Positions 1-64,000 of a stretch of DNA of 64,000 bases are shown one piece after another. The stretch's first letter is position 1; each line of letters opens with the position of its first letter. The position numbers and the translations under genes are program-made. This DNA comes from Polychytrium aggregatum (taxonomy: Eukaryota; Chytridiomycota; Chytridiomycetes; Polychytriales): the NCBI RefSeq assembly GCF_025602895.1, contig NW_026516210.1:1032119-1096118 (forward strand), in the 5' to 3' direction. The notes under the pieces are model-generated. The model had not been told where the DNA came from, made no database searches, and saw nothing but the letters and a program-made list of their open reading frames with translations.

Positions 1-200
1 TGGTCACGAATCCATGGCGCAGATGTGTTCAAGGCGAATTGGATGCAGTTGCAAGCTTTTATTGACTTGCATGTTTGTCAATATCCAAGACAGGTGCCGC
101 CCTACCCGACACATTGGCCAGTTGCATTATCAGCAGAACCGCATGTCGCTTCCTGGACAGTTGCGTCCGTTGGAGTCGCTCTCGAGTCCGCTGTCGTCGT
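1..200. other. Downstream flank of the P5B ATPase gene
   Basis: This is sequence 3' of the stop codon of the P5B ATPase gene, which is on the - strand. I see no coding signal, RNA gene or repeat here. It probably holds the ATPase 3' UTR. Confidence 0.4.
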
Positions 201-3200
201 TCAAAACGACTTGTCGATTTCCATGACGTGGTCCGGACTGCTCTTGAGCCGGATGATGCCGCGGACCGAGCCCCGGCGATCCTTCTTTTGAGACTCGACT
301 TCTTGGTATCGGCGCTCGAGTTCGACGAGCTCCTCGCGCTCCCTCATCAGCGACGACACCACTTTGTCGACCACCACAAGCTCCCACACCACACTCGCCA
401 GCACGTTGAGCACAACCATGCCCCAGATCTTGAGACGAAAATTGAACGGCACTCCGGCGCGGAGGGAGAACACCTGGCGTAGTCCGTTGGCTCCTGGGGT
501 GTTGTCGTCCGCCAGGATCATGTACGACAGCAGCGCAAATAGCAGCAGCAAGTATCCCGAGTACATGGGGTTTGTCCAGAAGGGCCGACGGAACTTTGTG
601 GCGGCAGTGAAGGCCAAGGCGACGCTGGCAAACTGGACGTGTGCAAAGAGCCAGAGACTGGTGTTCTCGTATGTCGCAATCAGGATCCCGAGGAAGCTGA
701 TTTCGTTGGGCGAGATCGGGTAGCTGAGAGCAGAGGCAGGTTTCCGGATGAGGGTGCCGGCAGAAGTGTCAACAACTGGATCATGATCTGGTTGCGGCGG
801 TGAGCCCGTGGAGCCAACTGTGGGCGATTCCTGCCGCCTCGGCTGCCGAGCCGTCACGACCAAACAAGCTCGTCGTACGAGTGCACATACCATGGGTAGC
901 TGACGTTGGCTGGGCCGCCTGGGTTGAGGGGCTTCCAGTCGCTCCCCAGCTGAGACGATGCCGCCTTTGCTGAGCAGAACCACGGCTCCATAACCATGTC
1001 GCGCACAACATACATGAATATCCCCATGCAGATCGCAATCTGGCCCAGCAATGACGACAACACCCCGAGACTGAAGAGATCATCAGTCGGACGCTCGATC
1101 GTGAAGCGGTGTGCTGGCCCAGTGTAAAGCATCAGCAGCGCCAGCAAGAACACGATCACCATGTCGTCAAAGAGGAACTGGTTGTTGGATATGGCGGTCG
1201 AGAACTGATAGAGCGTCGCGGTAATCATCACTTGGATCAAGGGATACATGGTCATGTACTTTGCAGCGTTGTCGTCGCCGCACCGGAAGAGCAAACAATG
1301 TCAGCCTGGATGGATTCGGTCGTTGTCGGGTCTCCCATGTTCTGTTCCGGTGCGCTGACGGATCTGCTCACTCACCTTGAAAGCAGTCAATGATGTCTCG
1401 AGTGCACAGCGCCCCTCGGCAAGCAGCAGCGGCAGGTCTGAGATGGACTTTTTGGCCGATGTAAACGGAGCAATGATGGACGCTGTCGCCGCCACACCGA
1501 GCAGAATCAGCATAGATGGTGGATTTGCGGTGCAGCGATGCAAGATCCATCCGAGTCTGGCAGCAGCCTACCTTCGGCGCTCGAAAGTGCCAGTCCAACA
1601 TGAGCAGCTTTGAGGGCACCGCAGTCGTTCGTGCCTGTGGACCAATGAGGGAGTAGTTCATAGTCAGATTCGATCCCGCGTCCTCCGCTGTCACGCTGTC
1701 ACGCTGTTATATGATGCAGAGTCGGCTGTTTGGTGTCTGCTGGGCTGTTCATGCGGTACCGACCATCGCCGCACATGGCCACATAGCGTCCTAGTTTCAT
1801 CAGCCGCTCCACGATCCAGGTCTTGTGGTTTGGATTAGTACGAGCAAAGACCGAGGTCCGGGTGATGATCATGTCGATGAACGGCTTTTCATAGCACGAG
1901 ATCAAGTGCTCGAGGGCGTCGCCTACAATTGCCAGCTCGACGTTGTCACTGAGGATATGCGGAAGGTCCTCGATCGGAAAGTCGATCTTGGGCATCTCGA
2001 CATGTTTCTTGTCCACCAGCGCGTCCAGATTGGCCGCCGACTCAAAGAGAGAGTCGACACGGGTGAGCTCTGAGAACCGGAGACCCTCCTTGGTCTTCTC
2101 GATCAGCAGAATCCGGGTGGCCAGTCGCAACTCGCGGGCAACGTTTATGGCTGTCAGGACATTATCGCCCGTGCTGGGGAGCATCGGTAAGTCGGGCAAA
2201 ACAGACAAGCCGAATCAGAAAGAGTGGCATGATCGTGACTGCATTGGATTGCATGTGTGCATTGGATTGTATGTGCATTGGATTGCATAGGTGCATTGGA
2301 TTGCATGTGTGAATCTGGCCTCAGCAAACCCAGCCGCTGCGGTGCATACGACGCGGCACGCTTAGGCTTACATGATGATCGACCGTATCCTGGCGGCAGT
2401 GAGCGTTTCGACGACGACAACACTCTCTGGCTTGACTGGGTTTTCCATGATGATGAATCCCTGGAACTGCGCGCCCTCGTCGACCTGGTCTCGCTTGATG
2501 TTGGAAAGGGCATCGGCGGTCAAGTTGCGGAGCGACAATTTGGTGCTCATGTCGGTGCTGGCACAGGCCAGCACGTAGTATCCCTGCGACGAGTAGCTCT
2601 TGAAGACTTCCTCAAAGTTGTCTGGGATGCTGCTTGGGTTGCAAATGTCTCGGATTGCCTCGGGCGAGCCCTTGATTAGACCCAATGGAATGTTCTCTGC
2701 CGTCAGGGCAATCACAGAGCTTCGTTGGACGTGCGCATCAAACAGGAACCTCTTGATGATTCGGAGGGACCTTTCTCCTGTCCTCGTCCCCGGAATCAAA
2801 TTGAGCAGGATGGGAATGTCCTCCCCGATGGTGATGTCCTGGTCCGGGTGCAGAGTCCACCCCGATGCCGAGAACATTTCCTGATCGACGACGTGGCCGG
2901 CCATGGCCCCGCCGACTGGTTGGAGACTGTGGCAGGCCGCCACGACCTTCTCGAGAAGCGATTCGGGGGGCGCCTGTCTGAAGAACTTGCTGAACGCTCC
3001 ACCGCGGGTGCTCGGGACGCAGCCCTTCCATCTCAGCGACGATGTGGTCAATGTGCCAGTCTTATCCCAGCACATAAGATCGATTCTACCTGTGGCAGGA
3101 AAGAGCAGGCATTAACACATGTCTCGTCACACTTGGTTCGCTTTCTGTATCAGTGCGATTTCGACTCGTCGCTGACCTGCACAGTTGATTCGCTCTGGAT

Positions 3201-5231
3201 TGATGCAGTGGATTTTTTGCTTCTTGAGCCGCGCAAGCGAGAATCCTGTGCCGATGGTAAGAACTAGTGGCAGCGAAGGCGGCACTATAGGAGCAGGCGA
3301 GGATTGGCAGGGTGTTAGAGCGCCATCAAGCGCAGATCAACACCATTGCTGCGATCGCATTGCTTGGATCTGCTCGTGTCGAATATGAGGCTACTAAGCA
3401 GCTTTGCAAGATCCAGGTCGCTCGATACAAACCAGCGATCGTGATGAGATCCAAGGCCGAGAGGAGCACACTGCCGAACTTGAGGTTGGTGTAGAAGCTG
3501 TAGCCGTTGCAGAGCACAGGTCAGCGATGGTGCTACATCAGTCAACGGCCCAGCGATCCAGCGATTCAGCGACCCAATGAGGCATCATACTCGTGCAGCA
3601 GGCTGCACTTGCCCTGTTATCATGCGGTGGCTGAACGCCAGGACGGCAACGATTGCCATGATGAGAAGGTACTTGTACGAATCCGTCTGGAACTTGAACT
3701 TGACCAGCGGCGGGAATATGATGGATCGAAAGAGCTCGCCCTTGGACGAAGAGAACCCGGTCGAGACAACAATGCCGATGGTCGAGTGCTCGAGTGAGAA
3801 TGGCTCGGGGTGGTGCTGATGTATCTTTGCTTCGACCATAGTCGAGCCTCCAAACAGAGTGTGGCCGCGGTTGCGCTCGGCCCCGTAAGAGGTGCCCTTC
3901 ACAATCGGAGTCTTGACAACGGCGGCGGCCTCGCCGGTCAGGGAAGATTCGTCGACGGTGCACTCGCCCTGAATCAGCACCATGTCGCAGACGATCTGCT
4001 TGCCGGATTCCTTGTCAAGAATGACGGCGTCGCCGACCACCAGGTCCTGGGCATTGACTGTGCACAGAGTCGAGTCTCGAATGATGGTGCATTTCTGATC
4101 GACCCGAGTGAGTGCTCGGAGGGCATCCATGTTGGTTTTGGTGCTGTACACCTCCGAGATCAGGGATCCGGCACTCATGGTCATGATGACAATGCCGAAT
4201 GTGTAGTAAGCCTCGTACACCCCTAATGCACGCGACAGAGCAAAGGTTTGCATCAACGACGGTGATTTAGTTCAGCTGACAGAAGCGCACAAGTGTGGAA
4301 TGCAAAGTGTCCAGGTCGACAAATACTCTTTGCTGCTCTCTGTATCCACACACTTGGGAAAGCAGATATCCGCGGCCTCCTCAGAGAGATCCACGTGTTG
4401 ATCTCGGTGAGGTTGCCAGCAGGGACGTCCTTCGGCTTGGACGCAATCATGCCACAGTGTGCGTTTTCGGGTGAGTCTCCTCGCGCTCGCACAAGGACAT
4501 ACAGATGAGTGTCGAGAACACTTGGAAGGCGTAGAATGGGTGCATGATCTTCTCCATGAGGATCGACAGGACCGGCGGCGAGTCGATTGAGATTTCGTTG
4601 ACTCCGAAGCGGAGCAGAAGGGATGCAGCGATGCTCGAGCTCAGGCCATATTTGAACGGAAAGATTTCGTCTGTAGCTGTTGGAAGCCTGGTGGTTTGGC
4701 GCTGGATGGGGATGTTCGGTCGCGCCGGTCCGGGGCCAGAATCGGTGCGCATTCAGGAACGAGACAAAGTGAGCCTCTCGGACCGACAGGACTGCCAACC
4801 CATCCGAGTGTAGATGCCTTGCCTCAGAGAAGTCGTGCGAATCTCACCTCAAAGGACAAGCCCTCGTACGAGTAAAAGTAGCGCTGCTTGCGGAACTCAA
4901 ACATCATGATGCCGTCGTACGAGTGCTCGATCTTGGCTTCGAAGCTCTGCCCATCCAGGCCCACGATCAGGGCCACGTCTGCGGCCTGCCACGATGCGGC
5001 TCGGGTCCGGGCCAGGTGCGTCCAGATCCATATCTTGTACTGAGCCACCAGCGGAACGATGCCGACGGTCAAAACTGAGGCAAGAATATAGAGTAGCAGG
5101 CCAGAGACGGAGTACTTCCAGGCCGATATAGATAGGAATTCCGCTGGCAGCTGATGCGGTGTCAGCAGCGCCTTGATGTGCGGGGGACACTGCGAGCGGG
5201 CCCTCTCGATAGCGAGGTTGGAGCGATCCAT
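201..5231 (-). CDS. P5B-type cation/polyamine-transporting ATPase (ATP13A2/Ypk9-like)
   Basis: P-type ATPase of the P5B subfamily; characterised relatives (ATP13A2, Ypk9) sit in late endosomal, lysosomal or vacuolar membranes and export polyamines. Eleven exons on the - strand: 5231-4848, 4701-4503, 4222-3613, 3497-3433, 3284-3177, 3089-2372, 2173-1764, 1634-1572, 1482-1376, 1258-891, 723-201. They sum to 3555 nt (1184 aa) and all phases close. Seen: the N-terminal hydrophobic hairpin typical of P5B, actuator motif SSLTGE, transmembrane helix 4 motif VPPSLP (P5B proteins have PPxLP, P5A have PP[DE]LP), phosphorylation motif DKTGTLT, TGDN and GDGTNDCGALKAA in the P domain, and C-terminal membrane segments followed by a charged tail. 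The intron after exon 3 appears to use a GC donor (GCAAGT). The ATG at 5231 is the first in frame before the membrane hairpin. Substrate is inferred from the family. Least certain: the start of exon 2 and the 891/723 junction. Confidence 0.9.
2241..2307. repeat. Short tandem repeat in a P5B ATPase intron
   Basis: Roughly four imperfect copies of a 16-18 bp unit built on GCATTGGATTGCATGT, lying wholly inside the intron between exons 6 and 7 (2174-2371). Probably neutral replication slippage. Confidence 0.75.
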
Positions 5232-6227
5232 AGCGAGGCAATAGCGAGGATGGGCTTTGCACCAAGTCCAGAGCGAGTCGAGTGTTCAACAGATGCCAAG
5301 TAGACAGATGCGTGCGCTCGGGCGGGTGAGAGATCTACGGCGGAGTGGCCTTGCAGGGGGGTCAGTTGGAGCGATGTCGGCCCTGTCGATCTGTGTCGGC
5401 AGGCGAAGTGCGCTGTTATATGGCAATCGGAGGCATCAGCTGCGTGGATCCAGGGACAAACAATCTCGTCCGCAGAGTATTGTTTGCCCCCGAGCGTTCT
5501 GAATGGAACGAGGCTCAATCATGATACAACGGCAAAGCCAACAAACGCCCCCGGCAATGCCTTGCAAACAATCGCAACTAAAGCGAGGACCAGCGGCTCC
5601 AGCCGATTGCTCAGCACGTCCGGCTGCCGGAGCGATGCTCGATGGCATGGTGTGGCCATGATGAGGCTCGTCCGGCAGCGGACGGGACTGGATGAGACTG
5701 GATGAGACTGGATGAGACTGGATGAGGCTCGGGTATTGGGGAGAGCTTGGTGGCCGCCCGAGTGATGTGCCGAGCGGATGCTCAAGCCGTGGGAATTGGT
5801 GTGCGATGATCGGAGCGTTTTGACGACACTTCCAGACTGGCAGTTTGTTTGTCCCATTCTCCGAGCCAACCAAACATCCGCCACCGCCCCATGCTCCAGC
5901 AACATTGTCGATGGCCAGGGTGGCGAGAGCATGTCGAGCTCGGCTTGCCCATCCAAGAACCATATCATGCTCGGCATCGGCGCAACATCGACTGACTCTG
6001 CTGCCCTCGCTGTCCCTGCCATCCGAATCACACCCGGCCACATCCGCTCGCTGGGATTGAGGGACTCCATCGGCCAATGTGCTGATCCCTCGATCTGACG
6101 ACAGCGCATCGCGCGGGTTTTCTCGGCCCTCGGTTGCCCTGGCCGCTGCCTTTCTGCCTGTGATATCGCCTCTTGCTTGCTTGCTTGCTCGGTTTCGCTT
6201 CGTCTGTCGCGAGCGATTGTCGACGAT
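5232..6227. promoter_or_regulatory. Divergent promoter region between P5B ATPase and RalGAP-like genes
   Basis: About 1 kb separating two head-to-head start codons, so it must hold the promoters of both genes. On the - strand an AT-rich ATATAACA element lies near 5415-5422, a weak TATA candidate for the ATPase. A 10-bp tandem repeat (GATGAGACTG) is at 5691-5730. Open frames here are short and show no recognisable protein. Confidence 0.5.
5691..5730. repeat. 10-bp tandem repeat, about four copies
   Basis: Consecutive copies of GATGAGACTG, the last degenerating into GATGAGGCTC. It sits in the intergenic region between divergent genes. Confidence 0.85.
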
Positions 6228-9200
6228 ATGTTTCTGGACCGGATAGCCGAGCTGGGCCTGCTGCCGCGCGACCCAAGTGAGTGCGCATATCTGCGCTTCG
6301 GTTCAGATATAGGCAATGAAACGAGCATCCACTATATTCTGGGCCGCTCAGGCAATCCTCCTCGCTAATCGCTGCTGGACAATCTCTCGATCCCTACCAA
6401 CCGCATCGCTGGATCTGCGCCTCGACCGCAACAGAAAAATCGGTACTCTCGCGCTTCCCGCTGGCCGTTCGGAAGAAGCTCGTCCACGAAGTCAGCCAAT
6501 GCCTGCTCCCAAACCAAAACCTCGTCGCGGAGCCGCAAAACCTGCTGACCTCTCCCACCCATGTGCGCTGGGTGATGGAGATTGTCGGCCAGGGCTTTGC
6601 GCTGCCTATCGAGGACTTTCTCGTGATCCAAAGCACAATCTCGGTGTACTCGAACTGGCTGCTTGAGGAAGACAGCCTCCCTGTCGCGATGAAGCAGATC
6701 GAGGACGACCAGATTCGACAGAACTTTTGGCAGGTGAGTCTGTGCCTGTCGCGAAGGGCGCATTCAACTTCCGAGACGACCAGTTCGACCACAATGCTTC
6801 GAGTCGGACTGCACGGATACTGGCAGAGTCGCATAATTCGATGACGGCGCTCAGGCACATGAAAGGATGTGCACATTCGGACGAATCCCGTGGAGACTCG
6901 ACACGACGGCCTCTGCTCCAAGCGCTGGGTGACCGTCTCAATTGCAGCCATCACCGTCGCATCGTGTGCTCTGAAGAATTGCTGACATGCAGTGCCTTTG
7001 CGTGCCCCTGCAGTCCATCTTCTCGCATTTCTCGCTGCTCTTTGAACCCCGAACGCACTGTGAGCTCCCAAACAACTCCAAGATCGAGGACTTTAACGTC
7101 TCGGCGATCCAGGTCGAGCTTTGTCGCACTATCCTCAAGGTGCTGGCGATCTTTGGTCGTCAATCGGGCCACGCGTTCTCGGAGGCAACCTGGATCCTGC
7201 TGCTGAAAGTGCTTCTGGGCATGTGCGACCGGCTGCTGAGCGAGCCGCTCGCCCGCAAAGACAGCAAGCGCAAGATTGTGAGCAGTGGGCCAAAGTCCGA
7301 CAAACTCGCCCTTGTTGTCGAGGAAGAGGCTGGCCCCATCATGGGCGACTGCCTGTGCAAGCACCTGGTCCGGGTAGGTTGCGAGAGTGAGCAGCCAGAG
7401 TGGTGGTAATATGGGCGTGTGTGGTTGGGATGTGGGTAGGTGCTTCGGTACATGCACCAGATGCGGGCCGATGCGTCGAGGTGTGCGCTGGATAAGGATG
7501 GATGCGCATCCAGCGCCGGAATGTGCGTCTGGATGTGTGTCCATCAGCAGAACGAGTCACGACTGGCGATAGTGATCCATGATCCAGCTCCTATGCCATC
7601 GAGAACAACATCGATCGGGGATCCGCTGGTGGGTCTATGGCACTGAAGACGGATGCCTGCTCATGCCGTAACGGTGCTTCTAGGTGACGATCGAGCTGTG
7701 GCTGAGATCAAAGATAACCAAGATTGAGATGTGGGACTATTTGAAGGCAAGTGGAACGCTCTCTGCACAGAATCCCCTCCTGACCGACTCGGCGGCATGT
7801 TCGGCGTCCCGTTTCAACCCGGCTGCCTTCCAGTCTGCAGTTCTGATCCCTCCCTTCACCAACTCATTCAACAAACAGAAATTTTTCAGCCGATGGACGC
7901 ATAGGCTGGATGTGGTCACCCAGTGGAATGCCACGATACTGGCGCTATCCCGGAGAGTGATCGGCCAGCTTTACGGGCCACCAGAAGGCGCCGAGCGGGT
8001 GATCATCTATGTGTACGGACTCGTTGTGCACTTGGAGTGGCGGCTTGGGGCACAGTGTGGCCGCGGCGGTACAAACGAGGCTGAGATGGCGTCAGCGGCA
8101 AGGAGGTTCATCATCATCGTCGTCGTCGTCTCACGAGGGCTTGCTTTGCCGTCATCACCCGCAGCGACGGATACACGATCGATCTGGATCTGCCTCCCAA
8201 GTTTGTGGTTTACGCCTGGCACCAGATGATATGTGAGTGCCGAGGCTGGAGCTGGCGACTGCTGAGGGCTTGAAAGTATACTTGCTCTGTTCGTCTGTCA
8301 TGAATGTTTTGAATCTGGGATATCATCGGTTTGGCGGAAGCAAGCATAGCGATGCAATCGCGAACAGCTTGGGCTATCACAGCTGGCTAACGTTTGGGAT
8401 GTGATACTTATGCGTGCTGTAACCCACACCAGATATGATTGGCAATCCAAATATGCTGCCATTTCGCAACTTTGAGGAAGCCATCAGGGTAAGCTCCGCA
8501 GTCGATGCCCGCAGACCACCAGCACTTGCGGATGGAGGTGAGGGGCGGAAATGGCACCAACCGAAGAGGGTCTGGCTTGCATCTATCAGGGCATCTCCAA
8601 GGTGGTTGGCGAGTTTCACGCCATCGGGATCGAGACGGACAGCGTGAAGTTGATGAATGCCACGGTGCCGGATGGAAATACTCTGTTGCACATGTTTGGA
8701 TCGTGGCTGTTCGAAGCAACGACGAAGCAGCAGTCTGAGTAAGTGAGCCTGCTGGGATGCGACAGCCCGGCAATCAAGCACAAACAGCAGCCTAGTGATG
8801 AGGCAGAGCAATTGCTCTATACAAGCGACCGTGCTTCTGGATGAGTGACCGTGCTTGCTCGATGCCGCAGATTCAACAAAGGCAAAGCCATAGCCTTTGA
8901 GATCTTGTGTCGCATTGTCTGCCAACCGCAGCGACGCAACTTGTTTCTGCAGCTCTACTTGGATCGCTTCTACCACTGTTTGATACATGTACGGCATCAC
9001 GGATCTGTGCTACGCTGAGCAGCTCCTTCCTCTGCCTGCTCGAAGCAAGCCAGCTGTTTCTGCTCGACAAAGCCGTGCTCTCTCTCACCTTCACTTCAGT
9101 GTGTGTCGCCTCGACTCGCTAATGCTTCTGTTCTGGCCAATCTCGCCTGGGTTCCTTCCTCTGTCCACAGGGTCTGCAAAGCGACCCGTTCTCAGTGACG

Positions 9201-12200
9201 GCGATTCTGCTGAATATGCCGACATTCTATATCCGCGAGCTCAACGGTGCACTGATGACCATCCCACACATGATCGTGGCAATTCGCCGTGTGCTTCCGA
9301 TGCTGCAGACCGGGTTCGACCTTCCCGCCGACGATCTGCGCACGGCGGCACTCAAGATCATGGGCACCATCACCCCGTTCCTCAGCCACTTTGAGGCCAT
9401 CAGCGTTCCGCCGCCGATCTGGGCCCAGGTCAAGTTTGCGACACTCGCTCAAGACGAGCCGTCTAAACAGGTGCGGCTTGGGTGATGACTCATCGGATGG
9501 AGCTGCGAGAGAGCGGCGCCTCTGTAATGGGATTGGTGTCGGCTGGCTTCCACACCTCAGCCCACAAAGCGTTCGATGATTCGAAACGGTTGATTCTATC
9601 TGTAACACAGAGGATTGCCAAGATCCATGCGCTGTACGGCGTGAACGACGTCACACAGCAACTGTTGCTTCTAGTTCAACAGACGGCAGCAGATCGATCA
9701 CAATCGATGGAGTTTCGACTGGTAACGATATTCACTTTGTGTGAATTGGCGCTTTGGCAACGCTGCTCTCCATGATTGGTTCTGCGGGTGCTTTGTCTGT
9801 GTTGTGGTGAAACAGCTCGCGACTCAGCCAAAGAATTTGACTGACATGTTGGTTTCTCGGCCGGTGGTGGTGGTGGTGGTGATGGTGGGGAACGTGAACC
9901 GGGGGCTCTGGATGTGGATGACAGCTCAAGTGCGATGTCCTCGACATTCTCATCTCAACCATGATGATCGAGACCTTTGCCCCGAACTGCAAGTACGCGA
10001 TTCACCTCCTGACGTGTTTTGCGCTCGAAGAAGGCGAGTTCTGTCCGGGCCTTCCTGCCTTCATTATCAAGCACATCCACGAAAAGGTAGTGTAGAGAGG
10101 ATTGCGAGTCATGCAAAGTGATATGTGTGTGTGCGAGATCGAGATGGAGCGAGGGAGTGCTGGTGAGAGAGGGAGATGCCGAAGGGGGTCGATCAGACGA
10201 GTGTGGGATTTGGACTCTGACCGGACCTCAACTGTGCAGGCGTGCACCGGCGTCTGCAACTCGGAAGTGGTATTGTACTCGTTCGACGCCCTTCTGCAGC
10301 TAGGAAACTTGTACAAGCACGTCATTCGAGATAATCCGGTAAGGGGCGTGTGGTGTCTGCCTGAATACTGGCTACGCGCGAGCTGTGAGCTGTGAGCTGC
10401 GTGCTGGACGAGTAAGAGCTGAGTGCTGGCTGCGTGCCTACAATGAACCGCTGACACTGAACCAAACATCGCGGCTAGGGTTGTCCAAGGGAACTGGTCC
10501 TGGCGCTCTGTCGACTGATTGAGATCTTGCTTATGGAAGACAATACAGTGGTAGGTGAAATCGTCCTGGTCGAGCCCGGCAGTATCGAGTCGTAGTGTCC
10601 TTGGTAATGCCTCCACTCACTCACTCACTCACTCACTCGTGTACCGGTGCAGGCCTACCAAGTGGTCATCTCGCGAGCGTACGACTGCATGATCCGATGG
10701 GTTTTGCTCGGCGAGTGGTTTCTGAACGACAAGACCGTGACCAAGGTGGTGATCGGGACGCTCTGTCGAGGCATCGGCCTCCTCGATCGCGATGACGAGT
10801 TCTCAACCGTCATTCAGACCGCGACAGCGGCAGCAGCCCCCTCGACGACGGCAGCGGTGACGCTTGGAGCCCCGGCTGCATCTACAGCTGCGACTGCAAC
10901 AGCGTCCGCGGCTGCCTCTACCTCGCCGTCGACGCCGATCCTGGCCTCTGCCAATGCCGTGATAGCATCGATCCCCATCTACGAAAAAGTCCCGGCCATC
11001 GTGGCCTCGATCGAGCGCAGCCTCGACAAGAAGAAGAATAACCGCACTGGCACCAAGCTCTTCCAGAAAAAGACGGCGCCTTCCTCGACCGGGGTCAGCA
11101 CTGGCACGACGGACGGCGGCTTGGGCTTGCCCACCTTTGCCACGCTCTCGGCCGAGATGATGATCAAGGGCGCAGCCGAGGCGGCACTGGTGCAGCTGGC
11201 CAACCACTTGAACAACTTTCCGCCCGTGAACGAAACGACAGGCGTCAGCCGGATCAGCACCCTGTGGAACGAGGAGGCCGAGGTCAAGCGCATGCTATCG
11301 GAGCGGGACAAGCTGCTCGGCCCACGGCCCAGGATCCAGCCCGTCAGTGGCGAGGCCGAAGGGCCGACCCAGGATCTCGTTCTCAGGAACGGTATTGCCC
11401 TCTCGGAGTACAGGCGGTTCCTGAGGTACTATGCATACGACCATAGAGTGATTCTCTGTGTCGTTGAGCGCCCCCCGTGGGCCTACCAACAGCCTGGCGA
11501 CCATGGCGACATGCAACTCGAGCCATTCCACCGAAAGGAACAAGACAGCTCCGCCGAGCCCGACGGGCAGGCGACAGACGAAGCCAACCGGTGGAAGCAG
11601 GACAAATGTCTCCCGGAGCTGACGATTCTGATCCGAGACTCGAGCGGCAAGTACTCGTGGAAATCTCGGCTGGAGTACCTCGATGAGAAAGCGCTGGCGC
11701 TGCTGGCGCCCGAAAAGCCTGAGAAGCCCGAGGATGTCTTGGCCTCGTCCGAGCTGTTCGATGAACTCGAGCACGACTCGTACCACTTCATCCCCACTGA
11801 GCTGCCGTACAGCCCAAACAACTGCACCATCGAGAGAGCCGTGGCGGTGAACGAGGCATCCATACCGGATATCGAGACGCTCTTTGACGAGAGCGCCGAG
11901 ATCAAAGAGGCATACAACGCGTATCACCAAAAGACGCAAGAGTTTACAGAGAAGGAGCGGGGATGGCGAACGGAGATTCTGCAGAGGTAGGTGATGGAAA
12001 TGGAGGGACAGCCGCTCCAGCGAGTCGCCCCGATTCGAATAGGCAGAGTGACTCAAGCACGCGGTGCAGATGGGGAGCCGAGTACGGACGATGTCGATGG
12101 AAGATGCGGATCAAGGGATGGCTGTTGTAGTCGTGGCTGGTTGTATGTCACGGTCAAGCAGCGACAATTTCGGCTGATTCTGCTGTCACAACTGTCCATC

Positions 12201-14806
12201 CACAAGTGATGATTATGCCGGCATCGAGGTCAAGGTCGATCCAACGCCACCCATTGATCTCATGGATCCGAACCACATGTAAGCAGGCGTTGTTGGCATC
12301 GTCAAAGCAGCAGCGGCAAACCGCAGTCGAGCGACCAGGGGGTACTGTGGAAATGCGGATCCAGCACAGGCCGGCACACTGGCAGCGCCTCCCTCTTCTC
12401 ACGCCTTCCATATCGATGCGCTTGGATGATCGATGCGACGGTGCGCCGACAGATCGCAGGTATCCCGGCTCTATCTCGGCCATTCGGGGCTGGCCTCGCC
12501 CGAACACCGATCCAAGCTCAAGCCCTTGCAAATCAGCGACTCGTTCCTGCGGGACCTCGAACGGCTTGACACATTACCGGAGTGAGCATCGAATCGACCA
12601 GGGAGCAGGGAGCAGAGCAGAGCAGGAAGCAGGGAGCAGGGAGCAGGGAGCAGAGAGCAGAGCAAATATGAGTGGTGTGAATAGCTCGGGACAGCCAGCC
12701 GGATTCGATTTCGATTCGCTCCCTTTGGCTCACAGCGTCATTTGACTGTTCATCTCCTCGCTCCTCGCTCTGCTATCGGGTCGCAGGCGAGACTGCTTGA
12801 GCTTTGGTGTTTTGTTCTGTCGATCGGGCAAGGACACCATCCAGGACATTCTGTCGCCAAAGGGTATCAGCACGGACTTTAAGCAGTTCATGTCCTCGCT
12901 GGCGTGGCCGGTACGTATGTTGCCACAGATGGCGCCCGATGGGTTTCTGTGCCAAGAGCACCGGCTGTGCGGCTGCGTTTCATGGTCGTATGGGCTCTTG
13001 AAACGGCGGCGTTGATTGATGTAATCGGTTTGTGGGCGGTGCCGGGACGCTGATCGATTGGTGGCCTCGTTTGCGGTGTTTTTATCGGTTGACTGGTGCC
13101 GTAGTCGCAATGTCGTTGTACCTGCCGATCGATGTCCACCCATGTCCCATCGTTCGGGCTGTTGAGATACTGTGCTGAAAGACCGTTGTTCTCCCGCCCG
13201 TCCACTTGCAATACTCCGGTGGCAGGTCGACCTCGAGACCCACCCAGGGTACAAGGGCCGGCTCTCAAAGACGTACTGCTCGACAGCACCCTACTGGGCG
13301 AACCGCAACTGGGAGATCATCTTCAACTGTCCGTATTATATCCACGACACCAGCGTTGGCGTCGAAACACCAAACATTGCTATCCCAACGAGCGTCAACA
13401 GCGCCTCGGGGCTCTCGTTCCCATCGCCGTCTGGGGATTTACCGTACGAAACGCCCGAGAGCCTCTTCCAGTCCCCCAGTATGGGCGATTCGGCTGCCCC
13501 CGGAGGAGCCGGCGGCCTCGGCATCAGTCGCAGCCGTAGCAACAGCCACAGCCACAGCCGCAGCAGCAGCATTGGAGGCGGAGGACTCTATGTACAGACG
13601 GCAGCGACGGGATCCTCGGGCAGCGGCTGGGGGTCGACGTCGCCAAGCATGTCCAACTTCCGGGGAGCGGCTCGGCTCTCGCCGATCGAGAATGACTCGC
13701 TTCTGGGCACGCCAGTGGCCCTGGCACCGGACCATCCCCTGGGCATGCGCGAGATCTTTGGGCACGTCGCCCAGGACGATATTGTGTACATTGTCTGGAT
13801 CGAGGACAACCACAAGCTCGACCACGTCATCAAAAGGTTCTCCAAGACCGAGAACGAGTCCAAGCTGGCCAGCAGCAACCTTGAGGGCCGGGACTCGCGG
13901 GTGCGGCGGTCGCCGCAAGACGAGGAGCTGCAGCGTAAGCGCCAGAGCCTGCCGGGAAGCAAGACCATGTACGAGGCGGTTGGGGACTTTGAGAAGCGCA
14001 TCACACACGATACCAGCGGAGACACTGCCGAGGTGCAGAGCACGGTCTCAAAGGAAGCACCCAAGCCCCGGGATCCTGCCTTCAGCAGTAGCAGCGGCAG
14101 CACAGGCGGGCCAGCGAAGCGACCGGGCGATGCAGCGGCCGGCCCAACGGCTGTATCAGGCGAACCCGAGCATCTCTGGAACGGACAGATCTTTATCGTC
14201 ATTCATCCGCTCGCCAAGACACCGGGGCTGTACGAGATCCGGATCGTGACGGTGGAAACGTGGAAGGAGAACCTGGTGAGCAGCAGAGGATGAGTTTTGT
14301 GTGGCGGGAGGGCAGTTCATGGGCTCGTGGATAGTCAGCGAGCTTGTTGATGCCGCAGTACAGATATGGGTGGCAGGCGTTGATGAGCCGCCCGCTAACC
14401 GAGTACTTGCGACCTGCCGATGGCAATCCAACCAACGCCTCGACAGTATTTTGGACCCTTACTGGACGGAATGATCGTCAGCCAGCATGCCCTCGGGACG
14501 CTGGTCCGAAGCACGGCGATCTCGGCCCACCTGAGTTTCAAATTGCGCAAAGGCGGATACCGCAAGCCGTAAGTCGAGGAGACGGGCGGGGGGGGGTCGC
14601 GGCTGCTGGTGGGAAAGAAGGTCGGGCTTGTGATGGAGGAGCCCTTGGAGCCCTTGGAGCCCTTGGAGCCGACGACTCACATGCTGCCATCTGCCCCGTG
14701 TGCTTGTCCGTCCGGCCTGCATCATGGCCATAGACATTTGGTCCGACGCAATGCGATCGAGGAGCTGTGCACCAAACACCGAATGTCTGGCTCGCTCGCA
14801 GAGTAA
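6228..14806 (+). CDS. RalGAP-alpha/tuberin-like protein with C-terminal Rap/Ran-GAP domain
   Basis: Large GTPase-activating protein of the RalGAP alpha family (related to tuberin), whose animal members form a complex that inactivates Ral-type GTPases. 21 exons: 6228-6276, 6435-6733, 7014-7373, 7684-7746, 7879-8012, 8165-8232, 8433-8488, 8569-8738, 8871-8988, 9171-9470, 9611-9721, 9925-10086, 10240-10338, 10479-10550, 10653-11986, 12207-12278, 12453-12581, 12787-12910, 13226-14275, 14447-14568, 14734-14806; 4965 nt, 1654 aa, phases close. Seen: family blocks HFSLLFEPR, YAWHQM then IGNPN, PDGNTLLHMFGSWLFEA, and a C-terminal GAP domain from about DCLSFGVLF to FGPLLDGMIVSQHALG. A low-complexity Ala/Thr/Ser stretch lies in exon 15, and a Ser/His/Gly-rich insert (about 13470-13680) lies inside the GAP domain. 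The position of the catalytic asparagine reads QDDIVYIVW, i.e. Asp instead of Asn. The donor after exon 4 is GC. Start codon and first intron are the least certain parts. Confidence 0.88.
10614..10639. repeat. CTCA/CACT microsatellite in intron
   Basis: About six copies of a 4-bp unit (CACT) just upstream of the splice acceptor for the largest RalGAP-like exon. Confidence 0.8.
12600..12664. repeat. AGCAGGG-type purine-rich tandem repeat in intron
   Basis: Imperfect copies of GGGAGCA/GAGCA across 65 bp within the intron between exons 18 and 19 of the RalGAP-like gene. No coding role. Confidence 0.8.
14639..14667. repeat. 9-bp tandem repeat in the last RalGAP-like intron
   Basis: Three copies of CCCTTGGAG and flanking partial copies, between the last two exons of the RalGAP-like gene. 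Confidence 0.8.
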
Positions 14807-15710
14807 GTGTATACGCTGCCCACGACGGCGAATGCTCTGAGCATGGCATGGCCTTGCATCGTGGAGACATGAGCACGGCCTTTCCCCTCGATGGCAACAC
14901 TGACTGGTTGGTCTCTTCTGGCGATAGCTTCTACGGCGATTTGTATTATTAGCACACAAAAGTTGAGCGGGACGTGCCTCGAGTATTGCAAGCAGTACCG
15001 CCGTCATCAGAGGAGGAGCGATGCGTGTTGGTCCCTCACTTGGACTGTGCCATGTGCCTTGAACAAGAAGGGAATATCGCAATTCCGCGAAAGGACTGCT
15101 CGTTTCGGTTTCTGGGTTCTTGGTGGCGAGCAGCGGGACGACCACACAGTCCGGTGGCGCCGGTCGGTGACCCAGAAAGCACCCTGGCATCGCAGCAAGC
15201 AGTATGTCATCGGTGCGACTGAGCCGACGCCACGAGCTGGCTCGGCGAGCACTTGGAATTGTGGGAACGGGCTGGATGGTGGGTGGGCTCTGTGCTGCGC
15301 GGGCCCATCGCACAACACAGCCTGGAACCACTCGGACGCAGCGCTGGCGTGGATGGAGGAGGGGGTGCAAGCCACCACCCCGGCGACGGATTTGTGTCAG
15401 TGTGAGAGTGAGTGGTGTTAACACTCAACGACAACAACTACTAACACTCAACACCCACCGACACCCACCGACAACCATCGACACCCATCACACCACAGCC
15501 ACCCGACCAGCAAACATCGCCCGCCCTCACGTGGCTCCCCAGCCTCTGCCCTCGGCCTTTCTTCTGGATCGTCCGTCTCATCGTGCCTTTGCCCCTGTCT
15601 GTCCTTCGCGGCTCTCGTCTCCCCCCCCCGCTTGCTCCCGGTCTCGGCCTCTGCTCCCAATCTATCCTCATCTCGGTCTCTGCCTGTCTTGCTCTCTTCT
15701 TTGTCGCTCC
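14807..15710. other. Intergenic region between RalGAP-like and MAPKK genes
   Basis: About 900 bp between two genes in the same direction. It should hold the 3' end of the first and the promoter and 5' leader of the MAPKK. There is a CA-rich, repetitive tract (ACCCACCGACA-like units) at about 15420-15500 and a C/T-rich tract at about 15540-15700 immediately before the MAPKK start. No convincing gene. Confidence 0.5.
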
Positions 15711-17792
15711 ATGTCGTCTCGTCTCGATTCTTCCCCAGAGCCATCGTGCAAGCGTCCGCGGCGACTCACCCTCGGCGTCAGCATCAACTTCCCGACTCGG
15801 CCTGCCCCAACCTTCAACGATGGGGAGTTTGAGCTGACCAACCAAGAGTCGTTCCGCTTCAAGCTTCGCCACCATCTGCTGCACAGGGTGGGCGACCTGG
15901 GCTCTGGCTCCGGTGGCTCTGTCTACAAAGTGCAACACATCCACTCCGGAACTATCATGGCCCGCAAGGTGAGCTCTCCTCTGCTGGCTCCTCCGGCTTG
16001 CTGGGCAACTTGCTGCTGCCTGGCCCGCCGTCGCAGCGCTGTCGAGGTGTGACGGCTGGAGCCGCTGTGGCTTTAGGTTGAGGTTGGAGGTTGGAGGGAG
16101 CAAACAGTGGCCAGGATTGAGCCGCAGATGCACCATCAGATGCTATGAGCACCGGAGGCGGGCAACATGTGTTATCCGCCACACCACCGTCCTTTCTGCC
16201 ACATCACCGTCCTATCCACCAGCACACCGCTGCTGTCTCCCTGTGGTGATGTTCCCAGTGCCTCGTCTAACATGCCTCCCTCGATCCGTTGACAGATTGT
16301 CACCATAACGATTGAGGACGCTTCACAGGCCGAGCGCACCCAGGCACGGGTGTTGCGAGAGCTTCGGATCCTGCGCAAGTGCCAGTCGCCTCACATCGTC
16401 AAGTTTTTTGGGAGCTTTGTCCACGAGGGCGAGATCTCGATATGTATGGAGTATATGGATCTGGGATCCTTTGACCGCATCTACACCGCCATTGGCCCGC
16501 TGGACGAGCGCATCGTCTCCAAGGTCGCCTTTGCGGCTCTCGAAGGACTGATCTACCTGAGCGAGGAACACAACATTGTCCACAGAGGTAAGGAGCGCCA
16601 CTCTCCTGCTCGGCTGCTGCATATCCCTTGACCAGCAGCCCATCCCTCGACCAGCAACTCATCCCCCGAACCCCTTCCTCCACGGATTGCAGATATGAAG
16701 CCCAGCAACATTCTCTTGAACACCGATGGCGAGGTCAAGATCGCCGACTTTGGCGTGAGCAAGGAGCTCATCAACGGCACCATGGCCCGGACTTTTCTCG
16801 GAACACAGCGATATCTGCCTGTATGATCCTTGCACTCGTCTACCAAACTGTGCTGCTCTGTCGATTAGCGTTGCTCCTGTCGATTAGCGTTGCTCCCATC
16901 TACCAGCCCAGCCTTTTGTTCCTGACCTCCCCGACTGATCTGTCTCGCTCGTTCTTGTCCCAAATCATCTCGACCAACTCGTCTACCACACACAACACCG
17001 CCGTACTCAGCCCGAGCGAGTCACTGGTGGCCAAGAGCACTCTGTCAAGAGTGATATCTGGAGTCTTGGTCTGACTCTGATGGAGCTCGCGACGGGACGT
17101 TTCCCGTTCCCTCCCGAGGACCATCCCCCTCTTCCTTCCATTGTCGATCTTCTGAGCTATATCGAGGCCGAGCCCGCCCCCAGGCTTCCCGGCGACTTGT
17201 TTTCGACCAACTTTGATGTGTTTTGCCAAAGATGGTATGTTGCCGCTTCGTCCCAGCCGATATTATCGGGGCCATCGACAACGGCGGTGCAAAAGCGTGC
17301 CCGAGTCGGCCTCCTTGGCTTCTCTGTCCGCCTGGCTGTGCATGCGCTTGGCTCTTCCACCCCTCGGCGGGACCCCTCGACGCATGCCATATCTGGGAGC
17401 TGTGCAGAAGCTGACGCCGCTCTGTTTTCCTTCGCCTTTTGCGCCTGCGGTGGATCGTAGTTTGCTCAAGGACCCCGAGGAGCGAGCATCGCTACGCCAG
17501 CTCAAAGTAAGTGACGGAGATCCGCTTTTGAATCTCCACCGCTTCAACTCCAGCGTGTCCTATGGGTGTTCTCTGCGACGCTGGGATGGCGCTGTTTTGC
17601 ACTGGAGTGTACAGTGATTGTGCTGACCTGCGCTGTTTCACCTTGAGCTAACACGCACAACGCTGCGCCCGTTTGCCTGCTCTTCCCCATGCGTCACTGC
17701 CATTGTAGGCGGAGCCCTTTGCCAGCAATGGCGCAAGTGTTGATTTGAGGCCCTGGTGCCAGCAGCTCAAGGCCCGATTTGATTTTGCATAG
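15711..17792 (+). CDS. MAP kinase kinase (MEK/STE7 family)
   Basis: Dual-specificity kinase of a MAPK cascade. Six exons: 15711-15968, 16296-16587, 16693-16820, 17011-17234, 17461-17506, 17709-17792; 1032 nt, 343 aa. Seen in order: a short N-terminus with the basic-then-hydrophobic string KRPRRLTLGV, which fits a MAPK docking (D) site; glycine loop GSGSGGSV; ATP lysine in MARK; catalytic loop HRDMKPSN; DFG followed by an activation segment with Ser/Thr residues (GTMARTFLGT) in MAPKK spacing; PERV in place of APE; SDIWSLG. It is short for a fungal MAPKK because the regulatory N-terminus is only about 60 residues. The cascade (mating, osmotic or cell-wall) cannot be decided from sequence alone. 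The ATG at 15711 is the natural start before the D site. Confidence 0.93.
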
Positions 17793-20040
17793 ACGGGCCC
17801 GCATGTGCCCATTGGCCGAGCATCTCTCGCCGCTCCCCTTCCTCTCCCTCTCCTCCTTCCTCCTTCCTCCTTCCTCCTTCCTCTCCCTTTCTTTCGTACA
17901 ACATGCTCAAACACACAACTCTACCCGCTCCATCCATACCTCTCACCGGGACCATGGCTCAAGCACACGACACTGATGCAAGAGACAAGCGCACCGGATG
18001 CATCACGGACTATCATCAAAAGCTTCTCTTCTCTACACCCTATTTCCTCGCCAACACGGTGACGAGCCGCGACAAGAAAAACCGATATGAAACAACAAAA
18101 CAAGGGACGGTCAAAAATATATGTATTCGGCAGAAACGTGGTCCATGCTCCGGAGACGCGATCGTCATCATACCGACAACTACATCGATGTCTGCACAGG
18201 GTTGCAATGAAGAGACCAAGTCCCCTCGATAACGGCCTCCAACGATTGCGCCGACTCGCTTAAGTCGCAGCCGGCCTCGATCCGCTAGAAGGGGGGGGTG
18301 GAGGAGTACCCCTTCACAACCACAGCTCTTCTTATACGCATTTCTTGCCCCACCCCTGCTTTCACCAATCTTCGTCCTTCCCCGTTGGCGACATATCTCT
18401 GCACTATCTGTACAAACACAATCAGCCGGCTGCCCTCCGGACACGCAAGCCACGAAACGGACCCTTCCACAGCTCACACTTTGCTCCTCATAATGCATTG
18501 AATTGCTACAACATCACTATCATCCATGCGCCTATTTCTTCCCTACTTTGCTGTGCCCCTTCTTGCTTCGTTCCTTGCTTCGTTCCTTGCTTCGTTCCTT
18601 GCCTCCTCTTCCCCGTGCCATTTTGTCGTTCCTCTCTCTCGCCCTTTCTCTCGGCAACAGCCATCATGTCTCGGACCTGCACTTGATGTTTCGAATCTGC
18701 ACTCGGGAGTGATGTTATTTCCTTCTGCATCCACTCTCGATGTTGGAACCTTTGCCTTTGGCCTTTGGCACCCGGTGTCTTCTCTATCATTCAAATCGTT
18801 CTCGTTTCGTTTTCGATGTTATGTTTATCAAAGGTTGCTATGCAATGTGCACTACTTTGGGGGTGAGTGTTTTGGACGGGAGGGCGGCCCTCTGTTCACA
18901 TGTATCTCCTCCGTTCCTCTGTCCTTCCTCACGAATCCCTTCAAGATGCACACGTGGATGCAACAACAAAGGCAGGCGATGGTGATTTGAAGAAATCGTG
19001 GGGATGGGGTCGTTCTTACCCATATTCTCCAATTGTGGTGCCGTCCCTTTCCCTTCGAAGTATCCCTTGACACTCTCCTTCAGGCTAGACTCCCTCCGAT
19101 ACTCGTTTTGTGCTTTGAATGTGACTATCCTACCGCACCTCCATTTTGTTTTGTTTTTTCTTTTTTGGATTGGATGGACCAGTACCAACTCCCCCCCAAG
19201 CGTGACTCTTTTTCTTCCTTTCTATAACTTTGATATTGCTGGTCAGATCATCTGCCTCATACAATCATTCTGAGGAAAAAAAAAGTGGGACGACGGTATC
19301 CCTCTATCTCTGGCATCTGGAGCACCAGTGGGCCGGCAGTGCGATTGTTTTCGGTCATCGTTGGCAGTCGCTTCGTTTTCGGTTCGGGAAGCGTCGACTT
19401 GAACACTCCCGATCGATCTCCTGCGGCGCCGATCGACTGGCATTGATATCGCGATGCGGGAGTGTGTCGAAGTATTCCAACACCTGGATGACTTTATGGA
19501 TTCATACCGCTCGGATGATTCGAGCCGCTTGGCTTCCAGGCACCCTGAGCACACCTATTGGGTCTGGGTAGCGATGGACAGTGCATGTATCCCGCTTGTG
19601 ACCAAGACTGTATTGATCATGCTTCAAGTACGACCGTCGACAGAGGGATACGCCGTATTTCACCGGCAGCGACAAATCGACAGCGATATGGCGCGAAAAT
19701 ATATAATAGTGGGAGAGCGAAGCGAGTTGGTCGAGTGAGATCAAAACCAGCAGAACCAAAGGGAAGGCAAACGAAGAAGGAAGAGAGAGGACGGGGGAGG
19801 GAAAGGGTGTGGCTCGCTGACGAAATTATGCTTTGGGTTATGTTGCTGGTCTCATGAATGGCCGTTGGGCTCTGACTTCTGTTTCGTCTGGTGCGGGGCG
19901 GCAGTAATATGACAAGGCGCGGAAGCGGTGTGGACGCAACAGTCCAAAGTGGCTGGAGATGCACTGCGGGGCTTTCGATCGAGTGGTGCTGCATGCGTCG
20001 ACTCTGCTTCGCGATTTGAAGGACGCATCGGCATCGTTCC
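17793..20040. other. 2.2-kb intergenic region without a recognisable gene
   Basis: Lies between the converging 3' ends of the MAPKK (+) and the fusion glycosyltransferase (-). It contains a C/T-rich tract with repeated TCCTTCC units (about 17838-17888), a G run near 18290, a 12-bp tandem repeat at about 18564-18602, and T-rich and A-rich runs near 19145-19170 and 19275. Open frames are short, overlap on both strands and show no family resemblance. A non-coding RNA cannot be excluded. Confidence 0.5.
18564..18602. repeat. 12-bp tandem repeat, about three copies
   Basis: Three consecutive copies of CTTGCTTCGTTC in the intergenic region; simple-sequence expansion. Confidence 0.8.
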
Positions 20041-23000
20041 TTACAATGACCCTCGACCGTCAGTCTTGGAATCGGGCTTGGCGAGACACTGGTCCTTGGG
20101 GCCGAGGAACCACAGCTGTCTGTTTCTCAGCGCAATCTCAGGCTCCGGCACCCAGTCAGCGTGGATGATCGAGTAGCCGGCTGTGTCGTGGACTTGGTTA
20201 GCAGTCGGCGGCGATCCAGATGCCAAGCTCTTGTCGCCCTTGCGTGCGTTGGCTTCGCTGCCAAAGAGCAGATAGCCGTTCACAAACTCCTCCTGGGCCA
20301 AGAACGTGAACCTCGTCCGGTCAGCGAGGCTCTTCAAGGGCGGAAGCGTTGCGGGAGTCAGCAGAAGCGACGCCTCGGTGCTCTCCTGTTCAGGAGATGC
20401 GTCGCGCTCCTTGAGGTCGTTGCCGGCCGGCGGGAGGGTGGTGCCGTTGCGGAGGGTCAGGCGATCGTCGACCCAGACCACCTCGTTCTCCATGCCCAAG
20501 ACCTTGGTGAAGCCCTGCAGATCCGGTGCCGCACCATCGTCCTTGAGGGCGTTCCAGGCCTGCAGCAGGAAGCGATAGGTCCGTGCGTTGCCTCTCAAGA
20601 ACATGGTGCCGACGTTGAGAACAGGCAGTTTGTGAGAGAGCCCCGAGGACAGCTTGACGTGGCCCACGTTCTTCTTCTCGCCCAGGGCAATGTAGACATC
20701 CGCCGTCGGGTTGGCAGTGGTATGGAGGGCGGTCAGGTCCCGGAGCACAACCGAGTCGCCGTCGAGGAACCAGACGTCGAATCCCGCGCCCACCAGCTTG
20801 GCCAGGACCTTGGGCTTGTTGCGCATCATCCGGACCAGGTCGTAGTCCTGGCGATAGACGCGCCGCTTGGTGGCATAGTCCGGAAAGTCAAAGAGGCTGA
20901 CGTAGCCCTTGTCCAGCAGCGTGTCATGCGCCTGAATGTCGAGCGACCAGAACACGATATTGTATAGCCCTTGGCGGGCGAGGGAGCATGCCAGGTTCAG
21001 AGCGATCTTGACGAACGCCTTGTTGGTGGGTATCACAATCACCTGGTTGTTCACGGCAATCTTGGAGAGCGCCTGCAGCAGACAGTGGCGGCGGAAGCTG
21101 ATCTGATCGGGCTCGCAGGGCGAGTTGTTGCTGGGGTCAAACAGGTTCGAGTCGATCCAGTCAAGAAGCTTCTTCTGGTTCTTGGTTGAGTCCAAGGCGT
21201 TGAACTTGCGGCAGAAAAAGTATGTGAAGCCCGTGAAGTTGGAGTAGAAGTACAGTGGATTGGGGTTGAGATGCTGGCGGTCGGTGTAACTGAGCCATGT
21301 CGGGTGGGGGCTGCCTTCCTCAAAGGCCAGATAACGCTTCATGTCCTTGATGATGGTGCTGTTGAATTCGATGGCATTGACCATTGCTGTCGGATTGGGG
21401 TAGGAGTGATGGGCAATGGCAGCGGACGTCAGAGATACTGACAGGTGATGCTGAGGCACTACAAAGCTCTAATCAACGCCAGTGCTCGGACGGTGAATGC
21501 TGCGCACATCCAGAGTCGCTGATGAAGGCAGCAGAGCCAACAACGCAGCCAGACAAGTGGCAAACAGTCTCATGGCTCGCCGTGATGGAGATATCGCCAG
21601 TACAGTAGAAGGGCTGTAGCACCGTCCCATCCAGCATCGGAGTGTCGTTCTACACAGCATCGAACAGCTCTGGATCGCCAACGCAGCACGCATACTTACT
21701 CGTGGCGAAATAGGACTCGTCGGGGATGTACGAGTGCTCCATGTATGCCAGGAGGTTGAAGGCATCCAGATTGGTGCGGAAGTGGCGGACCGTGTGTGGG
21801 TTCAAGATCATCCACTGGTGGTGTTTGTACGCCTTCCAGTGGGAGAACGGCCACGAGACGATGCCAAACTCCTTGGGGTGACCGATGTAGGCCCAGTTGT
21901 CGTCTCCAAAGGCAACGTGCGGGCGGAACAAGCGCTCGGCCAGATCATCTGTTTGAAGGGCAGTGCGGCGCCGGTGATGATCAACGTGGATCGATGTATG
22001 CACCGAGGATTCGAATGGAGGATGCAGTAGAACATTGGGAGAAGCGTGAGCCGGTGTAGCAGTAGGAACACGATCGTCGAGTTGGCCACGGCTGTCGTTC
22101 TCACTAAATGACAGACGCCGCAGAGCTGGGCGATTGTGACACCGGACCAGTCGTACTAGGACTTGCGATTCACGCATTCGCCGACTCTGAAGTCAACGAG
22201 GTCCTCCCTCCAAACCGAGGCCACACCGGTGTTTGGAACTCGCAAGTGCCTGCTGCATCACTGTGCTCACGAGCCGTATAGGAGACCAGTACCAAGAACA
22301 GCACCAGCACTCCTGCCGCACCATTGACAGAGCAGTGTGGCGATTGACGATGCAACGTACCTGTCTCGGGCCAGTACTCGATCCAGTTGGCATCCTTGAT
22401 GCGGTGCTTCATAGCATCGTCCCTCAGCGTCTTGTGGATAACTTCGTTGCGGGCCAGGGGCCAGTCGTAGTTGCTGAGGTTGATGACATAGTCCCAGTCG
22501 GCCAGGTCCAGGAGCTCGTAGAAACCAGAGAGCTGCGTAAACACCAGGGAGATGTGTCCCCAGACGTTCTTGAAGGAGTACTGGGCGATAAAGACGTTTC
22601 CCTCCTTCAGACCCCCGGGGCGGCTCGCCAGCCACGCCTGGACCTTGGACCGGAGCTCCTTGGAGCGGGCATCGATGTGGATGAGCGTGATCGAGTCGCC
22701 GTCGTCGAGCTTGTCGATCAGCGACTTGAGCTGGATGAATCCCGAGATCTCGTGAACCATCAGCAAGTACGCAATCTTGTACTTTCGGCGCGGTCCGGGG
22801 ATGACCGACTCGTGCGGGACGAGAGCCGGGATCACGGGCTTGAAATAGTGGATCGGGTTGATGGAGAGCAGCAGCGGCTTCTGGCTGAAGTTGACGATGG
22901 TGTTGGAGCCCTCGGCGGCCGAGTAGCACGCAAGACGCTTGCCATCCTGGGATCGGACATGGACGAGGGAGGATGGGGCGGCGGGAATGGCGGTAAATCA

Positions 23001-23749
23001 GGACAATCGCTGGCGAATCGAGCGATGTGGCAGCCGGGTGCATGTCGAAGGAGGGCGGTTCAAGAGGGGCCGACAGAGTCGGGTGGATGTCCCAACGATC
23101 GAGGGCATCATACATCATGCAGACGATCTGTGCTGTGCTCTCCGCTGCACAAAGGCCGACGAGGGAGTGCCGGGTCGGACACGATCCTTACCGACGGAAA
23201 GACGTTGTGGTAGTGAGCGCGGACGTAGTTGTAGAGCTCCTGGGCCTTGGTGTCGATGAGATTGCAAAACTCCTTCATGGTCGGGGTAGTGTCGGCAACA
23301 GAGCCGTTGAAGGGACGCAGATAGGCCATGCCGTCGAAGCTTGCGCCGTCGAGCATGGAGCAGAACTTGAACCCTCGAGCGACGAAAATGTGTCGGCGCT
23401 CGGCCTCACGCAGCACGCGAGCAGTGTCCTCGTCAAAGATGGGCTGGAGCTCGGCCGAGCCGGGCGATTTGTGCACGAGTTCCTCGGGTCGGGAGCCATC
23501 ATTGCTGCTGTCGGGAGCAGGCCGGGAAGACGATGGCAGAGGTGGGAAGAGCGGAACAGGCTGCTCTTGGATGCGGTCGTGGCCACTCTCTTGGGAGGGC
23601 CAGCAATCGCCGCCGGTGCAGCCCTTGTGGAAGTCGCTGCTGGATCGGTCGAGCGAGGACGCCCGGATCAGAAAGACTGCCCAGATGATCAGGACGAGTG
23701 CTCCAATCGAGAGGACCCGCTGGCCCAGGGGCGTCAGTCTCGTCCGCAT
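20041..23749 (-). CDS. Fusion glycosyltransferase: GT14 (xylosyl/branching) domain plus GT77-like nucleotide-diphospho-sugar transferase domain
   Basis: Predicted Golgi type II membrane protein with two glycosyltransferase modules. Four exons on the - strand: 23749-23192, 22946-22361, 21948-21700, 21386-20041; 2739 nt, 912 aa, phases close. Seen: a short cytosolic start, then a signal anchor (GALVLIIWAVFLI, about residues 15-30) and a Ser/Pro-rich stem. The GT14 (core-2/I-branching or protein xylosyltransferase) domain follows, with KIAYLLMVHE, SLIHID-like TLIHIDARS, LSNYDWPL, DESYFAT and HPTWL. The end of this domain (RKFNALDS, LLDWIDSN) is in exon 4, together with the second domain: NIVFWSLDIQ, a DXD-type FLDGDSVVLRD, VLNVGTMFLRG. 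Because the GT14 fold runs across the exon 3/4 junction into the same ORF as the second domain, this is one gene. Donor and acceptor sugars are unknown; synthesis of a branched extracellular or glycoprotein glycan is inference. Confidence 0.87.
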
Positions 23750-24666
23750 GGTTGCAAGAATGCTGGCAGAAACCGATGCACATCGGCAGTCGTTAGCGGG
23801 AGGCAAGGGATGGGCGAGCGGGCTTGGGCAAGCACAGATGGGAGACGCAGGGCCCAATGCACATGGATGCATTGGCGGTGGAGCCCATCGTGCCGATGGA
23901 ACCTGTGCGTGCCTATGAAATCCATCCCTGTCGACGGAAACGGGCCCCGTCGATGCACGCAATGCCTACCGATGCAGTTGGTGCAAGCCGAGATGAGAGC
24001 GACGGAAGGATGCCGACAAGCCAAAACGGCCGATCGACGAAACAAAATCAGGGCAGCGGGGGGGGGGTGCACGTGGCCACGGCGCCTGCTGTTGTGTTTG
24101 CTTGCAGTGGCTGCTGTGCTTGAGGTGGTCGATGTACTTGCGGTTGGGTGAAATCAATACATTGATATGCTTGCCGGTCTTGGATGGGGCTGTCGCATCG
24201 ATTGTTGTTTATCGATGTCGTTTGCTATCAATGCTGTCGGCCCATGTTGCTGGCTGTTTTCTCCTCACTGTCGATTCAGCTGGTGGGTGTTGTGGGCGAG
24301 CCTGATTGTTTCTGTGGCTGGCGCGCGGTCACACCACGCCTCCAAATCCGGCCAACGCGTTGCGACAGCCACTGCTTTGTGTTGATGCGGCGTGTCACCA
24401 ACAGTCGACTGCGCGTGTTCTGCTGAGCGCCGCTGATTGGACGGCGGCAGGCCAATCACGCTGCACTTTTTCAGCCACAGCCACGCCAGCCACCCATGTC
24501 CACATCATTCCAACAGCCAAGTCGATGCAACAAAAGCCCCAGGGTGGGAAGATTCTGAGGGTCGTCACAAAAGGAGACCAAATCGGTCTCGGGCCGGCCA
24601 GAGAGCCATTGGCCCACTGATTGAGTTTAGCTGAGTTGCATGCTATATTGCTGGACCGCAGCCGGG
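23750..24666. other. Intergenic region upstream of the fusion glycosyltransferase
   Basis: About 0.9 kb holding the promoter of the glycosyltransferase and the 3' end of the MCUR1-like gene. There are short near-repeats around GATGCA (about 23850-23980) and a G run at about 24059. Open frames in this stretch are antisense extensions without family resemblance. Confidence 0.45.
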
Positions 24667-26040
24667 TCACTCTCGTTTGTGTTGGTGGGAGTACTCGACC
24701 CAAAATACGTTGATTTTCCATCCTGTCGTGATCCACCGGTTGGGGTTTCAGAATCGATTACTATCCCATGTCCTCGGCCAGTCTGAAGCCAAATCGAATG
24801 GCCATGTGCGGGTGTCCATGACAACTTACCGAGAAACAAGACGAGGCAGACGCCGACAAACTCTGCGCATCCAGTTGGCCGATGAATGGGTCGTCAGCGA
24901 GGGTAACTTCGCCTCGAGTACATCATCGCCATCGCCGTCGCCATCGTCATTGCCACCATCCGGCGCGACGTTGGCATCAGATCCGTCGCAGAGCAGCCAT
25001 TCGCATCAGGTCCCCGATCCTCGCAGCCGCATCACTTACGAGACAGCCCCGATTTCATGTCCCGCTTTATCTTGTCGAGTCGCTCCTTCAGCGCATCCAC
25101 TTCGAGGTCGATTCGCTTCTCGGCGCCCTCGACCATCTGGGTCAGCTGCTGTGCCTCGTCCTTGATTCTTCCCTTGTCCAAATTGACATCCAGCATGATT
25201 CCTGCGTGCACCCGGGAGCTGCCGTCCTGAATCGACTCCTTCATCTTGTTCACCTCCGCCAGGACTTTTTCGATCTCGGACCGCAGCTTGGCAAAGTCTC
25301 GCTGCGAGAGCGACTGAATCTCGGACCGCAGCAGCGAGAACTCTTGGTTGATCTCATCGCTTGTGTGTCGCTGCTCGTCCTTGGTCGTCATACTCTTGCT
25401 AATGTTTTGCATGCTGCCGTCGCCGAGCATAGATGGAGTCGGGTGGGTCGGGTCGAAGCCGCGGAGGCGAGCCGCAAGGCCGTCACAAACGTCGGCACAC
25501 AATGCATTGAACAAAAACCGCAGAAAGAAACCAGTCAGCGTGCGGAGATACATCACAGGTAGTCTAGCAGAATCCCGTCACGGTTGGGACAAGCGGTATC
25601 CGTAACCGATGAATCAGCAGGGCGAGGGCTTTCACGATGCCGAATGGATGATGAACTGGGTTCGTTGACCACTGACACGATGTCGACAGATCGCAGCAAC
25701 ATGGGCTGGAGCAACATGGGCTGGAGCAGCCGACCCACCTTTCGTCCACCCCCTCGATGATCAGCGTCAGCAGTGCCTCGGCTTGTGCCGTGGTGAAGCC
25801 CTCTCGCTCCAGGACATTTGTGTATTTGCTCAGATCTCGAAGCTGCGGTGAGGAGTCGTCGGCATCGGCGGTGGGGATGCTGCTGTTGCTGCTGTTGCTG
25901 GGGATTGTTCGGTTGCTGCCTGTGCTGTGGATGGTGTATGAACGGACGCTGACTGAGGGTCGCGAAGCCAGCGCCGGCCTCCAGCTGCATCGAGAGACGG
26001 CATGTGAGATTCTTGGGGCATGAGCGAGACGGAGCCACAT
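24667..26040 (-). CDS. MCUR1/CCDC90/FMP32-family mitochondrial inner-membrane coiled-coil protein
   Basis: Four exons on the - strand: 26040-25739, 25413-25040, 24862-24830, 24722-24667; 765 nt, 254 aa, phases close. Seen: an Arg-rich, Ser-rich N-terminus without acidic residues ending near RSYT, as expected for a cleaved mitochondrial presequence; the family entry motif EGFTTAQAEALL; a long coiled coil (about residues 105-220) with LDVNLDKGRIKDE, which is the family signature; and a C-terminal transmembrane helix whose core FVGVCLVLFL is encoded by a 33-nt exon. The start at 26040 is chosen because it begins the presequence; longer upstream frames run into a tandem repeat. Relatives act as inner-membrane scaffolds linked to the calcium uniporter or to respiratory-chain and proline metabolism. 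Which role applies here is not visible. Confidence 0.87.
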
Positions 26041-26580
26041 TTGATCTGACTGGCCAGTTGGCGAGACGATGGTGCGGGATGCTGGTGTACGATGTGCAGG
26101 AGCGACGAACACCGATCGAGGCAGCAGACCATTCCGACTCGCCGGCTGGCATCGGCACGTGCTGATGTGGGCCAGCACCAACAGAACGAAGCACCAACAG
26201 AACGAAGCACCAACAGAACGAAGCACCGACAGAACGAAGCACCAACAGGACGAAACATCGGTCCTTGCTCGGTTCTGCAGTTGGCTAGCACTTCCTCGAG
26301 TTGTTACATTTGATCACTCCGTCCCCCGGTTACCGATGTAACCATCAGTTTCCACATGTTCAGCTCGACCGGGGCTGCAACTCCGTTTCAATTTCCGTCG
26401 CCTCTTACTGTCTGAAGCATCCATCGGACACCCGCACACCGGGGCCGCTGACCACAACCACACGGCCCATGCTGGTCTGATTGGACTGCTGCCTCTATTG
26501 TTCCTCGCCCTGAACATTCCATTCTCGGGAGGTCAAGGTGGCTTTGAAGGCTTGGATACATCTGTGGTGCAGCGTCGGGG
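26041..26580. other. Divergent intergenic region between MCUR1-like and GT-B genes
   Basis: Contains the 16-bp tandem repeat described separately and presumably promoters for both flanking genes. A small first exon of the downstream GT-B gene may also lie here, since its start could not be settled. Confidence 0.4.
26175..26254. repeat. 16-bp minisatellite, five copies
   Basis: Five uninterrupted copies of GCACCAACAGAACGAA with two substitutions, about 135 bp upstream of the MCUR1-like start codon. Units are directly adjacent with no spacers. Confidence 0.9.
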
Positions 26581-28525
26581 ATGGAAAGCGAGCACAATCG
26601 AGGGACAGGGGCGATGTGCGCTCTGATGCGGCGACAAGGGGCCTTGGTCATAGTCGCCCTCTGGAGATACTTGGAGGGCCTCCAAATTCGCATCCCAGCC
26701 GCCCCGGCTGTTCCCAGGTTTGTCTTCATCGCCAATCCATCTTGGCAATGTGGTATGGATCCAAAACGCAGAAAGGCGTCAAGCATTGTTTTCGGTGCGC
26801 ACGATGGCCTGGGTGTTTTCGTCGTCCCGGAGTGCACGGCAAGCGCATTCTCATTCCGAACAGCAAGTGTCCTCGTGGGACTTACGTTCTCTGCCGTGCT
26901 TTTCCCCGCAACCACTGGCTTGCCAAGCGCAATTTCAAAGTTTGCGATCTGCTTCTATGTCTCTGGCCATGGTAAGCCGTTTGGCAGAGAGTTGGAGTTT
27001 ACGATTGCGCGAGTGGCTTCAAGCGACGATATCGACACTGGTGGTGCTGGTGACGATTGCGATTGTTCCGGAGGGCACACTGCCAGAGCAACACTGATCG
27101 ATATGCTGTCTATATTCTTCGCTCCAGGATTCGGCCACTCAACGTGAGTGTATATCGCTTGCTCGTGCCCGCCCCGTCTGTCGGACTCCTCCTCAAACCC
27201 ACTCCAAGTGTGCGATTGCTGGAATCAACGACGGCGAGGCTGCATTGACCGATTCAATCGTCCGACTCCGGCCGCCCCCAGACGAGCGTTTGCCATCATC
27301 CATGCACTCCTCGCACACGCCCCGACCTGCATCGTGCATGTGGCCACACCCGCTCCTCTCTTCATCTTCCAGGAGCTGATCCGCCAGTTCCCGGCCCGTT
27401 TCATCCATCGCCAAGCCTCCGAGTTTGACTTGTCGATTGCCCAACGAGACCCCATCACCGTTGATGAAGATGCGACCCTCGCCAGCCTGGCGAGCTTTTT
27501 AGAACCGACCCGCTTGGAGCAAGCGATCCGGAACGAAGTTGCATGGCTGCAGGCCATCGGCCCGAGTGCCGTCTGCCTCGATGCGCCGTTTGTTCCGCTG
27601 GCGGCAGCAAAGGCAAGTAGTGTCGAGCCGTGAGGCTTGTGGGCCAAGCAAACCCTTGGTCGCAGAGGATGCCGTTGGCTTCCGCTTGGCGCTCTCATCC
27701 CAATCATCCGCCTGACCACTCCGGGACCGATGGAATCCGACGCAGACTCTCGGGATCCCCACGCTCGTCGTCTCCAACTTCACGTTCGATGCCATCTTCC
27801 TTGCGATTGCTCGGAACGAGCCCGAGCGACAGCTGGCGGCACAATGCCAGCGCATGTACGAGCAGATGGACCACTTTCTTCGGCTTCCGGGCTTTATCGA
27901 TGCCCCTGCCCTCTCGTCGCCGCTGACTGCCCACAAGCCAAAATTGATCGACCTGCCTTTGGTCGTGCGCATGTCCCGGACGCCCCGAGAGGCTATCCGC
28001 GGGCAACTTGGCATCTCCAATGACGCAAAGGTCCTGTTGGTCACCTTTGGCGGCTTCGAGTTTGGCCACGGCTCAACCAAGGACGGCCAGCTGCCCAAAG
28101 GCTGGGTCGGCATCGTCACAGCATCGGGGTCGCCTGGAAGCCATGCAGACCTTGCGGCCAGATCGCTCGTTTCGATCGACCCCAAGAGCTTCTGGGCCCC
28201 CGATCTCATCAATGCTGCCGACGTGGTCCTGGGCAAGTGCGGGTATGGAACCTGCTCCGAGGTGGTGGCTCACCACAGGCCCTTCGTATACGTCCATCGA
28301 ACGGGCTTTGCCGAGGAAGAGGGTCTCATCCACAGGCTCATGAAGAAGCACGGATGGGCCGTCGAGATGCCGCAAGAGGACTTTTTCCAGGGACGATGGG
28401 AGACGTATGTGCGCCAGGCCGACGAAATGCGCAATGAGCAGCCTCCGTTGGCCATTGACCACAGCGGCCACCGAACTGCAGCCAAGATCATTGAGCATAT
28501 CGGCTCTGGTTGGCGCAAGAACTGA
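26581..28525 (+). CDS. MurG/GT-B glycosyltransferase-like protein resembling the L-arabinokinase N-terminal domain
   Basis: Exons: ?-26971, 27128-27143, 27282-27612, 27746-28525. The last three are well supported by phase. The start at 26581 is provisional; a shorter start or another upstream exon is possible. Seen: KFAICFYVSGHG at the end of exon 1, GFGHST in a 16-nt microexon and TRA at the start of exon 3, together the nucleotide-sugar-binding GHGFGHxTR signature; then VVSNFTFDAIF, a Rossmann strand VLLVTFGGFEFG, and the C-terminal donor-site segment ADVVLGKCGYGTCSEVV with HRTGFAEEEGLI. These features are those of the glycosyltransferase-like N-terminal half of plant and bacterial arabinokinases. 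The GHMP kinase half is absent, so arabinose phosphorylation is not expected. The intron after exon 3 has a GC donor (GCAAGT). Acceptor and sugar are unknown. Confidence 0.78.
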
Positions 28526-29172
28526 GGGGGCTCTGGAGCCGGGGCCCCCAAACGACAGATCCACCGACAAAATCGTGTCCCATGCAAATCGATTGGATAT
28601 GAGCTCCGCCCAATATACCGGTTGGCCACTGCGCCTGTCATTTTCTGGAGATCCAGGTGTATTTTGTCGTGGAAGTCTGCCCATCATTGGAGCCGTGAAG
28701 GGCACATAAGCAAGCTTGTTTGATCTCTCTCGCACGGCGGAATCACGCATCAGGTTGCTGTGGGAAGATGTCTGACTCTGGCTGCAGGCCGCCCAGGAGC
28801 ATCGACTCTCTCTCCATGAGGACATGCTGTGTGTCTCCTCGCCATTTGGATCCCGAATATCGCCGTCAGCTGGGACCTCCAAGACCCAGATCACACATAG
28901 GTCCGACCCAAGACCCACATGGAGACAGGGAAACTCGTTCAGCCCGACGATCTTGACGTCAAGGAAAGCGCTTTGTATGGAGCTGCTGAAAGGACTGAGT
29001 GCGTATTGTATATATCGAGGCAAAGCTCCCCCCTTCATGGACTTGTGGCATAAGATGCTCGACGTCCTTTGGTATGTTGGGCCATGGGCCATGCAAAACA
29101 AATACGACAACGCAAGGATCAAAATCACTGCACAGTGCTGTCCAGATCACCGTGATTTTTCAGCATTCGTGG
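28526..29172. other. Intergenic region between convergent GT-B and kinase genes
   Basis: About 650 bp between two 3' ends. I see no gene, repeat or RNA in it. Confidence 0.5.
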
Positions 29173-31875
29173 CTACTGAATTGAAGTCTCGGCCCAGCGA
29201 ATGGCCTCAGGATGGCCTTGCTCGACAGCCTTGAGCATCCACACTGCCGCCTGGTCGATATCTTGGCTGACGCCAATTCCATCGGCCAAGCACTGGCCAA
29301 ACTTGAACTGACCCCAGGCATTGCCAAGCTCCGCTGCCTGATAGTACAGGTACGCCGCCACATCGTGATCCTTGGCGACGCCGAGTCCGCTGTAGTAGCA
29401 GCGGGCCAGCTCGATGAACGCAAATTCGTAGTTTTCCTCCTCGATGAGACTGGTGAGCAAGCCAACAGCGGCCTCCAGGTTTGGAAAGGACCTGATTCCG
29501 TGCAAGTAACTCTGCGCGAGCATAAACTTGCAAAACCGGTTCGAGAAGCTGCCGAGGTAGCACCATTGGAAGAACTGGTTGTGGACGGGGGTGGCGCCTC
29601 GGACATCGTTGTGGGTGTACCAGTATCGGTAGCCCCTTTCCCAGCTCTGCTCGGTGCCCTGGCCAGCGATATAGCACCATTTGAGCAGCATTCCCGTGAC
29701 GGACTTGATGTTGGCGTCCTTGGACTTGGTGTTGGCCGCCAGCCAATGCTGGAATGCTTTGGTGCTGTCTCTGGGCACGCCTGCGCCGATCAAGCACATC
29801 CAGCCCAGATGGAAGCGGGAGTGGTGGTCGTTGCAGCCACCCAGACGCTGGTGGATCTGGGCGACAACTTTCCAGTACTGGTGGTTGACTGCGAGATCTT
29901 GGTCCAGAACATGGTTGGCGATCTGGAGCAAGGCGACGGGATCTTCTTGCTTTGCTTTGGCGAGCAGATCTGCATCGATGCCTCCGAGCGAGTCCAGATA
30001 GCTACCTGACGCTCGAGTCGTTGCAGGGGGAGAAACGATCGTGGGCCGAGGAGGACGAGCAACTTGCCGGGAAGGTTGAGCAGACTGGTCAGACTGGTCC
30101 GACCCTGGAGAGCAGGTTGGTCTGGATCTGGCCGAGGCAGTGGCTTGGGGCTGGAGAGGTACTTCTGAGACGGGTTGAGACACCGATACAGCCGACCCGG
30201 GTTGGGGTGCTGGGTGTGGACTTGATTGTTGTGGTGGTGCCTCTGGGCTTGGCTGCTGGCATGCTGATCCCGCGGGGGACTGCTGCATCGGCCGAGGGTT
30301 CGGCTCGTGTTCACGGTGAGACACTGGGTGCTCTGACTGGAGATCATGGAGACCGCTGACAATGTCGGGGAAGACTGGTCGATGCAGCTGGTTCTGGCTC
30401 CAGCACTGCTCTATGAGACCCCAGATCTCCCCTGAAGTCGAGTCGAGCTTTGCTGGCCTGCGGCCCAATGTGAGCAGGGACAGAATCTGGTCGAGGAGCA
30501 ACGCCGTGTTGTTCCCGGTGACCCAGGCCGGGCCGCCCTTCATCACCTCGTAGAGGGTGATGCCGAACGCATAGACATCGGTCTTCTTTGTGGACGCAGA
30601 AGGTATGTCAACGCCGATTCCGTGCATTTCGGGAGCCATATACCCTTGGGTGCCCCCGGTGGCAGCCTGGCCCGACCGCACCCTGCGCAGAGAGCTAGAG
30701 GTGCGCTTGGTGTAGGCCATTCCAAAGTCCGAAATCACGGCTCGGAGGTTCGAGTCCAGGAGAATATTGAGCGGCTTGAGGTCTCCGTGGATGATCTGCT
30801 TGCCATGGAGGTACGACATTCCGGAAGCCACGCCGTACATGAGATGGATCCTTTCCTCGACAGGAACCGGCCGTGTCGGATTCATGACATGGTCGCGCAG
30901 GGTGCCTTGCCTCATCAGCGGCGAGATCATGAAGGGCTTCATGACGGTATCGCATGCGCCGAGCAGAATCAGGATGTTTGGGTGGTTCAGCTTGTGCCAT
31001 ATCTTGATTTCCCGTCGAAACTCGGCAATGCTGTTTTCGTCGTAGGCGCCATAGAGCTGCTTGATGGCAACTTCCGAGCCGTAGTATAGGGCCGTATAGA
31101 CGCTGCCAAAGCCGCCGCTGGCGATGGGGTCTCGGGACCATCGGACAATCTGTCGACTCGAGACTCGCCATTCCTCGTGCTGCATCGACCGAGCGGCTAT
31201 GGAGTGTTCCTTGAGCAGACTCAGAAGGGGCCCGACCACCTCCTCGGTGGCATTGTCGACGGCACAGTCCTCGTTGGCGAGATTGCACAGGGCGTCCGTT
31301 GCCTTGCGAATCTGCCAGTCCTGGGCACTATGGATCTGGATGTCGACCTCGTCAAAGACGCTGATGGATTTGTTGCCAACGAGGTCTCTGATTTCGCTAA
31401 TGCGGGCCCGTTCCGACGCCTCGTCTTCGTGGAGAGCCTGTGAGAGCTGCTCAGGAGTCGCCAGCTTGGCGTCGCTGATCTCGAGGGCCAGGGCCGTGGT
31501 TTGCCAGAGCGTATCCAATTCCTGGAAGAGCTTCTCGAGTCGTACCCGCACGCTCTTTGCCTTGAATATCCGCTCGACAGCCAGACAGCCGTCGATTTCG
31601 ATTGTGGAGAGCTGCTGGACTTGGTTGTGGATCCAGGCCAGACGAGTGACTTTCTGGGGAAAGGTGCTGTCGCTCCCCTGGTACTGGATGAGGCCCTTGA
31701 GAATGCCGAGGGACAGGTTGGCCAGCAGCTTCCATGTGTGCTTGTTCTCGTGGACAGTTTGGACGCCCGAGAAGAGAGTGTTGGCTGTGCGCACAAGTTC
31801 GTGGACGGGGCCCTGGAAAACAAGCTTGGTGAGCGCAGCGATCTCTCGGACAGTCGCATTCAGATTGTCGGTCAT
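29173..31875 (-). CDS. TKL-type protein kinase with helical N-terminal domain and C-terminal Sel1 repeats
   Basis: Single-exon gene, 900 aa from the ATG at 31875 (the frame is open 88 codons further, but that part is low-complexity and the shorter start precedes a clean helical domain). Residues about 1-240 are helical and resemble, in pattern only, the four-helix bundle plus brace of MLKL-type proteins. Kinase domain about 245-520: glycine loop ASGGFGSV, VAIK with Lys near 272, catalytic loop HGDLKPLN near 363 (the usual HRD Arg is Gly, so non-RD), DFG near 383, GYMAPE. A Pro/Gln/Ser-rich linker follows (about 545-650), then several Sel1-like repeats to the end (HLGWMCLIGAGV, LARCYYSGLGV, KFGQCLADGIGV). 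Sel1 repeats normally hold protein complexes together. It neighbours the GTPase cluster, but a functional link is inference. Active-site residues other than the HRD Arg look intact. Confidence 0.9.
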   Translation of the reverse strand: MTDNLNATVREIAALTKLVFQGPVHELVRTANTLFSGVQTVHENKHTWKLLANLSLGILKGLIQYQGSDSTFPQKVTRLAWIHNQVQQLSTIEIDGCLAVERIFKAKSVRVRLEKLFQELDTLWQTTALALEISDAKLATPEQLSQALHEDEASERARISEIRDLVGNKSISVFDEVDIQIHSAQDWQIRKATDALCNLANEDCAVDNATEEVVGPLLSLLKEHSIAARSMQHEEWRVSSRQIVRWSRDPIASGGFGSVYTALYYGSEVAIKQLYGAYDENSIAEFRREIKIWHKLNHPNILILLGACDTVMKPFMISPLMRQGTLRDHVMNPTRPVPVEERIHLMYGVASGMSYLHGKQIIHGDLKPLNILLDSNLRAVISDFGMAYTKRTSSSLRRVRSGQAATGGTQGYMAPEMHGIGVDIPSASTKKTDVYAFGITLYEVMKGGPAWVTGNNTALLLDQILSLLTLGRRPAKLDSTSGEIWGLIEQCWSQNQLHRPVFPDIVSGLHDLQSEHPVSHREHEPNPRPMQQSPAGSACQQPSPEAPPQQSSPHPAPQPGSAVSVSQPVSEVPLQPQATASARSRPTCSPGSDQSDQSAQPSRQVARPPRPTIVSPPATTRASGSYLDSLGGIDADLLAKAKQEDPVALLQIANHVLDQDLAVNHQYWKVVAQIHQRLGGCNDHHSRFHLGWMCLIGAGVPRDSTKAFQHWLAANTKSKDANIKSVTGMLLKWCYIAGQGTEQSWERGYRYWYTHNDVRGATPVHNQFFQWCYLGSFSNRFCKFMLAQSYLHGIRSFPNLEAAVGLLTSLIEEENYEFAFIELARCYYSGLGVAKDHDVAAYLYYQAAELGNAWGQFKFGQCLADGIGVSQDIDQAAVWMLKAVEQGHPEAIRWAETSIQ

Positions 31876-33060
31876 GGCAACACCGTTCAGCGCAGGCAGT
31901 TGCTGGGATGATCTGGCGAGTCTGGGGAGCCAATGCACGTCGCTGGGCGAGCGGGAGGTTGGGTCAGCGGACAAGCTCGGGAGGCATGTCGGGGGGTATC
32001 CTGGCTGGGCTGGACTCTTGGGAACTGGGCTGCTGTCGCACGGCCCGCAGCTCAGTGGAACGACATGACAAGAGGTGAAACCAAGGGGGAGAACGCTTCC
32101 ATTTTTGTGGGTCGTGCGAGTCTGGTGGAGCAATCGCATTCGCGATGACCAAGCTGGTGCTTTGTTGTCGTGTGGCGTCGGTTTCTGGCTGCTGGGTTAC
32201 GTCCATTCCTTCAAACGGGCCCCGGCTTTGGGTGCGACGGTGTGGGCCGGGTGCTGCGGCCGATGGGGGAATGGAGACGGTTCCGCCGCGACACTGGTGC
32301 AATACCCAGCGGATTGACGGAGCGATGGAGCTGCTGGGGAACCAAGGCATCTTGCCGTCTCCATGGGGCTCGCAGAGTAGTTGCGCTGTGAGTGCGGTTG
32401 ATATCCACGAGTGTGGATCATATTCTCAGCGGGGCTCAGCGGGGCTCAGCTGGGACTGTGTCTGATGGACTGTGTACTTCTCAAGCCAAGTCAGTCAATC
32501 CAGAAAGAAACGGGGCAGTCACTTCCTGGCATCAGATGTCTAACACCTGCCAAGCTTCCATACGCTCCAGTGGGCAAGTCGTGTGATTGTTTCCTGTCCT
32601 GGTTGGCAATCTCTTGGTGTGGTGCATCCACTGGCCCTTCTGGAATGCTCCGTGGTGTATCGATATCAAGATACTCGGCCTTCTCGAGTCGCTTGCGGGG
32701 AGCCATCTGAGCGAGAAACCGCCCTTGATTCAGATCCAGAAACACATCAATGAACGGCCATACCCAGCGTGCGATGTGTTGAGTGAGAACATTCACCAAC
32801 GGCCAAATTCCGAGGTGTTCCATTTTTTATTGCACTAGCACTATGAAACATCACCCTGGCCACAGTATTGGGTCCAAATAATAGATGAGGCCGACCGAGG
32901 GTGCTATACCACGGTGTGACGTACATACTGAGAAGAGGATGGAGAAAGCAGAGAGTGAGGTGGAGGAAGGCTGAGAAATGGAGGAGAGCACGCCAAGAGT
33001 TGCAAGCAGCAACGTCTGAGTTCAACTGGTCTCGCGATCGGATCGATTTTGAATCCAGGA
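31876..33060. other. Intergenic region between the TKL kinase and GTPase A
   Basis: About 1.2 kb: kinase promoter on one side, 3' region of GTPase A on the other. It contains two adjacent copies of GCGGGGCTCA near 32428-32450 and a 50-bp sequence (32492-32541) repeated near 48762. No gene recognised. Confidence 0.5.
32492..32541 (+). repeat. Dispersed repeat, copy 1 (matches 48762-48811)
   Basis: A 50-bp stretch beginning CAGTCAATCCAGAAAGAAAC that matches 43 of 50 positions, without gaps, to the stretch at 48762-48811 on the same strand. The two copies lie outside GTPase A and between GTPases D and E. Confidence 0.8.
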
Positions 33061-36000
33061 TCACAGTTTCTTGAACTTTTGGATAAACTTTTTGAATCCT
33101 CTGTCCTCCTTGATTCTCGGGGTTTGAGGGACGACAGAGAACTGGTCCGCGTCGCCATAAGTTGGCGCGCCGACATGATAGGTAGAGGGATCAGGACTGG
33201 GTGCGCGGCCGAAGGTTGGCGAGGAAGAACGGGTGATGGATGGGGGACGGGTCGATGCTTGATCGAAGGGCCGGGAATATTGCTGGGGGGGTGCTTGCCA
33301 GTCTGGATAGTGCTGCTGCTCAGGCTGAAGTGGACCCGCATATTCATATCCTTGTGGACCCCTCTGATGATCCTGCTGAGGGTGCCACGGCTGATTCCCG
33401 CGTATGTCTGGGGATTGTGGTGGATACGACTGTGGTGGATACGACTGTGGTGGATACGACTGTGGTGGATGCGGCTGTGATGGATACGGTTGGTGTTGCT
33501 GACCCTGCGGCTGGGCATATTGCTCTGGATAGCGCCGGTACTGTCGAGTGTCTTGCTGCCATTGGGGGTCTGGATATTGCGATCGGTACGGCTGTGGTTC
33601 CGGTGGATATCGCGGTGGATACTGCTGCTGCTCCAACGGTCGATCGTACATAGGTTGATATTGCTGGGAGTTTTGCCTCCAGTCAGGAGACTCATATGGC
33701 CGGTGTTCATGTTGCCTGGGATCTTGCGGCCTATATGGGTCAAAGCCGTTTGGCCGGGGATATTGCGGCCTATATGGCTCGTGGTAATACTGTCGTGGCC
33801 CTTGGCTATAGACCGAGGAAGGCCCCCCGTAGCGTGGCGGCTGGCCCTGTGGCTCACGCGGCCGGTGATACTGTGCCTGAGGAGGCTGGGCGCTATAAGC
33901 ACCACTGTCTTGCGGATCATCATAGTTGCGGAACGGATTGCGATGAGGGGAGTGTTCTCGCATCCGTTGATTGGAGCGAGGCGCAGTTGGTCTCATGTAA
34001 TATTCAGATGAGACATATTGCGCAGAGACATCTTCATGATGATTTCCGGCATAATGAATGGGAGGCAGGCTGGGGCTCGGCATCATGCCTGGTGCGGTGC
34101 GGAACTTTGCTGGGGATGGGAGGTTGAAGCTCTGGAAGAACCTGCCATTGTGTTTGAGGTTGACGAGCTCGTCCATCAGAACCAAGATGTCTTGAGGCGT
34201 GGGGACCGCAAAACTCTGTCTCGAGATGCCTTCGGTGAGCAGCTTCTTTTCACTCTCGTACACAAGCTTGAGCTTTTCGAGGCTGTCGATTCGGGTTTGC
34301 TGGATGGCCCCGGCCCCGGGGATCTTGGCTCCAGCATCTCTTGCGTCCTTGATCAGGTGATCAATGTAGTCCAGCAGGGCATCGTTGTAGAGGACAATGC
34401 CGTTCTCCTTGACAAACACTGCAAACCGGGCGCTGATCGACATGATCTTCTTCTCCTCGTCCTCGAGTTCCCGGACGGTGCTGCGGAGGGCACTGAGCGT
34501 CATTTGCATTTTCCTGCCATTGTCCTGTTCAGATGCGATTTGCTGCTGATAGCTCTGGTTGATAACCTGGACTGACTGTTCCTCCAGCTTGTAGGTGATA
34601 TGCATGTGGATTGTAAACTCATGATGACATTTTATGCACACGTTGTTTTCCATGGCCGCACACTGGGCGAGCTGTGGATCACCAACGGCCTTGACCTTGA
34701 TTTGGGTCAGATAGCAATGGGCATGACATTCTGTGACATAGTTTGGCATAGCAATGCCATCTTCACCTTGGACATATTCGACGCAATCTTCGTGAGTGCA
34801 TACAGTCATTGGATACGGGAGCTCCTTTCTGTGTGGAACCTTTTTGGTAATGGTCAAAGCTTTCTGCAGATCGGTGATACTCTGCTGGTTTGAATCCAGA
34901 GCAGTGATTTGATCGTTGATGGCCTTCTTGTTTGCGCTGATCATTGCGGCGACTTCGGCCAGGGGCTTGCACAGCTCCAGGACGACTTGGCGGACCTCGT
35001 AGAGAATCACGGTTTTGTCGGTGGACTGGCACGGGATGCCGGCGATGGTGTTCAGCATGTTGCGGCAGGTTTTCGAGGAGCGCATCCAGGAGGAGCGAAA
35101 GTCGTCGACCTCTTCTTGTGTGAATCTGACCTTTCCACGAGCGAGCAGGAAACGGTAGGCCTCATTGTCGACCATGAAGACGTTCGTGTTGGTGATTGGA
35201 ATGCTGACTCTCGAGTCGCGCTTGATCTCGTCGAGAAGGCTCTTGAGGGCCGGCATCGTGTCGCCTGGGCGGTAGAGGGTGCTTCTGGCGTTGGTGAACA
35301 TGAACATAAGGTTGTTGACGCAGTCCTTGTGCAAGCTCTTGAGGAGCTCCTTGATGCAGAAGCGGAACCAGGTGGTGAGGCGGCTGTTGTTGGGTTTCAT
35401 AAGCATCAGGATGCCGTTGATGGCAGGGTAGTTTGCGAGGTAGTTGATGATGAGGTCCATGTTCTTCTTGTCTTGCTCAACGCCACGGGTGTCACCCATT
35501 CCAGGCGTGTCGATGAGCTTCACCTGCACCGGCTCTCCATTGATGAGACGGGCATAGAAGACATAGGTGCGCGGGTGTTGGGTCGAGGACTGGCCGGTGG
35601 TGTGTTCTTCGTTGGTTGTGGCGCTCCCTGTTGGTAGCATATTGCAGCAGCGTGAGCAGGCGATGCAGATGTCGTGTCACGCAGAGCCTGCGAAGCAGAA
35701 CCCAGCCCTGGTGCGCCACGACTACTTACGTCCACCGCCAGTGGCGGCTGAGTTCAGCGCTAGTCTCTGGGACTTGATTTCGATGGGCTTGCTCAGCTCT
35801 CCGGGCTCGTACAGGAAGAAGCTGGTCGGAATCAGCGTCAGCGCATCATCGGGTCCGATGGTGAACAAGTCTTCATATATGAGATAGTTTGCAAGCGCAT
35901 TGATCAGCGTGGATTTTCCGACACCGGTTTCTCCGAGAATCAAGATGGTCAAGGTGCGCCTCACGCTCCCAAAGTTGGCCTGAGACTGCTTGGGGTTGGA

Positions 36001-36090
36001 GACGAAGCTTTCGTCGGCTTGGCTGGAGGCCATGCCCGACGTAGGGGCGGCCGGCTTTGGCGCCGGCGACTGGAACGAAGTCCAACCCAT
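33061..36090 (-). CDS. GTPase A: AIG1-like P-loop GTPase, short form
   Basis: Two exons on the - strand, 36090-35730 and 35627-33061; 2928 nt, 975 aa. Seen: G1 GETGVGKST (residues 53-61), G3 DTPGMGDTRG (160-169), a region corresponding to G4 that reads FMFTNARST instead of [NT]KxD, and MVDNEAYRFLL after it. A Cys/His-rich module follows (MTVCTHEDC, ECHAHCYL, CIKCHHEF..HMHI), fit to bind zinc, then coiled coils. The last 350 residues are Pro/Tyr/Gln-rich and prion-like, including four SYPPQ units. The protein ends with the basic-aromatic tail GFKKFIQKFKKL. The phase-1 intron lies between G1 and G3, as in its four paralogues. Best family label is AIG1/TRAFAC-like P-loop GTPase; guanine specificity is unproven because the G4 motif is non-standard. 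It is divergently paired with GTPase B. Confidence 0.85.
33419..33478. repeat. 15-bp tandem repeat encoding SYPPQ units in GTPase A
   Basis: Four copies of a 15-bp unit (GGATACGACTGTGGT on the + strand), in frame with GTPase A on the - strand, giving repeated Ser-Tyr-Pro-Pro-Gln in the low-complexity region. Length can change without frameshift. Confidence 0.88.
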
Positions 36091-36682
36091 TTTTGCGCTG
36101 GAGGAGCAGGAGCTGGCGAGGGAGCTCAACAAATATATACTGTGAGCACGGCGGATTGGCGCTGACACGGTGAGCATTTCCTTTCTGAGGGGCGACGGGC
36201 ACACTCGGGCGCGGGGCCGCAGGAGGCTTGTGTTTCGGGTCCGACATGGGGGGGTATCCAGCTGTGCAGGCCACCCGAAACAAGTGCCTCGATTCGGAAT
36301 CGCGGTGGTGCAGTTTGCCGTGTTTGGCAGGTCGTGCGACCCGGATGCCACATGACCCGCGCTGTGGCGTCCGTGTGCAACCTGCGCCACAGCGCGGCCT
36401 TGCTCCTTTGGTTTCGGATTTTGAAACCAAGGTGTCTGACAGGCGCATGGGGCCTGGCGGCAGTCGCACACCGACAGTGCCTCCGTCCTCTGCCTGAAAC
36501 AGAGGCGTGTTTCGTGGAACTCGTCGTTTCAGAGTGTCGCGTCGCCAGCCACATCGGGCAACTCCACGCTCCGAGGAGCTCCATGGCGGGGCGGCCCACA
36601 GCCCGACAGGCACCTATATATTGATCTCTGTAGATACCGATCGCAATTTCTCCTCGCCTCTTCACTCACCTCCATCCCCAAC
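36091..36682. promoter_or_regulatory. Shared divergent promoter of GTPases A and B
   Basis: 592 bp between the two start codons. TATA-like elements face both ways: TATATATT at 36615-36622 (61 bp before the B start) and, on the - strand, GTATATATTT at 36131-36140 (about 41 bp before the A start). A 13-bp perfect inverted repeat, CCGCGCTGTGGCG at 36357-36369 and its complement at 36385-36397, lies midway and could bind a dimeric regulator. Confidence 0.65.
36357..36397. promoter_or_regulatory. 13-bp perfect inverted repeat in the A/B divergent promoter
   Basis: Arms CCGCGCTGTGGCG and CGCCACAGCGCGG separated by 15 bp. It sits centrally between the two divergent starts. Candidate operator or cruciform; function not shown. 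Confidence 0.6.
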
Positions 36683-39600
36683 ATGGCTTCCGGTGCTGCG
36701 GCAGAGTCCGTGGTGCTTGTCATCACTGACTGCCCGAACGAGCAACTGAATGCCTTTTACGATCACTTCTATGCTCTGCCTGGGATACAGCGCGAACGTG
36801 GTAATGCTATGGCTCCCTTCCGTCTGCGAACATATTGTCCTTTTCCAGCACTCGAGGCTAACCGATTTCCTTGGCGACTGACGACCAGACCGCCTGGGTG
36901 TCGAATACATTGGTGTGCGCCAAGAATATGCACCCAATCCGAGTTACATTGCCACGGCTATCCAAGACATCATAAGAAAGCCGAGAATCAGACTCAAAGG
37001 AATAGCTTTGGTTGCTCATGCGCCCTTTGATGCCTTCGCTCGATACTGGATCACTGAAGTGTTGGCATGTCTCCCGAAAGTGAATCCCCCGACTGTCATG
37101 CTCTTTGCATTCGGCAACCCTGTACTCGATGCTGGAGGACAAGGTCCATCGCCGCTGCTCTTGGATAGTCCTCCCACCAAGGGGTTCTACTTTCGTCCAG
37201 TTGACGCTCGCGACAGAAAATATGAACAGTGGTTCCAACTGATCACAGACCAAGGCTCGAGTGCCGGCTTCAACAGCGGACAGCCACAGACACGAGCCTA
37301 TCATACCGGTGACCAAATCTTCGCAGAGAACGAACCGACCCAAGATCTGCAATCAATTGAATACATTGTCAGCAACCGAGTCGAGCACTACTACAACTGC
37401 GAGCAACTTTTCTGGGAACCTCAGGCGAGCCAGAGCTCAATCTCTCCATTTCATTCATCCGTCGAGCGCCTGTCCGACGATCTGGCCAAATGCAGTTTGA
37501 TTGCTTTCAACAACAACGCCAGTGCCTTCTTCGCCGGTATGGTGCAATATTATCGTGACATCGATACTCACGATCGGTCTGCGGCCAGCCACCAGCAACT
37601 TCAATGGGTCATGGCTCAAATCAAAATACAAGCATTCGTTAGAGATCAACTTCAACTTGCTATTGACAGACAAACCCACCAATGGGGCAGTTCGAGCTAT
37701 CCCGTGCCTCAAACGAGCACCCCATTAAATGGGTCTGGTGACAGATTGCCGAATTCTTTTCTTGACAATCCAGCTTCGTCAGGACCTGGGAGCTCGATCG
37801 AAAAAGATTTGATGGGGCCTGTGCAAGACGTATTCGAGCGTTGGAGTTCACCGCACGGCGATCTTTCCAGTGGTCCTGCCCGACACGCATCCGATGTGCC
37901 CTACAGAAGTGACCCCCAAGTCAGTCGTGGCGGGAATTCTTTGAGCCCTGCTTCCAACTTTGGAGCAGATGGTTTCAAGGAAACCCCAAGGCCTCAAGAG
38001 ATTCTCAAGTGGTGGAGATCGGACGACAGCCTGTACCAAGGGCTAGAGGCCAGCGGTGTCAGCCCGGTCGGCGGCGTGTGGAATAGCAGCGACGTCAACA
38101 TCCTGGTCATGGGCGAGACCGGAGTCGGCAAATCAACCCTCATCAATGCTCTGGCCAACTACATCACCTTCCCCTCACTCCGAGACGCCTGCAAAGCCAA
38201 CGAACCCGTAACCCTCATCCCGGCGAGCTACGTGCTCTGCGATCCCGTCACCTACCAGGAAACAACCATCAAAACCAAGAACATTTCGGTTCCGCTTGCA
38301 AGCAAGGGTTTGTTTGCACTACCACACATGCGCATATTGGCTTGAGATTGGTATGGAGGTCCGACCGCCTGAAACTGACCATATCTAAACTCGGGTGCAA
38401 TCAGATATGCAGGCCAGACTTCAACGGAATGAGTACCAGGTTCCTGGCCAATCCACAACGCAGGACCCGCAAGCCTACGCATTCCAAGTGCCAAGCCAGA
38501 GCGGCGCCTTGTCCACGATCCGGGTCATCGACACTCCCGGCATGGGTGACAGTCGCGGAATCGAGACAGACAAGCAGAACATGAGCAACATCGTCAAGTA
38601 TGTCTCCAAGGTCGGCATGATCCACAGCGTCGTGATTGCCCTGCCGACGAACCAGAGCAAGCTCACTGTCTGGTTCCGCTTCTGCATCATGGAGCTGTTC
38701 AAGTACCTGGACCGTGACGTTATCCAGAACATCGTGTTCCTCTTCACCAAGGCCAGAACGACCTCTTTCCGTGCGGGCGACACGATTCCAGTCCTCAACG
38801 AACTGTTCCGCGAGATCCAGAGCCAGACTGGAATCAGCATCCCTTTGACCGACAAAAACACCTTCCTCATCGACAACGAAGCCTATCGCTATCTCCTTGC
38901 GAAAGATACGATTATATATGATTTGGAGGACATCAAAAAGTTCAACGAGTCGTGGAACCGCTCCGCCTCCGAGTGTCGACGGCTCATCTCCCTGGCCCAG
39001 GGACAGCCTCCTCAAGACTTTAGTAAAACAGCCCAGCTCGAGGTTGTTCGTGATTTCCTCAACACACAAGTGGATCCCATCCTTAATTACGACGATCAGA
39101 TTGTGCGTGCTACTCGAGAGCGCGACCGACTGGCTACCATCATTAATGATATTCATCGTGATATCGACGAATTGAAGAAACTCAAGTCTGTCTATATCAG
39201 TCTCGTTCCTGTTTATCATCGCAATGGCGTCAAAGTCTGCAGCCACCCGGATTGCGTCGAAGTCAAGATAACCAAGACCGGGTACCAGGACCTGCGCCGT
39301 TCCGTTGACAATCGTTCCCGGGGATATCACAACCCACAAGCTCAGCGAACGTGTGTCCACGGCGCAGGATATCAAAAAATGGTCAATGTCACTTACACAA
39401 TCGAGATGCAACAGGGCGAAGAAAGCAGTGAAATTGCAAGCCATATTGCCCAGCTCGAAAGGACGATCGATCAAACTACGCGCGATATTGATAGTCAAAA
39501 TGCTATTGGACGAAGCGTGGAGGATCAGAAAGCCAAGCATCTGAATCTCATTGCTCTGTGCAGTGCCTTCTTGAGGGACAACAGTATCGTCCTTCGAAAC

Positions 39601-40878
39601 GAGACCTTGCTTGATGCCACCGATTTCCAAATCATCAAGCAGGAGGCTTTCAAAAATGGTGTGCCCAACCAGGAAAGACTCCGCAACCTCGAGCGCCTGA
39701 AGCATGACTACGATAATGAGAAGAGACTACTTTCTCAAGCCGGAGCAGCTACCCACCGCGTCCATGACATCAATGAAATCAGGAACCTCATGGAGCAGCT
39801 CGAGGGCCCTCGCGGTCCATTCTTGAGCCGATTCGATAGGGTAGCGGGCGAGAGACTCGGCGATCGTGAAGAGGTGCGACTGCTTCAAAACCCGTCTGCC
39901 CAGCCTGTGGGTACTGTTGGAGCAGCGGCTCATACCGCTGGACACGTTCCAACTGAGTACTATCCAAGTGAGCGATTGGGCCAGCGACTCGAACAGCAGC
40001 CCTCATATCATCATCCCATGCAAAACCAAGGCCTCGTTGGACAAGTGGGGGTGACTCAACATGGTTCGTATCGACCGTCTTCTACCCCAAGTTTGGATCC
40101 ACACTATCGACCCAGCAACGTTGCAATGTCATACAGTGGTTACAATTCGCAATCAGCAAATCAAGGTTATCCCCGGATGCGTGAAAATGGAAGCTCGGAT
40201 GCCAGTACAGAGATTCAAAACGCCTATAATCCAAGAACATCTTCTCAGTCGCAACCAGCAGCATCGGCCTACCAGCAGCCCCGTCCTGGAACCGGAGGGC
40301 AACCATATCCTGGTGCTTCAGACTACCATGCCAGCGGTTACGCAGGCCCGGTGGCTCCCCAGTCGCAACGTGGCAAAATCGAAAGGGGTCCATCGAATCT
40401 CGAACTTGAGCAATCGCGGTATACGAATACATCGACTCCAGCAAATCCGATGTATGATCCACGAACCCAAACACATCCAAATGCAACCTTCACGAGACAG
40501 CAGTCGTTCAACTCCCACCACCATTATCCATCTCAAACCCAAGAACTCAGTCAGCCTGAACCCAGCCCTGAAATCCCTGCAAAGCAAGAACTGCCTCGGG
40601 ATGATGCAACACAACCAAAGGACGACGGTCAAGCCGATGGTTATGGTTTGGAGAAGAACCCGGCAGCAACGCCCCAGCCTACTGCATCTCGAGAAGATGA
40701 AGGAAAGTCGTCATTTATCAGTAAATTCGGTAAAGTTCCCGCGATGTTCAAACAGAAGCAAAACAAACAGGCCGACCAAACCAAAGGAGGAGGCTCAAAG
40801 GTCTCAGGATCACCCAAGGGCCCAGCTCCAGGCTCAGGACAAAACCTTACACCTCAGCAGCCAAAGAAATCCAAGTAG
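36683..40878 (+). CDS. GTPase B: AIG1-like P-loop GTPase, long form with N-terminal domain
   Basis: Three exons: 36683-36800, 36889-38307, 38405-40878; 4011 nt, 1336 aa, phases close. Residues 1-250 form an alpha/beta-looking domain starting VVLVITDCPNEQ that also occurs in GTPase C (ILVITDLAGEQ) but in no other gene here. A Ser/Pro-rich linker follows. G1 GETGVGKST is at about 447-455, G3 DTPGMGDSRG at about 555, the G4 position reads FLFTKARTT, followed by LIDNEAYRYLLAK. The Cys/His module is degraded: only the first pair (VCSHPDC) and a stray CVHG remain. Coiled coils and a long Gln/Ser/Pro/Tyr-rich region follow, then a basic end with FISKFGKVPAMFKQKQ. The intron between G1 and G3 is phase 1. 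It shares a promoter with GTPase A. No function can be assigned from sequence alone. Confidence 0.85.
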
Positions 40879-41438
40879 CGACCGCCAAGGGCACTTTCGT
40901 CGCGAAGCGAGCTCGCTTCTCTCATATGTCTTTACCTCTTCCAAGAAATGCACACCGGCGCGCCACATGTGTCCTCGCAGCCCAGCTCGTCCTCATATAT
41001 GTTTCCGAAACGGTGCCGCCAATACATGATGTGATATTGATACTGGTTTGTCGCTGCGAGTGGTGTTGGCGTCTCCGCAAGTCACAACTTAGAACCAGAG
41101 CGGTGTGTGTGATAATGGCTACATGGATCCTTCGGCACGCAGCGACCTGGACCAAGTCGGCCAAGGGAGTCCGAGCCCAGGCGAAATGATCGAGCGCGAC
41201 TTTGGGGTGCATCTTGTATTTCTAGATCAGGTCGCACCATGGCTGATTGTCCCCACGGATGCGCAATTGAAAATGAAACAGACCAAAGCAAGTGCTCGTG
41301 ATGGGGCTGATCGAAATGAGAAGCGCTTGGATACGATCCGACGAGTTTATTCAGTGGCAAGCAGAATACGAATCCAACAGCTGAGACCCAACGTGGTTAA
41401 TCCGGGGACAACAAAACAACAGGTCTGTGCGAGCAATC
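40879..41438. other. Intergenic region between convergent GTPases B and C (centre of the mirror-image cluster)
   Basis: 560 bp between the 3' ends of the two long-form GTPases. This is where an inverted duplication would have its axis. I did not find a long palindrome, so the axis has decayed or was never symmetrical. No gene seen. Confidence 0.5.
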
Positions 41439-44400
41439 TCAATCACTTGGGACAGTCTGCGAGATGCTACTATCAGAGACATAGACAACTTGCTCCTGGA
41501 GCTTCGGAATAGATGCAACTTGATCAATGGTGGAAGCAATATCATCGTTGACTTGAGGCGCATTGTGGGTTTCTGCTCCGTGACACTCTTCAGAAGCAAT
41601 ACTGTCGCGATGGGTTGGTGCATTATTGGCGTAGGTTGCACCTGTTTGCTGGGCTGAATCCTCAGTCACTTTCGCCTGCTCAGCTGCGTCTTTCACTTGA
41701 ACTTGCGGGGGAGTTGGTGTCTCGGCCGAGGATGGATTCGTGGTCGGGGCAGCTATCTGAGAGGCGGCGGTTTTGGAGCTGCAATCATTATCATGAGGCG
41801 TTTGGACTTGAGAGGCATTCGTTGCATCGGCGGTCTGCATGGGATCATGGCTCTCGGAGATTGCATCGGACTCTTCATCTTGATGGTGGTTCGTTGGCGA
41901 CGCAGTTGAATCGGATTGGGTTGGAACCTTAACGAATTTCGTTCCTTGGGCCGGAGTGATCGGCTGTGGTTCCGGATTGCTATCAGATTTGCTCACACGA
42001 GGTTCGAAATCGTTTGAGTCGGTGGGATTGCTATCAGATACGGTCGATTCATCCGGGGCAGGACATGCGATGGTTTCTTGTTGGCTGTCAGGGGTGGGGC
42101 CGGCATCTTCAGCCGCGCCAGGTTGCGTTGCATCGCTTGTATTGACAGGGAGAGCTTCTTTAGAAGCGTCGTCAACTTTAATGCCATCGTCTGCAATGTT
42201 TTGTGGTGTCTGAGCGGCTGTCGATTTGGAGAAAACATCGACCTTCGATCCGGCTTCCGACGGTTGTATTTTATGAGGCAAAGTATTGATAGCATCGTCG
42301 TGGAGATCTCCGCTCTCATTGACAGGGGCTGTGGCTGGCTTAGATTTAGGAGTCGGCTTGGCCTCCCAGTCAAACTCTGCCATTTCCTTCTGGAAATCTT
42401 GGACGGCTTTGTCAAGGTCTAGCTCTGTTTCTCCACTGCTGGCTTTGAGCAGTCCAAGCACTTCGTCCAGAGTCTGCGGATTGGCTTGATGCTCCGGCGA
42501 CTGCGACAGGTACTGCTGTTCCCTCTTGTAGGCATCGCGGACGGACTCGAGCTTCTTTTGCTTTGCGAGATTGACCACGCCGTTCTCGACGGCCTGCTGC
42601 TGGATCACCTGGAAGTCGTCGACGTCCAGGAAGGTCTCGTTTCTGACCACGACGCTGTGCTGGTGCAGGCATTGATTGCTCAGCGCAAGCAGCTGGAGCG
42701 ACTGTGATCGGTGCGTTCGAATCTGCTCGATTTGAGTTTTGAGAGCCGCGATTGCGCTGCGGTGTTGGTCGATGAATGTCTGCTGGACGCTGATGGCAGA
42801 CTGAATGTTTTCGCTCAGGGTGTCTTCTTCGACAACGTGGGTGCGCCACTTGATATACTTCTTCTCCAGAAAGTTCTTTCCATGCGAGCATGGAGTCGGC
42901 TTTGTGTTCAAAGTACGAGTCTTCGATGCAGGCGGCGAGGCTGGATGAGCCTCCGGTTTGATCACATACTGTCCGCTTGGGAGCACCCTAAAGTCCGTGC
43001 AGTCGATGTGGTTGCAAACCAAGGTGCCCTCGGGATAAAACTCTGCCGTCATTTCGAGCCGTCCGTTGTTCTGTCTTTTCAGATAACTGATTGTGTGCTC
43101 AACGGCACGAATGCCATCCTCGTGCTCCTTGATCTGCTTGTTCAGCGACTCTTCGGTGCCCTCGGAGGCGACCAGGCTCTGGATTTCCCTGTCAATGTAC
43201 GTCCTCAGGGCCTCGAGCTGGGCAGTCACCCTGAAGTCCTTTGGGCTTCGTCCCCGGGCGACCCTGACCATTTTGCGGCATGCGATCGAGGATCTGTGCC
43301 ACGAATCGTCAAACTGGAGAACCTCGCCTTCAGAGAACTCGACCTTGTCCTTGGCGAGGAGATAGCGATATGCCTCGTTGTCGATGATGAAGCTGTTGGT
43401 GTCGTCCAGGTGGATGTCCACGCCTGACTGGGACTTGATCTGGTCAAACAGCTGTCTCATGTTTGGAATGGTGTCGCCCACTCGGAAGGCTGTCGACCGG
43501 GCCTTGGTGAACAAGAACGCAATGTTCTCCACGGTGCCACGGTCCAGGTACTTGAACAGCTCCATGATGCAGAATCTGAACCAGACCGTGAGTCGGCTCT
43601 GGTTTGTGGGCAGCGCAATGACTAGCATATGGATCTTGCCGACGCGGGTGACGCATCGGATGATGTTTTGCATGTTGAGTCTGTCAGTCTCGACGCCTCG
43701 CGAGTCGCCCATGCCTGGGGTGTCGATGATCCTGATTTTGGTTGGCAGGTTGTCTTCGTCGTATACACTGAACACGTACGACTGGGGATGCTGCGTTGTC
43801 GACTGTCCTTGCTTGTAGACTTCGTTGGCGTGCGCGGCTGGGCGAGGAACAAATGGCGGATCAGCACCATCGACGACTGCACAGAGTTATGGAGGTGCGG
43901 CACACTCACCGTGAGCAGGCACCTTCAAGGATTTATCGTCGGTCTTGATCTCGGTCGGCTTGCATGTTTCGGGGTCGTAGAGAACAAACTTTGTTGGCAC
44001 GAGGGCCACAATCTCAGAGGAGGCACAGGCTTCTTCCAGAGATTTGAAACTGACGTAGTTGGCGACGGCGTTGATGAGGGTCGACTTGCCGACACCGGTC
44101 TCTCCCATGACCAGGATATTGACATCCTGGCCGTTCCAGGGCAGGTTCAGAAAGTCAGAGTCGTCGAATTGCTGATGGACAGCGGGTTTCTTGGCCTGGG
44201 ACTTTGATGAGTCTACAATTGGATGAGGTTGCTTATCTGGGTGACTCAGAGCAATTAGTTGACTTAGCTATGGCACGGAGGCGGGGACGAGCATTCTACA
44301 CTGCCTGCAATCGAGTCCAGTTGCACACCTGTTGTGATGTTAAGCTGATTCTGGTGGTGTTTTGGTTGATCACCCACGACTACGGAGCCGGAAAATGTAT

Positions 44401-45675
44401 CTTGGGCAGTCGAGCTGTCGAGGCGAAATGAGCGCGAGTCAGAGGGGGCTGGTGAGGCAGAGAGCAGCACAAGGATTGCTGACTATAGTATTGATCAATA
44501 CCGGCCCACGGACCTTTCGGGTACATCACCGGGTTGCTCGTTGATGAAACTGCTAGGTGGGGCACCTTGGAGTGATTCTTGATCATCCAGAGACGACGCA
44601 ATGCCCTCGAGGATACTGGCTACTTCCTCAGGTGTTGCGGTGGCATGGCTCGAAACAGATGGAAGCGACAAATCTGAGTATACAGTTCTCTCTGTCTCGA
44701 GTCGAAACTTGAGCTGGGGTAACTCTTGGTCTGAATAGCCTGCAGTGGGTGTTCGTGATCCCAGGAGGGTTTCCATGTACGAGACAGACGCAGAGTTCAG
44801 GATGGTTGCGTCTCTGATGTGGTTCTTCAATATCTCAAGATGGGCTTTGAGGTTGGACGCCCCTGTTTCTTGTCCCTGCTCGTGCGATGAATCAAGGATG
44901 GCGAGCTGGCCCTGCCCTTTGGAGAGGATCCGACGCACGTATATGAAGTAATGGATGTCTTGGAACGCTATGTGGGTGTCGGCAGCCAGATAGGCGGCAA
45001 GGGTGGTGACACTCTGCTTCGGATTCCTCGACAAGGTTCCTGTGCCGGCGCTGGGCACAGCAATGCGGAAGAAGTGCATGTTTTGCTTCGAAGAGTCCTC
45101 TAAAGACTCAACTTGGATCACGGGCACGGTGCGTGCCGCCCGAGCGAATTCGATCATTCGTTCTGCAGGTTTTTTCATGGTCCAGCGGTCTTTGCTAACG
45201 ACTGCGAAGAGCAGGCTATCGACTCGGTTTCTTGGCCAGCACAGCAGCAGCTGGGAGACCCAGTAGTCTGTGAAGGGAGATGGCGATTGTTGGATTACAA
45301 CCACGACCTTTCGGAAGCTGCTCTCTTTGGGAATGCGCCGGAGCTGCTCTTGAATGGGATGAATGGACTGGAGTCGAGGTGGCTCTTGCATAGCGAACAT
45401 CTCGAAGTTGACTGCCTTGGTCTCTGAGGCGTCGGTGCGATCTTTGGACTTGGAAAAGAACCCAGCTGATTCTGTTTCCGGGCAACGAGAGTGTGAGTGC
45501 GGAAGAAGAGCAGATGGGATGGCTCGGGCACTCAAGAGCGAGAACCATGACATGTGTGCTTACTCTTCTGCGGAGCGGGATGGAGGAGATCGCTGAGGAT
45601 TCGAACGACCTTGTCGCTCTGCTCGCCAGCCAGGTCTGTGATGACCAGGATGCGATCGCTCTGGGGGGCTGTCAT
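41439..45675 (-). CDS. GTPase C: AIG1-like P-loop GTPase, long form with N-terminal domain
   Basis: Four exons on the - strand: 45675-45564, 45471-44530, 44212-43910, 43837-41439; 3756 nt, 1251 aa, phases close. The donor at 44530 is chosen by phase and is the weakest junction. The N-terminal domain begins ILVITDLAGEQ and shares hydrophobic strands and a TDYWVSQLLLCWP block with GTPase B. G1 GETGVGKST at about residue 387, G3 DTPGMGDSRG, G4 position FLFTKARST, then IIDNEAYRYLLAK. The Cys/His module is degraded (VCNHIDC and CSHG remain). Coiled coils follow, then a roughly 270-residue acidic, Ser/Thr/Pro-rich tail without the basic-aromatic ending seen in A and D. It is divergent from GTPase D. 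Confidence 0.82.
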
Positions 45676-46518
45676 GTTTGCAAGCGCTTGGGAGTGTGGG
45701 AGCAAGTAACCTGCTAGCCGAACGACTTGCGGTTGTCTCTGATATACCAAGACAGGATGCGCCGTGCGGATCGGTGATGCGGCTGCCCTCCTCCTCCGCC
45801 CGCCCGCCAGCAAGTGCCTCCCGAAAGGGTATCCCCAACACCAAAAATGGCCGTGCGCACCCCGTCGCAGGCCAATCGCATCGCCCGGGACATCGGCAGC
45901 CTGTGGCGCCGGTGTGCTGAAACGCCGTGCGACGAGATGCCAAAAGGCCGTCGATCGGTGCGACCCTGGTCCAGACACAGCCCTGGCTCGGCCGTGTCCC
46001 AGCGGGCTGTGCTGTAGCGCCAGGCTGCGCGGCCGTCGCACTGCAGCCTCCGCCCGGGGCACACAGCGTCGGCATCAATCCTGAAACACAAGCGGGCCCC
46101 ACCCTGTGTGCCCATCGGCCCCGCACCCCCACGGACGGCGCATCGGGCCCACGCGCACATGAAACATGTGGCATCGTGCGACGTGGTACGCGAGGACGGC
46201 GTCGATTGGTGCGGCTTTGGTCTCAGATTCGATCACCCTTCGTGGGCCAGGGTGCCACAGGAGAACACAAGGATCGTCTGGCAGGGGCACCCAGCCAAGC
46301 GCAATGCCGGGTCGGCCAGTCTCAGCCCCGCCGTCGTGCCACAGAGCGCATGGTGTTCCCGCATCGTCCAGATTTGGTTTCGTTCGCGGCAAGGCGTGCG
46401 AGCCCAGCATCTGCCGGTCCTCCGTCAGCTTAGGGATTCTAAAATCGGGTGCCTCGACCCTGCCCCAAGAGCGCACTGCAGACACGCACGGTACTTGCCT
46501 TCAAACTCCAACGGCATC
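45676..46518. promoter_or_regulatory. Shared divergent promoter of GTPases C and D
   Basis: 843 bp, GC-rich, between two start codons. A TATA-like ATATACC (45741-45747) lies about 66 bp before the C start; no clear TATA is seen for D. CTGTGGCGCCGGTGTGC (45901-45917) matches 15 of 17 positions of a segment in the A/B promoter (36362-36378). CATGTGGCATC (46165-46175) also occurs there in opposite orientation (36344-36354). Confidence 0.5.
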
Positions 46519-48660
46519 ATGGTTGCTGCCAATATGCCGACGGTGGAGGTCATCGAGCACCATGTTATCAGCCCGTATCCGAGCCAACCGTATTCCGGCC
46601 CCAGGCGGGAGATTGTGCTCTTGATCCTCGGCGAGACAGGAGTCGGAAAATCGACCTTCATCAACGCCCTGCCCAACTACTTGCTGTTCAATAGCATCGA
46701 CGAGATCCGAGAGGACCGGATCATCAACCTCATCCCCACAAGTTTTTACGTTTTCGAGCCTGGGGCTCTGACCGACGGAAAGCTGATCGAGTCGGGACAA
46801 CTCTCGTTCCGATCCAACGCTGGTAAGTCATCCGGTCCAGCAATGGTGACGAATGCAATGTTGTGTGCATCGACTCGGTGGTGCGTGCAGCCGGTTATGT
46901 GAACGTGCCTATCCCCTGAGCCAGCAGTCCACTTTGACTCAGATTCCGCATGGAAGAACGAAGTCCGGGGCCAGGGCCAGTCATCGACTCAGTCCCCACA
47001 CACCTACGTGCTCGACACCGAGCTCAGCAACGGAGAGCCTGTGACGGTCAAGTTCATCGACACTCCTGGCATGGGCGACACCCGAGGCGTCGAGCAGGAC
47101 AAGAAAAACATGGACAACATCATCCAGTACATTGCCAACTACGAGAAAATCCACGGCATCCTCATTCTCCTGAAGCCCAACCAGAGCCGCCTGACAACGT
47201 TCTTCCGATTCTGTGTCATGGAGCTGCTGCGGAGCTTGCACCGCGAGTGCGTCAAGAACATGGTCTTCCTCTTCACCAACGCCCAGAGCACCAACTTCCG
47301 CCCTGGAGACACGATGGACTCTCTCCTGCCGCTCATTGAACAGATTTCGAAAGATTCCAGAGTCTCCATCTTCCTCCGGAACGAAAACATGTTTATGATC
47401 GACAATGAAGCCTATCGGTACCTGCTGGCGAAAAACAAGGTCAAATTCGAGGAAGAGGAAGAGAGAAAGTTCCTCATCTCATGGGAAATGTCCTCCAGCG
47501 CCTGTCGCAAGCTTCTCGACGTGGTTTCAAGTCTCACGCCTCATGAAACCCAACAGACCACCACCCTGTATCTGGTTCGAGACAAAGTCCTCGAGCTTTG
47601 CAAGCCTCTGGGCGACGTTGCCGCCATGATCGTGACAAATCAGAGCAACATTGAAAACAAAATCATGACCTTGCAGACTGCAGCCAATTCCGTGAAAGAT
47701 CTCGACAAGATTTTGAACATCAAGGTGAACACCCCCGTCAAGCGCGAGATCGATCGCCCCACGACCGTGTGCACCAACCCAGGCTGCGTCCGATATATTC
47801 AAGATGAGTTTGGGAATAACTTGACCCATTACATCACCCGATGCCACAAGCCATGCTATCTAAAGAGGGTTCCCGTTCAAACGATCGGCGACCCTCAACT
47901 CGCGCTCTGCGCGCAAATGCAAAACGATCACTGTGTCCGCTGCACCCATAGCTTTCGAGAGCACATGCACATCAAATGGGAGCTCGTGTTTCAAAAAAAG
48001 TCCGTCATCGACCCCAATATCAAGGATCAAATCGCTCAACAAAAGGACCGCCAGTCAAAGGTCCAGGCAACCATCAAGGAGCTGAAGAGTTATCAGAAGC
48101 AGCTGGTGAAAGAGCAGAAGCGTATCATGAAAATCAGCGCCAAATTCTCTGCGTTTGTCAAGAATAACGGCATCGTTCTCTACAACGATGCCATGCTGGA
48201 CTATCTCGACCATCTGATCAAAGACGCTCGAGAATCCTTCGGTGGTGATGTCGGAGCCCGAGAGGAGAAGATCAAAGGGCTGGAAGAGCTCAAGGCTATC
48301 TATGTCACTGAGCGAAAGGTGCTCTCAGAAGGCATTCGGATGAAGATGTTTTTCGCTCCAAGTGTGAACGACATCAAAAAGCTGATGGATGAGCTCGTGA
48401 ACATGGAGTTCTCGGGCCAGTTCTTCAAGAGCTTTGACCTGCCCACGGACTACACCGAGGAGAATGGAATAGGCTCACAAGAGCGCACCGTCAAACCACA
48501 GCCACTGAACGACGGTTCGTTGGTTGGTGCTGCTGGCACTGCCCAGGCGCAGCTGCCCACCCCGGCAATAAGACCTCCGGCGCCATACACCCCTATTTAC
48601 GATAAACCCAGGGTCGGTGTCAAAGAATTCTTCTCCAAGTTCAAGTTTTCACGCTCCTAG
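46519..48660 (+). CDS. GTPase D: AIG1-like P-loop GTPase, short form
   Basis: Two exons, 46519-46822 and 46943-48660; 2022 nt, 673 aa. G1 GETGVGKST at residues 38-46, G3 DTPGMGDTRG, G4 position FLFTNAQST, then MIDNEAYRYLLAK. The Cys/His module is complete: TVCTNPGC, RCHKPCYL, CVRCTHSFREHMHI. A coiled-coil region (about 380-560) follows, then a short linker and the basic-aromatic end KEFFSKFKFSRS. It lacks the long low-complexity region of GTPase A, so it is the most compact full version of the family here. One Asn-Ala is replaced by Asn-Pro in the helix after G1 (INALPNY). The phase-1 intron separates G1 from G3. Confidence 0.88.
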
Positions 48661-49499
48661 ACAGAGCCTCGTACTCTTCGGCTCTCCCAAGTTCCTTCTC
48701 TCACGGCTTGGCGTCTCATAAACACACCAGCGGGTGCTGATATCTATTCCAGCCACAAATACAGTCGGTCCAGAAAGAAACGGGACAGTTCCTTCCTGGC
48801 TTCAGATCTCTGAACTCGGGTGATGAGACGCTCATCTGCCGCTCCGGGCGGATGACGGACCCTGGTCGGGCGCTTTCGATGTCCGTGAGTAGTATTCCGA
48901 CCCTTGATGCCTCCCAACACTGTCAGTCGCACCGAGACTCGCTTGGTGGCGGACTGCCGCGGTTTCACCCCAGGCTCGACCCAACGCTGTGCTTTGTCAG
49001 GCCGCTGTGCGATCCCATGCCATCCGGATCTCGAAGCAGCGCTCGATATGATGTCTGGCCAATCGGAGGAGGTCAAGTCGACTCCTTGTGTTTCATCTTT
49101 GACCCATTCCCGGCGGTGTGGCTCGGTCACAGCGACGTCTGGGGTGCACATGTTTCAGATACGGTGGCACATGTCGTCGCAGTCGCTGGCGGGAGCTCAT
49201 GCTGTGGGACCTCTCGGGACCCGGGCTGACACTTTCCGAGTCCCATGGCCAGTCAAGGTGCGAGCGCCGCGACAGAAGCAAGACTCGATCACTAGTCCTC
49301 GCAAGAAGCGGCAACAAGATAGATGGCATGGCCAAGCAAGTCACACAGCGACCCACATTTGGGAGTTTGCAGCGACAAGACAGCCGCCTCACCCGACAGA
49401 AATGGCCATGAGACAGCTGCCCAAAGACTGCCCAGAGGAACCTCGTCGCTCTGGCTACTGTCCGGCATCCTCACCACGAGCTCCGTAGCGTATCCCGGC
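48661..49499. other. Intergenic region between GTPases D and E
   Basis: 840 bp holding the D 3' region, the second copy of a dispersed 50-bp repeat, and presumably the E promoter. Open frames upstream of the E start (from about 49118) are short and unlike known proteins. Confidence 0.5.
48762..48811 (+). repeat. Dispersed repeat, copy 2 (matches 32492-32541)
   Basis: Begins CAGTCGGTCCAGAAAGAAAC, about 100 bp after the stop codon of GTPase D; 43 of 50 positions match the copy beyond GTPase A. Same strand in the window, hence opposite orientation relative to the two short-form GTPase genes. Confidence 0.8.
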
Positions 49500-51488
49500 A
49501 TGGCATCGAAGCGCATCGACGGGTTTCGCTCAGTATTCTCGCCCTCGCCCTCAACCTCGGCGCCGCACCATGCACCCGCCTCCGAACCCGTGATCCTGGT
49601 CTTTGGCGAGACGGGCGTTGGAAAGTCGACGTTCATCAATGCACTGGCAAACTACCTGAGCTTTTCCGACATCGACAGCGTTGATCAAGGCAATATGAAG
49701 ATCATGATCCCGACGCAGTTCTCGCTGCACGACTTTGAGGCCACGGGACACGGGACGATGTTCAAATCAGGCAATCTCACACTCAAGTCGACCCACGGTA
49801 GGCTCGCATAAGATCCTCGGCGATTTGTTGTGTTGAACAAGCAGTCGCAGTCGCATTTTGCCTCGCACTGCCCCTCAGTATTGACTAACCGCCCGGGTCT
49901 CTGGCCAGAATCGACGACCGACAATGAACAGCACATTGTCGGACGATCCTCAACACAAAGCCCCCGCACCTACATCCTGGAGACGCAGCTCGATTCGGGT
50001 CGGCATGTGTCCATCAGAATCATCGACACCCCCGGACTGGGCGACACCCGGGGCTTTGACCAAGACCGACGAAACGTCGAAAACATCATCGGTTATCTCT
50101 CCCACTACGACAACATCAGTGCTGTGTTTCTTCTGCTCAAGTCCGACGTGACCCGGACGACGATTCCGTTCAAGTTTTGTTTCAAGGAGCTGCTCAAGAA
50201 CCTGCACAAGCGCTGTGCAAACAATGTTATGTTCATGCTCACGCATTCACGAAGCTCCTTTTTCCGGAATGGCGACACGATTTCCAGCTTGACTGCGCTG
50301 CTGGAGGAGATCAAGCGGGAGTCCGGGGTCGAGATTCCGATTGCGAATAACGTCTTCATGATCGACAACGAGGCGTTCCGCTTCCTGGTTGCCAAACACA
50401 AGATGGAGTTTTCGGACACTGAGCGAAACCAGTTCCGCTCCTCGTGGGAGAAATCGACCAAGACATCTCGGAAGCTGATCCAAGCCATTGCCGAGATTGA
50501 GCCCTGCGAGACCGAAAGCTCCGTGTTCCTCCTGAGCACTCGGCGCTGCTTCATAAAGCTGTGCAAGTTCTCGGCCCATGTCACCAACCTGGAGGAAGCC
50601 ACAGAGAAGGTGATCAGAGAGCAACGGTCTCTCCTGGAGTCGACCCGGGCCGATATTGCCGAGGCCAAGCGCACCCTGACGACGACCCTCAACATCCCCG
50701 TCAAGTACAAGCTGTCCCACTCGATGACCGTCTGCACCAACAAGAGCTGCACCAAGGTGATGCAGGACCAGAGCGGACAGAGCATCATCGACTATGCCGT
50801 CAAGTGCAATCCTCGCTGCACCCTGGCGGACATACACTTGCAGAGTATAGGAGACCCGAGACTGCGCTTCAGCCCCATCATGGTGCGCGAGCAGTGTCGA
50901 ACGTGCTCGCACTCCTTCCGAGAGCACATGAACATTGACTGGGATGTCCGATATGAATCAAGAGAGATCGCCAGTCCTTCGGCACAGCGACAGCTAGCCA
51001 AGGCGCAGGCGAAAGAGCACGCCATCAGCAAAGCCATCCAGACGCTGGAGGAGTCGCTGCGGGAAATCCAAGCCGCAGACGAGAGCATCAGGAAGGTCGG
51101 CCGTCGACTCGCCAGCTACTTGACGGAGCACAGCATCATCCCCTTCAACACCTCGCTGCTTGAGTATCTCGAGATCCTGAGCAAGGACGCACAAGCCTCG
51201 GGCATGAGCGGCGCCTCTCTTGGCCAATCAAGTGAGAGCTTCAAAGATCTGGAGACCGACAAGTTGATCCACGAGGCCGAGAAGAAGATGGTGCTGGCGG
51301 TTCAAGAGAGGAGCGAGGCCGTGCCCTCGAGGGACGAGATTGAGCGACTGATGGGCGAGCTGTCCAAGATTCGCTACTCCAACACCGAGGGAGTGGCAGG
51401 GCTTTCACGAGCCTTTGGCGCAATATCTGTTTCGGGGAACTCGGGCGGCTCACGAATTCACGCCCTCGCTTTGCCGGCCCGTGGTTAA
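49500..51488 (+). CDS. GTPase E: AIG1-like P-loop GTPase, short form
   Basis: Two exons, 49500-49797 and 49909-51488; 1878 nt, 625 aa. G1 GETGVGKST at residues 36-44, G3 DTPGLGDTRG, G4 position FMLTHSRSS (the least canonical of the five), then MIDNEAFRFLVAK. The Cys/His module has the first and last Cys/His groups (VCTNKSC, KCNPRC, CRTCSHSFREHMNI), with one intermediate Cys of A and D replaced by Ser. Coiled coil follows. The C-terminus ends in a Gly/Ser-rich and hydrophobic stretch without the basic-aromatic tail of A and D. It is unpaired: same strand as D and most likely a tandem copy of a short form. Confidence 0.87.
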
Positions 51489-51729
51489 ATAGGATGGTGG
51501 TTGCTCACATCAGGGTGCGCCAACAAGTGTAGCGATGTTTGAATATAGAGAAAATGGATGATGGAATCAGTCCTGCCTGGATGATGGAATCAGTCCTGCA
51601 TGGATGATGGAATCAATCCTGCCTGGATGATATTCTCATGTTGATCATATGGAACACTCTCTGCGGTGCTGTGGGTACAGCCAGCATCAATCCCGAACTG
51701 CGCTCTTGTATCAAGTTCCAAGGGTGCAA
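51489..51729. other. Spacer between GTPase E and the LINE 3' end
   Basis: Short intergenic stretch containing a 23-bp tandem repeat; no gene. Confidence 0.5.
51555..51632. repeat. 23-bp tandem repeat, three and a half copies
   Basis: Copies of a unit starting TGGATGATGGAATCAGTCCT, with two substitutions, downstream of GTPase E and about 100 bp from the LINE poly(A) end. Confidence 0.9.
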
Positions 51730-51819
51730 TTTTTTTTTGTTTACAATAGTTGTATATTCAGGAATATTCAACAAGCCATCAGTACCATGCGGTACCCGGC
51801 AGTGGGCGTACAAGCAGGC

Positions 51820-53138
51820 TCACACGCCCCTGTTGCGGCTCTCGCCGACTCTCCAGCCCACACGGCGAGCCATGCGGGTGAACACTTCCTCCAAGAGGTC
51901 CCACAGGGACTCGCATGTCTCCAGGTCCCACTCGGGGACCCTTTCTCTCTGGCCATGGGAGCTCCTCTCCGGGATCTCCTCAAAGCCCATCCACGGCTTT
52001 GTTCGTTGGGGTCGCTGTCGTGGCCTCGTGGCCCTGAGCGCCCCAGTCGCTCTGTCACTGCTCGGTGTGGGGAGAAGGCTGCCTCTCCTGCTGGTCGTTG
52101 GGAACGGTGTGTCTCCGAGTCCGAGGTCGTCGTCCGAGACCAGGTCCGGGCTCAGATCGGCATCGTCGATCAGATCGATGCTTGGTGTTGTGTCCGAGAG
52201 CAAGTCGACACTCTGGTCGCTCTGCCAATCCCATCCGTGGCTGGGCAGGTCGTCGTCGATGTTGGTGAGGAAGGAAAAGTCCAGATCTCTCTCCAGATTC
52301 AATTCCCAGTCTGGCACCGAGCTCATTTCGGAGCTCAGGTCTGTTGAGTCGTCGTCGGTCAGCCGGAGTCGCTCCAGTCGTGCCAGCACCTCTCGATGTG
52401 GGTACCAGAGCGACTCCCCGTCGTCATCCGAGACTGCTTCGTCAATGCTGGTCTCCCCATCCGACGTGGTGTCGGACACGATTGGTGGTGGCCTGCAATC
52501 CGCTCCACCGTCAGTGTCCTCGTGGTTCTTCTGTCTTGCTTTCTGTTGCTCAAAGGTGATCAGGTCCAGCAGCTTGTCGACTGGTCCCACTCCGATGGTC
52601 TGAGGCTCCACCCATGCTGGGTGTGATCGTTGAAGTTGGCGCACCTTCCTCGGGAGGATCCCTCTTGGGTCGATGCACCGCTGTGCGTGGGTGCGGTTGA
52701 ACTCCACGGTGGCTCCGTTTGTCGAACATTGTCGGCACATTTGAAGCCGGCCTGTGTGGTGGCCCGGGAAGGCTCCGAGTCTCCACCGAACCATGAGCTC
52801 GAGGATGGGTTTGGATCCTTGGTACCCTTCCGCCATCCAGAGACCTGACATCTGGGTTGACGGTGTGCATGCCGCCGTCAGCTGTTGATTCCCTCGAAAC
52901 GCTGTTCTCATATGCTCAGTGAGCATGAGCTCCTTGATGGGTGTGGTGACAGCGTCCTCATTCATCGTGGTGGTACTCTGTCGGTTTGTTCGGTTGTGGG
53001 ATCCTTCCTCACTACTCGTGATCCCGGAGAGCCCGTTCCCGAGCAGCCGTCTGCGTCGTTGCGAGGTGGATAGTGGGACCATGATGAGTCCCGTGACGAT
53101 CTCGATCTGTTCTGGTGTTGATCGTGGGACTGGGCTGG
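51820..53138 (-). pseudogene. LINE ORF, C-terminal part (split by LTR element)
   Basis: About 430 codons open on the - strand up to the stop at 51820. It contains RWRLGAFPGH and a CxxC...H...C cluster (CRQCSTNG ... THAQRC) as found after the reverse transcriptase in many LINEs, then an acidic Asp/Ser-rich tail. It has no start codon of its own in the right place. The frame continues across the chromovirus insertion into the RT segment at 59493 when the insert and one 5-bp target copy are disregarded. Confidence 0.82.
53134..53138. repeat. Target-site duplication GCTGG, left copy
   Basis: The 5 bp immediately before the left LTR are identical to the 5 bp after the right LTR (59493-59497). Five bp is the size made by chromoviral integrases. 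Confidence 0.9.
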
Positions 53139-53719
53139 TGTCATGAACACCCTCTGCCTTTGCCCTCTTCCTTCCTTTACCCTTGCCCTTTCCTTTCTGT
53201 TTGCCTGCCTTAGCGCTTTCCCTTCCTTCTGTTTGTTTGTTTCCCGCGCTGTGCTGCCTTGTTGTCTTATCGCCAGCACGCGCGCTGTCTGTGTTCCGTT
53301 CCCGCTTCCTTGCTGTTGGTCATGGGTTACGCCCACGACGCCGCCTCGACGCCGCCTGACGCCTTGGCGCCGCCATGCCGCCGCCACTGACGCCCGCTGA
53401 CTCACGGATCCCGAGTCACGGCCGCCACCTGCTTCGCTCGCTGCTTCGCCCTCCCCGCCGCTGCTTCGCTCCTGCCCCCTCGCTCTGCAGCGTCGATCCT
53501 TGGCGCTCGCATAAATAGTCCTCCGACCAGCCTCTGTCCTTTGCCTTCGTCTTGCCACTTTGTATTTTTAGTATCCTAAGCCTTGGATCTAGAATAAAAC
53601 TTTGGCTTTACACTTGACACTCTGTGTCCCAGTCCAGTCCCCGCTCCTCTCCCTACGTTCGAGTCTTGTATTAGGACTCTTGCGCACTTCCCTGCTTGCC
53701 CCGTTGTCCAGTCTTGACA
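53139..53719 (+). repeat. Left LTR of element 1
   Basis: 581 bp, TGTCA...TGACA ends. It contains a TATA-like ATAAATA at 53511-53517 and AATAAA near 53595. Transcription is expected to begin near 53549. Confidence 0.94.
53549..53557 (+). promoter_or_regulatory. Predicted transcript 5' end / self-primer of element 1
   Basis: GTCTTGCCA, 32 bp after the TATA-like box, is exactly complementary to the 9 bases at 53722-53730 just after the LTR. This placement is what a Tf1-type self-primer needs. Confidence 0.6.
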
Positions 53720-53721
53720 CT

Positions 53722-53730
53722 TGGCAAGAC
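53722..53730 (+). other. Primer-binding site of element 1 (self-priming type)
   Basis: TGGCAAGAC starts 2 bp after the LTR end and pairs with GTCTTGCCA at the predicted transcript 5' end. Confidence 0.6.
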
Positions 53731-53791
53731 CTTCAACAACCCCCCACTTGCCCTGCCTTTGCCCCCGTTCCCTTCGCTATCTCTTTTACCA

Positions 53792-55030
53792 ATGGCTTCC
53801 CCTTCTGGCCTTTCCGAGCCCGAGCTCCAGGCCATCCGTGCGGTCATTATCCAGTCCGCCGAGAACGCCCGTTCTCTCCAGGACTTTTCCAAGTTCCTCC
53901 ACGATCAGGATGATGCGCTCAACCGCATCACCGATCGTATGGACCAGGTCCTGGCTCGCCGTGAAGAGGATGTCCGCCAAGTTGTCGCCGCCAGTGTCCA
54001 GGAGGCCCTCCGCAGCTACCAGGCCCAGCTACCTCCTCCTGCTCCCGCTCCCGCCCCGATCCGTCGCGCAGGTCGCCCCTACTTCGGCGTACCTGACGAC
54101 GTCGATGATCCTGCCCAAGACCCCGAGGATCACTCTGCTGGTCGCAACTCTGCCACCAGGCAGATAGGTCCTCCCGACCGCTTCTCTGGTAAGGACCCGA
54201 GCCGCTGCAATGCCTTCCTCTCGCATTGCAGACTGGCCTTCGTGTCCAACCCTCCCCTCTTCCAGACTGAAAGGGATAAGGTGTTTTACGCCTTATCCTA
54301 TCTCGATGGTACTGCTGCAGACTACATGCAGCCGTACATCGATCAGTTGGAGAGAGACCCCGAGTGCTCCCCCCCTGCCATCCGTGACTTTGCCGGTTTC
54401 TCCGAGTGGCTCCGTGCTGCCTTTGGCCAGGTTCAGCCCACCATCGCCGCTGCTCGCGAGATGGTCAGGCTTTACCAAGTCACCTCCGCCGCCGCCTATG
54501 CCGCCGAGTACCGCCGCCAAGCCGTCCACCTCGTCACTTGGTCCCAAGACCCTCTCATGTTCCACTTCGAGAGTGGACTCAAGCCCTCGGTCCAAGACGA
54601 ACTCTCCCGCCGCTCCTTCGACAACCTCGAAGATCTCATGCAAGCGGCGATCGCCATCGACAACCGCCAGGAGGACCAACGCTCCCGCCGTCCCAACCAC
54701 CGCTCCGCTCCTGCTCCTGCTCCTGCTCGTCCGGCTCCTCTCCCTTTCCGTCCGGCTCCTCGTCCCTTCGCTCCTGCTCCTCCTCCTCGCCCCGCTCAAG
54801 CCTTCAACGTTCCGCAGCCCATGGACCTCAGCCAGGCTTCCGCTCGCAGGCTGACCGCCGAGGACAAGGCCGCCCTCCGTGCTGCCAACCGCTGCTTTTA
54901 TTGCAAGCAGGAAGGGCACATTGCCCTTCGCTGCCCCAATAAGACCTCCTCCCGCTTGGCTGCCATCGATGCTTCTTTGGCTGCTGTTGAGGTGAATAAA
55001 CTTGACGACCAGGAAAACTTCTCTGCCTAG
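53792..55030 (+). CDS. Gag of element 1
   Basis: 412 aa from the first ATG (MASPSGLSEPEL). It has a coiled N-terminus, a Pro/Ala-rich linker, a capsid-like core (RFSGKDPSRCNAFLSHC to LKPSVQDEL), a second Pro/Ala-rich stretch, and one canonical CCHC zinc knuckle (CFYCKQEGHIALRC) near the end. It forms the particle that packages the element's RNA. It terminates with TAG at 55028-55030, where the Pol frame (-1) is already open from 55006. Confidence 0.9.
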   Translation: MASPSGLSEPELQAIRAVIIQSAENARSLQDFSKFLHDQDDALNRITDRMDQVLARREEDVRQVVAASVQEALRSYQAQLPPPAPAPAPIRRAGRPYFGVPDDVDDPAQDPEDHSAGRNSATRQIGPPDRFSGKDPSRCNAFLSHCRLAFVSNPPLFQTERDKVFYALSYLDGTAADYMQPYIDQLERDPECSPPAIRDFAGFSEWLRAAFGQVQPTIAAAREMVRLYQVTSAAAYAAEYRRQAVHLVTWSQDPLMFHFESGLKPSVQDELSRRSFDNLEDLMQAAIAIDNRQEDQRSRRPNHRSAPAPAPARPAPLPFRPAPRPFAPAPPPRPAQAFNVPQPMDLSQASARRLTAEDKAALRAANRCFYCKQEGHIALRCPNKTSSRLAAIDASLAAVEVNKLDDQENFSA

Positions 55031-58000
55031 AAAAGGTCGGAGGAGCTTTCCTAGGCGTCAATCATGTCATAAATCTTCCTCCTGTAAATGTCTCCACGGT
55101 AAATCACTCTTCTGCCTTTTGCCATCTTGCCCCCGTCACCATTGCCACCGTTTCCACCGCTCTTGCTTCTTCGTCTTCGCCTCCCGAGCCTGACATCCAA
55201 CGTCAGCCCTCCCTCGCTGTGACTCTGCTGTGCGGTCCAGAGTCCATACGGGCAACCGCCATGATCGATACCGGCGCGGTTACTTCGTTTATGGACACTG
55301 GATTCGCCGCAACCCACGCTCTCCCCACCTTTGAAACTTCTTTCGTCATCACTCTTGCCGATGGTTCTTCGATGGAGTCTAGTCTTGGAGTTTGTGTTTC
55401 TATGATCACAGGCATCAGCCACTATGAACAAATCTCGTTCGCGCTGATTCCCTTGGCTTCATACCCGATCATCTTGGGTATGGATTGGATCAAGAAACAC
55501 AAACCCTACTTTGACTGGCACCATGACTCTATTTTCTTGCCTTGCACCTCTATCCACAGTTTGGCCTCCCCGTTCTCTCCCGAGCCACAGTCCTCTAGGT
55601 CCAGCCCTGCCGAGCCGCCTGCCGAGTCCCCTGCTGAGGTCCCCGCCGAGCCTGCCGTGTCCCTGCCCGAGTCCAAGATTGCTCCTGCCAAGTCCCCAGC
55701 CGAGTCCCCAGCCGAGCCCGAGATCCTCCCTGCCTTGCCTCCTGCCGTGCCCAAGCCCAGTCCTGCCTTGCCTCCTGCCGTCCCAAAGACCAAGACCAAG
55801 ACCCAGTCCCTGCCCAGCGTCAGCCTGATCGGCAGCATCCCCTTCCAGCACGCCGTCCAGAAGGAAGGCCTGGAAGTGTTCCTCTTGGATGCTGCCCGAG
55901 TCCTGTCCCTCTGCTCCGTCGACGCTGGAGCCAAGCCCAAGGCCGAGCCCTCTGTCCCCTCCAAGTACTCGTCCTTTGCCAAGGTGTTTTCCAAGTCCGA
56001 GGCCGACAAGCTCCCCCAGCACCGCCCTTACGACCACACGATCCCGTTGGTCGAAGGTGCGTCTCCGTCGTTTGGGCCCGTCTACAACCTCTCCAAGCCG
56101 GAGATGGACGCCCTCCACACCTACATCCAAGAAAACTTGTCCAAGGGTTTCATCCGCCGTTCCGAGTCCCCTGCCGGTGCCCCAGTCCTGTTCGTCAAGA
56201 AGAAGGATGGCTCCCTCCGTCTCTGCGTCGACTACCGGGCCCTGAACAAGATCACCGTGCCGAACCGTTGTCCCTTGCCCCTGATTGCCGAGACGTTCGA
56301 CAACCTCGGCAAGGCCAAGATCTTCACCAAGCTCGACATGCGAGGCGCATACAACCTCTTGCGCATCGCTGAAGGTGAAGAGTGGAAGACGGCCTTCCGC
56401 TGCCGCTACGGCCACTTCGAGTACAACGTCATGCCGTTCGGCTTGACCAACGCTCCTGCCTCGTTCCAAGCCTTCGTCAACGATGTCCTCCGAGAATACC
56501 TTGACCAGTTCGTGGTCGTCTACCTGGACGACATCCTCATCTACTCCTCCGATCCCGCCGAGCACGAGGCTCATGTCAAGAAAGTCCTGACCAAGCTCCA
56601 AGACGCCGGACTCTCACTTAAGCTTGAAAAGTGTGAGTTCGACCAGTCCTCCGTCGCCTTCCTCGGGTTCATAATCTCGCCCGATGGAATCTCCATGGAT
56701 CCCGACAAGGTCAAGGCCATCCAGGAGTGGGAGATCCCCCGATCTGCCCACGACATTCAAGTCTTCCTCGGCCTGGCGAACTTCTACCGTCGGTTCGTCA
56801 AGGATTACTCCAAGATCGCCACCCCGCTGACGGACCTCCTGAAGAAGGACATCAAGTTCTCCTGGTCTCCCTCGGCTCAAACGTCATTCCTGAAGCTTAA
56901 GGAATGCCTGAGCACCGGTCCTGTCCTCCGCCACTTCGACCCCGAGCGTCAGTGCGTCATCGAAGCCGACGCATCTGACTATGCTCTTGGCGCTGTTCTC
57001 AGTCAGCGCGACGACGAAGGCCTCCTGCACCCCGTGGCTTTCTACTCCCGGAAGCTGCTCGATGCAGAAATGAATTATCAAATCTATGATAAGGAACTTC
57101 TCGCCATCGTCGCAGCCTTCAAGCAATGGAGACACTACCTCGAGTTCTCCTCCCAAGCCACCGAGGTCGTCACCGACCACAAGAACCTCGAATACTTCCA
57201 GACCTCCCGCAACCTCAGCCGTCGCCAAGTCCGTTGGTCCGAGATCCTTGGCGATTACAACTTCGTCATCAGGTATCGACCCGGAACCCTCAACAATGCC
57301 GCCGACGCCCTCTCCCGCAAGGACAAGTTCCCTAAGGAGGGGGGTGACTCTCGTAGCTCCCCGAACACCCAGACCCTGCTGCCACCAAAACTCTTCGTTT
57401 CCGCCCTCCGAGCTGTTCCCGTTGCCCCCGAGTCCGAGGATATCGCCGTCCTCATCAAGTCAAGCCCCAAGAAGGACTCTACCTTTGGTCCGATCCTGTC
57501 CCAAGTCCTCAAGAACCCTGCCTCCTGTCCCGGCTACTCCGTCGACAACGACCTTCTGCTCTTTGAAGGTCTCGTCTGCGTCCCCGATGTCCCCGAGCTC
57601 AAGCGCAAGATTCTCGTCGAGTGCCACGACTCGCCGACTGCCGGCCACTTCGGCGTCGCCAAGACCTTCGAGCTCGTCTCCCGGACCTTCCACTGGCCGA
57701 CCATGCGTCGTTACATCAAGGAGTATGTCTCCGGATGCGACACCTGCCAGCGGAACAAGCACTCCCGTCACAAGCCATACGGACTCCTTGCCTCGCTCCC
57801 TGTTCCCGATCGCCCTTGGTCTTCTGTTTCGGTCGACTTCATCACCCAGCTTCCCGAGTCCTCTGGACACACAGCCATCTGTGTGTTTGTCGACCGATTC
57901 ACCAAGATGGCCCACTTCGTCCCGTCAAGCAACGAGGCCAACGCCGAGGACACTGCTCGGATGTTTGTCGAGCACGTCTTCACCAAGCACGGTCTTCCAG

Positions 58001-58911
58001 ACGATATCGTCTCAGACCGAGGATCTACCTTTGCCTCCAAGTTCTTTCAAGCCGTCCTGACCCGCCTCAAGATCAAGCACAAGATGTCGACTGCCTTCCA
58101 TCCGCAGACCGACGGCCAGACCGAGCGGGTCAACGCCATCCTCGAGCAGTACCTCCGCTGCTTCATCAACTTCCAGCAAGACGACTGGGCCCAGCTTCTC
58201 CCTCACGCCGAGTTCACCTACAACAACACCTCTCAAGCAACCCTCGGCTGCTCCCCCTTCTTTGCCTACACCGGCTACCACCCTCGTTTTTCCGTCGCCC
58301 TTCCCCGCACCACCAAGAATGCCTCCGTCGCCGACGATCAAGCCCGAGCCATTCACTCCCTCCACGATGAACTCAAGTTCAACATCGCCCTTGCCCAGGA
58401 CTCCCAAGCCAAGTTCTACGACCCCGGCCACTCCCCTTCCCCTCCGTTCAAGGTTGGAGACCGAGTCTGGCTCTCCGCCAAGAACATCAAGACCCAGCGA
58501 CCCACGGCCAAGCTCGACCACACCAAGCTTGGGCCGTTCAAGATCGTCGCTCAAGTCGGTTCCCGCGCTTTCAAGTTGGACTTGCCCTCGTCCATGCGCA
58601 TTCATCCTGTCTTCCACGTCTCCCTGCTCGAGCCCGCCGCCGACGACAAGATCCCAGGTCGAACGATCCCGCCCCCTCCACCCATCCAAGTCGACGGCCA
58701 CGACGAATGGGAAGTCGAACAGATCCTGGACTCCAGGCTGTTCCGAGGTAAGCTCCAGTATCTTGTGCACTGGCGTGGCTACACGGTGATGGATTGCACC
58801 TGGGAGCCCGCCAGCAATCTTGCACATTGTCCGGAGCCTGTCGCAGCCTACCACTCCTCTCATCCCTCGAAGCCTGGCCCTCTCGGAGCTCGGGCCTTGA
58901 GAGGGGGGTAG
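55006..58911 (+). CDS. Pol of element 1: protease, reverse transcriptase, RNase H, integrase, chromodomain
   Basis: The frame is open from 55006, overlapping the end of gag in the -1 frame, to TAG at 58911 (1301 codons without the stop); the first ATG is at 55219. In order: retropepsin with AMIDTGAVTSF; a Pro/Ser-rich spacer; RT with FTKLDMRGAYNLL, MPFGLTNAPASFQ and the catalytic YLDD; RNase H with EADASDYALGAVL and VTDHKNLEYF; integrase HHCC zinc finger (HDSPTAGHFG..CDTCQ), catalytic DDE core (SVDFI, VSDRGSTF, E after HPQTDGQTERVN) and a GPF-type module; C-terminal chromodomain (EWEVEQILDSR, YLVHWRGY, CTWEP). Chromodomains steer integration to marked chromatin. All catalytic residues I can check are present. 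How Pol is expressed (frameshift or other) is not proven. Confidence 0.94.
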   Translation, partial: RPGKLLCLEKVGGAFLGVNHVINLPPVNVSTVNHSSAFCHLAPVTIATVSTALASSSSPPEPDIQRQPSLAVTLLCGPESIRATAMIDTGAVTSFMDTGFAATHALPTFETSFVITLADGSSMESSLGVCVSMITGISHYEQISFALIPLASYPIILGMDWIKKHKPYFDWHHDSIFLPCTSIHSLASPFSPEPQSSRSSPAEPPAESPAEVPAEPAVSLPESKIAPAKSPAESPAEPEILPALPPAVPKPSPALPPAVPKTKTKTQSLPSVSLIGSIPFQHAVQKEGLEVFLLDAARVLSLCSVDAGAKPKAEPSVPSKYSSFAKVFSKSEADKLPQHRPYDHTIPLVEGASPSFGPVYNLSKPEMDALHTYIQENLSKGFIRRSESPAGAPVLFVKKKDGSLRLCVDYRALNKITVPNRCPLPLIAETFDNLGKAKIFTKLDMRGAYNLLRIAEGEEWKTAFRCRYGHFEYNVMPFGLTNAPASFQAFVNDVLREYLDQFVVVYLDDILIYSSDPAEHEAHVKKVLTKLQDAGLSLKLEKCEFDQSSVAFLGFIISPDGISMDPDKVKAIQEWEIPRSAHDIQVFLGLANFYRRFVKDYSKIATPLTDLLKKDIKFSWSPSAQTSFLKLKECLSTGPVLRHFDPERQCVIEADASDYALGAVLSQRDDEGLLHPVAFYSRKLLDAEMNYQIYDKELLAIVAAFKQWRHYLEFSSQATEVVTDHKNLEYFQTSRNLSRRQVRWSEILGDYNFVIRYRPGTLNNAADALSRKDKFPKEGGDSRSSPNTQTLLPPKLFVSALRAVPVAPESEDIAVLIKSSPKKDSTFGPILSQVLKNPASCPGYSVDNDLLLFEGLVCVPDVPELKRKILVECHDSPTAGHFGVAKTFELVSRTFHWPTMRRYIKEYVSGCDTCQRNKHSRHKPYGLLASLPVPDRPWSSVSVDFITQLPESSGHTAICVFVDRFTKMAHFVPSSNEANAEDTARMFVEHVFTKHGLPDDIVSDRGSTFASKFFQAVLTRLKIKHKMSTAFHPQTDGQTERVNAILEQYLRCFINFQQDDWAQLLPHAEFTYNNTSQATLGCSPFFAYTGYHPRFSVALPRTTKNASVADDQARAIHSLHDELKFNIALAQDSQAKFYDPGHSPSPPFKVGDRVWLSAKNIKTQRPTAKLDHTKLGPFKIVAQVGSRAFKLDLPSSMRIHPVFHVSLLEPAADDKIPGRTIPPPPPIQVDGHDEWEVEQILDSRLFRGKLQYLVHWRGYTVMDCTWEPASNLAHCPEPVAAYHSSHPSKPGPLGARALRGG
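58899..58911 (+). other. Polypurine tract of element 1
   Basis: GAGAGGGGGGTAG directly abuts the right LTR and overlaps the pol stop codon; expected plus-strand primer. Confidence 0.8.
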
Positions 58912-59492
58912 TGTCATGAACACCCTCTGCCTTTGCCCTCTTCCTTCCTTTACCCTTGCCCTTTCCTTTCTGTTTGCCTGCCTTAGCGCTTTCCCTTCCT
59001 TCTGTTTGTTTGTTTCCCGCGCTGTGCTGCCTTGTTGTCTTATCGCCAGCACGCGCGCTGTCGGTGTTCCCTTCCCGCTTCCTTGTTGTTGGTCATGGGT
59101 TACGCCCACGACGCCGCCTCGACGCCGCCTGACGCCTTGGCGCCGCCATGCCGCCGCCACTGACGCCCGCTGACTCACGGATCCCGAGTCACGGCCGCCA
59201 CCTGCTTCGCTCGCTGCTTCGCCCTCCCCGCCGCTGCTTCGCTCCTGCCCCCTCGCTCTGCAGCGTCGATCCTTGGCGCTCGCATAAATAGCCCTCCAAC
59301 CAGCCTCTGTCTTTTGCCTTCGTCTTGCCACTTTGTATTTTTAGTATCCTAAGCCTTGGATCTAGAATAAAACTTTGGCTTCACACTTGACACTCTGTGT
59401 CCCAGTCCAGTCCCCGCTCCTCTCCCTACGTTCGAGTCTTGTATTAGGACTCTTGCGCACTTCCCTGCTTGCCCCGTTGTCCAGTCTTGACA
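58912..59492 (+). repeat. Right LTR of element 1
   Basis: 581 bp, same length as the left LTR, with seven substitutions and no gaps between them. Confidence 0.95.
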
Positions 59493-59497
59493 GCTGG
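59493..59497. repeat. Target-site duplication GCTGG, right copy
   Basis: Matches 53134-53138. Confidence 0.9.
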
Positions 59498-60809
59498 TCG
59501 GTTTCCGTTGCGCTCCTTCCTTCCCCAGGAAGGCCTCGGTTGCGGTTAGGCTTTGGTCCGAGTCTAGTCTGCGCATTAGTTTGACCCAATACGGGTCTTC
59601 CATCACTTGGTAGCCAAGGAATTGGTTGGGGTGGTGGGGGTGTCTGATTGTGTTTCTCATGATCAGTGCTATGAGCTTGATGTGATCGGAGGACGCGTCT
59701 TCATATCTCGTCCAGGTTTGGAAGGTCAGGATCTTGATTCTCATGGACAGTTTTGGCAGTCCACAGCTCAGATGCATGGCTCCGGCCGATGTCCCAGGGC
59801 CGACTCTGAACATTGCCCTCAGTGCATTTGTCTGGACCTTGTCGATTCGTTCTTGCTGTGCCTCGGGTAGGAGGTCCAGTGCCAGGCCGTATTCGAGCCT
59901 TGGCCTGATGAAGGCTCGGTAAGTTCTCACGATGGTCCTTGCAGACGCTCCTCCGAGCCTGATTCCAAGCTTGACGATGCTCTTCACGGCCATGTTGGCT
60001 TTCTCGACCAGGTGGTCGACTTGTCGATCGACTCGGAACCCGTTGGCGTCGATGATCGTTCCAAGGTATTTGAACTCTTTCGCCGTCGGCAGCTCTTCTC
60101 CGTAGAGAGTGGCCTTGGTGGTCGCGGCGGGGTAGTTGGTCGAGAGGATGATCTCGCATTTGCTTGGTGCGAACTTGTACCTGTTTTCGGTGCTGTGTCG
60201 TTCGCATATATCCAGGAGCTTCTGTGTCGAAGCTGGACTTGCGACAAGTACTCCATCGTCGGCGAACCATAACGAGTTGACCTTGATTGTCGACACCGTG
60301 CTGGTTGAGAGCTCTAGGTCTTCGTCGGCGCTGGTTGTGCCCCGTCTCAGGAGCTCTGGTAAGTCATCGATGAAAGCGCTGAACAGCAAGGGACTCAGTA
60401 CAGATCCCTGTATGAGCCCTTTTTGGAACCACACAGGTTCTGACCGACGTCCCTTGCTGGCGACTCTCACCATTGTCCTTTCAAACAGCGCCTTGAGGAT
60501 CCCGAGTGCGGTCGAGCTTGCTCCTCTATCTTTGATTTTTTCCCACAGGCGTTCCCTCCAGACGGTGTCGTACGCCGCCTTGATGTCCAGGAACACCAAG
60601 GAGTACTCCAAGCCTTGGAGCCTCTTCATCCGAATCAGGCTGTCCAGGGAGTAGACCTGGTCGAGCGTGCCTCGTCCTGGTCGGAATCCTCCCTGGACAA
60701 TGTCCATCGTCCCAATTTCCTTTGTGAGGTACGGGAGGAGGATGTGCTCCGCTATCTTGCGGAGCACTTGTGTCAATCCGATTGGCCTGTACATTGCCGG
60801 GTCAAGTAT
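59493..60809 (-). pseudogene. LINE ORF, reverse transcriptase part (split on both sides)
   Basis: About 439 codons on the - strand with RT blocks in order: YRPIGLTQVLRKI, GGFRPGRGTLDQ, FLDIKAAYDTVWR, GLIQGSVLSPLLF, catalytic FADDG, EFKYLGTIID, RTYRAFIRPRLEYG. The reading frame is intact inside the segment. Its 5' end stops at the LTR of element 2 (60810) and its 3' end at the right LTR of element 1, so it cannot be expressed as one protein in the present state. The apparent extension upstream of 60809 is LTR sequence, not LINE. Confidence 0.88.
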
Positions 60810-61600
60810 TGTTAGGGATAGCTTCTGCTTGTTCTCCACTTTGACTGCACACTTGGCTGTTCTTTTGCCTTTCTGTTTGTTTGTGTGTAGCTTTGCAGTT
60901 CCCCTCCAATTTTCCGCCTTTTGCCTGCCATTTCCGCTCCTTCCGCACTTCCGTTTCCCCGCGCTGCTCCGCTTCCTTTGTCTTCTTCGCACGCGCCGGT
61001 TTGTTTGTGCACGCGCCTTGCTGCGATTGGTTGCAATTCGGCTGCCGGTCATGTGTCCCACCACCGGTGACTCATGACCTGCCTGACCGCCCCGATCTCT
61101 TGTTCATCTCGCATGCATTTGCCCCAACCTTATACTTGACCAATCCGCTTCTTGGACGTTGAGTCACATTGCTTCGCCTTTGCACGTTTCTCCTGCCAGG
61201 TGCTTCGCTTTTGCTTGCGCCTCCCTCGCTTTGGTTCTCTGCCTGTCTCGGTGGTCCTTCTCGGCCCTCGTTCGTGCATCGCCCCCTTCGCCCTGCTCGA
61301 TCGCCCACTTTTCCCTCCCTTGGCCGCCCTTCGCTGCCAAGTCCGGACTTGTCTATAAATAGCCTGACCCCCGCGATGTGTAGTCGAACCTCAGCGTTCA
61401 AAATAGGACTAAATAAAGTGCCTTCTACTTTATTCTCTGAGTGTTCCTCACGTCTCATTTCGAGACTAGTCTTATCTTGAACGGATCTTTGCTTCCCTCG
61501 CTCCCTCTCCGAGTCCACTTCGGACTTTACCCTTGCCTTCCCTGAGCTCACTTCGAGCTCACTTCTTCTTTTGCCGTTGAGTCCCCTTCGGACTCTAACA
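60810..61600 (+). repeat. 5' LTR of element 2
   Basis: 791 bp with inverted ends TGTTAG...CTAACA, a TATA box (TATAAATA near 61354) and AATAAA near 61411. It is unlike the LTR of element 1 in sequence. The predicted transcript start region holds AGCGTTCAAAAT (61393-61404). Confidence 0.82.
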
Positions 61601-61602
61601 TC

Positions 61603-61614
61603 ATTTTGAACGCT
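61603..61614 (+). other. Primer-binding site of element 2 (self-priming type)
   Basis: ATTTTGAACGCT begins 2 bp after the LTR end and is perfectly complementary over 12 bases to AGCGTTCAAAAT at 61393-61404, about 35-40 bp downstream of the TATA box. Confidence 0.7.
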
Positions 61615-61671
61615 CCCTCTTGGCTTCCCGGCCTTTCTTCTTCTTTCGCCTCTCTTTCCCTCGTCGATCCG

Positions 61672-63621
61672 ATGGCTGAGCCTGCTGCACCCCCTGCAGA
61701 CCTCAACGCGTATCTGGCGCGCATGGAGGAGCGTATGAACGCCCTCATGACCCAGAACGCTGCTCTCCATCGTCAGATCCAAGATCTGCAAGCTCCCGCC
61801 GCCGCTCCCCGCCAGGTCTACCAGGTCAACAAGCCCAAGGAGTTCCTAGGTTCCCGCGATGAAACGACGGCCTTCCTCGCCCAGTGCCACCTGGTTTTCC
61901 TCGCCGATCCTGCCTTCTTCGCGCCCGAGCGCCAGAAGGTCCTGTACGCCACCTCCTTCCTCCGCGGTGAAGCCTTCAAGTGGTACGAGGCCGCCTTCTA
62001 CATGGCCAACCGCTTCCCGGCTTCCTTCGCGGATTTTGAAGTTGCCCTCAAGTCGACCTTCGGTGAGGACACGGCCTCCTCGCAAGATAAGGCCTTGAAC
62101 GACCTCAAGCGCTTGGTCCAGCTCAAGTCCTGCCAAGCCTTCGCCACCCGCTTCGTCCAGCTCGCCGCCCGCGTCCAGACTGATGAACCCACCAAGATGC
62201 ACTTCTTCAAGGAGGGTTTGAAGTCTGAGGTCAAGTTCCACCTCATCGGTCTCCGCCCCGCTCCCGCTTCCCTGCCTGAGTTGATCAAGGCAGCGGTCGA
62301 GTACGACGATGCCCTCCATCGTCTCAAGATCTCCTCCCGTTCCCAACCTCCTCCTCCTTCTTCTCGCTCTGCTCCCCATCACCACCATTCTCCCGCGCAT
62401 GTTTCTTCTTCCTCCTCTTCTGCACCCACTCCCATGGACCTTGACTCTGTCTCGGTCCGCCCTGCTAAGCTCTCCGACGTCGAGAAAAAGCGACGTCGTG
62501 AGCAGGGTCTCTGCCTGTACTGCGGGGAAAGTCTTGTCCCGGCAGTCGCGATGTTCAGCAGTGCCCGGTTCTGGTCAAACGGAACTCGGAAATGCCCACA
62601 GCCGAGCAGCACCTCGCAAGTAAGCGAGGTGGTCTGTTCGGCGATACGAACATCTTCCCCCTCTGACTCGTCATTATCGGACGATAAGCTTCTTCTTCCG
62701 GCCACCCTTGTCGTCATGAGTCTTTCTGGCCCGGTCTCCATCTCCCTTTCTGTCTTTATTGATGATGGATGCACCGCTCTTGCCCTCATTGATCCTGCCT
62801 TTGCGGATCTCCATAAACTCTCTCTTATCCCTCTTTCTACTCCCTACTCCGTTTCCCTTGCTGATGGTTCTTCGGCCGGTTTCATTCGTTTCCAAACCGT
62901 TCCTGTGACGTTGACCATTGGTTCCCACACCGAGTCGATTTCTTTTCTTGTGACTCGACTCTCCACCACTCCCATCACTCTTGGTCTTCCCTGGATGCGC
63001 TTGCATAATCCAGTTGTCAATTGGAAGTCCCTCTCCCTTTCGTTCTCCGATCCCTCTTGCCTTGCTGATGGACACATCCTCGCGGATGTCTCTGCTTCCT
63101 CCTTGGACACTTCGTCCCCTTCCGGCTATTCGCCTCCCCCTTCGGGCACTTCGCCTTTGACTCCTCCCTCCGGTCCTTCCCTTACACCGGTTCCCTCCTT
63201 TGGCACTTCGCCTTCCCTTTCTTCCCGCCTTGACTCTGCTTCGCTTTCTGAAGAGCCAACGGCTTTATCTTCGCCCGACATTGAGCTCGTTAATGCGGCG
63301 AGTCTTCTCCGTCTTGCACGGGAAGACAAGCTCGACATTTTCGCTGCCCAAATGGATATCCGTCCTCCTTCGCCGGAGACGTATCCTACGGTGTCGATAA
63401 GGTCCGTGCTCACGACGAAGGTGTATGCCGAGTCTGGCACCCCTGTTGACTCTCGAGGTGTCCCGCTCAAATACAATGAGTTTGGCGACGTTTTCAGCCT
63501 CAAGTCTGACCCTCCTTCTTCCTTGCCTCCTCACCGTCCGTATGACTTGTCTATTGAGTTTGTACGGCCCGAGGATGGAAAGGAACCTCGTTTGCCAAAG
63601 CCGGGGAAAGTCTATCCGTTG
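61672..63621 (+). pseudogene. Gag-protease-RT start of element 2, truncated
   Basis: Open frame from ATG 61672 (MAEPAAPPADLNAY), with Gag and Pol in one frame, unlike element 1. It has a capsid-like region (EFLGSRDETTAFLAQCH to MHFFKEGLKSEV) and a zinc-knuckle start CLYCGE whose expected His and last Cys are not found in frame. The protease-like domain reads FIDDGCTALALID where D[ST]G is expected. A Ser/Pro-rich spacer follows, then the beginning of the RT module (EFGDVF, LPPHRPYDLSIEF, PKPGKVYPL). The frame then enters the inserted LTR at 63622 and ends at 63795 in unrelated sequence. Confidence 0.8.
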
Positions 63622-64000
63622 TGTAGGAGATGGTATCTCCGACGCTGTGCTGCGCGTACTGCGCGTAGCTGCGCGGCGCAGTGGGTCGTGACCTGTGCTG
63701 CGCTTGCGTTTTCACGCACGCGCAGGCAGCCACCGCAGGGTATACCTGCGGGTTGCCCCGTTCCCCCGTTTGTCTGGAGTTCGGTTTTATCGTGAATAAA
63801 CGTAAGTGCTCCCCGAGCTCACCCGTCCGCTAGAGTAGCCTAGCACCGCCCTGTTCTGCCCCGTCCTGTCTTGTCTTGTACCCCCTCCCTCCCCGTCTTG
63901 CCCCAACGTCCCAGTAGTGGACGTTACATGGTAGCATCGGAAATCCTCGTCTTGTTTTTCGTCCTGTTTGTCCTCTTTCTAGATCCTCAAGCTGGATCCC
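63622..64000 (+). mobile_element. Third LTR retroelement (5' part), inserted in element 2
   Basis: Interrupts the RT of element 2 just after PKPGKVYPL. It starts with a 307-bp LTR-like sequence (63622-63928, TGTA...TACA ends, AATAAA at about 63793), followed at 63929 by TGGTAGCATCGG, which resembles the tRNA-type primer-binding site of copia-like elements. Coding sequence and the second LTR lie beyond the window, so family and completeness are unknown. Confidence 0.6.

Follow-up and report, generated by a model that had tools for sequence, protein, structure and literature searches.

How did a row of paralogous GTPase genes come to stand in mirror-image order on one contig of the chytrid Polychytrium aggregatum, and do the proteins encoded by adjoining genes act together? 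An earlier note on this DNA, a window of 64,000 nucleotides, had placed five paralogous GTPase genes between 33061 and 51488 in the order A(-) B(+) C(-) D(+) E(+). It had described A, D and E as short forms and B and C as long forms with an extra N-terminal domain, and had ascribed the order to local inverted duplication of one divergent pair. We examined this proposal within the window and across the P. aggregatum assembly (64.7 Mb, 418 contigs).

Organisation of the GTPase cluster

For each of the five genes a model free of internal stops and with GT-AG introns could be built. The models confirm the order, and among the five they place the extra N-terminal domain in B and C only. The term 'short' suits D and E, whereas A is short solely by the absence of this domain and has a long tail rich in Pro, Gln and Tyr. 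The two types are referred to here as S (A, D and E) and L (B and C).

Gene A (33061-36090, minus strand; exons 36090-35730 and 35627-33061) encodes 975 aa, comprising a G domain, a DUF8206-like coiled coil and the long tail, which has a basic amphipathic end. It is separated from B by an intergenic region of 592 bp (36091-36682) with a TATA-like hexamer near either end. Gene B (36683-40878, plus strand; 1336 aa) consists of the N-terminal domain (36683-36800 and 36889 to about 37670), a linker, a G domain, a coiled coil with an incomplete Cys/His set and a low-complexity tail. Gene C (41439-45675, minus strand; 1261 aa) has the N-terminal domain (45675-45564 and 45423 to about 44606), a linker, a G-domain exon (44262-43910), a coiled coil and a Ser/Thr-rich tail. 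The linker intron of C (about 44263-44501) is uncertain, the frame being kept by several splice choices, and the NCBI model of this gene (P0123) is partial and starts at the P-loop; the union of the two halves of C in one protein is therefore putative. Beyond a C/D intergenic region of 843 bp (45676-46518) lies gene D (46519-48660, plus strand; 678 aa), with a G domain, a coiled coil bearing a Cys/His tip (DUF8206) and a short basic-aromatic tail. Gene E (49500-51488, plus strand; 625 aa) stands in tandem 3' of D. A phase-1 intron after the P-loop exon is common to all five genes, as judged from exon lengths, so that they have a common ancestor.

Inside the window, A matches best with D (51% over 609 aa) and B with C (41% over 554 aa) in BLASTP among the five genes, which gave 39% for A-E, 36% for D-E and 28-33% for L against S. 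Both kinships are independently supported by inverted repeats in the DNA, at 35141-35595 and 46975-47429 for A/D (72%) and at 38513-38906 and 43348-43741 for B/C (74%). E appears as a separate S branch and as no copy of A or D in particular.

Many loci are present twice in the assembly, and we read these as two haplotypes. Contig C130 carries the same order as the window with 99.6-100% identity over the loci compared, its end falling inside E, and is taken as the other haplotype of this locus.

L and S genes are paired head-to-head across the genome

Whole-genome searches were performed with D and with the long protein of locus C224, and the matching loci were then read. Gene counts are lower bounds; part of the matching rows was turned into gene models. 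Collapsing haplotypes left eight L loci (B, C, C201, C224, C90, C38, C10 and C417); C130, C78, C346, C13, C398, C406 and C364 were treated as further (second or third) copies of loci already in the count and were left out of it, and C99 was handled as a copy of C402. An S gene was found head-to-head with the L gene at seven of the eight loci (A/B, C/D, C201, C224, C90, C38 and C10), so that the short/long divergent pair of the earlier note is a real unit. The 2.65 kb upstream of the L gene at the remaining locus, C417, yielded no S gene, nor did the rest of that contig. The recognised first exons of L and S are about 0.5-1.1 kb apart, the L start being undefined in C90, C38 and C10. L proteins from different pairs share about 33-61% identity, and many S genes of the genome have no L partner.

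In a tree with 16 outside proteins, L and S form separate clades (supports 1.00 and 0.978). In a Mantel test on six pairs, from which C201 was left out as a near copy and C417 as partnerless, distances among L proteins correlate with those among their S partners (r = 0.85, a value reached in 2 of 720 permutations when the observed order is counted). The L and S trees of the six pairs have two of their three splits in common, an agreement reached by 7 of 105 random six-leaf trees. The head-to-head S/L pair has been copied as a whole to several places in the genome, and this suggests that its two products act together.

Origin of the mirror arrangement

The earlier note derives the S-L L-S mirror from a local, inverted duplication of one divergent pair, with E as a further copy, and this origin fits the gene order. 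It also agrees with the six-pair S tree alone (97/94) and the six-pair concatenation (93/93, unstarred), in both of which AB joins CD; the six-pair L tree alone is against this grouping (82/83). Larger trees join neither A with D nor B with C: A, D and D' (the counterpart of D on contig C201) form no clade in the S tree of 14 genes, nor do B and C in the L tree, yet AU tests reject neither A+D+D' (p = 0.115) nor B+C (p = 0.058).

Against a local origin, closer relatives of both A and B were found at unlinked loci. Over about 500 aa after the intron, A is 62% identical to C386_S, 60% to C224_S and 59% to C90_S1, all above the value for A-D (53% over the exon after the intron), and B is 45.5% identical to C224_L as compared to 41% to C. 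The A/B and C/D intergenic regions are dissimilar and have nothing in common beyond 11-17-base chance matches. Moreover, C-D-E is also present as a separate block on C201, so that pairs move as blocks and a side-by-side arrival of two pairs is equally possible. Local inverted duplication is thus a possible origin of the mirror, albeit a somewhat improbable one. A 50-bp direct repeat flanking A-D was considered as a footprint of duplication and rejected, as it sits in dispersed repeats.

The N-terminal domain of L proteins

Five L proteins, namely B, C, C' (the C201 copy of C), C224_L and C90_L, have a recognisable N-terminal domain, whereas none was recognised in C38_L, C10_L or C417_L. The domains of C224 and C90 match each other at E 6e-47, while matches of B/C to C224/C90 are weak, the better ones having 21-31% identity at E 2e-4 to 0.03. 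An unrooted concatenated tree splits the four independent domain-bearing pairs from C38 and C10 at 100/100; in a rooted tree the L support for the domain-bearing group is 0.837, and the same fork is unsettled in the L tree. In view of the split of the four pairs from C38 and C10, a single gain of the domain is likely, and the pairing may be older than the domain.

A search for relatives of the domain with C224_L returned only the query itself among 4404 candidates at E<=10. The search was insensitive, and since it missed the N-terminal domain of B from the same species, it says little about distant relatives. The structure model of the domain was of low confidence, too weak for a fold search.

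G domains, coiled-coil tips and tails

MMR_HSR1 (Pfam) was above cut-off in A. For PF04548 (AIG1; cut-off 27 bits), B (28.9), C (33.4) and D (27.7) were above, and A (26.3) and E (19.3) below. The G-domain fold belongs to the Toc34/GIMAP/septin class, its nearest folds being those of Toc34, septins and GIMAP. Behind the G domain, PF26633 (DUF8206) is precomputed on the NCBI models P0001 (D), P0007 (A) and P0017 (E', the C201 copy of E). It is absent from the annotation of the L models P0121, P0122 and P0123, for which PF01926 and PF04548 are listed (P0122 also has others). The DUF8206 region of L proteins can be aligned by BLASTP to that of S proteins, and L is best described as a derived sister that is not filed as a DUF8206 member.

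D has 1100 homologues at E<=0.001, of which the best 120 were covered. DUF8206 GTPases occur in fungi, arthropods, tardigrades, rotifers and others. P0014, labelled as a protein of a cyanobacterial MAG, is among the D homologues listed and is possibly eukaryotic contamination. No bacterial relatives were confirmed in a scan of genome contigs (594 pattern stretches), nor viral ones in a scan of viral contigs (600 pattern stretches). Defence-family models gave weak matches only, and all NCBIfam matches were far under cut-off.

The residue comparison covered 7 L and 14 S sequences together with at most 16 from outside the family pairs, and S agrees with the majority of the outside proteins. In the loop behind switch-II (D residue 184), Pro is found in all seven L proteins as against Lys in 13 of the 14 S proteins, and L proteins are without Cys437 and His447 of the coiled-coil tip. 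A weak profile alignment matches this loop to one of the septin Cdc10, and it presumably lies at the G-dimer face, as in septin, GIMAP and Toc34 structures. Taken with the near-constant pairing of L, these changes in loop and tip point to S-L hetero-oligomers in which L would be the modified partner.

Tails were compared in 24 proteins (16 S and 8 L), using 300 shuffles for amphipathic stretches. Two S proteins, C90_S2 and C144+, have a hydrophobic C-terminal segment, and A and C402_S have a basic amphipathic end (0.00 and 0.05 of 300 shuffles as good). The ends of D and D' carry a basic-aromatic stretch that is no better than shuffles, and neither a hydrophobic nor a basic amphipathic end was seen in the eight L tails. 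Since anchor-like tails occur in some S proteins and in no L protein, membrane association is plausible only for some members of the family.

A probable mosaic copy of the C-D-E block

Contig C201 carries a second C-D-E block, reported here for the first time, which is near-identical to the window save for strongly differing parts of C and D. It spans 9.4 kb, corresponding to 42353-51730, at mostly 98-100% identity (94-100% per 100-bp bin outside the islands). In C, the linker (44248-44622) is not alignable, and part of the N-terminal domain (45123-45222) is 78% identical. In D, codons 71-101 (46723-46822) are 82% identical, and codons 236-640 (47329-48543, plus strand) mostly show 60-73% DNA identity per 100-bp bin between flanks of 94-100%. 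Codons 236-600, which cover the final portion of the G domain together with the coiled coil and its tip, have 53% protein identity. The dS between D and D' is low (0.03-0.16) in codons 1-70, 102-235 and 641-678, rises to 0.83 in codons 71-101 and reaches about 2 in codons 236-600. In this last stretch dN/dS is about 0.18; by this measure the D island is under purifying selection, and no positive selection was seen on it between D and D'. E' is apparently broken by a frameshift, being read as two open frames.

Mutation within a block of uniform age would not be expected to give such a contrast in dS. Probably an old and functional variant of the module was brought into a young frame by recombination or gene conversion, or else these processes made the frame around it uniform. 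No donor of the D' island was found in the assembly, where the nearest sequences are D itself (54%) and then C90_S1 (47%); the island would therefore be an old sister variant and not a copy of another gene found in the assembly. It could also be argued that C201 is a structurally different haplotype of the window locus and the island a balanced allelic polymorphism. Over most of its length the block differs from the window hardly more than known haplotype copies differ among themselves (98.8-100% identity in twelve same-locus contig comparisons, with bins given only for the three below 99%), and a 2.2-kb probe from the C201 flank matched only itself, bar a 267-bp stretch with two other copies. 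However, the window locus already has its second copy on C130, and the C201 stretches adjoining the block do not match the window, which makes an allelic origin unlikely.

Comparison with known systems

The DUF8206 domain is what A, D and E' have in common with the wider family, from which the L proteins differ in being without both the PF26633 annotation and the tip residues. No paper naming DUF8206 was found in the literature searched, and neither the family nor divergent L/S pairing was found described there, including passages of PMC12258605 and PMC12881547. AIG1/GIMAP and Toc34/Toc159 proteins (paraseptins) are related in fold, although A and E are under the AIG1 cut-off; the chytrid family differs from them by its long coiled coil with a Cys/His tip, and its genes by their L/S head-to-head pairs.

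Paired NLR immune receptors, which are known from plants and also occur in fungi, resemble the S/L pairs in head-to-head order, in having two diverged partners and in the extra domain on one of them, and the chytrid pairs likewise keep this order through duplications. For fungi of the Sordariales, one study counts 225 two-NLR clusters, 13 of them with the two genes head-to-head (PMC12258605). The chytrid pairs differ in being GTPases and not NLRs, and a defence role for them would be drawn by analogy. None of the five has NB-ARC or NACHT over cut-off, the best Pfam hits being MMR_HSR1, AIG1 and Septin; a sub-cut-off NACHT match lies at the P-loop of A only. Bacterial dynamin pairs (the oligomerised pair 5oxf/5owv; LeoBC) are likewise paired GTPases on long helices. 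Foldseek matched 5oxf/5owv at E 1e-6 to 1e-5, but full-length superposition on this pair is poor (rmsd about 30 A); PADLOC LeoBC matches reached E 4e-9, that of B spanning part of the G domain only.

Proposed function of the S/L pairs

With a probability of about one half, we propose that the cluster represents two copies of an old divergent two-gene unit plus one extra gene, and that each pair encodes a hetero-oligomeric GTPase switch. S is a canonical DUF8206 GTPase, whose G domain, of the Toc34/GIMAP/septin kind, sits on a long antiparallel coiled coil with the Cys/His tip; some members have a tail that resembles a membrane anchor. L is a diverged sister GTPase in which tip Cys/His residues are lost and Lys is replaced by Pro at the putative G-dimer face; one of its sub-groups also has an N-terminal domain that evolves fast. 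Produced together, L and S may form hetero-dimers or hetero-oligomers via their G domains at an internal membrane, where S could act as a nucleotide-driven scaffold or effector and L as a regulatory or sensing partner, and a variable ligand might be bound by the S tip and the L N-terminal domain. The likeliest use would be a cell-autonomous switch in recognition or defence, a membrane-trafficking switch being the main alternative. As a mechanism we favour heterotypic pairing of the GTPases at membranes, and the analogy with paired NLRs, the family expansion and the mosaic hint at a recognition or immune role.

Several findings count against this mechanism: the many partnerless S genes and C417_L without a found S, six-pair L and S trees that share only two of three splits, anchor-like tails in only part of S and in no L, purifying and not positive selection on the D island, and the low-confidence model and weak B/C versus C224/C90 matches of the N-terminal domain. 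In addition, head-to-head order and correlated distances could also result from passive inheritance, in which segmental duplications multiplied one ancestral head-to-head pair and its orientation persisted while the proteins were functionally unlinked. Segmental copying is directly visible in the C-D-E block on C201, and unpaired S genes agree with it too, but S genes are freely unpaired while a head-to-head S is missing at only one of eight L loci despite the divergence among L proteins; we regard passive inheritance as rather unlikely.

It is tenable, though we incline against it, that these GTPases simply serve in membrane trafficking or as scaffolds and have expanded in this lineage without any role in recognition or defence. 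Toc34 and septins are among the nearest folds besides GIMAP, and the low dN/dS of the D island is in keeping with this. Lineage-specific expansion, mosaic exchange and fast-evolving partner domains are, however, more typical of recognition families. At the other extreme, the pairs could be a fungal analogue of sensor/helper receptors built from septin/GIMAP-like GTPases, in which a divergently transcribed S/L pair, spread through the genome, would carry exchangeable modules for specificity (the coiled-coil tip of S and the N-terminal domain of L) set into homogenised frames by recombination; we consider this quite unlikely.

DUF8206 proteins are widespread and barely described, and the pairing of L and S genes is well supported in one genome. 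Its conservation there gives a concrete hypothesis for the family, namely that its members act as hetero-oligomeric GTPases, and directs attention to the coiled-coil module as the variable part. If they serve in recognition, GTPase pairs would be a further entry among the candidate systems for immunity or allorecognition in early-diverging fungi.

The immediate left neighbour of gene A, the first S-type GTPase gene of the cluster, encodes a kinase with three Sel1 repeats (window 29176-32139, - strand). The kinase region recurs at many genomic sites, where the DNA identity is 66-71%. Window 32492-32832 holds a dispersed repeat, roughly 340 bp long; its scored matches elsewhere in the genome are 72-97% identical and cover parts of the repeat. 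Another dispersed repeat was located at window about 48760-48823. A 50-bp direct repeat flanking genes A to D was considered as a possible trace of duplication and set aside, since it is explained by these two dispersed repeats.

To the right of the cluster, translations judged by eye revealed LTR-retrotransposon-like open frames, consisting of a gag with a zinc knuckle and a pol of 1230 aa (window 53696-58911, + strand). A reverse-transcriptase-like frame (59349-61064, - strand) and a second gag-like frame (61606-63795, + strand), both likewise judged by eye, lie close to the contig end.

Elsewhere in the genome, contig C144 carries two S-type genes arranged head-to-head (16341-17722, locus L043). 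The coiled-coil part alone was found in both, and one of them has a hydrophobic segment at its end. On contigs C1, C406, C398 and C130, the last taken for the other haplotype of the window locus, the distance from some members of the family to a contig end is no more than a few hundred bases, perhaps because these loci are repeat-rich or subtelomeric.
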